A stretch of 64,000 bases of DNA, from assembly GCF_964204865.1 (NCBI RefSeq), contig NC_135260.1, positions 20,940,001 through 21,004,000 of the forward strand, in the 5' to 3' direction. The DNA comes from Styela clava (lineage: Eukaryota; Chordata; Ascidiacea; Stolidobranchia; Styelidae). Every line of letters starts with the position of its first letter. Position 1 is the first letter of the stretch. The translations under genes were made by a program, and so were the position numbers. Positions 1 to 64,000 of the stretch are shown piece after piece. The notes beneath the pieces are model-generated. The model did no database searches, was not told the DNA's origin, and saw only the letters and a list, made by a program, of their open reading frames with translations.

Positions 1-343
1 AATTGTCGGATATTTCTTATAAGAAATTTAACAATTTTTCTTTGGTGCTGTTGGGCCAGAGAAAAGTTTTATCCTTTTATCAACTAAAAAAAAACACTCA
101 ACTTTGTGAACAACCAAAATGTTAACACTAACTCTGGTCTACTCTTCAGCTACCAACCTTTGTATTTGCAAAACTTGATAATGATTTGAGTTTAGATCTG
201 ACGCTTGACTTTGGTATTTTATATTCAAACTCCCATTTTCAAAGGTTCAAAGTTTAGAAATTTTGAAACGCCATTCAAACCACTATACTATATAGAACGC
301 ACTTCAAATTTCAATAACTATTCCAATAAAATACATATTGTAG

Positions 344-1346
344 GCAAGAATTCCATGTACATCCAAATGTAAATGCATCGGATGTAAAAATTATGAAGAA
401 ACAAATGATCGGAGATCATTAATGAGTTTAGCTGATGCTGCAGAAGTTCGTGTTCAACAACAAACAGCAGCTAAAACTAAATTATCAAATCAAATTGGTG
501 ATGTTAGGCCAACTGCTAGAACAACATCATCTGGTGAAAGGTAAATCTATTTGAGTTGATATTGTTACATGATTTTTTTCAGAATATTATTGTTGTATTT
601 GACAACCAATACCTTTTTCATATTACATCATTTTTAAATTAGTACAGCATGCCAACAATAGATAGTATAATGCCTCATGATTAGTTCGATATCTGTCTGA
701 TCATAAACGTTTATGCAAGCACTCATTACTATTTCCTTCCTCCTGCTTTCAGATTGCCGTACACATTTTTTACGCAAGAAGTTATAGAAGCAACTTGTAC
801 TTGTTTATTAGCTCAGGTGAGAAAATTGTCTAGCAAGTGCGTTTCATTGAGTAGGCCTAATATACATTTTCTGAAAAAAGTCATTATTAATCTTCGTGAA
901 ATAACATAATAATATTTGCCTTGCGATTAGATGATGTTTATTAGGAACAACCTGTATTTGCCATACAATGTTTTAAATATTTGATCAATTGGTAAGATTG
1001 TGTTTAAATTCTGGCAATACTTGTTAGTTACTTAAATATTGTTGTTTAGGCAGAAGAAGCTGAAAAAACCAACAGACCCATGGTAATTGCAGAAACCATG
1101 ATTTTAGAAGAGTTTGGAAGATGTGTAATGCAAATTATACAATCTGCCGGTAAAGCTAAAGGTATGTGTCGTCTTTAAGAACGTTTACATATGTATAGGT
1201 ACAAGCTCTTGCCTGAGATCAGACTATGACTATCTACATATACATTGGCAATGTGGCCAAACATAATTAATGAATGATATTCTTAAAAATTATTGTTGAC
1301 CAACATTAATGTATATTCATTGATTTTAGTGATGAATTTACACTGA
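344..1346 (+). CDS. LIN54: LIN54 (tesmin/TSO1-like CXC protein), C-terminal exons
   Basis: LIN54 is the DNA-binding subunit of the MuvB core of the DREAM complex; its two cysteine-rich CXC domains read CHR promoter elements of cell-cycle genes. The window enters inside the gene. Exons I can place are 344-540, 753-816, 1050-1161 and, less surely, 1330-1346; their phases agree (AG+A, phase 0, G+TG) and give 129 residues plus TGA. Exon 344-540 begins inside the second CXC domain ([11 protein letters not shown]) and continues with [20 protein letters not shown], nearly invariant in animal LIN54. Later exons encode a segment ending [15 protein letters not shown] and then ILEEFGRC and SAGKAK, the helical C-terminus that contacts MuvB partners. 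The 5' part lies left of the window. The tiny last exon (VMNLH) rests only on a good acceptor, correct phase and the expected protein length. Confidence 0.9.
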
Positions 1347-2900
1347 AGCTCGAAGAAATCATAGCATGATTGGTACAAGCATGGCATCATCGTTGATCGA
1401 TATGCCGAGCATATGTCAAGAATCTGATGGAATCCGGTGCGAGGTTGAGGAGGATACATGTGCAATGATATTAAACCTCGATTCCTGTTAGTGGTGATGG
1501 TGCACTATGAAAGTGACTTTCTGTCTACTCTAAAATACGAGCATGAAAGAATTTGTAATATGTTAGTGCAAGCGTGATTTCGACCCAGATGGGAAATTAT
1601 GTCAATTGTTCTTCTCATTTTTGGTTTGATAACGATCATGAGTTCTATAATGAATTTTGTGAAAATATTTCCAGTAAAGGTGTAATTTTGTAGTAAGCTT
1701 TAAAAAATATTTGGTCTCTATTATTACAAAGAGGTTATTCAGAAATTCAGTTTGTTAAAATTTTTGTTTCTTGCTGCCTCGATGGATTTCTGTCTACTGT
1801 AGTTTAGAAAATAGCTGTTACTAAATATTAAGCACACTAGGAGATGACGCTCTTCTCATATCCCAGTTTTATCACATGAGTGGTTAGTCTGTGCATAAGT
1901 TGAAATTTATGATAAGTTTAAGATTTTGTGATCACCATTTTCTTCACTCAGTCGACGAAAGTTACTTTCCACTTCTATTTAGTATATTGCTGTTTTCTAT
2001 TGATCTATTTCTGTTTTTCTCTTCGTTAAACTCTGGAAAGCAGTTTCTAAATATGTATTTATTTTTATCGAGCAAAATTGATATTTTAGATAGTGTTGAT
2101 GTTAATCAATATTCCAGCAGGCCTCGGTCGTCTGTGTATGATCTGTTGTTGTGCATTGTATTGGTATTCATTCCTTTGCGAAATGCATACTTTCAAACTA
2201 TGTGGTAAGCCCTTTAGAAATATAATAACCTCATCAAATCTTTGTCAGTTGTTCATCTTTTGTCATTTATAGTGGACATATTCATTATCAATGGCTTCGT
2301 TTGATGTTTTTGGTGCAAAACATCTGAATTATTTTCATGTGTTTTGTATATATATATACTTCTGAAATTTTTACGAACGCAAATGTGGTGTGGCAATATT
2401 TCTAATTGCTATTAGAAATATTTTTGAGAGCCAATTTTACGAATATAAAAATTTTCTAAGCATTTTATACAGAAAAATTTAAATTTTTGCTAAATTTATT
2501 GCGTTCATCGATTTAAATGATATTTTTTGAATTAATGTTTGTTGCCAAGCTTGGGACCAGGACAAATCATATATTACAAACATGATTTATCCTAGGTCAC
2601 ACTTAGCATGTCTTTTTCATTGCTTAATTGCACTTTTCATTGTGTGCTCTTTTTTTGCAACACAATGCCACTGATATATACCTAATCAACGTTTTTCTTA
2701 AATAAATTTGTGCCTATTTTGATAATTTATTTGTATCTTTGACGTATGGCTATGAGCAGAAAAGATAAAGAGATTCTGAAAGACTACTCTGGGAATAGGG
2801 AAAGAACCTTGCAATAAGGGGATATTATAGCATGCTTGTTGGAAAATACAGATTGAAGCATTCTCCATCGATGGGATTTGCAGTTCCGACGTCAATTGGG
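1347..2900. other. LIN54 3' flank, no recognised gene
   Basis: This is AT-rich sequence with no recognisable coding homology. The first part is probably LIN54 3' UTR. A 105-codon open frame at 1891-2208 is hydrophobic and low in complexity, with no family resemblance, and I do not call it a gene. Confidence 0.5.
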
Positions 2901-2939
2901 AAGTATACCTGTCGACAGTTTAAAATAAATATACTTCGA

Positions 2940-3191
2940 ACAGAACCACGCCGAGACGTATCGTAGCCAATCATTCGATATTCTTTTTTAAATTTGGTCT
3001 AGGCTTGGCAGGAGCACGGTCACGCTAGCCCAGATCTGACAGCAATACTCCATGCATTGACGTATCGGTGTTTTGTACAATAGAAGTACGAAGTTACCGA
3101 CGAATATCAGCGGGCACGTTCCAGAGATAAAACTTGCCGGGACTCGTGATATCGGATGAGTCATCATCGATCGACATCGCACATGAGCCAA
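2940..3191 (-). pseudogene. LINE reverse transcriptase fragment (jockey/CR1-like), degraded
   Basis: Read on the minus strand, this short stretch contains a segment of the form YK-x5-CMEYCCQIW-x10-LDQI, followed in another frame by KKEYRMIG. This matches the conserved C-terminal part of non-LTR reverse transcriptases (typical pattern LEY-x3-VW ... LD-x-IQ-x2-A-x-R-x-IG). Only this patch is left, with a frameshift near 2985; no RT active site and no 3' tail is visible nearby. The assignment to the jockey/CR1 side of the LINE tree is from memory of family patterns. Confidence 0.5.
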
Positions 3192-3199
3192 CTGCCAAA

Positions 3200-5249
3200 T
3201 TTTACCAAGAAAGTGACGTTCCTACAGCGTTCATATGCGGCTAAGAATGGTTTTTTGTTTTGGGCATCTGAAGTAGGCTATCTACAATGGGCGGTTTTAG
3301 GCCTGCCTAGCGTGAGTACGCTCTGACGGAGGCCTAGAAAGCAAGCAATGTGTCGACGGATTTGATTTTTACTTGTGGCAGAATTTTTCCTAAATCGACG
3401 CTGAAGGTGTGCACCGATTACGCAGGCCGTCCGAAATGTATGTCGTCGGCTGGTGCAGCGAACTGTTATGAAAACTCTCTGAAAAAAGGCCAAATGCTTT
3501 TGTGGTGGGCAGGATGCTTTGTGATGGCGCTGTGAGCGAGTTGGTCTCATAGCGTAATTGTTCAGATTTTTAGGCATAAAAAGCATCAGAGTGCAACTTC
3601 GCTATTCACTGTCGTATGCATAAAGCCATGTATTAAGATAATCGCCATCATACACTCTCGTTTTTACGCTCATTTTGCAATACCGGGTAAAGACAAACAC
3701 TGAATTTTAACTAAAACTAAACGTATGCTTTTTTGCGCTTGGATGTATTTTCTACTTAAACATTTATACTCTACTTTATTAAACGTTTATATACACGTTA
3801 AATCACAATCAATTGTTTACGTCATCGCTGTCGAGCTATGCAAAAATCCATTTATTTTGTGTTTAAAATACGCAACGATTACAGACTGCTTGGCTTGCCT
3901 AAAGTCTTCAAAAGTCACCATCAATAACTTCTAACAAGCTTACAACCACCAGGTCGAAAATACAGTTTTCAAAATGGGGAAGGCCCGCCCTATAAAGTTT
4001 GTAAGCAGACTTTTTAAATTTTTACATACATTTCACTATACATAAGAATCTTTCGCGATTTTGGTGTAATTATTCCTGCCATCTATCTACGTTCAAATTC
4101 CGGTTTTTATTATTACGTATCTGTCGAGTCTTGCACCCTGGTGGACATAAACGTCATTTTTTTTTATTTCTCGCAAAACTGTGCACTCTGTTCGACGAAC
4201 TATAAAGATATTGTGCGATCATTGGGGACCAACGCTGAGCGCAAATATATAAATGAACTTGGAGCCTACGTTTGCAAATAATTTCATTCTGATTGCTTTC
4301 TTTCGAGTCGGCTTTGATCGTCTTTATCGTCAACGTAAAATAAAAAGTCAACAATATCTTGAGTACTGGTCCCCGGTCCCCCGTTGTCTTTTTATGCTTG
4401 TACTTTTGTACGTGTTATGTTCGCGTTAAATAAGATTTTGGAAATGTCGTCACTGCGTATTTGTCAATAATTCTGATGAAATTGACGAATGGCATTGCTA
4501 CTAATTAGTCACAAATCAGTATATATCGACCATTCGTTCAGAAATCTTCGTTATGTTACTTCAATAAATACTTGTATTGGTGTTTCAAATTTTACGAAAC
4601 GGCTCACTAAAACTTGATATTGCCGCGACATTGATGCACTTTATGCTAGTATCGTAGCTACTGAAAATGAATGAATAAAAACACTATAACGCAAATATAA
4701 CACTCAACTTTGACGTTATGTGTGTATTTCTTGCGTGGTCGCCAAAAAACCGCAAGTGTGTTGTGTAATGATTGGTTTTTTGATTCGGTCGCCCGAGAGT
4801 GTTATGTCCACGCCCCGTTTACCAGACATTCGAATAGGTCACGTGAAAGTGGCCCGCGAGACGAAAAAGGTTGGGCAGGACTGGTGTAGACCGTAGTAGA
4901 GTGACGCTTTATTTGTGAGTGTTTTGGAGAGTTAGCGCTTACATTGTTACATTACGCAGCATTTGTTGACACTCATGCTGAACCCATTTCGTCAGCGTTA
5001 ATGTGACATCGTAAGAAAAAAGTCATTGTGCATGCGTATAAGCAAATTACATCATTATGAGGCAACAAGAATGTGAATTGCGTGGAATTTCAAATGGGCA
5101 TCTTGTGACCTCCCCCCGCCCCCGGAGAGCTTCTTACGCCCCGCAAGGGGTGCGCGCCCCCAAGTCTAAGAACCACTATCCTAGTCAATAACGCCAATAT
5201 TTTTTTTGGCCTAGTCGATAGCAAGAAATCTCTACCACACGTTTTAAAT
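3200..5249. other. Gene-free spacer with repeat fragments
   Basis: I see no supported gene. Near 5110-5185 a GC-rich patch ends in a sequence that reads, on the minus strand, like the CAGTGGTTCTTA terminus of many hAT elements, so part of this stretch is probably a decayed hAT-type repeat. The open frames at 3278-3586 and 3350-3535 overlap on opposite strands and resemble nothing I know. Confidence 0.4.
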
Positions 5250-5665
5250 CAGGGTGGTCCAAACCCAGGCCCGCGGGCCACTTGTGGCCCGCCGCTTCAT
5301 TATTTGTGGCCCGCGTCACATTCGGAGAGTAATCAAAAAATAGTATTTCGTGTTGTTTTGATAATGGGATTATTCAGAAAAATCTTTTGACATATTATTA
5401 CATCACTTATGTCACTGAATTGGCTAGTGTTATGGCTATCTGAGGCAACTAGCAAAGTTGAATGATGCGATTGGCAGTCTAATTTATTATCTGGCTTTCT
5501 ATCTTTTTGGTCGGGAATATATGCTAACAATATATGTATCATAGAAAACTAAAAAACGAATGCGGATGTATTGCACTGTTTACCTATTCTTGGCACTATT
5601 GTGGCCCGCGAACAATGCAAAAATAATTTTGTGGCCCACGGAGCCAACAACCATGGACCACCCTG
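5250..5665. mobile_element. hAT-type MITE with 8 bp target duplication (416 bp)
   Basis: The element starts CAGGGTGGTCCA and ends TGGACCACCCTG, a terminal inverted repeat of at least 12 bp followed by GGCCCGCGG-rich subterminal sequence on both sides. It is flanked by TTTTAAAT (5242-5249) and TTCTAAAT (5666-5673), an 8 bp target duplication with one mismatch, as expected for hAT transposons. It has no transposase and is non-autonomous. A related copy lies in the ISL2EU transposase intron, ending at 23773. Confidence 0.85.
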
Positions 5666-5814
5666 TTCTAAATGATTGATATTCTATGTTTTGCAGTTAT
5701 TTTGAATGAAAACGTGTAATTATAAGTAAATGGATATCGGTTTTCATATTTTGTATAGAAAATCTCGTATTTCTCTACTTTGTAATTTTGCTTTTTATGA
5801 ATAAAAATATAGGA

Positions 5815-5950
5815 CGTCCCCCGAAAATAAGCTCTAGTGTTATTTTCGAAAACAAAATTGAAATGAGACCCAGTCTTATTTTCGGGGAAATACGGTATGT
5901 GCGAGGCGATTGCTGGACTTCTCGCCGTCGTTGGGTGGGTGTTTTTGGTG
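5815..5950. repeat. Short TIR repeat plus SINE fragment
   Basis: CCCCGAAAATAAG (from about 5819) and CTTATTTTCGGGG (to about 5888) form an inverted pair about 70 bp across, a short interspersed repeat of a kind common in animal genomes. Directly after it, 5897-5945 matches the body of the tRNA-derived SINE found elsewhere in this window (GATTGCTGGACT, then the CTCGCCG block). Confidence 0.5.
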
Positions 5951-6104
5951 AAAGAATTATTGATAGCAAGCCACGGAAAATCCGTTTTGCAGTAAATCGT
6001 TCGAGAATAGAGAAAAATGGTGTTGGAAAAGGCATAAGAGTTTACGTCTCACTGAAAATGCCGCAAATTTGCATTAAAAAAATGTTAAATTTTTTTCAAA
6101 ATTA

Positions 6105-6129
6105 TAATATATATATATATATATATATA
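6105..6129. repeat. (AT)n microsatellite
   Basis: About 25 bp of alternating AT. Confidence 0.9.
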
Positions 6130-6364
6130 ATTCAATAGTCCAATAATTGACCCTTCAGTTTAGGAGCTCCAGTGGAGATAGGATTTGTCTAGGAACGTTG
6201 GTCATCTAGAATCTAGATTCCAGAACAACATTGATATTGCGATCAAACAGAAAAGATTTTATGATGTCAAAAATCTGACCATATATATATACCATAGTAT
6301 ATATCAATTTTTAGCAGGAGCTCGGCGCCGGCGACTGTATCAAAAGTTCTGCAATATGGCGTAT

Positions 6365-6570
6365 CTTGTTTAGCGTGCAGGGGGATTGCTGGAAAGTGAC
6401 TCCTCGCGGTCGTATGGTGGTTCACGTAACCGCTAGCCGGTTACGGCTTTCTCCACCATCAAATCTATGTATCTGAAACATATAACTGGTTAACTGGTTT
6501 GCACACCCGACATGAATCTGTCAGCTGGATGAGAGGCTGTGGTTTGCCATAATATTAAGTGGTCTTATAT
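6365..6570 (+). repeat. tRNA-derived SINE, truncated body
   Basis: The stretch shares the GGATTGCTGG ... GGTTCACGTAACCGCT ... GGTTACGGCTT ... TCCACCATCAA order of blocks with the fuller SINE copies at 13517-13840 and 40549-40900, but lacks the tRNA-like head. It is diverged. Confidence 0.6.
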
Positions 6571-8590
6571 ATATATATGCTTTCTTCTTACCGGAATAAA
6601 TATGGAAATGCCATCCTGCTCTTGAAGAAACGTACTTATTCTCTTCGGAAGAATATTTAAAGTGTCATTCGAGCAAGTTCAATAGGAGGCTCGACACTGT
6701 TTGTCCTTGGGTATATTCATCTATCTGAGTTTCGCACACTTTCGATGAAAATCGAGCGTCGTAGGAAATTTTTAGTCGCTTGCGTCGTGTATGACCCGCA
6801 TGAGAAGCATTCTTCTTACCAATGACAATACATAATACTAATAGTATATTAACTGGTTTCGTATGTATGTATGTATGTTTATTAGTCTCGTAGTAGTAAG
6901 CAATATATATAAAAAATTGACAATATTAATATTGGAGACTGGACGCATGCACAAGACCGTACTGGCCTAAAACACAAATGTGCGACATGCACCCCTTTTG
7001 ACAAGTACAGAACAAAAAATGTTAGATTAAATGCATATGATATACGACTTTCGTATTGGGGGACACGACTTTCGCGTAGGCTAAATCGTCGCAATTGTTC
7101 ATATCCCTGAAAAAGTTGAAAATTAGGCTCGCAATAAACAGTATATGAAACACTTGACCGGGACAGTGCGACTTGAACCAACCTTTCCGAGGCTCAGCAT
7201 AAAAGGTGATAAAATGATTAATAAAAACAAATAAATAAAAACTGATTATAAAATCAGGAAAGCAAACAAAACCTTGGACAAGGTTTTAAACGTACAGAAT
7301 ATAAGATGGAAGGTTTTGCCAAAAAGAAGTGGTAGCCTACGTGTTCACACACCTGAAATTATTGAATCCATTCACACACACAACCACAAGGCTATAATAA
7401 AATTAGAAAAAAGAGAGAAGCTGCAGCTAAATTATATATTAAACAAAAATGCAGATGCATGTAGATGTTGGCTAAACATCATATTATAGTAGTTCTCCAT
7501 CTCTCACTGAACTAGTAGAGTGAGTCGCAAATCAGTGATAATTGGGCTGCCTCCGATAAAAAAAATGTATTGATATTAAATAAAAAATATTTATGACAGC
7601 TATACCGCATGGCAGGGATGTTTAAGTCTGCCGGGCGTAATAGTTTGTCAAAATTGGACTTTCCCGACGTAAGTCTACAAACTTACAACTCACTTCTGCG
7701 TAGAAAAGTTTTCAGAAAAACATTGCGTCATCATCATTCATTTGAGTTGGCGAGTATCGAGTTACTTGGACCAATTTGATATTACAGAGTCAGAATAAAC
7801 CGTAATTCGTATAAATGTACGAGTTTTCAAGACATTCCTGCAATTGTTAATACACTTTCTATTTGCCAAACACTTTAGCCATCTCAGCGAAAAGTAGAGA
7901 AACTGAGAATAACTGTAAAACACGATTCTTAGTCACAACAATGTCGGATTCACCATTAGGCAAGATAGACTTGAGCCTATATTGGCGTCACTGTAAGAGG
8001 GGCCCCTCACAAATGACATAGCCTAGGGGCCTCTCATCGGCCTCGTTCGCATGCATCTATTCCACGATAGCAGTAAGTAGATTGGTATGGTAGCGTGTTA
8101 CCAGGCCACATGCATAGCAGAAATATTATATGTGATACCACCGATTTGGAAAGATGAATATGTATTTAGGATGTGCAAAGTAACTTTCGTTGAACCCAAT
8201 GCAAATAATCTATTTACTGTGCAAACGTCATTTCACGTCGTTATCATTTAGTGCATACGATATTTGCGAATTAGATGAGCCGAGATAGTCCTCCTCAATT
8301 ATGCCCGTTTCAATTTAAGCGTCACCGAAATCGCTACCAATACAATTCAGCGGAGGTGAGTTCTGTACCAATATTTATGATAACAACGCGCGCGTACAAC
8401 TTTAAATGTGTCGGTAAACACGTGGTGTATCACCGTCGACAACTTGATACCTCACTGATGGAGGACGCCCTAGGCAGTGCACGATAACTAGAAGTTGAAA
8501 TTCGACGTCTGAGGACCATTGCCAAAACTGCATATCAACCAGTGACAAGTTGCACAAGTCGCAAAATCACCTCCGTAATGGGTAATTTGC
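6571..8590. other. Gene-free spacer before RPSA 3' end
   Basis: The stretch contains a short TATG microsatellite (about 6858-6880) followed by a repeat-like block to about 7195, and otherwise low-complexity AT-rich sequence. No coding region, RNA gene or defined transposon end could be supported. Confidence 0.4.
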
Positions 8591-8663
8591 AGCCCAACCC
8601 TTATGACCTCAAAACTGCCTGTTGAAATGCAACATGAAACCAAATAAGATATTGCCCAAAATT

Positions 8664-8669
8664 TTTATT
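8664..8669 (-). other. RPSA polyadenylation signal
   Basis: AATAAA on the minus strand, about 50 bp downstream of the RPSA stop codon. Confidence 0.6.
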
Positions 8670-8718
8670 GCAAGTTCACAATGCATTGCGATACAAGATG
8701 GGCATATTCTGGAACTCT

Positions 8719-11700
8719 TCACCACTCTGTACTCGCTCCCCAATCTGCTGTGACACCAGGAGTGGTTCCCGCGGCTGGTGGTGGTGGTGCTGGAGCAGCA
8801 CCCCAATCGCTGGCTTGATTCGGGTCAGGAGCTGCTGACCAATCATCAGTTGTGTTGGTATCGAAACCCCCAGTAGCAACTTGTTGGGTTGTTGGTTGAC
8901 TGGCACTAGCATCCAAGATTCCAGTTTGCTCACCAGCCCAGTCTTGTTGAGTCTGCAAAAAGCGATGTGAATATTAATTTATTATTTCAAGGAAATTTGC
9001 TCAGAGCAACGTCAAGTCACTCACTCAGGATAAAAGAGACTCATTTATGAACATTATTGATATTCAAACATGCATTACAAATCACCACAATTCTATATAG
9101 TTTCAGCATATTTTGGCAATGAGATTGGTCAGCATGCTACTTCAAGAGAGAATTATTTTGTCATCAATACAATAAAAATGTGACAGCAATAAAATTAAAT
9201 TGATTTGGTATGCACAGGAGAGAGCAATACAATGCTTGGGAGTGTGCACAACCTTGCTTGGAGTCAATGTGTAAAGTTTAAAGTCATATGTAAACCCTGC
9301 TTTCGGTACTCCCGAAGTATGTGAACCAAGATGACGGACACTGGAACGTAGTATATGTACCAGTTTAGGGTCAGACCATAATTTCAGGTACAAATACTAC
9401 GGGAGTCACTTGGCTAGACCCCGAACTCGTAATAGAATCGAATTATGGGAAATTGGAAAAAAATAATGGTCTATTATTAAATTATCAACCCTAACCTGGT
9501 ACACATACTACTTTCCGGTGTCCGCCATCTTGGTTCACATACTCCGAGAGTACCCTGCTTTCCAACTAAAAAACCAAAGCAATATTGTTACACCTACCTG
9601 TTCACCACCCCAGTCTTGTTGGTATGATTGCTGCTGTTCAGTTTCTTTTTGTTCTTTCTCTAATTGAGCGATTTCATCCTTCTCAATTTCTTCTTGTTCT
9701 CTGAAGAAGTAAAGATCAGCCATGACATCCCAATCTTGAGTGCGGGAAATTGTTCCACGAAGGCGTAAAACCTGCAAGTGTTGTAGAACAAAACAAATTC
9801 TTTTAAAAAAATGTGATGAGTAAGCTTAAACTAGTAGACAGACCACTAAAAATAATATTCGAAATCTCGATTTGAAAAAGATTTCACAGAATGCCCAGTA
9901 CGTCCACAAGCTTGCAGACTATTCATTGCTTTTTCCAAAGCAATTTACATTGCACGATATGTAGAACTTTCACAACTTAATGCAAATGAAGAATATTTAG
10001 TATCAAACCATTTCCCCTTAATTCAACAGTTAGAGCTATTAATTGAAATACAAAAAACAATCGCAATGGGTGACCAACGTTTCCACTTGGTTTTTCTAAT
10101 AGGAATCTAAAAATTATGTTACCCAGAGAACCCTAATGCTACAAGCAAAATTAGCTTACCTCTCGTGCAAGCAACCACCACATGAGACCAATAGAATGCT
10201 TGGCTTTGTTATTGCAAGGGATGGCAATATCGACGTATCGAAGAGGAGAATCAGTGTTTGTGAATGCAATCACAGGGATGTTGACATAAGCGGACTCACA
10301 AATAGGTTGATGATCAGTGCGAGGATCCGTTACAATCAACAAGCGAGGCTCTCGGAAGACAGCCTTAACAGAAGATTGATTATGTTAGGTTGTTCGCATA
10401 AAGTTCACTGCATTTACAAAATTACAGATTTTTTTAAAATTTGGTACCAGTTATTTTTTATATCATTGACAATTAGATCACAGAATATACAATAATAAAA
10501 TTCAATAATATTAACACAAGCTAACTATAGATCTCAGATCTCATTTGACGAAATGTACCTGGATCTGATTGGTGAAAGCACCAGGTGTGTATCTTCCAGC
10601 AATAGCAGTTGCACCAGTAGCAGATGCGAATTTGAGAACAGCACGTTGTCCAAACTGTTTCGATGAAATGACACAAATATCTACTGGATTCTCAATTGCA
10701 ACAATCGCACGAGCAGCAAGTTGAAGCTTCTCCCAGGTCTGAATTAAAAGAACAATTAGAAAATAAAAGCATGTTGTACAAATACACTCTGGGTCGCGAG
10801 AAATTGGGACTTAACACCATGGCAAAACCAATCTCCATAATTTAACCATTTCTGATGAAAAATAGTTGGGTCCAATCGACTTTTCTACAATTTGCAACCT
10901 AACCAGAAAAACAAAAAATTGATATAAAAAGCATCAGCCCTGCTATGCTGCAATAAGCTTATTCGGATCGGCCATATCTCAATGATTTCCACTAATAGCA
11001 TATTAAAGTTGATCAGGTCTAATAGCTTTTCCGATATACAAATCCTGTTTCTGCGAAAGTATCAAGTAAACAAACAAATTCAAGCACACCTTTTTCAGAT
11101 TGATGATATAAACTCCATCGGCACGAGTTTTGTAGATGTATTGTTCCATCTGAAAGTCGCAGTTGGTTGTACCGATATGTGTGGTCGCAGCCAACATTTT
11201 CGATACATCGTCTTCCTTCAGACTCAGAATATCCAAACCTACAAAATTCAATTTAGCACAACTTTTATGAATACATAAAATAATACATACGGTTCATATA
11301 TATACAGCATTTGTCATGATTTAAACAGGGGTACAGATTAATAGATTTTAAATTAACTATATTGGTAAGAATGCAGTCACTTCTGTATTGCAAGTAAATC
11401 ATGACACATCCTAAATGTTAAAACTATTAATTGAAAAATTAACTCCGAAGGTCCGATTATCTTCGAATCTTAGAACTGTGCCGCACTATTAAACAATAGA
11501 CATGAATGTACTGCATGAGCAATCTCACCTTATAATATAATTTAAAGAGAGCAAAAATAAAACAGTTTTAATCGGGCTTTAAGCATAAACGAATAGGAAA
11601 AAACACAATGAGATACAGGCAAATCAGGCATTAGTTGAGGTTGTGGGAATAGTGATAGAAATATACAAGCCGGTGATATACAGACTTTTCCGACCACATG

Positions 11701-13105
11701 ACAGTTTGAGTTATGACTTTGATTGCCTTGGGGAGTTATGGACATGTATTGATTGATAGTAAGAATCGTATTCCATCTCAAACACTCCAAGAAACTTTCA
11801 TATGATAGCTTAATACAGCATTACTTGGGTTTGTTTTCTAAATTCACCAAACATAAATTTGCGTGCTGCTGGAACGTAATATTATTGGAATTAGGATAGG
11901 ATTGACATATTTATCCCATGGGAAAGAAAAGACAATAAGACGACTTAATCATAAGGTGGAAAACAGCCTCCTGTTCAGTTACCAGTCCATGTCGAGTATA
12001 GGATTAGTTTGCCAGTTATTTGATTCAGATGAATGGACTTGTTGGAGTAGGAAGTCGTAACAGACCAGCAGTTTTGGGAACCCCCCTACGGCAGCGAGGA
12101 GTCCAGCAATCCTCTCGCACAGAATTATACCCCATATCTAGTCTGGATTTCATGGCCTTTCTCCACAAGAAATCCCAGATCCCGCGTGCAATTATTTACC
12201 GCGGCGCGCCAGCGTCTGAGCCTGCGTGCAAACTTACCGAAATCGTGTGAAAAACCTAGATTCCTAGCCCGTAACTGACATAATTGTCCGATTTAAAAAT
12301 ACCCTTGAATAAATCAGTGTATAATTTTTTTGAACGAAACATTCTAACTGGGGCTTTGGCGCACAATTCAGTCTTGCAAAGCGACATTGCGTATTTTTGC
12401 TCAGGTCGAAGATCAATTATTCGGCGCAATCAGATTGTGATTAAGGTAACAAGAAGCCTTACGTTTCAAGAGAGGCCCACTTAGTTGTTGATTGGCATGT
12501 AGGTGAAAGCCGAAAGATGCATGTTGTCTATAATGGGTCAGTTTGTAATGTTAGTACTGTTCATTGGTGTCTGTTTCATTCCTCCACCCTCAATACTGTC
12601 GGATATCTGGATATAGGCCTAATGGCAAATGGTGAGCAATCACAAATTTTCCGGTGTGTAAAATGGATTTCACTCGCGTGCATTTGTGGGAAATAATAGC
12701 GTACTGTGGCGTGCACCTGTCGCAGAATCCCATCCGGTTCCGCAGCATTCGAACCCACACTGAGGGAATCAGAGATGCGTTGGTGACACCAGACCACCGA
12801 GCCCATTGGAGAACTGTGCCCTACCAATTTTGAAGAGTTCTATGGAAAATTTTTAACAAAACCTCCATTGGGAGTTCACTTCAAATGAATTGTGATGGAT
12901 ATAGCTTATTTTCGATAAAAACAAACACCATGCACTGCAACCATTATTGCAGTATTGTGCATGGTCAGAGTCCTGGAGTCAGAATAAGTTATTTCATCAA
13001 TCGATTCGCCAGTCACGGTGAATTTTAAGAAGTTTCCTTCATAATACAAAAATAAACATCAAGAGTGGTTATATTGATGTGTTTAAGGGACATACCTCCT
13101 GACAT
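8719..13105 (-). CDS. RPSA: 40S ribosomal protein SA (laminin receptor)
   Basis: RPSA (uS2) is a component of the 40S ribosomal subunit, also described as a laminin-binding protein. Six coding exons on the minus strand: 13105-13096 (MSG plus one base), 11238-11090, 10738-10559, 10363-10160, 9771-9598, 8952-8719; all junctions are GT/AG and sum to 951 bp (316 residues; human has 295). Recognisable blocks are [43 protein letters not shown], then a segment ending in TDHQP, and [17 protein letters not shown] with [11 protein letters not shown]. The C-terminus carries repeated DW motifs ([34 protein letters not shown]), the laminin-binding tail type. Intron 1 (11239-13095) holds two SINEs; intron 5 holds a foldback MITE. 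It is divergent from ATPAF1 across about 220 bp. Confidence 0.97.
9305..9554. mobile_element. Foldback hAT-type MITE in RPSA intron 5
   Basis: The termini GGTACTCCCGAAG and CTCCGAGAGTACC are inverted, and the arms continue with GTATGTGAACCAAGATG and GTACCAG blocks. Perfect 8 bp target duplications CTGCTTTC flank it (9297-9304 and 9555-9562). It has no coding capacity. The family recurs at 31949, 42569, about 48705 and 61044. Confidence 0.85.
11890..12145 (-). repeat. tRNA-derived SINE copy in RPSA intron 1
   Basis: Read on the minus strand, the stretch runs from a CTCTCGC-type block through the CTCGCTGCCGTAGGG block to the 3' block TAAGTCGTCTTATTG and GGGATAAATATG. This is the same order as in the SINE at 40549-40900. 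The tRNA-like head is eroded. Confidence 0.6.
12575..12840 (-). repeat. Second type of tRNA-derived SINE in RPSA intron 1
   Basis: On the minus strand a tRNA-like body is seen: an A-box-like CAATGGGCTCGGTGG segment and a B-box GGGTTCGAATGC about 50 bp later. The following body is unlike the main SINE family. It is not a functional tRNA gene, because the acceptor stem does not close and a long non-tRNA tail follows. Confidence 0.55.
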
Positions 13106-13323
13106 GTTGACGGTTCCGCCTTTATTTTTCAGTTACGAATGGTAGAACTCGAAAGTACAGCCGCCAGAGACTTGATGTCCGCGAAAAGAACGTGACGTCA
13201 CGTATTTTTTCCCACGTGCCTTCAGTGTTAAAGGTCGTCGGTTGAAGTTCATGAAAAAGCTTTATTTAATATTTCCGCATGGCTGATTTGTTCAGTTTCC
13301 TAGAAATGGAAGGTTAACGTGAA
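13106..13323. promoter_or_regulatory. Bidirectional RPSA/ATPAF1 promoter
   Basis: Only about 220 bp separate the divergent start codons of RPSA (13105, minus) and ATPAF1 (13324, plus). Inside lies the perfect 14 bp palindrome ACGTGACGTCACGT (13190-13203), with a consensus CRE/ATF site TGACGTCA at its core, and an E-box CACGTG at 13213-13218. Pyrimidine-rich tracts near the RPSA side are suggestive of a TOP-type start but not conclusive. Binding by CREB/ATF or bHLH factors is inferred from the motifs alone. Confidence 0.75.
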
Positions 13324-16300
13324 ATGAGCGATTTGCGAGAATCATTTCTTAATCATCGCATATTTTTGAATAACATGAACTTGGCAAGGAATTCAAGACA
13401 ACTATTTCCATTAATATTGGGTAACTCAAGGTAAGAATTGATATGATTCAGTTATGTAAGGTAGAGCTCGACCGATATCACTTTTTGACGCCGATACCGA
13501 TACCGGTATCGATTTACATATTTATCCCGGGGAGAGGAAAGCCGATAAGACGGCTTATCCATATGGCGAACCACGGCCTCTCGTCCGGTTACCATTCCAA
13601 GTCGGGTATGGGATTAGTTATATTGTTTGTTTTCGGAAGCATGGACTTGGTGGTGGAGGAAGCCCTAACCGACCAGCGGTTACCGGTACGTGAACCACCC
13701 AACGACGGCGAGGAGTCCAGAATCCTCTCGCACATAACCATCCCTGCATGGGATTCGAACCTGCGAACCCACGCAGAGTAATTAGAGGTGCGGTGGCGAG
13801 CGTATTCCTAACGCTTAGCCCGTTGAGCCACACGGATAACCGATATCGCTATGCCGATATTAATATAAATCATATTTTGAGCCACGCTTTTATGATGCAC
13901 CTTGTGAGTCTGTAGTTTCATTTTGATATTTATTATCATGGCAGTAAGACTTTTATTTAACTAACTCCAGTTAATGCTCGGAACAAATGTTATTCTGTAA
14001 CTTTTCCTGCCACTTCAATATCAGTCTAGCTATTTCCAGGAATAAGAATTGTTAATTTGACGTTTTTAAATATAACTATGGACATATGTTAAGGGTATTA
14101 TCGTGATAATGATAAATTCCTTCGATATCGTGATAGCATATGTGCAGTTACATGTGAAATTTTTAATAACTTTGTTTCCAAAGAATCTCAATACCTTATT
14201 TAGTCAATAATAATGGATTAAGTTTTTATTTTGTAATTTTCAGCAAAATGATAAACAACCATCCTTATAGACAAAACTGTTACCCCAGAAATTTAAAATT
14301 GAATTTGGGGAGGTCACAAATTCAGAACTGACATTATTGCTTTGAGCTACCTGTACCATGTTTCTATGATTACTAACTCACCAGCTTCCAATCGATTCTA
14401 TTTATAGAATCACCGTTTAATGCTGTTACTAAATTTGTTTTTTTCTCATTGTGTACTCTCTCAAAAACGTCACTTTATAAAACGTCATTGTTAATCAAGG
14501 TAATAACTTTTCAGTTATGACCATGCATGAAATGGCTAATCATAAGACACCGGGAATTAGGGGAGACACCTTTATAACGCAAAATGAAAGCGAGAGAAAT
14601 ATTGGGAAACCAGTTGCGCAGGGGCGAGAGCCGTTGCAGCACGCAGCCCGGCGCTTGCCGAGTATGACTGATATATATCGGTGGTTTACGGCCGATATGA
14701 TATATCGGCAAACAGGCAATATTGGCCCGATATATCGGTCAAGCTCTAATGTAAGGATCCGTCCACGAACGAAGAGTGGAAGTCTGGTATAGTTCAGTAC
14801 CACATGTACTTCCAGTTGGGCTGGCCCAATTTTTGCATATGTCAATCCTAACCCCCACCTGACTACGTCACCAAAAAATTTCGTCACTGCGAAGTCCTAG
14901 TAGCGAACTAAAGCCCTCCAAAGTGTACGGATGGTCGTCCAAAATGCGCAGACGATCACCCGAAATCGAGCAAGCTCTCTCGTTTCCTCGTCGCACCGAT
15001 AACGATATGAGAGGGATCGCAGGAGTTAGCGAGTTTATTATCGGCGCGCAAATACCGTTTCGGGCGATCGTAGCTATACTTTGGCAAGCTCCATTGTGTG
15101 ATTGTGACATCGTAGTGATGTAATTTTTGGATGACATAGTCAGGGAGGGTTAGGATTTACATATGCAAAAATTGTTGAGTCAGGGTAACTAGAAGTGCTT
15201 GTGGTACTGAACTGTACCAGACCTCAGCAGTTTTGGATGTGGAACTTGTCATAATCTTATCAAAAAACATCTAAAAAACTACTGGTACAAAAATTTAACA
15301 ACAAATAGCAAATATGTAATTTTTTTTCAGGAGGGTGTCTATACAACTTCAATAAATAAAACAAATTTCGAATTTATGCATAGAAATGGACATAGGGTGG
15401 CTTACCCGCTTTGCGGCCACGACCTATTTGCGACCATCAACTTCATCGATTAAATTAATGATGAAAAAATTAACGAACCGCGACGATATTTCTCACGTGT
15501 TATCGTCCGCTTAGCCCTCGTAGTTCTGCGAAATTACACTAAAATGCAACCACAAACAAAAAAGTTACGACCGAAAACCCGACCGAAGAAAAAAACGGAC
15601 CATTTTTCCATGTCGTCAACTACCCATTGTTCCTTGGCAGGTGGGTAGAGTTGTGTTTCTTTTAACCATCTTTAAAGTTTCGCGTTTCTACATTTGAAGG
15701 AGGGGGAATAGGGGGGTGCACATTTCCAATACGTCGATAATATCTTTGTCTACCAATTTGCGACCACCGTGTTTTTGTCTGTTTGATTGCTGTGATGCGG
15801 TGCTTTGTTTATAATTTGACGACTTTTGTTCGAAATAACCGTGTTCTTAAAATATATGACGGTCAGAAATGCAATTAGAAGCCTATTTTTTTCACGCATG
15901 GCTGCGTATGCCCTAGTCTCGACGCAGCAGAAACGATGTTCAAGGCTTGAAATCTGTGGTCGCACACTGGTCCTTCGGTCGCAAATACGTCTTCAGAGTG
16001 TTCTACTTTGGCGGTTTGTATAACTTTAACCCCTGGTCGTAGAAAGTTAATTCGAGGTTTAGCGTGTAGAATAAATGACAATGCACCTACGGTAAAAAAA
16101 TTAACGGGTTAGAAATATTGGTTTTTGTTTTATAGCAGTTTGAATGAAATCGTTCGCAGACTGGCTACACCACCCTAAGACAAAACTGCAATCTTGCATT
16201 AAGCGTCACTTTTCTTAAAATGCCCAAGTACATTTCTTCATTGATAACTGTAATTCTATCAACTTCGCTGTTTATTCAGGTTATTTTATAGATTGAACCG

Positions 16301-19049
16301 ACAGATTTCTGTATTTACATAAAAATAATACCCATTGGGACTACGGTATTCGTGAGGAAATTGTATTCCTTTAAATGATATATTAAAGATACTAACCTGA
16401 AAAACTCCACTTTTACTCAGAACAGCATTTGCCGCTGCACAGTCAAAATCCATTGCAATGTCAGTCACAAAGTTCTCTAAAGAAGAATTGGACATTAAAT
16501 TGGATAAAAATCCTTATTATGAAAAATATGCAGAGAAAATAAAGAAGTTGAAAGAGTAAGTGCAATTGAATTATTCCATCTCTTTGTAACAGCATTTTCC
16601 TAATGTCTTTTACTTATAAATTTGTATTTATCTGCATGGGGCTGACAAGGGGCCATGTTCACATTCACAACACGACGTAAGTACCTCTAGTTGGCGTGCA
16701 CAACCATTTTAGCATATGTTATTCCTAACCTCCACCTAACTACGTCATAACGAGATCACAGCAACGTAATAAGGCCCCCAAACTAACTTTCATTCGAGAC
16801 GTGCGGACTATCACACGAAATCGGAGCGAGGTATTTCTCTTGTTTTCTCGTCATGACGATCCTGATATGATATATAAATAAAGAACTTCCTGCGTTTATT
16901 GAACATGCGCCCTGACATGTTTCTGATGAGAATAAAGGATTATCTTTAGCAAGTAGGCTACTTCTCACCTCTATTACCAAATAAAGGATCCTCATTTTAT
17001 GCTTTCATATGGTACCTGAAACATAATTCTTGCACTGCTCATCTTTTTTATATTTATATTTTTATAAATAGATTAAAATGGTACTCGTAATCGAATATAA
17101 AAAGTTGCTAGTGTTGATTATGTCAAGTGAGTTGTGGAGTGAGAGTGTTCAAAAGCTTTCTGAAGCCGACATTGGACACTATTTTTTTAATATATTACTG
17201 ATTAATTTCATTTTAATATATAGGACAAATCCTGAAGAATATCGCAAAAAACTTGATGCAATCAAAAAACTTTCATCAAAACCATCATCGAGTGAAAACA
17301 AAACTAATGACACTAAACAGAGAACATCGAAATCTGCAGATTCAAGTAGTGTTGATCCAAAGAGGAAGGTCAGTTATGTTGAATTTTTCAATTTTGTGTT
17401 CATGATTTGTTATTACAAGTATACTAAGAAGAACTAGTTTCAACAAATTAGCTATCTTCTTGCCTCCTTTTATGATTTCCTGGGCATTATAAACCATTAT
17501 AAACTCTTTTATATAAAACCAGTGCCAAAAGTATCTTACAACAAATAAAGTTTTTAAAATCAACTTTTTGAAATTAATTTTTTTTTTTATTTCTCATAAG
17601 TGAATAATCCATTTATTTGTGTATTTATATTACCATACTGTCTGGTTTTCAAGTTCATTTAAATTTAAAAAACTGTCATTCAAAAGCGTTCATACTTGCT
17701 AATGATGTTTGAAATATGTCCAGACTAATGGGAATTGACATTTTCAAGGGCCTTGATGCGATAATGAAACTGGAACTCTTGGAATACAAATCGGCTTCAG
17801 AAATCACAGAATTATGGAAAAATTATTATAAAGATCGAGATGCTGTATTTGCCGTTATACAAAGTAATACATATCAGGCTCTCCATTTGAGAAGACAGGA
17901 AAACCCAGTTGTGAGTATCTTTGGTATTTCTTAATAATTTGAAATGGAAATACTTTTGACAAGTGGCTTCTCAAACATCTGGCTTCGTGGGCATTACAAA
18001 ATTGAGTAACAAGTGTGAATCCCCTTCTAAAACTTGTAGTGTGTAACTAACTACCGCTTTCTTCTTTTTGCCGTCATGATACTGGATCATGTCGGATGAA
18101 TCATTCGTTTAAGTTTTGCTGTGAGATTTGGGATAAAAAATCCAAACCTTTCAAATACCTGTCTTTAAAACATGTGCGAATTCATCTACTATATATTGAA
18201 GAAAGTTTGTATTAGATATTTACAACAATTTATCAGGAAAACTTAAGGTGAGGTTGGGTGGAAATATTAATTTATGGCAGTTTCTTCTGTAGCTCATTCC
18301 TATTTTGGTATCTGCCTAAATTCATTTAGAGTTAGTATTACAACCAAAATTATATTTTTATAATTCTCTCTTTATTTAGAGGTAACACACTTATCATTTG
18401 CATGTTTTAGTTCATTTACCCACTGCCAAGAAAAGATGGTTATGAAATGTTCTTGGGTCAAGTTACTGGCAATGATTGCCACTTTACGACACTAATACAA
18501 TATCAAAAATATGGAGAAAATGCTCCTGCACAATTGGTTATCAATCATTACACTGAATTTAAGGAAAGCAAAGGTAAGTAATGAAACAGATAATATTTCT
18601 TCAATCTTCATGCTAATTATGAAAGAAATATATATGTTTTTATAGCATTTGGTAAAAAGTATGTAATCATAGGGCTATGTATCTAATTTTGAGACTTGCT
18701 ACCTAATTCCTTGGTAGTTAGACTACAGCCATAACGAAGTTTGTAATATAGACATACATAATGTTAGCTTAACAGTTTTATGGTTTCCAGCAGACTCTGA
18801 TATCTCCGGATTTATTACAATTTTCACTTTTCAGGAATCGTTCTTATGTCCGGAGTTCCAATGAATGAAGGAATTTCAATAACAGATGCTCAATTGCTCA
18901 GTTATCAAATGCAATATTTCTACAATGAGGATAATTATCAGATTGTCAAGGACTTTAATAAATCACCCAATTCTTTTGATTATAACAGAATAATTGAATG
19001 TGTAAGCGGCTCTTTGTTAGCGCAGCAAAACAAATCAAGAAATAAATGA
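13324..19049 (+). CDS. ATPAF1: ATP synthase mitochondrial F1 complex assembly factor 1
   Basis: ATPAF1 (yeast Atp11) is a matrix chaperone that binds free F1 beta subunits during ATP synthase assembly. Exons: 13324-13430, 16421-16555, 17224-17368, about 17724-17910, 18411-18573, 18835-19049. Exon 1 (start 13324, or in-frame ATG at 13375) encodes a basic, mitochondrial-presequence-like stretch ([19 protein letters not shown]), and its phase (AG+A) fits exon 2 exactly. Diagnostic blocks are [68 protein letters not shown], then [16 protein letters not shown]. The exon 3 to exon 4 junction does not close in frame with the only acceptor I see (AG at 17722-17723), so a short exon may be missing from this model. 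An AATAAA lies at 19074. Intron 1 (3 kb) is filled with transposons. Confidence 0.92.
13462..14748. mobile_element. hAT-type element with 8 bp target duplication (ATPAF1 intron 1)
   Basis: The ends TAGAGCTCGACCGATAT and ATATCGGTCAAGCTCTA form a terminal inverted repeat of 17 bp with one mismatch. The perfect 8 bp duplication ATGTAAGG flanks it (13454-13461, 14749-14756). Multiple CCGATA/TATCGG subterminal motifs are present inside both ends. No transposase is visible, so it is non-autonomous. A SINE is nested inside (13517-13840). Confidence 0.88.
13517..13840 (-). repeat. tRNA-derived SINE, near full length, nested in a hAT element
   Basis: On the minus strand the head reads as a tRNA: A box TGGCTCAACGGG and B box GGTTCGAATCC, followed by a conserved non-tRNA body (GGATTC, CCGTCG, GGTTCACGTACC, GGTTAGGGCTTCC) and a 3' tail GGGATAAATATG. 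It is the best-preserved head of this family in the window. It lies wholly inside the hAT element 13462-14748, so it inserted later. Confidence 0.8.
14782..15222. mobile_element. MITE, 441 bp, long terminal inverted repeats (ATPAF1 intron 1)
   Basis: GTCTGGTATAGTTCAGTACC at the left pairs with GGTACTGAACTGTACCAGAC at the right. Similarity continues inward through TTTTTGCATATG, TCAATCCTAACCCCCACCTG and its inverse, making arms of roughly 100 bp. No clear target duplication is left. Related copies: 16680-16875 and 42011-42180 (fragments) and 63538-63953 (complete, with 8 bp duplications). Confidence 0.8.
15393..16177. mobile_element. TIR element, 785 bp, TAGGGTGG...CCACCCTA (ATPAF1 intron 1)
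   Basis: The outer 8 bp TAGGGTGG/CCACCCTA are perfect inverses and the next ~16 bp pair with several mismatches. TTTGCGACC-type motifs recur inside. I could not find a convincing target duplication, so the exact ends and class (hAT-like suspected) are open. No protein-coding trace is seen. Confidence 0.55.
16680..16875. repeat. Fragment of the 441 bp MITE family
   Basis: The ATATGTTATTCCTAACCTCCACCTAACTACGTCAT-type subterminal block (given here only in outline) and the ACGAAATCGGAGCGAG block match 14820-15000. It lies in ATPAF1 intron 2 and is truncated. Confidence 0.6.
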
Positions 19050-19073
19050 TTATTTTTGTTTTTCATTGTTTAA

Positions 19074-19079
19074 AATAAA
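19074..19079 (+). other. ATPAF1 polyadenylation signal
   Basis: AATAAA about 25 bp after the ATPAF1 stop codon. Confidence 0.65.
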
Positions 19080-19545
19080 ATATTGTTATAGATGTGATTA
19101 ATGATTCATTAGAAATACGAGCGAGTTTGTTAGTTCGGATGAATCATTTATTTTTACTTTGTCAAAAACACAAGGACACCGAACCTGATAATGTTTCTAA
19201 CAAGTCAACATGGTGCATGCAAAGAAGACTAGAAGGGTCGTAGCCTTGAATAAGATTGAGAGGTTACATAAATATGCGCTCCCTCGCCTGATAAAAAAAC
19301 ACTAAAAAGGAATGAAACTTGTAAGCACATATGTTAACACACGAGAGGCACTTGTAAGTGCCCCAACCAAAACAAACTTAAAGTGATTAACATTTAGGCC
19401 ACATTTTAAAACATCGTTCATTCTAGGCGCAAAACGCACTGAAGGGTATTCACCTCTTTAGCGCCTCCACTGGATAGTGAGCAGGACGTCAGACGACGAC
19501 TTCGCGATTGTTACTCTGGCGCGTTTTTTTTTATCTGTCTGTGTA

Positions 19546-21731
19546 ATGGCTGAGCGTATCTTTAGCGACGATTTGAAATATCTTCCTGATTTTAGTTTTG
19601 ATGACGTTACAGAATATGCTGAAAAGCATGCTGGGAATGGAAATAGCACCAAGAGAGGATACAAATACTTCTGGGAGTCTTTCATCCACGATTACAAAGG
19701 TATGGTAAGTTAGGTAGGGCAAGTAAGATTTTTCAGCGAGCGGGACATGATGATGTCACATGTACCGTAACCACTGTTATAATTTTAAGCATTAAGAACG
19801 TCAGTAAATAATGACTTGTGATGTACATTTATTCATGGGCTATTCAGGATTTACCTATTTATCTAAAAGGCAGGGGGCAGCTTATAATTTACACAGCTTT
19901 TCTAGAATCTCCGTCTGCTGTTGGCATTTTTGGAGTGGAAGTGGTGACTCCTCTTCGGCCCATGGGCCGGGGCCACGGCCCATCAGGCTATGGGCCGCGG
20001 CCCATCAAGTTGTGTAAAGAAACTATTCACTTGGCTAACACAAACAGTCCCCAAACTCATAATAGAACTATAATGTAAAAAATCTGAACAAAATTTTGCC
20101 CTAACCCTAACCTGGTACACATACTACAGGAGTTTATTTTTTTGGTTCGAATATTGACAATTTTGTAAAAATTGAAAATTTTGGTAAGATAATTAAATTT
20201 TTCCTGACGGGGCCGCGGCCCATAGCTTGATGGGCCACGGCCCATGTGGCCCAATTAGATGGGCCGTGGCCCCGGCCCATGGGTCGTAGAGGAGTCACCA
20301 CCCCTGTGGCATTTTTGTACAATGGAGGAGTTTGAGATAAATCAACTATCTAATCTCATTACACCTAGGTTTCGATTAAACCATGCTGAATATGCAACAA
20401 CCATTGAAAGCAAATTAAGCTGTAACTTATCACTAATATGCATTATTATTTTCACAGTTTTCCAAGATGGTCAGAAATTTTTAATAAAGGCAAGATGTTA
20501 TCGATCACAAAGAAAAAACGAGCCACCTCATTCATTATTTGTAACTTTGCGACGGAACAATGTACTGAGTGCTACTTGCTCTTGTACAGTGGGAGAAGCA
20601 ATTTGCTGTCATTCTTTAGCATTGTTGTACTGCACTGCGCATTTCAGCAATCTCCAACTAAAGAAAGTCCCCCCAGCTATCACTGGCACTATGCAATTAC
20701 AATCATGGCATCATCCAAGAAGCGAAGGATTCAAGCAGCTGCCTATCCAAAAAATTATTATTCAAAATCCATGTTCGAAATCCATCAGAACAATTCGCAG
20801 CACTCTACACAAACCTGGAAGAATCCCGCAATGGCAGAGCTTTCTAAATTTTAGTCAATATAATATTCAGTTAAATACAATTTTGCCGTCAAATCCGTCT
20901 TCTGTTGTAAGTATTTCAACAAATTTTGGACAAGCACCATTTGGGAGTCCTCTAGCATATCAACAGATATGTGATGAGAAAAGTTTTGAATTCCCTTCTC
21001 TCCCTCTGTCTAGTTTGTCTCCACAGACTAACACGGTGTTAACAGAAATGCAACACAAAGTGATGCAAAATCTGACTTTGGGCAGAGAAGATTGTAAACA
21101 CATTGAATTTATGACTCGAAATCAGTATAACTCTCCGATTTGGCACCAACAACGAAAATTTAGAATTACAGCATCCAAATTTGGCCGAATTTATAAACGT
21201 GTTTCAAATTTTGACTCCCTTGCTTCAAATCTTACTTCTTCCAAATTATTTCAAACTGCAGCAATGAAAAGAGGTATCCAAATGGAACCAGAAGCAGTAA
21301 AATTATACGAGGAAATAAAAAAATGCCAGTGTTCCCCATGTGGATTGGTAATATCTTCAACTTGTCCCTGGTTGGGGTGTTCACCAGATCGTAAAGTTTA
21401 CGACCCATCTTGTGATGGCAACCTATGCTATGGCTTATTAGAAGTCAAATGCCCCATTTCTGACACTTTTGACAAGGTTTCTTGTCTTTTTAAAAATGAT
21501 AAAGGGGAATGGACATTGAAAATGAATCATGATTATTATTTTCAAATAATGGGGTGTTTAGGAATCACAGGACTCAAGTGGTGTGACATCATTATTCTTT
21601 TACCTTCGGGTGCATGTTTTATTGATCGCATACATTTTGATGATGCATATTTTCTGGACCTACAAATGCGTCTGGAATCCTTTTTTTATGATCATTTCAT
21701 AAATACGATTGCAACAAACATGTCATCTTGA
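19546..21731 (+). CDS. Transposon-encoded YqaJ-type nuclease with SWIM zinc finger
   Basis: This is the second protein of ISL2EU transposons; its YqaJ domain belongs to the lambda-exonuclease/PD-(D/E)XK fold, and its exact role in transposition is not established. Two exons, 19546-19699 and 20458-21731, join with phase G+TT to give 475 residues. Exon 1 encodes MAERIFSDDLKYLPDF and ends HDYK; exon 2 continues FQDGQKFLIKARCYRSQRKN. A SWIM-type finger CSC-x7-CCH follows (CSCTVGEAICCHSLALLY). The YqaJ part shows WHQQRKFRITASKFG, AMKRGIQMEPEAV, WLGCSPDRKV and LLEVKCPIS, with the expected E/D/E-V-K active-site pattern, then HDYYFQIMGCL. No stop or frameshift is seen. The start could also be at 19477, in the same frame. 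The gene meets the transposase gene tail to tail. Confidence 0.87.
19930..20306. mobile_element. GC-rich foldback element nested in the YqaJ intron
   Basis: GTGGTGACTCCTCT near the left end pairs with AGAGGAGTCACCAC at the right, followed inward by inverted GGCCCATGGGCCGGGGCCAC and GTGGCCCCGGCCCATGGG. TGGCATTT occurs directly on both sides (19922-19929, 20307-20314), an 8 bp target duplication. The extreme left terminus is diverged by a few bases. Internal sequence includes a piece like the foldback MITE family (CCTAACCTGGTACACATACT). It lies inside the intron of the YqaJ gene. Confidence 0.75.
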
Positions 21732-22153
21732 GGACAAAAATTTTTCACTTTGTGAAATGTCTGAAGGATAATTATATATCAAGAGAAAAAACTTGCCTAG
21801 GCATTTATGTATTTTATTGCTTTAAATTTAGAATGTAGTAACCAGTTGCTTTGGGCTTTCAACTATTTTTCAATAAATTAGTATTTTGTGTATTCGCCAT
21901 AGTGCAATTTGTTGAAAACAGGCGAGACAGGCAGTACAAAAGGCTATTCTGAATTTTCCCTTTTCTTTTACTGTTAACCTAATATAATGTTGTGACACCC
22001 ACACCCTCTGCTGTATATTCTAACAAAGCTAAGATCTTTAAAGGGACATAAAATATGTCCTGAATGTATTTGATAAACTAAACTGCTCGAACTAAAAATA
22101 ATTATTCAACAATAAACAAACTAAAACTGAAAAATAAAACTAAATAACTACTT

Positions 22154-24852
22154 CTAAAACAAAGGACCGCTAAAGTTGGTTAATAAGCAAGCAACAGTCC
22201 ATAGTTGATTAACTGTTCCTAGCATACTCAGTGGTATTCTGCCTTCGAATAACTGATATTCTTTCACCCTTCTGATTGCTCGTTCTACGTGGACTCTAAG
22301 TGAAGCAATCTTGCTGGACCGCAATGCCTCCTCATATGTGAACCGCCCGTTAAAGTTGAATGGAGGAATATTTAGACCCACACCTTTCACTTCCAAGAGA
22401 CTCCTGATGGCAAATCCTTTGTCGCACATTACGGAATCCCCTCTTTCAAGCAAACTCAAAATTCCAGATCTCCGGGTTATTTCACTGTCTGATATGCTAC
22501 CGCAAAATAATAAACTGACAAAAGTTATTGGACCATGGGGTGCAATACCCAATAAACATTTTAATGTTGTATGGTTTTTATAAAATGAAAAAAACTCACT
22601 TTGGAGCATGAGTGAAGATGGTGACTGGCATAAAATTTCACAACAGTCAAGGACTATGCGTGTAGATTCATAACCTTGGTTTTTAAAACACTGTGGCATA
22701 TTTTCATAAACCTGCTCACGAGTAGGCCAAATTGGGATAGATGCCAAGGTAAAATAAATAAAATTAGCCCATGTGATAACTATCCGAGAGACAGTGGACT
22801 GTGATATGCAAAAAACATCACTAAGATGGATCTCATCAAAGCCCTGTCTCAGACGACACAAAAATAAAAATAGTTCATCAGCCAGTGGAAGCGATCGCTT
22901 CTTACAAGGGTGGTCTAAAAAATCGCTACTTCCATTATAAACTTCTTCGCTTACAGCAGACCATAGTGTTAAAGAGTTAGCACAGTCCAACAATATGTGG
23001 AAAAAGTCAATCAATAAACAATAGGAACTAAAGCCAGTATAATATTTAATCATGGAGCTTGACGCCTTGAAACGTTCCATACCGAATTTAGATATTGACA
23101 GCTTTGAAACTTGAGTTTTTAAATTCTCAATTTCTTTTAAAGCTTGCTCAAGTTTTTCTTCAGCTGTTTTCACTACAATGCAGTAGTTGTGATCCACTTG
23201 AGTAGGATTAATGTGATTAAAACTCAGACTGCTGGTCCGACTGCTTGGTACAGTGGCATCATCAGTGGTTCTGTACAAATATAATAAAATTCATTAGCAG
23301 AGAAATCACATATTCATCCTGGGGAAAGGAAGGATGATAAGACGGCTCAATTATATGATGAAGCAGATATCGGTGAAAAGTCATATTGTACCCAAATTAC
23401 AGCTTCAAGTATTGAATCCTCTGCATTGCATGTATATGTGTAAATCAAATAATGGCACTGAATTGACTATTGTTATGGCTAGCTGTGAGGCAACTAGCAA
23501 AGTTGAATGATGTGCTTGGTAGTCTAAATTAGTATCTGGCTTTCTATCTTTTTTGTCGGGAATATATGCTAACATTGTAGGCATCATAGAAAACTAAGAA
23601 CCGAATACAGATTCTATTAGCCAGAGCAGGCTATATCTTATAACTATGTGTTTGCACAATGAAAGTGTTTATTTTGTATTACACTGTTTACCTATTCTTG
23701 GCACTATTGTGGCCCGCTAACAATGCAAAAATAATTTTGTGGCCCGCGGAGCCGACAATGTTGGACCACCCTGATATTCTAGACTTTTATAGTCTGTCAA
23801 AATATTTTTTCAAATTGGTTAATTTTAAATTTTGGTTTGATACTAGTATGGTGGTATAGTCTAATTCAAAAAATGATATATTCTGTTTTACCTCAGTCTG
23901 TTTGGCAGTGGTCTCTCTGCAATTAACTTTGTCCAACTAAATTTTGATGGAACTGAGTTGTGGTGCAAACGGCGTCGACCAGAAGGCGTCTCATATATGT
24001 CTTCGGGTCTGAAATGGTTGCCACAAACTCGTGTGCTTGGTGTAATCTGTTTTAATAAGTCAAAATAAACTAGCTGATACGAACGGAATAAATAACACCA
24101 ACTAAAGTGAAGCTAGGCTTCAAGGAATTAATGTATGCCGCCTAATAATAATATAGGTTATCAAGTTTAGCTTGATTCCCATAATCAGTACACCAGGAAG
24201 ATATTGACAAAATAAACACTTATTAGTCTACAGAATCAGAAGAGCCCTAACTAAGATTTGAAAAGAGAAGAAGTTAAATTAATTTAATTAAGTGATTCAA
24301 GAGTCTTGCTGCACACCAAGACTCACAGCAAGACTCTTAAATCACTTAGGATAGTTATCTTTACTCTTGCTACAGCATCCTTGCATTATATGCATACCGA
24401 TCCGCCGGCACAAAAGCATAGAAGAAGGATAAGTAGTTAGTTTCGTAGAAACCAAATCATTAGTTAAATTAATTGTTGCTAAAACTGCAAAAGAAAGTCG
24501 TGGGCTGTGCTCACCTTAAATACACTCACATACCGGTATGGCCTACAACCGCATACAGGCATAGATACAGCCTAATAACTAAAGTAGAAGCGAGAAGAGA
24601 AAATCAGGGTCAAAACTAAAATTAAAACCAGAACAAAAAAATATTTGCCACAATATACTGACTTACTTGAAAATGTTTACCAGGATCGCGACGAATACTG
24701 TGAATCCACGCTCTCTTCATTTTTTCATTTTTGGGGAAAGAGTGGAACGATAAGTCTGGTGAGTAACGGCTATCGCCATTACACAACGGTACGCAGCAAT
24801 GCAATTTGGAACCACCAGACGCACGAGCCGCCATTGCAATCGAAAAGCCCAA
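22154..24852 (-). CDS. ISL2EU-type transposase: THAP zinc finger plus DDE domain
   Basis: This is the predicted enzyme that cuts and joins the transposon ends. Three minus-strand exons, 24852-24667, 24046-23892 and 23270-22154, have GT/AG borders and closing phases (phase 0; AG+A), giving 485 residues. Exons 1-2 form a C2CH THAP finger: CCVPLCN, then FHSFPKNEKMKRAWI, then CGNHF with a downstream RLHHNSVPSKF. Exon 3 starts with a predicted coiled coil (AEEKLEQALKEIENLKTQV), then a helix-turn-helix-like DVFCISQSTVSRIVITW, then the catalytic domain: first D in RIVLDCCE, second D in VMCDKGF, and E in HVERAIRRVKEY. All three acidic residues are present. An internal ATG (MAARASGG) could be the real start. 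Confidence 0.87.
23452..23773. mobile_element. hAT-type MITE copy in transposase intron 2
   Basis: This is a relative of the element at 5250-5665: shared blocks CAAAGTTGAATGATG, GGCTTTCTATCTTTTT, ATATATGCTAACA, GCACTATTGTGGCCCGC and the right terminus TTGGACCACCCTG at 23773. The left terminus has been lost, so the start is approximate. It lies between transposase exons 2 and 3. Confidence 0.75.
24289..24348 (-). repeat. 23 bp stem, 14 nt loop hairpin in transposase intron 1
   Basis: Arms 24289-24311 and 24326-24348 are inverse complements except at one position, which becomes a G-U pair in a minus-strand transcript (the transposase sense strand). It may be a remnant of a small palindromic MITE or a folded RNA element. 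Confidence 0.7.
24360..24430. repeat. Short repeat shared with 45442-45502
   Basis: GCATCCTTGCATTATATGCA here matches GCATCCTTGCATTATACGCA at 45442, and both copies end in (A/G)GAAGGAT, making a small ATCCTT...AAGGAT inverted-end repeat of about 55 bp. Confidence 0.55.
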
Positions 24853-25642
24853 ACCAGTCCAACGTCGCGGGGAAGCAGAAGACAGTAGCTACTTTCCCGC
24901 GCATGCCCACATAAAAACAAAATGGCGACGCTCAGTGGCGATAATGAATACCCCCCCTTGGGTTCACTTCAGGCAAAGTCCTGCGTGAAAGGATTCTCAA
25001 CATCAAAATTTTGTACAAGTAATAAAACATCAGTTTACAGAGTAGGTCTAAATCCAAAATTGTAGATTTTCTCATGCGAGGTTTCAGACACCTTTTCTGT
25101 TGTTGCAGTGAGTTTATTGTGTTGAGGATAAAGAGCCAAACAAGCCATTGCCATATTGATAACTACAGTTCCATTCATTATTATATAAAAAGCAAAGGCT
25201 CCCCTCCGAAATCGTACTCGACTTTTTGCCTACCCCTGGGATTGCTATTTGGTCACAAGTCTTTGTTAGCTTTTTCTTCTGAGTAAAAATAAAATGGATT
25301 CAGTCTAAAAATGACAGACAAATTTATTCACTGTTTTCAATAACATAAGTCAGTTTGGTTACTGCAGTTTATCTTCAATGTTTTAATTTTATCGATGCTT
25401 GTAGCTTGATATTCGAAGAACGCTTGTAATTTCACAACTAATAAATACTGTTGAATTTTATGATAGTATGTTAGTCCAGCGGATAAGACCTCAAATATGA
25501 CGGAAGTGTGCCCTTTTGGATGCAAGCATGAAACTTGGCACACATGTACAGTAGCATCCCCTTATCAATTTTAGATATGGTGCCATCCAAGAAAATACCT
25601 CGTTGCCATGGAAACGAGGCATCATCCGTATTCCTATTAAAG

Positions 25643-26186
25643 CAGGGGTCGGGAACCTTTTTGGTCAAGAGAGCCATAAAATATAAATATTTTCAATTGC
25701 ATTTCCGTGCGAGCCATATAACATTTTTCACTTAATCAGGCCTGAAATGTTTACTCAAAAGTCAACACATACAATGTCAGTATACACTTAATGTGATTAT
25801 CTGATGCTGCATGTAGTCGCTGCGGGCCTTGAACGGTTGCTCACATGCAGCCCAAGTTGAAATCTACGATACTCATCGCCCTTTTTCGTTTAGGTATCTC
25901 CGTAGTGTTTTCAAAACTCTATCGCTTTGTGATGTCACAATATATGTTCCAGAATCCCCTTGTTTGTCACAATGCCTGTCTGGTAATTATCTTACATAAC
26001 ATACACATGTGCTGGACGCGCCTTCTCAAACGTATTGGGAATTTCCTGCCAAATTTGGCTATAAAAGAGTTTGAAATCGCGTAACAATAGTAAGCTTAGT
26101 CTTGGGATGTTAGATTTTTTTGGGAGCCATATGCCGTCACCAAAAGAGCCATATATGGCTCGCGAGCCATGGGTTCCCGACCCCTG
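25643..26186. mobile_element. hAT-type MITE inserted in the left inverted-repeat arm
   Basis: The ends CAGGGGTCGGGAACC and GGTTCCCGACCCCTG are a perfect 15 bp inverted repeat, and AGAGCCATA/TATGGCTCG subterminal blocks follow. Perfect 8 bp duplications TATTAAAG flank it (25635-25642, 26187-26194). The right arm of the large inverted repeat has the empty site with a single copy of this octamer near 29160. It is non-autonomous, 544 bp. Confidence 0.93.
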
Positions 26187-26945
26187 TATTAAAGGGAAAT
26201 AAACATTTCTTTAGGAAAGGATATTTTCAAGATAAGTAAACCGATGTGTATATAAGAAGTGAGGAATATGAACAAAAGTGCATTTTGACAATTTCCCTTG
26301 ATAACAGAACACCTGTTACCATGGAAACAAGGTATCGTTATCGACCAAACACGATTATAAGTCGCACAACTTGTATTTTCTGTTATTGTCATGGATCACA
26401 AATTAAGCTACATTCACTTTCAAAATGTAATTCCTTTTGTGCTCAATCAACTGCCATCGCTAATGGTATACTTTCAAACTCATAGCCACGTAAAGCTGGT
26501 GAAAATATAAAATATATATATATCTCATATAACTGACGTATTATTGTTATCTTGGAGCTATCATATATATTAATAAAGATAAATTCATTCTCTTAACTCT
26601 GGCATTAGTATCCCAGTCAAATAAAAACGGAAAACTTGCATTACATTTCAGCTCAAACTCGGCTGGAATCGTTGATTATTCTAATTTATATCTAACGTCG
26701 CCTTATGTAAATGCTACAAAAAGAAATAAATAGAAAAACGATTGAAATAATTATATTTTCCAAAAATATATTCCACAAAGACTCCCCAATACCTAGTGGG
26801 GGCAATTTTACTATTTAGATATATACTCCTGCACTTTTGGATGCAAGCATTAAACTTGGCACACATGTACAGTAGCATCCCCCGATCAATTTTGCAATGT
26901 CAGTCGTTATTTCCGCAATCCCCATCACAGAAACATAGTGAGGTA

Positions 26946-27922
26946 GGGGAAAGTGGGGACGGTTGGGACACTTTTTTTGCATATTTTGAGCCGTTAATTC
27001 TGCATATTCACTTAAGTTGGCGGGACGAACGCATAGAGGAGTAAATGTAGTTTTTATTCAGCGACTAAGAAATTCTCTTGCGACACACATCTTACTACCA
27101 AAATGCTTTGAAAAACGTCTGTCAAGTGTCCCACTGTACCCCACTTGTGGGGCACATTCGGACAGACCCTGGGGCACAATGGGTCAGTTTGTTGAAATTC
27201 AACGAAGTCTGCCTTTAAAAATAAGCAATTTTTCAGCATAAAAAATAATCGTCTAAAGAACAGGGAGACTTCAAATTTGAAGATTTAATATTTTTAAAAT
27301 CAATGTTCAATTGAAATAGTTCAGATATTTTGACAAAAAATTTCGCATACAAATTTGATTATTTCCTTCCTCGAATCTAAATCTGGAAATATTATTGATT
27401 CTCGAATATATTTCATATTGGGCCATGGGTCGAAAGAAACCATAATCTTACAAAAAATATACCGCATCTCAAGGTCTCTAAGCACTTATTGTATCAAACG
27501 CTCTCGAATTGTGCCCTGCAGGACATGTCCCACTGAACCCCGGTCCATTGTCCCCCATAGGAAACAAATATTTCAGACCATCCCACGGCGAAAATTCGGA
27601 AGGCACATCCACTCGCCAACGTTATGAATATTTTACAGTGGACTAAAGCTGAAAAATATCAGACGGTGGTTTGTCATGTTGGAAAGGCTAAAGTAGAAAA
27701 AAGAAAAAACTGGAACGGTGAAATTTTAGTTTCAACCTCCCAAAACCAATTTCACCTCGTAGCTTGCGCCGCACTACCCGTCCGTTGCCCGTTCGCGGGG
27801 ACGTTGTAACTCGCCGAAGGGCGGATTAGATCATCGAACCGCGGACAGGATTGTAGATATAGTATCATTGTGAGAGCTGATTTTCCACATTGCCCCATGT
27901 CCCAACGTGTCCCACCTTCCCC
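26946..27922. mobile_element. TA-flanked TIR element (977 bp) in the left inverted-repeat arm
   Basis: The left end GGGGAAAGTGGGGACGG and the right end (inverse) GGGGAAGGTGGGACACG are terminal inverted repeats, followed on both sides by TTGGGACA. Each side is flanked by TA, and the right arm of the large inverted repeat has one TA at the matching place (28404 area), so the target duplication is TA. Internal GTCCCACTG and GGGGCAC blocks near 27123-27175 and 27523-27560 echo the termini. No transposase is seen. Tc1/mariner-like or another TA-specific superfamily is possible. Confidence 0.8.
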
Positions 27923-28094
27923 TACATGCTAAATCAGCACGGAAACATTTGCAGCGAGCAGCAAAACCTTTCTTGCAGTCACAATGAATCAGCTATGTGC
28001 AAATTTTTGCTGCTTCATGGATAGTCATCCATCTTGGTAAAAATTTGTCCCCTACTTTTTCCCATCCCCATCTATGTGCATCAGGTAAATCTCC

Positions 28095-28440
28095 CTGATC
28101 TGACCAAGACGCTGTTAAGCCTACTGAAGCGAGAGGGGACAAGCGAAGTACCTGCACAATGCATTCAAATGATTGAAAGATTCATCGTACTGCTCTACGA
28201 TCAGACAAGTATGTTGTCAAAGGTATGTACATTTGAATTTAGCAATTACCCAGATGTTAGCTAGATGTTGAAATGCGGTTGAATCCTAATTGATGATTAG
28301 AATCGACAACATTTCGACCTCTATCTACCACAGAGCTGGTTGATTGTGGCTGCAAGAAAGGTTGTGCTGCTCGCTGCAAATGTTTCCGTGCTGATTTAGC
28401 ATGTACACCACTATGTTTCTGTGATTGCGGAAATAACGAC
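28095..28440 (+). pseudogene. Transposon-protein remnant with tesmin-like CXC cysteine cluster
   Basis: The first patch (about 28095-28220) reads IQMIERFIVLLYDQTS in frame, a motif I associate with an uncharacterised transposon-linked animal protein family. After a gap with stops, 28332-28440 reads LVDCGCKKGC-x3-CKCFRADLACTPLC and ends CDCGNND before TGA, the CxCxKGC...CKC...C-x3-C spacing of tesmin/TSO1-like CXC repeats. An inverted copy of the cysteine segment sits at about 27931-27999 in the left arm. The family attribution is from pattern memory; the CXC spacing is directly visible. Confidence 0.55.
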
Positions 28441-29325
28441 TGACATTGCAAAATTGATCGGGGGATGCTACTGTACATGTATGCCAAGTTTCATGCTTGC
28501 GTCAAAAAGTGCAGGAGTAATAAAATAGCAGGAGTCTAAATAGTAAAATTGCCCCCACTAGTTATTGGGGAGTCTTTGTGGAATATCTTTTTGAAAAATA
28601 TAATTATTTCAATCGTTTTTCTATTTATTTCTTTTTGTATCACTTACATAAGGCGACGTTTGATATAGATTAGAATAATCAACGATTCCAGCCGAGTTTG
28701 AGCTGAAATGTAATGCAAGTTTTCCGTTTTTATCTGACTGAGATACTAATGCCAAAGAGTTAAGAGAATGGATTTATCTTCATTAATATATATGATGACG
28801 ATACGATAGCTCCAAGATAACAGTAATCCGTCAGTTATGAGATATATATTTTATATTTTCACCAGCTTTACGTGGCTATGGGCTTAAAAGTATACCATTA
28901 GCGATGGCAGTTAATTGAGTGCAAAAGGAATTACATTTTGAAAGTGAATGTAGCTTAATTTGTGATCCATGACAATAACAGAAAATACAGGTTATGCGAC
29001 TTATAATCGTGTTTGGTCGATAACTCGTTTCCATGGTAACAGATATTCTGTTATCAAGGAAAAATTGTCAAAATGCACTTCTGATCATATTCCTTACTTC
29101 TCATATACACATCGGTTCACTTATCTTGAAAATATCCTTTCCTAAAGTAATGTTTATTTCTCTTTAATAACAATACGGATGATGCCTCGTTTCCATGGCA
29201 ACGAGGTATTTTCTTGGATGGCACCATATCCAAAATTGATCAGGGGATGCTACTACTGTACATGTGTGCCAAGTTTGATGCTTGCATCCAGAAGTGCATG
29301 ATTTTACCTCTTATCCGCTGGACTA

Positions 29326-29900
29326 TGTATTTGACTGACCAGCAACTAGGTTGTAATATCTCTCTCAGCAGATATCCCTGTAATAAAACCCGTTTTATCC
29401 CAACCATTTCTCACTCAGGCAGTGCCAGACTTTTTTCCCTAAAGCTTCATCCACTTCCCGTTATTCAATAAGAGAGAGAAAACCTTCAGTAAGTTTATTT
29501 AAAAATGGAATTATACAATTGAAATAAAAATAATAGTAAAAAAAGGACTGGCAAAACACGGACCAACTTAAAGCAAAACTGTTGCACAAATTTTATGTTT
29601 GGTCTGTGATTGGTAGGAATTGATGATAAAATTGCCAGATCAGTCAATCAATTTCCTGCCGTCTTCAATAATTAACATATAAGCAGAATGTCCCCCAAAA
29701 CATGATGAGGTGAACAACAATAGACTTAAGAGAAATGATACAACAACGTAAATACAGATATTCAGGTCCTAAATCCCTTGTGATGCCCAATATTTGATCT
29801 TATATCTTGAACAATTGACCATTATTTTGCAATAGAATAAAAACGCAAAAATTCCATGCTTTCAAAACCATGATTCTTAAAATTAAAATAAAATCATATT
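29326..29900. other. Spacer downstream of IWS1
   Basis: No gene or defined repeat is recognised. It presumably includes the IWS1 3' UTR. Confidence 0.4.
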
Positions 29901-32900
29901 TTAAAGAATTGACATTTTATTCCCTTCTATACTTATTTTAACAGCCCTTTGTAATTTAGAGCTCTTTTTCTTTTCTGCAAAGTTTTTCAAATGCTTTTCC
30001 AAACGTTCGTCTTTTTTCGATGACCTTGGTGCTCCAGCACTACGCCTTCTCTTTGACAATGCTGCGGACTCTTCCTCATCATCAAGTCCACCACCCTGTT
30101 CGACATTCCATTTGGGTCGAACAACATAGTCCTTAGTTGATGGCATCGGGACACGAGCCCTCATTACAAAACCTACTTCTCCTGGTCGTAATTGACCGAG
30201 TTCATTCTCAGGTCTCCCATCTTCTGTCTGATTTTTAGCAACACCCGAACTCAGTCTTCTGCGTTTTGCTTGAGGCATCTGTTCCAAATCTCTTTGTTCA
30301 CGTTCTATAAAATGAAAGAGTGCTGTACATTTAACATAGCCATGCAAGACAATGTCAAAACAGTTCCATTTTATGTCATAAAGACAACTAAATTGGGTCA
30401 GTAATTGGTAATGTAACAGTTTGAGATATGTGAATTTGTTCCAGTAGTGCATAGAAGAAATGAGAGCCTAAATCGACTTATGAAAAATGAACGTTTCTGT
30501 TGTGCGGTAACAAACAAGGTTCGTACAAATTATCTTAGTATTATATTATACAACAATTCTAGCCTAGCTAAATTGCTGTATGATATAATCCGTAAAAACA
30601 TCAGATGCTGTTTATCAAAATTTCAAATATTAATGTGCATGGATCCTGGTATCGTTATAGAAATTCTACTGATAAGCAGGGAAGTAATTAGACATAGTTA
30701 CCTTCTCTGGACATGCTTTTGAAATTCTCATTCAGGCCAAATATTGGTCTTGACCATTTATTGATGAGTCGACCTGCTGATTCTCTATTAAATCTGATTT
30801 CCTTTGGATGTTTGAACAAAATCATGACAGATTTGCCTATACCGCTGTGTTTCAATGCTTCCTGCAAATATAAATATTTTGTCAGGATTTAAATTTAGGG
30901 GTAACTTTTACATCTCTTTGAACTTGTTTATTGTCATTGTAGACTGATTTATGTTTCAGTTGATATGAACTGATTTAGAACTTACCGAGCCGACGGGTGG
31001 GAGATCGTGTAATACTTTTAATAATTCACTTCTGATGGTGATGTGTGGTAAACTACGATCAGGTAGCAATGAAAGCCAATCCGCAATCGCTGCAATAACA
31101 CCATTGTCTACAAATGCCTCTTTCAGATTCTGAAAAAATTACATAATATAATGTAAAATCTTCGACCATAACAACACCAAAGTTTTTATGATATTTTGTC
31201 AGCATTATATGTATATATCAGCAATTCTTACTATTATGATGGATATACCTGTTTCTTCAAGTGCATTATAACAGTATTTAGCATGGTTAATTTTTTAAGT
31301 GCAGGTTTTCTCTTTTGATTTGCTTCTCTATCTGCTTCTGCGGCTTCCTTCATTTTAGTCAACATAGCGTTAATGATGTCGTCAGCATCAGATATAAAAG
31401 TTCCGCCATCTTTCCTTCTTCTTTTACTTCTGCAAAGGATAATCAAACAAGTTACTTTTACTTGACTGTAAATAAATTTTTTATTAAGGGTGGGCAAATG
31501 CATTTGTGAAGAAGTTGAAGTCAGTGAAGAAAACCATGTAGTCCAAATTGAAAATTATTAAAATGCTACAATATGTGCAATTGTTCATGAAAAATATTGC
31601 CAGTATATATTATGTCTATTAGTTGTTTTATTACATCTTCTGACAAAAAGACCTCAAATAAATTGTAATGACTCCGAACTTTGAATTATAACATATTCAA
31701 ACTGCTAAATTACCTGTTTTCTTCTTTTTTTCTGGCCAGCATTATATCAAAATCTGACATTCCTTGATTACCAGAATCTCTCACACCTTCATCATCTGAA
31801 TCGCTTCCTTCATCTTTGTCTTGAATCTTTGATTTTTTCGAGGGTTTTGGAGCCTTGAACCCATCATCTGTAGTTTAGTATACATTGGTTACATTTTCAT
31901 TTTACATTACATTTTCAAATTACGCAAAAATTTGTCGAAGCCTTTTTTTATTGCCTTCCTTTCTCCAGAGCTCCCGAAGTATGTGCACCAAGATGACGCA
32001 CAACCTGAAACAGGGTTCAGGTTGTGGGCCATCTTGGTGCACATACTTCGGGAGCTCTGGAAAAAGAAAGGCAATATTAAAAAGTACCAAATACGTTCAA
32101 AAATGTTCAAGTGTCTCCTGAGGACTAAATATGAAGAAGATCATACCTTCATCTGATTCAACTTCTGCATGTTGTGGTTCATCATCATCGTCTTCATCAT
32201 CAGATATCATTGCTTTTTTTGATTTTTTATTTCCAATTTCTTCTTCACCAAATCCTGTGAATTCTTCTCCTTCATCATCACTTTCCCCAAAAATATCAGC
32301 AATCAAATCCCCGACTCCATCTTCTGCAAAAAAGAATTGAAAAAATGACAACATGACTCATTTGGTCCTTACAAGTGAATTGGTGCCCGTGGGCACTGCG
32401 TTGGTGACCCCTAACCTTTAAGATAATAAGCTTATATATGAACATTCTAAGGTGAAGCATCTCAATGGTTGCTTGTAACATCTGTAATCTGTCAACTTTC
32501 TGACAAGAATTCACAAACTCACTTCAAGCCAACTAAAAGTACATCACAAAACTTAACAATATTGATATTTCGCATGAATAGATGACGAAAGAGTTATGTT
32601 ATTGATTCCCACCTTTTTGTTCATTGTCGCTGTCTGAGTCAAACATTTTCATTGCAGCTTCATGTTTTTCCTTCATGCTTTTTTCTGTTAATAAAGACAA
32701 TTAGTTATCTGTCTCTCTATTTCTCAAGCCAGGTTAGAAAACTTGTTTCATTCTCAATTTCATGCCATATGTAATATAAAATAAGGAATCGCCTAAATCC
32801 CCAAAATTACTATTCCAAATACATTCTGAAATTATTAATATCAGATGTATTATAATATTAAATCTGTTCAGAGAAACTATAAGATTTCATTGTATTAGAA

Positions 32901-35900
32901 TTTAGTGATGCAGAATATATACTGCCTACATATTGTCCCTGCTTCCACGCTGATGATGTTGATGTAATCATTTTTTTTTTAATTTTTCATATTGACAATT
33001 CTTATGAAGTATATAGGCCTATATAGTATTTTTAAACCATGATACGTCAAACGCTAGTTATGACAATTTTTCAAATGAAAATATCCTAAACTAGAGCTGC
33101 GTGCAGCTTTAACAGGCTTCCTGCGTAAAAAAAAATGAAGACGCGTTTTGCTCACTGGAGCGTGAAAGCGTGATCAGTCATGCATAAAATTTGCATTTTA
33201 TTGCTAGCTGAGAACTTCTGCACATTTGAGGTGACTTTCAAGTTTGTAGGACCAATTTGAAAAAATAAAAATAAAAATAAATAAATAATAATAAATAAAC
33301 TAGAGCTGCGTGCAGCTTTAACAGGCTTCCCGCGTAAAAAAAACTGAAGACGCGTTTTGCTCACTGGAGCGTGAAAGCGTGGTCAGTCATGCATAAAATT
33401 TGCAATTTATGATGGGCGACTTAATATCTGCATGTGATGTAAATTTCAAGTCTCTAAGTAGTGTCGTTCTCGAGAAGAAGATGAAAATGTAAAATCCTAT
33501 ATTGCTCACTGGAGCGTATCGCCGAGGTCACTCATGCGTATCCTTGACATATCGTATCCGGAACATGTCCATTAATCATTGTTATGAATTTCAACCCAAT
33601 AGCATGTATCAATTTTGAGAAATCGCAAAAAAACTGAAGACGCGTTTTGCTCACTGGAGCGTGAAAGCGTGGTCAGTCATGCATAAAATTTGCATTTTAT
33701 TGCTAGCTGAGAACTTCTGCACATTTGAGGTGAATTTCAAGTTTGTAGGACCAATTTGAAAAAAAAATAATAAAAATAAATAAATAAATAATAATAATAA
33801 ATAAATAAGAAGAAAGAAGGAAAAAAGAATTGATGGAGAAATACAGAGTAAAACAGAAAGGATTGTCATGCGCAACTGAAGAACTACGACAAAGAATAAT
33901 TGCAACTGCAGCAAAAATCAAGAGATATACAGAGAGAACAAGACAATTTCGCCAAAATAGACTGTTTGAAAGCAATCAAAAGCAATTATATCGGGAGTTA
34001 TCAGGCGATTTTCATACCAGTAAGGATGTAAGTAGAGAACCACAGAATTGCAGAGAATTTTGGAACAACATCTGGGGATCTAAAACCACTCATAATCAAA
34101 AATCTGCTTGGCTAAAAACAGTAAAGAAAGAATTGGAAAATATTCCTACTCAATTAAATTTCACGATAACTAAAGAAATTCTCAAAAGACAATTGAAAAA
34201 ACTAGCTAATTGGAAGTCTCCAGGGGTTGATATGGTACAGGCATACTGGGTGAAAAAGTTCACTAGTCTGCATGCACAGATTGCAAAACAACTTGACTAC
34301 TGTCTTCAGCAAGGCAAGGTTCCAAGTTGGATTACCGAAGGAAAAACAGTATTGATTTTGAAAAACGAAAACAAGGGAAATAGTGCTAATAATTTTCGAC
34401 CAATAACTTGTTTATGGAAATGGTTTATGGAAATTATTTACAGGAATGATTGCAACTAGTATATATGACCACATTGAACAAAACGATTTATTCCCGACGG
34501 AGCAGAAAGGGTGCAAGAGAGGGTCGCGTGGGCCAAAGGATCAATTTTTAATTGACAAAATGGTCTTGGATAACTGCAGAAAACGAAAAACAAGTTTATC
34601 CATGGCATGGATAGATTATCGTAAAGCTTACGATATGATTCCCCATTCATGGATTTCCAAATGCCTGGATTTGTTTGCAATAGCCAAAAATTTGAAAAAA
34701 CTAGTCATAAACAGTATGGAAACATGGAGAACGCATTTGACGGCAAATGGAAAACATTACGGAGAAATTCAAATAAAAAGAGGAATATTTCAGGGCGATA
34801 CTCTCTCTCCACTTCTTTTTGTTCTGTGTATGATTCCACTGACGATGGTTTTGAGAAAAACAACACAATCATACTGCATAGGAAAAGGAAAGGAGCGGCT
34901 GAACCATCTCTTGTACATGGACGATTTGAAACTATTCGGAAAAAACGACAAAGAAATAGACTCTTTAGTGAAAACTGTACACATTTTCAGTCGGGATATT
35001 GGAATGGATTTTGGGATAGATAAATGCGCAGTATTAAGTATGAAAAGGGGAAAAATTACTGACAGTGTGGGAATTTGTTTACCAGATGGGAATAGCATGA
35101 GCCAGCTCGAGGAAAGCAATGGATACAAATACCTTGGAATATTGGAATCAAATTCGATAAACGAAAATCAAATGAAGAAACTGATCATCCATGAATATAC
35201 TAAACGATTAAAACAAATTCTAAAATCAAAATTAAATGGCGGCAACATTATCAAAGCTATTAACATACGTGCAGTTTCGGTAATTAGATACAGCGTTGTT
35301 TTTATTGGTTGGTCAAAAAACAATCTTGAAAAGCTCGACCGTAAGTCAAGAAAACTTTTAACAATGTACGGAATGCTTCATCCCAGAGGTGATGTTGACA
35401 GATTGTATTTGCCAAGGCAAATGGGGGGGCCGTGGATTAATGAGTGTTGAGGACTGTATTCAAGCAGAGAAGAAAAGTATGACAGAGTATGCAAAGAATA
35501 GTGAAGATATTTTGATGAAAGCCGTGTATCGCGAGGGTATTTTGTGTGGCGACGAAGACTCAAATGCATTTAAAGAAAGGAAAATAGATGAAAGAATGGA
35601 AAGGTGGAAAGGAAAACCGTTGCATGGGAAATACCTTCGTGAAACTAAAAATATAATGGTCGAGGACTCATGGAACTGGCTAAAGAAAGGATACCTCAAG
35701 AAGGAAACGGAAGGTTTGATAACAGCTGCTCAAGAACAGGCTTTGAGAACAAATGTTATCAAAGCAAAAATCGAAAAGCGGGGAGTGTCTGCAAAATGTA
35801 GAATGTGTGATGCAAGAGATGAGACAGTTTTTCATATATTGTGTGAATGCTCAAAATTGGCGCAAAGAGAATACAAATATCGACACGATAATCTAGCAAG

Positions 35901-38900
35901 AATTGTTCATTGGGAACTCTGCAAACTATACGGCCTTAACAGAGGAAACAATTGGTACGACCACACCCCAGAAAAATCACAAAACAATGATAACGTTACG
36001 ATTCTATGGGATTTTAACATACAAACAGACCACGTCATTACCCACAGAAGGCCTGATATTGTAGTAATAAATTCATCCGAAAATACATGCTTGATAATCG
36101 ACATAGCAGTTCCGGCCGATCATCGTATTTTATTAAAGGAAAAAGAAAAAATAGAAAAATATCAAGATTTACGGAGAGAAATGGGAAAAATATGGAATGT
36201 AAAAACGAGAATTATACCTGTTGTCGTTGGTGCCTTGGGTGCAATATCAAACAAGCTAGAAGGGTATTTAAAAGATATGAATTTGCCTAATAGATTGGAA
36301 TCTTTGCAAAAGGCGGCTCTTTTGGGAAGTGCAAGAATACTGAGAAGGGTTCTTGAAATCTAAGGACGCGGGACGTGTCTCGATTTCAAGAAAATATACA
36401 CCAGTCAAAGAACTGTGAATAAATTTAACAAACATAATAATAAATAATAATAATAAAACACAGGAATACAATAGGTTCCCTGCTGACAAGCAGCGGGAAG
36501 CCTAATTATCCCTATGACATACAGTAATTGAATTATTCAAACAAATTGACAAACCTGTATCTTCTTCATCATCTGATGACAACACAGCAGATCTTTTTTT
36601 CGTTGGTGAAATATTAGTATCTTCAGCATCACTCCTTTCATTCTCTGAACCAGAAGAGGCCCCTAGAAATGTCAAAAAATGATACATATTCAGCATCTAA
36701 TCTTTTATGTAGGCTATGTGACATCTAATCAGTTACAGTATTTTAATTACATGTGTTGATGTCATATACTTGACTTCCATCCAAAAAGGTGTTAATATCA
36801 TTTACAAATTCTTTGAATATATATCATATACTGCAATGAAGAGATGATTGCTGATAGATAGAGGGGAATGAATCGATTTAGCTTTTTTATTTACAACATA
36901 TTTAAATTAGAACAATCCTTTGAGAGCAATCATGCATGGATTTACCTCTAACAATGTTTTTGTTGAATGATTGAGTTTGTTTTCAATCAATTCTTACATG
37001 ACTTTGTCTAAAAAAAGACCTACAAAGCCAAGTGTTCATAGAATTCACAAAAAATCGAATGAATTCATGAAATGAGGCAGAATTTCAACTTTCTCTTGAA
37101 AATAGCTTAATACATCTTATCGAGTATGATCTAGTGCAGTGTTCTTCCACCTTTATTCATCGCGACACCGACTCACTTGGCATAGCAAAATTTTTTTCAA
37201 AATCCCCAGTATGGTAACTTTAATTAGACCAATGTGATTGCATATTCTCGCACAAAAGATTGAACTATGGCTCTATTTCGGGGATCGTGGGTTACTGATT
37301 CCAAATCTTTCAAATTTGATCAATATTTTGTTGTAACATAAGTTTTTTTTCACAGATGAGTGGATGCAAAAGGAAGAAGTCTAAGTATGGATAGTTCTGA
37401 CAATAATTGGTGCCGCAACCCCTAGTGAGCCCATTTGCAACCCACCACAGGGTCGGAACCCCAATTTTAAAGATCCCTGATCTAGTGTAATGTTCAAAAA
37501 GGAAAGGATGCAGAAATATTATTATATTTCATTCCACCTCTAAGATCATCTTCTGAAACTTCGCCAAGTTTATCATTTGTTTTATTTTCATCTTCATTTT
37601 CACTGTCACTGACATGTTGAGCAACATTATCTTCTGCATCACTCTCTGCTTTGTCTTCTTCAACTTCAACAACATTATCAAAATCTTCTTCATCACTGTC
37701 TCTACGCATCACAAATAAGGAAAACATTTTAAAAATAATTGAACCAGACTTTTTTTTGACCAGTAGTGAATGAAATGGATGGGTATGTACTTAATCACAA
37801 AAATGACTCAACTATTATTAGGTGATCCAACATAAAATAATCAATATAAGCATGTTTAGTTCAATAAATTGTTGTTTTGAACACTGAGATAAAAGGTAAA
37901 CAAAGTTTTGACATACTTATGATCTTCATAACAATATCTCCTACAATATTCTTGATAATAATGTTTCTACCAGCATGTCCAACTCATTTTCATACACCAA
38001 GAAAGATGAGAAATAGGGCTAAAATTCAAATTATTCTCAACAAATAGGTTAAAATAACATATTATCAAACTTACCCTTGAGTAGCTTGAGTTGTTTCTAC
38101 TTGCACATCATTAGAGTCATCTCCTGCTTCATTTATCGGATTCTCAACTTTATCATCATTAGCTTCTTGCATTTCATCAGTTGCATGTACCTGATCTTCT
38201 TGTTGTTCGATTTCTATAGAATCATCATCCACATATTCTTGTTCTCCAGCAACTTGCTGATGTTCAACAGCCTCATCTTGTCCCTTATTACTGTCCTCAT
38301 CTTGAGGAATTTCCTCATGATCCAAAATTTCTTCTTGTTGGTGAGATACTTCCTCTTCCTCAGCTACTTCCTCTTGAGCAATATCTTGAAATTCTTCTTC
38401 TTCGCCAACTTCGTTATTTTCTGCATCATTGGCATCTACATCATATTCTTGGTATTCTAGTTCTGTTTCATTCTGGATCTCTTGTTCCTCCTGAAGATTA
38501 CGATAAAATAGTGAAATAATAGGAATAGGAAGGATTTGAAAATAGGATGAGACTTTTAAATATATTCAATAAAGAAAGCTAAATAACATATTGAATAGAG
38601 TAAAAAAGAAAGTCTTGACAAAATCAGACACAGTTAGGTAGTAAGTAGAAATGTGACCTAGATCGTTACGATTTATTAATAATCAAATCTGAGCTAAGAA
38701 AGATGTAAAAATTATTCAATCCTAATTTGAAACTGAAGATTCATAAAGACTCAACCGAAGAAAATGCATATGCAAAAAGTTGTCTTTCAAATGAAATTGG
38801 CATTCTCGCACAAATTTCATATTTTGTAAATCATTACAAAAGTTGACTGAGTGACTTTTCCGGATCAGTGAATAAATTTATTATATTTGAAAATGACAGA

Positions 38901-40313
38901 AAATTACTAGGCAGAATTTTTTTTGAATCCAGAAGTGTATTACAATTGAAAATATACAACAGTCCAGCAGTTCCTAGAGGATGGGCCATGGGCTATTTAA
39001 AATATAGCTGTATATTATGATTCAATTTGAATTGCTGGATAAATCAAATATTTAAAAACTTCAATGAGTGCGACTGTCTTTGCTAAGCATTTGCTTGATG
39101 AAAAAAAAAACTCATTTCCAGTGCTTAAAAATCGAAACTAGCATTAATAGCCTCACAATTTCCACAATATAGATAGTCCAAAATTGTCAGTACATGATGC
39201 ACCTCAAATTTGCTATTCCAAGGATAGCCCACTAAAAGTCAACACTTCTTTAATTAGGCTTTTCGGTCCTTGTCCTTTTTTAGCATTTAAAAAAGATGCT
39301 AATTGTCCTTTATTCTTTCCAACATTGTTTTGCCCGATAGTTATAGTACTGTTTTTGATATTGTTCCATTCTTAAAAAATTGCCACCGTTTATATGTATT
39401 TGCAAGCTTTTAATTTCACTTTGGTCCGGCTCGAATAACCAAAGAAATAACAATTCTATTAACATTGTTTGGGTCAATGTTAAATGAACATTAAATGAAA
39501 GCACATGAAGATTGTTTTAATATTTTTTTTAGCTTGTATATAATTTTTATCTCATTGTTTTATATTGTTCTATCCTGCAAGTTACAAAATAAGTGATGAC
39601 GGTAATCTATGTCCTTTATTGAAACTTTTCATAGTTGGCAACCCCAGTCTCATCATAGGATTCCATATGATGTCACTTGACATGAGATAAAGTTCTTTTG
39701 TGTTAATTACAGTGATCGCAAAATTAACGCCAAAAAGTTAACGAATGATAAAAATCAAATTTTAAACACCCCCTCCTTTAAGCGTTGATTAAAAGAAAGC
39801 CGGAATGTGTTAAAAGATATACTAATCCGATCTTATGCCAGGTTTCAGCTCATTAACCCTGCAGTTGGCGATTTCAGGATTTGCATCATTTGTAAATATT
39901 TTGCTTGTTGACTTCGCTGTTTTTGAGAGAATTTTGTCAACAGTTAGATTAAGCTATCAAAGTTACAACTCTAAGACTTCATTTTTTGATATTAATACGG
40001 TTGTCGATATTACCACCTCCAGACCTCTAATACCACAATACTTTGGCACCAACACTAGAGCCATTCTTCTATTTAACAGGTTAAATAGAAAGTATATATA
40101 TTAATACTGAAATAGCCACTATAAATCATAATATTTAATCATAGACTATTACTGGTAATGAACAACTGAACAATGAAAATTACACAAATAGCTTACAATA
40201 TTTTCATTTCCATAGCTTTGTAGTTCCACGCTTTCAATATCTTCATTTACCCCTGTGCCATCATGAACTTCTCCCTGAATAACATCATCTGATCCTTGGT
40301 CATCATATTCCAT
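29901..40313 (-). CDS. IWS1: IWS1 transcription elongation factor (SPT6-interacting)
   Basis: IWS1 binds SPT6 on elongating RNA polymerase II and links elongation to H3K36 methylation, splicing and mRNA export. Eleven coding exons: 40313-40197, 38490-38075, 37701-37538, 36662-36555, 32684-32613, 32323-32147, 31867-31714, 31429-31249, 31129-30986, 30861-30702, 30304-29901. All borders are GT/AG, all phases close, and they sum to 2097 bp (698 residues). The N-terminal half is acidic and low in complexity (E/D/Q/S runs), as in animal IWS1. The conserved TFIIS N-terminal-like (LW) domain spans exons 7-10: [67 protein letters not shown]. The C-terminus has [20 protein letters not shown] and ends [13 protein letters not shown]. 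The start at 40313 ([10 protein letters not shown]) resembles the human start. A LINE occupies intron 4. Confidence 0.96.
31949..32076. mobile_element. Foldback MITE forming a long hairpin in an IWS1 intron
   Basis: Two arms of about 58 bp, meeting near 32010, are near-perfect inverses: CCAGAGCTCCCGAAGTATGT, GCACCAAGATG and CAACCTGAA on the left, with their complements on the right. This is the same family as 9305-9554, reduced to an almost pure palindrome. It lies in the intron between exons 6 and 7. Confidence 0.8.
33093..33830 (+). repeat. Tandem subrepeats upstream of the LINE reading frame
   Basis: The segment GCTCACTGGAGCGTGAAAGC occurs at about 33150, 33359 and 33648, with a diverged copy at 33508. 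GAGCTGCGTGCAGCTTTAAC occurs at 33095 and 33302, and A-rich (AAAT)n/(AAT)n tracts end two units (33260-33298, 33760-33810). They are probably 5' monomers of the adjoining LINE, or tandem copies of its tail or a SINE partner. Confidence 0.6.
33830..36450 (+). pseudogene. Non-LTR retrotransposon (RLE-type LINE), frameshifted, in IWS1 intron 4
   Basis: Three consecutive open stretches (33830-34459, 34446-35450, 35389-36363) together cover one polymerase protein. Motifs in order: WKSPGVDMV and NNFRPITC (RT), [37 protein letters not shown] (active-site YMDD), then a zinc knuckle C-x2-C-x7-H-x4-C at about 35797-35855, then a restriction-like endonuclease with RPD-x14-D and EKYQDL. That makes it an RLE-type LINE (R2/R4/NeSL-like side). 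Breaks: a 13 nt tandem duplication near 34408-34433 and a run of seven Gs near 35424 each shift the frame. It ends in an (AAT)n tract. It is antisense to IWS1. Confidence 0.88.
37137..37479. mobile_element. hAT-type MITE with perfect 8 bp duplication in an IWS1 intron
   Basis: The element starts CAGTGTTCTTCCACC and ends AAGATCCCTG. ATCTAGTG occurs directly at both borders (37129-37136 and 37480-37487). The inner inverted repeat is weak, and GGGTCGGAACCCC-type sequence near the right end resembles other hAT termini. It is 343 bp with no coding content and lies in the intron between IWS1 exons 3 and 4. Confidence 0.8.
38491..40196. other. IWS1 intron 1, no recognised element
   Basis: AT-rich intron. 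I see no transposon termini, coding homology or RNA gene in it. Confidence 0.5.
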
Positions 40314-40548
40314 GTTGCAAGTACCAAATACAGAAATCTGAGTATGTTTTAGCTCCACTTGCAAACTTGTACTTGAAAGATTGTCTGGGTGAGTTTTATA
40401 ATTTCTAATTTTAGTCTATAATTCTGAAAATTATGGTATGAACTAACTGCAAATTGATTCTGACTGCCAACTCTGCAAAATTTCAGACAAATATCTGAAT
40501 ATATAGTCTATCACTGTCAACCAGTCTACTGTATAAGTGATATCGCCT

Positions 40549-40900
40549 CGGGCTCGGCGGTGTGCTGCATCGTGCTAAGCGTTAGGAATACGCTCGCCAC
40601 CGCATCTCTGATTACCCTTCGTGGGATCGCAGGTTCGAATCCCATGCGGGGATGATCATGTGCGAGAGGATTGCTGGACTCCTCGCCGCCGTAGGGTGGT
40701 TCACGCAACCGCTGGTCGGTTACGGCTTCGTCCACCATCAAGTCCATGCTTCCGAAAACAAATACCGTACCTGGCTAACTAATCCCATACTCGACCTGGA
40801 CTGGTTACCGGTACCGGTTCCGGACGAAAGGCCGTGGTTCTCCATATGATTAAGCCGTCTTATCGCCTTTCCTCTCCCCCGGGATAAATATATAAATCCT
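40549..40900 (+). repeat. tRNA-derived SINE, near full length, upstream of IWS1
   Basis: The head contains CTAAGCGTTAGGAATACGCTC and B box GGTTCGAATCC with tRNA-like spacing. The body has GAGAGGATTGCTGGACTCC, GGTTCACGCAACC, GGTTACGGCTTCGTCC and CCATGCTTCCGAAAAC, and the tail has TTAAGCCGTCTTATCG and CCCGGGATAAATATA. It is the longest plus-strand copy in this window, and its order of blocks defines the family used for the other calls. Confidence 0.85.
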
Positions 40901-41141
40901 AATCCTCAAAGTTATTGTAAACTACTTTCGAACTAAGTAATATAAGAACATACCGTAGGCAGTGTATCTATTCCCAGACACAGCATTCTGGCATCAGTGA
41001 ATACAGGAAAAGTATAAGTTTATAAAACTGACTAGAGAAGCTGCCCACCCCTGGCCTAGAGATACCGGTATATAGTTATGCAGTGTACAGCTTCTCTCTC
41101 ATTTCTGCGGTATCAATTGAAGGCTCTCTCGTTTTGACGAC

Positions 41142-41310
41142 AGATAGATAGATAGATAGATAGTTTATTTCGAAAACTCCATAACAAACCTAAATTCAAA
41201 ATGGAGAATTCTGGAGGGCATGCAAAACCTACAAAAAAGTTTAAAACATGAAGTATCTCATGTGCCTGCCCACCAGCACGCACACAAAAACACAAGCCCA
41301 ATTAAATGAG
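41142..41310. repeat. (GATA)n tract and adjoining LINE/SINE 3' end
   Basis: Five GATA units (about 41142-41162) run into TTTATTTCGAAAACTCC, then a block rich in CACCAGCACGCACACAAAAACACAAGCCC. A comparable TTTATTTCGG start is seen at 47861. It looks like the 3' end of an interspersed retroelement read from its tail, but I cannot name the family. Confidence 0.4.
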
Positions 41311-42010
41311 GCTTGGGCCAAACTTAAAAACAAAATACACGATAGTAATAAACTTTCGGGCTGTTGTACTCTCTTTCAACAATTACGTTGATAATGACCA
41401 ATACCTACAACCTCATGCAAAGATAATGTGGGGAGTGGAATGTAATAAATTTGCGACGATAGTCATACTCATGAAGCCATGAAAGCTTTAAGAAAAACCA
41501 AGCCATGAAAAACTACACTGATTGCTAGATTGGGCATTGCGGAAAAGGTGATAAGTGGTTCAATATACAAACAAACGCAAAACCATGGCGGCAAATTCGG
41601 TGTGCGGACACTCATAAAAGCAATTATTAGGAAAAACACTAATCACACGTGAGCAGGTCTGTAGCCTAATTGATACATTGACGAGGCCAACATTGTTAAA
41701 ACAGTACCGGTATACACACAGAGAGAACAAATCAAAAATATGCCACTAAATGAATGTTTAAAAATGTTACACTGTAAGATACACTGCAAACTATTTACAC
41801 ATATATAGTTGAATACTCAGTATTCAAGCGGAATTTCTAGAAATAGCAGTATATCATACTCTTTGTCACAAAATAAAATATCTGAATCAATCCCTGTTGT
41901 ATTCATCTTTCGATTCTGTTATGATGTCCGTATGTTGCCTTTATGCTGCCATGTAATTTCATATTTCGGCCTTTACTTGTTGATATTCCTTAAGTGCTGG
42001 TTCATTGTCG

Positions 42011-42180
42011 CAGGAGGTAGCGAGTTCGTTATCGGCGGCACAAATACCGTTCCGGGCGATCGTAGCACTTCTAGTTAGCCTGGCTCAACAATTTTTGCAT
42101 ATGTCAATCCTAACCCCCCACCTGACTACGTCACCGAAAAATTACGTCATTTCGACATCACAGTGACGTGACCAAAGTTA
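42011..42180. repeat. Fragment of the 441 bp MITE family
   Basis: GGTAGCGAGTTCGTTATCGG, CAAATACCGTTCCGGGCGAT and CCCCCCACCTGACTACGTCA match the right half and left subterminal part of the copy at 14782-15222, in rearranged order. Confidence 0.6.
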
Positions 42181-42568
42181 CCCTAGCAGACATCTCTCTC
42201 GCTGCCAACTTTTCCGTGGTGCGTAAAAATGCATTCCCCAAGGTATTTGACAGAAATTAATTACTTAAATAATTATTTGCGTCGATTTTCTTGCATATTT
42301 GCTATTGATCTTAGATTCCAGCCCACCATACCGTGCCAATTTTGGCTGTTTGTTTTTTTAATTTTCGTAAGTCGTGGATGAATAATATGGCCAATATTCC
42401 AGCCAATACCTTTGTAATCGCTCCCCAATTTACATGTATTTGGCCACATTTTATCGCCTGACTCAATATTTTGCGTAGCAATCTCAATGTCTGGTTCTGT
42501 CGTACCCGAGCCATACATATAAATTGCGCTAGAGCGCACCTCGCTCACGATTTCCGGGATCAGCTGAA

Positions 42569-42678
42569 GGGACCTCCTGAAGTATGCGCACCAAGATGGC
42601 GCTCAACCTGAACTAAGGTCCTGTACCAGGTTAGTGTTCAGGTTATGCAACATCTTGGTGCGCATACTTCGGGAGCAC
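42569..42678. mobile_element. Minimal foldback MITE (110 bp) with perfect 8 bp duplication
   Basis: The arms CTCCTGAAGTATGCGCACCA and TGGTGCGCATACTTCGGGAG are inverse complements with one mismatch. The flanks CAGCTGAA (42561-42568 and 42679-42686) are identical. This is the shortest complete member of the family also seen at 9305 and 61044. Confidence 0.9.
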
Positions 42679-43464
42679 CAGCTGAAGACTCTACAGATGG
42701 TCAGCCAAATACATATAATAACACATTTTTATAGGTTACAAATAGTTTTATGGTTAATAGCAAAATATAAACCACACTAAATCTGGAAACACTCTACTAG
42801 AATATAAAGCTGACGATAATACTGATTTTGTATAGTATGAGCAGTTGATGAAAATGAAAGCCCCAAATCAGGATATTCAAAGCGAATTGAATATTCCAAC
42901 ATATTAGAAGTTTATTATGTTCGATATAGTAGATTCTTTGATTTTTGGAACATTTTCAAATATCTGAATTTGCAAATTGTCGATTTTTAGACCTAAATTT
43001 GGCATCAACCTAGCAGGGCAAAGCATAGGTTCATCAAATCATAAAAAAAATACGATCAAATATGACGAAGGCAAAGATATACAGAATATTGTAATTTGCA
43101 AAATAAAGCTGTTTACAGCTTAGAGTAGATTTCATATTTAAAAATATCCTTCCAGAGCATATTCTGAATTGTTATAGGTATTCGGTTTTGGCCATCAAAA
43201 TTACGCTACATCGAAGAAGCATCGCCGCAGGTAAGTTGCATCCTCTTTTTGTCTATACCAGAGATTCTCAACAGTGTCTGAGTCGCATCTCAAACTTCAA
43301 AGTTATAAAGAGCCGCATAAAAAAAAAGGTTGAAAAGTTGCACCCAAAACGCCCTTTAAATTTGCAGTAACTATAAAACTTGACTCCAACAACGACCTGA
43401 TATCATGAATAAGACAGACTGTAATTTGCTGAGTAATACGTGCATTGAGTTAGCTTTGTAATTT

Positions 43465-47215
<3,751 letters not shown>

Positions 47216-48690
47216 AAGCTGATCCAAAAATACACAATTGGACAAAGAATATTTATGACGCGCTCCAGCAATGTCATAATAACTATCTGCTTTATTCATA
47301 CATAAGACATGATGTGGACTCCTATACCCGAGCGTTGCCTACTGCTCAAATGTACATGAAAATAAATTATTTGTCATATCACAAGTTCAAGATTTCAGTA
47401 GGTTTGGTTAGGTTAGTCCGTTAAAACTATTGCTTAATGCTCGTCATTCTGATAACAGCTTCTCTTAGAATATCTATTTTGATGCATTATTAGTGTAACC
47501 AGCATAAAATGCAAGTTTTGTCATACGTACGTGCCATGACCAAATTTGGTGGAGGATAACTGACCTAGGAGTAGGACGTATATTCACCAAAACCTTATCC
47601 AGCATTTTCTCCTGTTTAATTCCTCTATTCCATAGCTGCTTCAAAATCTGATGAAGCATACCTGCTTAGATTCTCGGTTTTGAACACACACTCTTTGTAA
47701 ATTAACCCTCCAAACTTCTGTTGAACATTATTATCATAAAGACGTCGCCGCGTCTGTGTTACTTTCGCGTGAAATAAAGACTCCCCATAGTCGTAGATGA
47801 ATGTATCAATACGGTGAATATCCCACTAGTGAGTACTGTTCATGGCGATATCAATCAATCATTTATTTCGGTACTCATAAAATCAAAACAGCACAAAAAG
47901 TGGAACAAACAAAATGCAGAGATACCTGGAAGGCGAGCATAACTCAAAATAAAGCTGAAAAACGTAAACGTACGCGCCCGCCCACCAAAATAATAATACA
48001 AGCATGCGAAAACGCGATTCAGAATCGGGTAATACTTAAAAAACACATAATTGCTGGAGGGATCTGTGGAGAACCCACACGAAATACTAACAAAATTTAG
48101 GTAGATAAATTAAATGTAATAGACTTCTAACGACTTCTTCCGTCTAATTATGCTAATTGAAAGATTCCCAGATTTACCCCACATATCATATATATAAATG
48201 AAGTTGATTTTAAATATTTGGATGCAGCAAAATCTGGGTCTGGGATTCTAGATTGTATATATATATATATATACCTAAATAAGTAAATAGCTGTAGGGAA
48301 CATCTTGCTTTCAAAGACACAAAAAAAGACGATACAAAATCGGCCAATACCTTTTAAATCGATTCAAGATATAATATGCAAACACTTAGAAGAAGAACAA
48401 GGCAACACTTTGCACAATCTAGAAAATTCAATAGTTGTCATTTGGTGCAATATTTTTAGTGGAGATACATAATGTTCATGCCCAGTAAAATGCAAAACAA
48501 TGAAAAAGTCAGCAAACTATGCGGTTCGAAACAATCACGGAATACAGAAATGAACAAGGAAACCGATGCTCTGGAAAACAACTGTTGAAAAACTGATAAA
48601 GCAATAATTGCAGCTTTGAATTAAGATTAAAATTCGCCTGTGGAAAATAACATTCAAATCACTGAATGTTCACTTTAGCAGTGAAGGATA
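47216..48690. other. PSMC6 3' flank and repeat-like sequence
   Basis: AATAAA at 47361 probably ends PSMC6. From 47850 to about 48110, a block beginning CAATCATTTATTTCGGTACT resembles a retroelement 3' end read from its tail. A (TA)n tract lies at about 48256-48273. No gene is recognised. Confidence 0.4.
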
Positions 48691-48702
48691 TTAAAGATTT
48701 AC

Positions 48703-48806
48703 GTTCTGATGGCGGACACCAAAACGTCATATGTGTACCAGGTTAGGGTTAGGCCTGTACGACGTTCCGGTGTCCGCCTTTTTGATGCACATACTTCTGG
48801 AGCGCC
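48703..48806. mobile_element. Foldback MITE family copy
   Basis: GGCGGACACC-x3-ACGT and its inverse ACGTTCCGGTGTCCGCC flank GTACCAGGTTAGGG, and CACATACTTCTGGAGCGCC marks the right end. The family is the same as 9305-9554 and 61044-61265. The left terminus is worn. Confidence 0.6.
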
Positions 48807-48949
48807 AAAATTTATAATCCCTTGTCATCTTCACAAACCGAGTTTGTTGAACAAAGTGATTATGGTGTAGATTGTAAAATGTAAGTTTGAGGATACATTG
48901 GCACAAACTCTGCCGAAAAAAAAACTTCCAAAAATATATGTTTTCCGTT

Positions 48950-49402
48950 CAGAATGGGTAAAAGCAGAAGGCCGGATCCGGCCCGCGACGCTTCACGGAA
49001 TTATAGCAGAAAAACAGCTGTTTTGACGGTTATATTCTTTACGTAGCCGAATTCATTGTAAGACACGTGTAGACTAAATTATATTATAAATCCAACAAAT
49101 ATAAAATTCTCAATTACTCGTTTAATGTGCTTATAATTTAATTAAAATTAGAAAAATGGCAACAAACGCAGAAAAGTTGATGCCAAGTGCAAAGGGTTTA
49201 AACGCGCCGAAAATATTCAAATTGAATTTTTTTAGATGTAATGCAACGAGGAAATAAATCTATATTCTATTCTCTGCTTGATTTTTATTATAAAAAGTAT
49301 CATCCGTTCGGTTTTAAACTTTCTAAAAATATGAGCGGCCCGCCAATGACTTGCAACCCTTGATTTTGGCCCGCGAGCGACAAAAGGTTGCCGACCCCTG
49401 AT
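48950..49402. mobile_element. Degenerate hAT-type repeat
   Basis: The right end reads GGTTGCCGACCCCTG, like the termini of the element at 25643-26186, preceded by GGCCCGCGAGCGAC. The left side has GGCCGGATCCGGCCCGCGA. Inverted similarity is partial and no target duplication was found. Confidence 0.5.
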
Positions 49403-49539
49403 CTACAGTGATAGTAGTACGGTAGTAATTACGGTAAACATTCTTCAGTTCAACAGAAACTGAAATATTCTTATATTATACAGGCGAATTGCAACTACCA
49501 TGTTCTCAACGTACAACTGTGTGAAATACGCTTTAGGCT

Positions 49540-50230
49540 AGACCGCTAGAGGCTTTTGCCTTTGATGTGGAGTCATTTCTTATTAAAATTTGTAATTCGT
49601 TTGCATCATCGGCGAAGAAATCTGAAGCTCGCAGAGACATTTGTAATTTCGTCGATATAGAATATAAAGAGTTATTAAAACATATATATACTACAAGGTG
49701 GCTAAATCTACTACCTGCTATTGATCCTTGATGAACTGTTATTTTTTTGGCCAGCGCTGAAATCAACAGTTTTTTTTTGTGAAAAATGTCTTGACATACT
49801 GCTACATTTGTTTTGAATTTTGTACATAATGTAATGAATATTTTTCAAGAAGCCATTATTTAAACGGCTCGAATCAAATGCTACTACTGCCACAAAACTG
49901 CATGGAATAATGCTGAGTGTTAAGGAAAAGAGCAGCGATGTGAAAACAAGTTTTATGGAAGTAATGATACAAAACTTCTTAAATCTTGTCGAAGTCAACT
50001 TCTCTGATAAACAAAAATTTACGCAAGAAGTTGACCAGTTTTTTTCAGTTTGTCATAATAACCCAAATGGTATGATTATGAGCATTCGTTTTTCAATGAA
50101 GTAGCCCCACTTGCACTTGAAGATGACATTGAATGGTCAGACTTGTCACTTGTTGGACGCTTGGGCATAAGTCTCGACTGCGATAAATTGTATGAAGAAC
50201 TGTGTGCCCACAGTTATGAATGCGCTTTGG
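49540..50230 (+). pseudogene. hAT transposase relic
   Basis: The plus strand reads DVESFLIKICNSFA, then RRDICNFVDIEYKELLKH, then TRWLNLLPAID, and further on, in other frames, GIMLSVKEKSSDVK. The TRWL-x-LLPAI motif is typical of the conserved region of hAT transposases related to ZBED/SCAND3-type genes. Frameshifts and stops are frequent, and the catalytic core cannot be assembled. A probable right terminus, GTTTAAGAAACACTG, lies at about 50707-50722; the left terminus was not found. Confidence 0.6.
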
Positions 50231-50789
50231 ACCAACAGTAGAAACAAACTAAACTTTAATCTCGTCAAAGCTGTACTGATGATGAAATTGAACTTTCATG
50301 TCAAGCAATGAGTTTATTAGCAAAGACAAATATATTCTTGGAGCGGCGAAATCACAAGAAAAATGCAAATTTAAATATATATATACGTGTAAGACTGATT
50401 TTTTGTGTTTTATGTTTAATAAATAAATCTACTTAGCACAAATTGTACATTTTCCCTGTTTTAGTTTTTTTTTGCATTTATGCCTCAAAGATTCAACACT
50501 TCATAAGTGTCTTTGATTATGATAAAATTATTTAGAGGCTTGGAGTTTCGCACGATCATCACACTTTGACGCGCAGCGCGCACTGTTGCTTTTGATGTTT
50601 TTTATGTTTCACAAGCTTCTGTTGCATCAATTTTCAAATTCTAGATAGTAAGGTGCCCTGGAACGGTTTAACACTAAGTTGGCAACCCGAAGTCCTCAGT
50701 AGTTCGATCAAAACCAGGTTTAAGAAACACTGTTCTATGTCATGGCGGTATTCCTAAATTTGTGGAATGTTTTCTTGTTTATCCCGTGG

Positions 50790-52145
50790 GCAATATTATA
50801 TGCCAGAGGATTGCTGGCCGTAGGGCTGTTCACGTAACGGCTGGTCGGTTACGGCTAGGAATGGGCAATGTAGAATAATTTACTATTCTAGAATACCGGA
50901 TCGTATTCTATTTTTATTGGTATTCAAATCTGGGAATTCTCACGCCATATTTATGGATTACGATTTAGAAAAGCAAAATTGTGAATGTACTACTACCTTT
51001 GTATTCAATTGAATATACCCTGAGAACTGGATTTTATTTGTTACCAAACAGGACAATGAAATATAAAAATTTTAACAAACTCCTTTTTGCTTTAAATTGT
51101 TCAAAATTTATGTGATCCCTAAATACTTACTGTAGCCTATTTGTTAAAACAAATACCGCATCACACTCTTCATTACAAAATTGTGGAATACAAAAATTAG
51201 GTGCTGTGAAAAAGCATTAAATTAATATTAATGATATTAATGTGAGAGCGCCTAAAACAGGCCAGGCCGGGGCCACTGCAATTTGTGCGGCAGGGCGCGT
51301 TAATTAATAATGTAAAATAAATTTAACGGCTATCAATTATAATCAAATATGTCAGCATGTTATTTTCTGCAAGCAATACTCGTAAAATAACAATTAAAAT
51401 CAAATTCTTTCCTATCGCAAAATTTTAATTTTCAGTTTTCATATATCTACCCAGATACGCTTCGCATGGTGTCCATCAATAGTATGGCAACTTTTTTAAT
51501 TTATCGTCGTAACTTTTTTGAATATCGCCCGACCAAACGTGTGTCGAGCTTGGACCATAGGAACGGCGACTTGATGCGCAAAAAAATGTAACAAAACGCC
51601 TTGTTTTGCGATAAAACTTTGTATTTTCGGAAACGGTGAAAAATAAAATATGATCTGAATTTACCGCGAATAATGTTTTAACAACTTACGTCTGGTACAC
51701 GTCATTTACGGAAGAACTCGAAGGCCCCGAAAAGTCATTTAATTCGAAATAAAGAATGTTTCACGTATTCCAAAAATTTAAGATTGTTGCAATCAGGTAA
51801 TCGGAAAATCGTCAGTCTGCACCAATAATAACTATTATTATATATAAGCGAACTAGATAGTAAAATTGTGAAACGTAAATATGGTGCAAAAACGCCATCT
51901 TCGCGTTCTGAATATGCAAGTTGGGATTACGGTGTTTGATGGCCACAAGTATAATCAAATGAGAGCAATATTGTCGCGAGAGAATACGTACGCTCATCAC
52001 TGATAAATAAACGAGAAATCCGAAATACAAAAATAGACGTTTGGCGCCGAATAGGCAGAACCGAATTGTGTTCTTTATTGCCCATCCTCAGTTACGACTT
52101 CCTCTAACATCACCTTTCCTCTCCCCCATATGTACATCCTAACGA
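50790..52145 (+). repeat. SINE interrupted by a hAT-type element
   Basis: The blocks CAGAGGATTGCTGG, GTTCACGTAACGGCTGG and GGTTACGGC (to 50855) resume at 52091 with GTTACGACTTCCTC and CACCTTTCCTCTCCCCC. This is the SINE family order, split by the insert at 50856-52090. The tRNA head is missing. Confidence 0.65.
50856..52090. mobile_element. hAT-type element (1235 bp) inserted in a SINE
   Basis: The left end TAGGAATGGGCAAT and the right end ATTGCCCATCCTCA are inverted with two differences. GTTACGGC (50848-50855) and GTTACGAC (52091-52098) form an 8 bp target duplication with one change. The host is a SINE whose expected sequence has a single GGTTACGGCTTCC here, so the duplication is independently supported. 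No transposase frame is recognisable. Confidence 0.78.
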
Positions 52146-53037
52146 CTCTAGGTTGTCTACATCAAGAGCCCACAAGACTCTTGCAGTGTTCTGTACAATG
52201 TGGCGCCTGAAATGAGTTTTCAGACTACCTTACAACATATCACTCTCATTAACAAGTCAACATTAAAGATATTGTGACAACTGTTTAAAATCACCATAAG
52301 ATGGGATGTAATGAATGAGATTAACTTCCAAGTTCCTGATCAATAGTGCCTCTTCAAGGGATCATTTTCGAATAACATAAGCGAGCTAATATAATACAGA
52401 CTAATGGAATAACCATTTTATTAAAATTCAAGTACAACATTGCACGGAAAAATAGATGAACTAAAACATGAACCTATATCTATCAGTATACCATTCTTGG
52501 CCATGTATAAATTATTTCAGAATTCATTGAATAAACTACATGATTAAAACAAGCAAGCACCATTAAACTACATCTCGCTTTTAAGAAAAAATACACTAGT
52601 GACATATCTTGCAAAATGGAACATTATGTATGCAATTCCTATATGCTATGTTAACAATATTTATAAACCATTATGGCATGAGACAAAACCTATAAGCCGC
52701 ATATATTTGAAAAGCTGGTAAAATATTTATCATATGGGATTGTGAATTCAAAAAATAGGTTCCTTTTGTTATCAATCCACTAAAACAGGTTCCCTCAGTT
52801 CAGTAAATGTATGTAAGTTACATTGACATGACACGCTTTACATGAATCTAATATAGAAACATTAATTGATTCCGCAAATTTATAAGACACTCCGAAAATG
52901 GGGTACATGCGAACCCCTAGATCCCCAATCTGATTCAGTGTTACATTTTTGAAAAAGGCCAAGTTGATATCAAATATTTAAGAGATGCCCACAACCAAAA
53001 ATTGCCTCTTTATCCTACTCATATCTATAAACACCAT
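52146..53037. other. Spacer and probable NBAS 3' UTR
   Basis: No gene or repeat terminus is recognised. A minus-strand AATAAA equivalent lies near 52417, but its use is uncertain. Confidence 0.4.
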
Positions 53038-56000
53038 TCAAGATTCCAGCCACCTCCTCAATGATGACAGCGCATTTCCGAATGTTCTGAGACCAGGATG
53101 TGTTCCTCTAAAATTAAGCAACAATGTTCCTGCTTCAGCAATATTTTCCTGATCTTGAAGCTGACGTGCCAACTGGTTTACATGCCGTTTTGCATCAGTA
53201 CAATCACCAGATAGAAGATACTCTGATATTCTTGCATAGTAGAGAGTCCCAACAGTTTCAGCAGCAATAGAATTTTCGAGCATCAATCGAACTAATTCTT
53301 CGTCACATTGACTGGGTCCCATACATTTGACTGACTTTATCGCGTTAATGAGCTGGTCACGCATTGCAGGTATGTTTGTCAAAAGAGCAAGCTTGATTGC
53401 AAAGAAAGAGAGTTTAGCCTGCATTAATTTCTTAAAAATATCATTTATAGAGCTTTCCGTTAGCATTTCTTTGTTCCTTCTTATTATTTCGATGATTTCT
53501 TTTCCTCCATCTTGACCAAAGTCTGCAAGATTAATAAGCAATAACTGCCAACTATCAGCTAGCATTTTCGAAGTTGAAAACTGAGGCCATATGTTGAGAA
53601 GTGTGATCAGATGCTTTAATTTCATAATGTCAAGTTGATCGGAAATTAGAAGATTTTGAAACAAAGCAAAACGTTTGTTATCATCTGTGATAATACTGAT
53701 GAATTCTTCATCACCTGCTAATAAATTATCACATGTTTGCATACCCCAACCATCTCGAACAATTGCTCTTGATCTATGTAAAAGGAGAAGGTTTGCTTCA
53801 GAGTCTGCCAACTCAAATTGATCTTCTAAAAGTTGTAAAATATCAACTCGTATCTTCACTTCCACACTGACATCACTACAGAATGGACGCAGCAAATCTA
53901 TAACTTGACTGGATGTAAACACACTTCCATTCTCTTTCACATGATCACCAATCGTGATGACAATAGAAGAAATCTTATCAAATACTAAATTGCTGTCATC
54001 TGATGATGTAAAATCTTTTATAAGATCATCAACACATTTTCGCAAAACATTTGCTGGTGACCATTTGTTACCGGGAACAACGGCAAGAAAACCTTGCAAA
54101 AATGTTGGAGAACAGCCATCACAGAGCATAGTTGCTGCAACATCTAATATTACCTCAGGCCGAGACTGAGATTTATCATAAAGCCATAAATAATGTTTCA
54201 TTTTTTCATCCGTTTTTGATCTTTTCACCAAATCTGAAATGAATGTAGTTGAGTAGCTATCTAAATGCTTAGACATTTGCAGAAATACTGGCAATACTGT
54301 ATGAAAACTTTGTCCATTTTGTAAAATTCCTTCGTCCAGTTGATTTTTCCGTTCTTTTGTGCCTTGTATTTTACAAAGTTTAATTCCCTTTTTCATAATT
54401 TCTTGTCGAGTCTTTTGCGGCAACAGTTCGGAAAAATCTGATGTTGAGAACATTTGTTGAAAAAACGACAGAAGATCATTGGGATAACACATACGTAAAA
54501 ACGAGTTACATGAATCATACCGCATGCTCCAATTAATATCTTTTCCCAATGATTCAGCTGATGATTCTGCCCACATCAAGTTTCTTGCTACTAAGAGATA
54601 AAGTGAACTTGCGCTCATCTTAAACGACGAATAAGGTATAGTTGGCATCATCTTAGCAAACATGGGTATATTATCTGCATTTAATATAGGACAAAGAATA
54701 TTAAGAATAGTTTGGTGGGTCGATGTTTTTTCATCACTGACTATCACCTTGTAGTCCAAACTTGGTGCAACACTTTTGATTTTCCGCAACATCTTGATAT
54801 GATCAGCAGGTGAGATTTTACATAAATTATGACTTGATACAAATTGTTCCTGCATTGATGCACATTCATTCAACAAGCTATAATATAGAATAAGTCTGTC
54901 ATGATCTTTGCCACTTATGAAAGGATATGTATACTTATCCATTCTGTCAAAAAATTCACTCGGACGAGTTACCAGTTCAGGAACCATGTTAAGGTTTTTA
55001 ATACGTTCATGTAGATCTTGACAATTCAGTTCTTCTTGGCAATCAGAGAACAAGTATTCCAAATGTGTAACCAATACCAACCAAAGATCTGTACCGGAAC
55101 GATGTGCAAGTGAAACAGCTAGTTTGTATTGTTCTTCATCAGACGTCATGGCAAGACCTAAGATTGTTTCTTGTTTGTAATCATTATCTTTAGTAAACCG
55201 ACCAAGATCGATGCCCCGTCCCAGTTGTTGAAGTTTTTCACCTTGTGAAAAGTCATACAATTGTTCTCGAAGCTGGATTAGGTAAGAAGACACAAGTTTT
55301 GCTTTATGATCTCCTTTGTAATCAGAAGATTCTGCTATATCTAGTGCATGTTTGATCAGTTTCAATGGAGGAACATTATATAAAACTGATTTAGAATCTA
55401 ATAAATGATCTTCTGAATCGAGGCCTAACAGTAGCAATGAAAAATAATACAATGCCATTTGTATTGACAATGCTGATATTGGAAACATTTGCATACAAGA
55501 AAATGCATTTTCTGGATTTGGAAATGCGAGGAGATATCCAATACCAAGTGCAAAATCATATGGTAGAACTTCCTTGACCATATTTTCGAGCACTATTACT
55601 TCATCATCAATATTTGAGCCGAGTTGTTCATGCATCTGCTGTGATAGCTGTAAAATACGAAGCTTGGCTTGATACATAGAAACAGGCGTAGGAATGAAAT
55701 AACTTCCCTTGTTAATCAGCAGGCCATGCTTTGTTACGGAGTTTTCAATAATACCTGAATAAAAATCTGAACAACCTTGTAATTCCAGATCCTCATTCAA
55801 TAACTCTTTTTCAGGTTCTAATTCCATAACTTGATCATCTGGTATGGGAATAATAGAAAGAGTTTGATCTATTGTATTTTTCCACCAATCAGTATTACCG
55901 ACATTTGACAAAACGGCTTTTGTTGTGCTGGAAGTAGCAGATAGCATTGTGCCAGTAGCAGATAACATTACTTTTGTTCCTTTTGCAGTTGATTCCAACA

Positions 56001-59000
56001 TTTTTGTTGGCGACAAAAAATCAGATGTAGATGAAACAAATTTATTGAGTGGGTTAGAATCTTCTGAGAGTATCTCAAATGATTTAGGGAGAGTGGGTGA
56101 CTCTTCTTCCATCACATGCTCATCCACATCTTCAGGATTAGAAACCAACTCAGTATTTTGTGTCTTATGTTTGCTGATAACATTTTGAAGTATTTGTGAG
56201 TCCAAAACACACATCTGCTCCATTACTTTTACCAGTTTTGATTCATCACAAAAGCAGACTACAAAGGCCAATATGTCTCTCTTGGCAATTATATCTTCGA
56301 AATCACTTTCACAAGCCAATCTAAAACAAACCTCCCATGCCTGCGTGTAGGACATGCCTATCAATTCTTGACAAAGGCAATATGCTGTTTGCAAATCATT
56401 ACAATTAAGTGCTTTGTCAATGATCATGTTCAAAATCCGTCCCTTTCTTTCTTCTTTGTTTAAACCACAAACTCTAAAAAGCATTCCTAAACGAAGCAGT
56501 GGCTCTGTCTTTCGGTACGCATCATTGTCCATGTCTATTGCTTTTTTGATGAGAGATAAACGATCTTCCGTTAACCTCACTTGTAGAGGCAACTTGTCAA
56601 CCCCAAATCTTTGCAAAAGCACAACACCCTCTATCATGTCAAGTTTTTCGTGTATCAATGGAGGTCTGTCTGTAATCAACAACAGACATTCTCTTGCTAA
56701 ACTAAGCATATTATCCTCGCTGTGAGGAGATGACGCATCAAAATATTCTTGGGATGATTTAACAACGAGAGCAACTGAACTTTCATACGAGAGTTTTTGC
56801 TGTGCTGGATAAAGCCGTTTTCTGCTTGCTTCACGTTCTTCATCTGCGGTACGCATCATACGCTCACCTGCTATTCTGAAGTTGGCAATACTTCCCGATG
56901 TTAGAAGACTTTCCACAAAAACTTCAAGGCAAACTGCAGCTTCAAGATCACAAGTTTTTGAAAAAATTTGATTCCGAAGTTGCAACATATCTTTCAGCAA
57001 ATTGTTCCATCCATTGCTACCCAGAGGTGGCTCTTGTGCACCAGCAGTTCTACTTAAGCGAGTAAGAAGTCTTTCAACTTTCATTCTGTCATTTTCCACT
57101 TCTTTAACATCGAAAGGTGAAACTTTCACATTATATCCTGCTAATATTGAGCAGGTGTAAATGTGATTTTCTAACGAAGATATGTCTTCAATCAGATGAC
57201 CGGCCATATTGTTCATAACTAATCTATCTAGCTTTGCCAAGGATGCATGGATTTTTTTCACATAATCCAGCTGTGCTTTACCACAGAGATAAACAGACTC
57301 AAGAGCTAACTTTATTAACATTTCCAAACTTGCAATTACTGGAGGCATTGACTTATCCTGCAAGAAACTTGTGAATATCTGACAAGGAAATGTTAGATCA
57401 TCTTCCGCCATTTCCGTAACATATTTATAAAATATTATGGAGGCAGACTCAACATCATTGGTTGATTTTAAAAATGGTATAGCCCATCTGTGAAAGTTTT
57501 TACCATACATTTCTTTTGACGAGTTATCCATTAACATTTTCAGTTGTTCTAACTTGCTTTTTCTTTGAAGTTGAACAAAAGTCAAACCTGGATCATAGTT
57601 ACATTCATAGACCAGCATTTCCAACGTTTTAAAATCTCTTGTCAAGTCTTGAAGACCTTCAACGTAGTTCTCTGCCCCAATGCTTAAGATATCCAATGCT
57701 CCTTCAATGTCTCTAGCGTCAGTATCCATTTGCACAGCCTGTTGTAAATACCATTCTTTGACCAACTCTGCAGAAAGTGAAGTGACTCGAAAAGTTTTAA
57801 GATGTTTGTTTTCTTCATAAAAGTCATATGCTGGATCCACTGGTTGTGTCAGCAACGTCAATTTATGTTGATATTCCTCTTTTTCACACCAATCTTCAGG
57901 ATCACGATGCTTCACTTCAGGCCATTGACCGACTTCTCCCTCCTCATCAACGTAAGGCAACAAGCTTTTATATTCTGTAGGAGAAAGTGTCTTTGGAAAA
58001 TTTGACAAAATAGGAAGACGATGTTCTCGTAATTCATCTCCATGAAATGTTAGCAATATATCAACTGATTTCCAATCGCATGAACGAGCATATTCTAAAG
58101 CAGAAGTTAACATGTCCTGTTGTCTAAAGATTGCAAATCTTTCCCTGTTGTAACGTTCTCTTGCTGCATCGTAGCCGCCCAGTAGACTTTCATATGTAGA
58201 AAGTCTGTCAAAGTATTTCAGAATCTTTTTTCTTGTTCTAATAGTTTCTTTTTGTTCAAGTGATAAATTATCAAAATCAAAATTTTTCGACCATTTTTTA
58301 ACAAATTTTTCTCTTTGTCGTATTTCTTGTTGTCGTTGTTCCTCAACATCAAATCCTTCATATTCTTCATAATCTGATTCCGAATCTGAGGAAGTTGATG
58401 ATGATTTAGATTCAGTGTGTTTCACCTCTCCAATTTTATCAATATCTGTAACTGTCAGTGCAAACTTTAAAAGCTCTCTAGCAGCATCTAGTTCGTCAGG
58501 TACTCTTTCACAACACTCGTGCATGACCCATGATCGTTTTGTGACTTTGCTTAAATAGTCCTGAATAGATGCAACTGAAACAGGTGATTTTCTCCATTGC
58601 CTTTGGAACACTTTGTCACTATCTAAGTTATATCTACGTGCCAGAGCTAGTGCTTCACCATATTCTTCATCATCCAATTTTTTTTCAAAAAGTTTCTCAG
58701 GTGTTGTTTTTGTCAAAGTTAACAGTCTATATGACTTTGTAACAAGTTTGGGCCGCTTTCTTGGAGGTCTAAAATATTCAATTTCAGTTAAATCATACAT
58801 GGTTGATTTAGTGTAGTTTTTCAAACGGCCTGCTATACCTGGATGATCTTCTTTGTCACTGTCATCCAAAAATGGGTCATATTCCTCATCTTCCTCCTTT
58901 TGTGCTTCTTCTACCGAATCCATACGTTGTCGCTTCAATGTTTTAACTTGAGGTTGGCATTCTAACGCAAGGAAACCCTCATCTCTGCAGAATGATATTC

Positions 59001-60732
59001 TCGGAGCTGGCTCCAACCACTCGCATTGTTCACCAAAAAGGTTATCAAGAGACAAACCAGAAACACGTACAACTGTCAATGAACCAGAACAACGTGCTAA
59101 AATAACACTGGAGTCGTTCCACCACTGACAGTCAATAATGTTTTGTAATAAAGGATATTCCTTGAACTTTTTAGCAGAATTTATAGATTTCACAGCATCC
59201 GGATCCAGGCTATCAAAAAATGGTTGATCTTCTTTGTTCCAACATCTTTTGTGTCTGAGAGAAGGGATATCCCAGATGGAAAGACTACCGGATATTTGAA
59301 TTGTAGCCAGAAATTTACAACATGGTGATAATGACATCGTATATATTCCATCAAAAAACTGTTTTCGCAATTTTTTACCCAAACCTACTGGAACAGTGGA
59401 CAGCCTCCTCAGAAAACTCTGATTTCGTTTAGCATCATCAACATCTGAAAAAACATTCAGAGCTTTGAGAAAAGGTTCTTCTGACAGAAGCCGCCATGCT
59501 GTTAATCCAATCCTAGTCGCTCTCGGTACATCATCATCGCTCGTGGCATAACCAGCACATCCACCAACAATAATCATACTGTGGTCCTGATTATAAAGAA
59601 CACCACTCACTCCATTAGAATAACTAGGTGAAAAATCAAATTCATACGTCATTTGATAACCTCTTTCATAAATGCTGTTTATTTCAAGACAAGTCGCCAT
59701 TCCACTGTAAGACACGACCAATAAATGCAAACTGTCATCTTTATGTTTGTGTGTCACTTCATGTCCAATGAAAGTCAAACTACAAATGGCTGAACTATAA
59801 TCATAAGCTTTTTTGTCATCATTCATGTGACCTTGATAAGTGAGTAAAAGTATTCCTTTGAGGTCACACACATAAACGGTACCATCGCTGTCAGAAAAAG
59901 CAATTGTTGTAGAATGTAGACTCCAAGAAATTTTTCGCCATTGAGGAAAAAGGTCTTTTGTAAAATTGCAACGCCCGACTAGCACACTGTAGTCATCTTT
60001 GGATGAGAGAACTTCCAAACATCCATCTTGCAATACTGCAATAAAATTACCATCAGGTGATCTAGCAAACATCCATGATTCTTGGCTGTTTATTAACTTG
60101 ATCAAGTCTGGTGGCAAAATACATGATGCTCCTGATCTTACTGGAATACCAACAGCCCGGACAGTTGCCCATGTCCACCTTGATATTGAAGACTGAATCC
60201 GTTTGGCATTGTTGTAAATGACATTTGATTGAATTTCATCTTGTTGTGAACCTCCTGGAATATTATAAATTTTTATAATTACAAACATATTCAAGCAGCC
60301 AAATACAATTACGATTAATGACTGGTTTTAAAATTAAAATCGATTTTCACAGAATTAAAAAAAAATCTCTATAAACTGAAATATTACCACTGAGTTGTGG
60401 TCTTGTGGAGTCTGAAAATTCGCATTAAACTGCAAGCTGACTTAGGCTACTGAATAAAATATTGGGTCTGTCTGTTTGAAAATATATTTTCAACTTTAAT
60501 ATTAATAAAAGCTGTCAAATTCAGAGAATACACAGCTTCGTCATCGCCATGTATCAAATATGCTCACTTGCATAAAACTTTTTTTATATATGGATTTTTT
60601 TTTATATATGGACCAAGCAATAAATATCTCACCGACAACTTCCTTTTGTTCGGGCCATTCCACTTGATATGACAAGTCATATAATATTGCATCTTCTTCC
60701 AATGAATTGTCAGCTTGATTGCTAATATTCAT
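53038..60732 (-). CDS. NBAS: NBAS subunit of NRZ tethering complex
   Basis: NBAS pairs with RINT1 and ZW10 (NRZ/Dsl1 complex) at the ER to tether Golgi-derived COPI vesicles, and also acts with UPF1 in nonsense-mediated decay. The model has two coding exons: 60732-60633 (MNISNQADNSLEEDAILYDL, then EWPEQKEVV) and 60254-53038; phase G+GA closes, 2438 residues (human about 2370). The N-terminal third is a WD-repeat-like beta-propeller region (GNFIAVLQDGCLEV, AIAFSDSDGTVYVCDLKG type strands). The Sec39 domain begins near residue 560 (EEYGEALALARRYNLD) and extends several hundred residues, interrupted by an acidic S/E insert near 650 (SSSTSSDSESDYEEYEGFD). The long helical C-terminal half follows. 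The single 7.2 kb exon is striking, as vertebrate NBAS has about 50 exons. No internal stop or frameshift. Confidence 0.96.
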
Positions 60733-61043
60733 TATATTTATGTATATAAATATATACTAAAAATAAGAATAATATATAAAACTGATCTTAACAAGAAATA
60801 AACTCAATAATTCATGGATGCATAATAAATTTGCATGTTACAAATTTCAAGTTATCTCCCGAAAGATATGTTATTAAACATTCAAAAAATAATTGAAGCA
60901 TTTTTTTCGAAAAGGCTGACTCTCTATAGCTAACTTCTGGTAATTTAAATTGCACAACAGACTTTGAAAACAGATTGGGGAGTGACAAAAATGAAAAACA
61001 AAGTCATTAATTTTTATTCAAATTAGGAACTACGAGATAAATA

Positions 61044-61265
61044 GGTACTCCCAAAGTATGTGAACCAAGATGGAGGACACCGGAACGTAGTATGTGTACC
61101 AGGTTAGGCCATAATTTCAGGTACAAATACTACGAGTCACTTGGCTAGTCTCCGAACTCGTAATAGAACTAAAATAAGGAAAATTGGAATACAATTAGGG
61201 CCTAACCTTAACGTGGTACACATACTATGTTCAGAGTATTTTGGTTCACATACTTCGGGAGTTCG
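61044..61265. mobile_element. Foldback hAT-type MITE between NBAS and GLMN
   Basis: The ends GGTACTCCCAAAGTATGTGA and TCACATACTTCGGGAGTTCG are inverted. GATAAATA (61036-61043) and AATAAATA (61266-61273) form the 8 bp duplication with one change. The internal CGAACTCGTAATAGAA and CTAACCTTAACGTGGTACAC blocks match the copy at 9305-9554. Confidence 0.85.
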
Positions 61266-61299
61266 AATAAATAATACAAGCATATAGAGCTACAGCCGT

Positions 61300-61305
61300 T
61301 TTATT
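61300..61305 (-). other. GLMN polyadenylation signal
   Basis: AATAAA on the minus strand about 30 bp after the GLMN stop codon, just before the foldback MITE begins. Confidence 0.55.
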
Positions 61306-61332
61306 CAATATATGTTTCATTAATTGAATAAA

Positions 61333-63216
61333 TCATAGCTTGTTTTGAGTATGCTTTTCACATCCACTATTGTGTTTTGTGTATGAAACATCTATCAACT
61401 CAATTACCCTAATTGTAACAATTTCAATCATATCAAAAGTATGCAATGCTGCCTCAAGTGTTCGCTTTTGCTCCTTGTATGGTAAAGTAGGTAATGGGGT
61501 TCCATTAACAAGAAATTCAGTTTTATTATCATCAGGACGTTTAGAACTCCGATCATACTTCTTTAGTTCATTTTCATAATGAGCTCGAGATAGGTCAATA
61601 GCATTCCTCAAAGGTTTTAGAAACTCTGTATCTAATTTATCCAAATGATCAAGTATTCCTGTTTTGTTCGTCTTATCTCTGATAAGAAGGAAACGAAACA
61701 AATTCAATGCAGGCATGAGTCTGTCACAGTCTTCAAGTAAATCAGTCTCTGTTCCTTGAGGTAATAAAAATATCAGCTCTCCTAGAGTAGACATTTTATG
61801 AGCTTCACAAAAAATTAAAGAATTTTTCGGGGAAATTTCTTGTAAAATTTCATTGAAACGGTCTTTTAAGTAACCAATCAAGACTCCTTGCACACCATTG
61901 TGATCTGTTGTTCTGAGCAGATGAACTAAAATTGAATATTTATCCTCCCAACGAAATAAATTCAGTAGTTTAGTCACATGTTGTATAGCAGTTGAACGGA
62001 TAGTTTTCGAAGGTAGCATAACAGCAATGCTAATGAGATTTTTAAAAACATCAAGGATGGGATTTAGTGATTGACTACGACCTTGAAAGCTTCCATAAGA
62101 CATCTTTATATTATAGACAACTTCGCCACATGAGATTGAGCTATCACTTGTTTGATTCAAAATGAATGAAAGAGTTTCTAAACCTTTCCATGCCACACAC
62201 TGGTTTTCACAAGAAAGTAGAGTGTTTAGTGATATGCATGTAAATACCAGAAGACATTGACTCGAATAAACTTTAGGAAATTGATCATAAAGCAAACCTC
62301 TACACAGCAATAAAAAAACATAACATGCTCTCGCTCGATCGACTTGTTTTACAATTTCAAATTTAGCTTCCATTGACCGCTCCTCAGCTGGTTGTAACTT
62401 GTACCAATTCACAATATGCCACAGAACATTTGGTGAGTGAAAATGTGTTATTTTAAGCATAACGTCACAGCATATTTTTGAAGTCCCCGGAAAAATTACA
62501 TTTTCTCTTATCGAGTCATTTTCTTTATCTGGTAAGGGCTCATCTAAGTCAACTTGTCCCAGCATTATGAGCAAATTGCATAAAAACTGAAACATATAAC
62601 TTTCAAATTGAAGAATATTTGAAGATATCTGGTTGTTTTTAGAGTATATTTCTCTCACCACTGGGTTTAATAAATCAATATATTTAGAAATAAAACTTTC
62701 AATTTTCTGAGCTTCGAATTTTTTTGTTCGTTTTAATGTGGGATCAAAATCTTCATACTTAGGAATATTTAGACTTTCAAGATAATATGATAAAGTTGAA
62801 AATGTAGTTTCAAGGACAGTGATACACGCATCGATGTCATTTAAAGCAAGCTTCTCAAGAACATTTGATAATGCAGGCATGAGAAGTTCAACATACATCG
62901 ACTCAATACTCGGGTCAAATTGTTCCAATATACCCAGATAAACATCTTTCGGTACTGCGAATCCAGCAATTTTCTCCAAACATTTCTCATATGTCTTCAG
63001 ATTTTCAGAAATGGCATTTTCTCTGAGAAAACTTATAGTGGAACCGATCAATTCCCAAGCAACAGGTCGGATAACAGTTTCTGCTTCTTTGTTTTCGTTG
63101 ATATAATCCCACAATTTTTCAGGATTCCCAAGAGCTCCTTGAAATTTAGTCTGGAAACTGTTACTATTTTCCACATCCTCTCCATCATGGACATGAGTTA
63201 ATTGAGAACTAGACAT
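61333..63216 (-). CDS. GLMN: Glomulin (FKBP-associated / RBX1-binding protein)
   Basis: Glomulin is an all-helical HEAT-like protein that binds the RING domain of RBX1 and blocks E2 access to cullin-RING ligases; it was first found as an FKBP12 partner. One uninterrupted frame of 627 residues (human 594) runs from ATG at 63216. Recognised stretches: KLWDYINENKEAETVIRPVAWELIGSTISF near the N-terminus (given in part), ESMYVELLMPAL, RACYVFLLLCRGLLYDQFPK in the middle, RSTAIQHVTKLLNLF, GVLIGYLKDRFNEI, and LMPALNLFRFLLIRDKTN towards the RBX1-binding C-terminal part. The vertebrate gene has many introns; here the coding region has none. It sits in the same orientation as NBAS, 600 bp upstream of it. 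Confidence 0.92.
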   Translation of the reverse strand: MSSSQLTHVHDGEDVENSNSFQTKFQGALGNPEKLWDYINENKEAETVIRPVAWELIGSTISFLRENAISENLKTYEKCLEKIAGFAVPKDVYLGILEQFDPSIESMYVELLMPALSNVLEKLALNDIDACITVLETTFSTLSYYLESLNIPKYEDFDPTLKRTKKFEAQKIESFISKYIDLLNPVVREIYSKNNQISSNILQFESYMFQFLCNLLIMLGQVDLDEPLPDKENDSIRENVIFPGTSKICCDVMLKITHFHSPNVLWHIVNWYKLQPAEERSMEAKFEIVKQVDRARACYVFLLLCRGLLYDQFPKVYSSQCLLVFTCISLNTLLSCENQCVAWKGLETLSFILNQTSDSSISCGEVVYNIKMSYGSFQGRSQSLNPILDVFKNLISIAVMLPSKTIRSTAIQHVTKLLNLFRWEDKYSILVHLLRTTDHNGVQGVLIGYLKDRFNEILQEISPKNSLIFCEAHKMSTLGELIFLLPQGTETDLLEDCDRLMPALNLFRFLLIRDKTNKTGILDHLDKLDTEFLKPLRNAIDLSRAHYENELKKYDRSSKRPDDNKTEFLVNGTPLPTLPYKEQKRTLEAALHTFDMIEIVTIRVIELIDVSYTKHNSGCEKHTQNKL

Positions 63217-63537
63217 AGTGAATGCGACTTTGTTTAAGTTTAAATTGAACAGTTATGTAGGCTACCCTACAAAAAGTTATTCCACAGATCTAATCAGAAG
63301 CAATCATCTAGAAAAATTGATGCAAAATATTAAAGTTCAGAATGAAAATGGCAAACAAAACCAGATATATCATCAGTATTATTAAGCTATCACAATATGG
63401 AAATTTAGGGTATACGTAATCATTGAAAGAAAATAATCAGTAATGGATAGGTCAGGAATAACAACAAGTTTATTCTTTCCCAATTAAAGGAAACAAATCC
63501 TTGACACTGCAAGTCCGCAGCTACCATTACATATTTT
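63217..63537. other. GLMN 5' flank
   Basis: Presumed GLMN promoter region. No specific motif stands out beyond AT-rich sequence. Confidence 0.4.
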
Positions 63538-63953
63538 GGGTCTCGTGTAGCACAGCAATTTTTGCACAATCCTAACCCCCACCTGACTACGCCATCTAAA
63601 AATTGCGTCACTACGACGTCACAAACACGTCATAGAGCTTGTCAAAGTATACCTACAATCGCCCCAAATAGCATCTGCGCCGACGATAAACAACTCACTA
63701 ACAGCAGCGATCTCTCTCGTATCAGGATCGCTGCGCCGACAAAACGAGAGAAATAGCTGTTCCATTTTGGGTGAACGTTTGCGTGTCTTGGATGACAGTG
63801 CATATAGTTTGAAGGCCCTTATTATGTCACTGTGATGGTGTAGTGACGTGATTTTTGGATGACCCCGTCAGGTGGGGGTTAGGATTGACATATGCACAAA
63901 TTGTTATGCTTCACCCACTAGAAGTACTTTGGGTACGAAACTACACTAGACCC
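63538..63953. mobile_element. MITE, 416 bp, perfect 8 bp duplication, upstream of GLMN
   Basis: The termini GGGTCTCGTGTAG and CTACACTAGACCC are inverted with one mismatch, followed by long subterminal inverted blocks (TTTTTGCACAATCCTAACCC and its partner near 63880). CATATTTT lies on both sides (63530-63537, 63954-63961). It is the complete reference copy for the family also at 14782-15222. It is about 320 bp from the GLMN start codon. Confidence 0.9.
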
Positions 63954-64000
63954 CATATTTTTTCTTGTATAATTAAACCTTGCGGGTATCTTTGCATCAA

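Follow-up and report, generated by a model that had tools for sequence, protein, structure and literature searches.

The stretch of DNA analysed here (the window, 64,000 nucleotides) carries a transposase gene and a gene for a lambda-exonuclease-like nuclease side by side, which raises the question of what kind of mobile element this is and what the nuclease does in it. A sequence-only reading had proposed a two-gene transposon of the ISL2EU type, and this was borne out by the gene models, the protein domains, and the terminal inverted repeats (TIRs) and AT duplications of sister copies. An ISL2EU element with open genes almost certainly occupies window positions 19441-24956, a length of 5516 bp (Table 1). 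Among ISL2EU elements, the window copy is an ordinary example of a known group; the gain lies in its exact ends, its apparently non-canonical target, its sister copies and the signs of selection on its nuclease.

Gene models and protein domains

The YqaJ gene on the plus strand encodes 475 amino acids, with a GT...AG intron and no internal stop, and thus assembles as had been claimed for a 475-residue YqaJ/SWIM protein; an in-frame alternative donor at 19706 would give 477 amino acids. Pfam analysis revealed matches to YqaJ (3.5e-15; 57 bits, the cut-off being 22) and Viral_alk_exo (1.8e-9), together with a SWIM match (0.022) that falls under Pfam's cut-off and a CxC...CCH motif at residues 92-103. 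The closest solved structure by sequence was the exonuclease 3syy (E 5.3e-7), with GxSPD and LxExKCP aligned. The residues that we take to be catalytic were assigned by motif (Table 1).

The transposase gene on the minus strand encodes 479 amino acids, again with GT...AG introns and without an internal stop. The open THAP-DDE gene of the sequence-only reading therefore stands, but not its length of 485 residues, which requires codons 5' of the ATG at 24834. Pfam matches to THAP (1.4e-15), HTH_Tnp_4 (9.4e-12) and DDE_Tnp_4 (1.2e-37) were all above the cut-offs, and D316, D391 and E437, likewise assigned by motif, are presumably the DDE residues. An AlphaFold model of the transposase exon alone was set aside, its mean pLDDT being 36.6.

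Three introns had been predicted across the two genes, and all were recovered at the same coordinates with GT...AG boundaries. The THAP match covers all 87 model positions and crosses the junction of exons 1 and 2, which supports intron 1 of the transposase gene. Wherever the splice sites could be located in sister copies, GT and AG were retained, with the exception of the YqaJ acceptor of the copy L010. Splicing of the predicted introns is thus supported by domain continuity and by retained splice sites. The stop-to-stop frames that contain the main exons of the YqaJ and transposase genes are 490 and 378 amino acids long, respectively; in 60 Markov-simulated 64-kb sequences, the longest frame had a mean of 147 and a maximum of 206, so both observed frames were judged far beyond chance.

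The convergent layout, with a shared 3' region claimed at about 420 bp, was confirmed, and the region measures 422 bp. To judge from the positions of AATAAA on both strands, there may be an overlap of some tens of bases between the 3' ends of the two transcripts. The YqaJ intron contains a private insertion of 374 bp, which was absent from all nine other copies aligned across the site, seven of which have an exact unbroken string there. This insertion is palindromic, and its arms are rich in GGCCC.

Table 1. Positions in the window of the features of the ISL2EU element
Feature	Position	Strand	Basis or remark
Left target duplication CT (target A|CT|T)	19439-19440		compared with sister copies reading AAT|GGAGGG
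Left TIR GAAGGGTATTCA	19441-19452	+	position 2 (19442) altered in the window copy alone
YqaJ exon 1, start ATG 19546	19546-19699	+	gene model, exon comparison among copies
YqaJ intron, GT...AG	19700-20457	+	gene model, exon comparison among copies
Palindromic insertion in YqaJ intron, 374 bp, private	19933-20306		inverted arms; 11-bp target repeat TGGCATTTTTG (19922-19932, 20307-20317)
YqaJ exon 2: SWIM-like CxC...CCH, YqaJ domain, stop	20458-21731	+	Pfam, structure-sequence match, motifs
Candidate YqaJ active-site residues D362, E380, K382	21387, 21441, 21447	+	motif
Common 3' region of the convergent genes, 422 bp	21732-22153		AATAAA at 21872, 22111, 22133 (+) and 21813-21818 (-)
Transposase exon 3: HTH and DDE domain (candidates D316, D391, E437)	22154-23270	-	gene model, Pfam, motif
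Transposase intron 2, GT...AG	23271-23891	-	gene model, exon comparison
Transposase exon 2, THAP finger end	23892-24046	-	gene model, Pfam
Transposase intron 1, GT...AG	24047-24666	-	gene model, exon comparison
Transposase exon 1, ATG 24834, start of THAP finger	24667-24834	-	gene model, Pfam
Right TIR GGGGGGTATTCA	24945-24956	-	departure from GGAGGG common to L009
Right target duplication CT	24957-24958		sister-copy comparison

Other features were observed in the window, among them further matches to the ISL2EU element itself. An element at 25643-26186, which from its ends we take to be of the hAT kind, has the end CAGGGGTCGGGAACC with an inverted partner and a perfect 8-bp flanking repeat TATTAAAG, and with these repeats it spans 25635-26194. 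The segments 26187-26940 and 28409-29169 form an inverted pair with 89.7% identity across 779 aligned positions. A reverse-transcriptase element on the plus strand (33809-36363; RVT_1 3.2e-22) is divided among overlapping frames, with repeats before it at 33087-33801. On the minus strand, an intronless frame of 2429 amino acids (53038-60327) matches the Nbas_N and NBAS models, and a frame of 639 amino acids (61333-63252) matches YAP/Alf4/glomulin; intronless frames of such lengths are unusual in an animal genome.

Ends, target site and related transposon groups

Comparison of the ends of sister copies revealed a canonical arrangement, AAT|GGAGGGTATTCA...TGAATACCCTCC|ATT, in the target A|AT|T. 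The ends of the window copy had been placed at 19444 and 24953, which captures a 9-bp perfect core only; because the 12-bp TIR is visible in sister copies, we set the ends 3 bp further out on each side. Seven copies have both ends: four are flanked by AT/AT, L013 by GA/AT, L015 by TT/AT and the window copy by CT/CT. AT also borders copies with one end, on the left in L010, L016 and L019 and on the right in L022. The junctions of the window copy read A-CT-GAAGGG...CCCCCC-CT-T. The AT duplication within A|AT|T that characterizes ISL2EU was therefore found in sister copies, with the window copy itself deviating, and the TIR starting with GG was likewise found in sister copies, the window copy having GA at its left end and GG at its right end. 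For the CT on both flanks, insertion into a non-canonical target would be a simpler explanation than two mutations.

P elements combine a THAP domain with a catalytic domain of the P-element type and produce 8-bp duplications. A P element was rejected here because the catalytic domain is DDE_Tnp_4, no P-element model was among the matches and the duplication is 2 bp.

As described in the survey that defined the group (PMC4482050), ISL2EU elements are found in animals only, belong to the PHIS superfamily, have a mean length of about 4840 bp, duplicate AT within A|AT|T and have TIRs of 6-259 bp starting with GG; their transposase contains DDE, HTH and THAP domains, and their second gene encodes a YqaJ protein. 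The elements studied here agree in the THAP, HTH and DDE domains of the transposase, in the YqaJ second gene, and in the GG-start TIR and A|AT|T target of sister copies. The window copy differs in its CT/CT duplications, in two altered TIR tips and in its length, 374 bp of its 5516 bp being the private insertion. PIF/Harbinger elements have a related DDE_Tnp_4 transposase domain and two genes, but according to that survey Harbinger duplicates TWA and encodes a Myb/SANT protein in its second gene, and the element here shows neither feature; no Myb/SANT model was among the Pfam matches of either protein at E values up to 1. A PIF/Harbinger assignment was ruled out by the duplication, the gene content and the domains. 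Spy, the sister clade of ISL2EU with a related transposase, has one gene and an AAATTT target without duplication, as described in two sources (PMC4482050; PMC11304231), whereas the element here has two genes and a duplication. A Spy-like insertion without duplication would be possible from the AA/TT flanks of the window copy alone and is excluded by the sister copies. No relatives were found in the viral contigs scanned.

Sister copies and other families in the genome

A 601-bp piece of the element had 17 matches in the assembly that contains the window (376.6 Mb, 379 contigs). We examined 15 places, namely the window copy and 14 further places (L009-L022); the family has additional places outside this set (e.g., C5:24746856, C16:5208231, C2:13608201 and C14:4051886), and counts from the match listing are lower bounds. 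Identities were calculated over aligned bases with gaps uncounted, and L020 and L021 were excluded as fragmentary. L009 and L010 showed 99.4% identity to the window copy, L011, L012, L013 and L014 showed 98.0-98.6%, L015, L016, L017, L018 and L022 showed 96.3-97.2%, and L019 showed 81.8%. Copies more than 95% identical, as sought elsewhere in the genome, thus exist, with six of the 14 fetched places at 98.0-99.4%. Judged by these identities, the family is a small one with recent and older members.

Exon-by-exon comparison revealed that both genes are whole and open in the window copy only (1/15 places). L009 has an open YqaJ gene and one stop in the transposase gene; L010 has a stop and an altered acceptor in the YqaJ gene and lacks transposase exon 1. 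At the remaining 12 places, at least one of the two genes is damaged by indels, stops or missing exons. Sites were scored where five or more of the other copies, L019 aside, had a base and agreed; of 4581 such sites, 12 carry a substitution private to the window copy. Three of these substitutions lie in the YqaJ gene, three in the transposase gene (one of which changes an amino acid) and six outside the genes. The few private substitutions and the private 374-bp insertion indicate that this copy is young and not pristine, and it appears to be a recent insertion with its coding capacity intact. The word intact, used in the sequence-only reading, accordingly holds for both reading frames, but each TIR has an altered base close to its tip, and the insertion interrupts the YqaJ intron. 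The added claim that intact members are uncommon overstated their rarity, since 12 of 25 ISL2EU families are given as potentially active in the survey (PMC4482050).

L011 and L013 have a 296-bp deletion in common (window 21112/21407), which removes D362, and their flanks differ. A nuclease-dead derivative has therefore moved, and the proteins for this were presumably provided in trans. Eight internal-deletion junction rows were compared: four share 2-3 bp (three distinct junctions: L011/L013, one of L015, and L022) and four show none or filler. Internal deletions were dropped as a sign of abortive gap repair because 2-3 bp are shared in only 4/8 rows.

The copies also differ in an 8-bp unit, TTCATTTT, in transposase exon 1 (window 24716-24732). 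Two units are present in the window copy, L009, L013 and L014, and L022 is also doubled, with changes; a single unit in L011, L012, L015 and L018 shifts the THAP frame. As L011 and L013 are alike in the YqaJ deletion and unlike in the number of units, slippage may recur at this site.

Other ISL2EU-like families were found in the genome. A second family (L061:302-6860; G000 C9:5585101-5591659) has a THAP-HTH-DDE transposase 31% identical to that of the window copy, in a single open frame of 511 amino acids, convergent with a YqaJ gene. This convergent pair occurs at no fewer than three places, L061 (fetched) and the listed matches C4:24983610 and C6:21745049, and C2:20303830 has the transposase alone among the matches listed for the family. 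The L061 YqaJ gene showed a weak SAP match (0.11) in an upstream exon, and no terminal repeat of this family was found at the one locus examined. In a third family (L051:1495-3397; G000 C2), the YqaJ frame (-) and the transposase frame (+) are arranged back to back and not convergently, a layout that may be rearranged. At L062 (G000 C13:21932000-21938900), with a third listed match at C13:21943021, YqaJ fragments form tandem repeats at a spacing of about 4.8 kb and contain identical stretches of 300 bp, which points either to a duplication of recent date or to an artefact of the assembly.

Probable selection on the nuclease and its possible role

Comparison of the window copy with L016, L017, L018 and L019 gave pN/pS values of 0.22, 0.29, 0.25 and 0.27 for YqaJ and 0.25, 0.44, 0.33 and 0.29 for the transposase, these being simple counts and not model-based, with changes after the death of a copy raising the ratio. 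Against L019, third positions accounted for 65/113 differences in YqaJ and 36/66 in the transposase (one-sided binomial p 1e-7 and 3e-4). L020 gave a pN/pS of 0.39 in both genes, with third-position p values of 0.005 and 0.053. YqaJ ratios against the close copies L010, L011, L013 and L015 were noisy, with values close to 1 or higher, and the differences fixed between two subfamilies numbered 13 synonymous and 8 nonsynonymous in YqaJ and 9 and 12, respectively, in the transposase; these comparisons are weak evidence for selection. Counter-evidence comes from the private YqaJ changes of the window copy, all three of which alter amino acids. The nuclease residues D, E and K do not vary among three families, the YqaJ proteins of L061 and L051 being 30% and 31% identical to that of the window copy, and the H-x-x-Y-x-Q residues are also retained in both. 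Because D, E and K are kept across such diverged families, the nuclease site itself, beyond the protein alone, appears to have been selected while the elements moved. Overall, the nuclease was probably selected together with the transposase, and selection on it appears about as strong.

The function of the additional ISL2EU gene is called unknown in the group-defining survey (PMC4482050), and a search of titles and abstract openings found no functional test of it. Our explanation, with a probability of roughly 0.4, is that of a recent ISL2EU insertion whose transposase works by cut-and-paste and whose selected nuclease resects the donor break. The THAP-HTH-DDE transposase would bind the ends and excise the element, by analogy with the chemistry of the DDE family, and would insert it at sites resembling A|AT|T, duplicating 2 bp. 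The YqaJ protein, as a lambda-exonuclease-like nuclease encoded by the element and working in trans, would resect the 5' ends at the double-strand break left by excision. Repair of the resected break from the sister chromatid or homologue would then copy the element back at the donor site, and cut-and-paste would thereby add copies on balance. That YqaJ is such a self-encoded break-resection enzyme, the element's own copy-number amplifier through copy-back repair, is a tentative proposal that we consider less likely than not to hold.

The L011/L013 derivative speaks against the nuclease being strictly required in cis, and the movement of that derivative also suits the idea that the nuclease processes transposon ends or other DNA, such as intermediates or competing elements, with no part in donor repair, as its activity need not be local. 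The retained nuclease site fits this idea as well; no sequence feature seen here singles out a substrate, and the clean 2-bp duplications in four of the seven both-ended copies leave no extra trimming visible, so that we regard it as doubtful. YqaJ could instead be an accessory factor for DNA binding or recruitment, like the Myb-like protein of Harbinger, with its nuclease activity immaterial. The SWIM-like zinc motif points that way, as do the Myb/SANT second genes reported for the related PIF/Harbinger, NuwaI and NuwaII in the survey (PMC4482050), but an invariant D, E and K would be needless in a mere scaffold, and we hold this role, too, to be possible and on the unlikely side. Domestication of the locus as a host gene pair would agree with both genes being open at a single place, but is highly improbable given TIRs, matching 2-bp duplications, near-identical copies and few private changes, which indicate a recent insertion.

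The material for an experiment is at hand: with a young family, an apparently selected nuclease and one copy in which both genes are open, the role of the ISL2EU second gene is testable at the bench.
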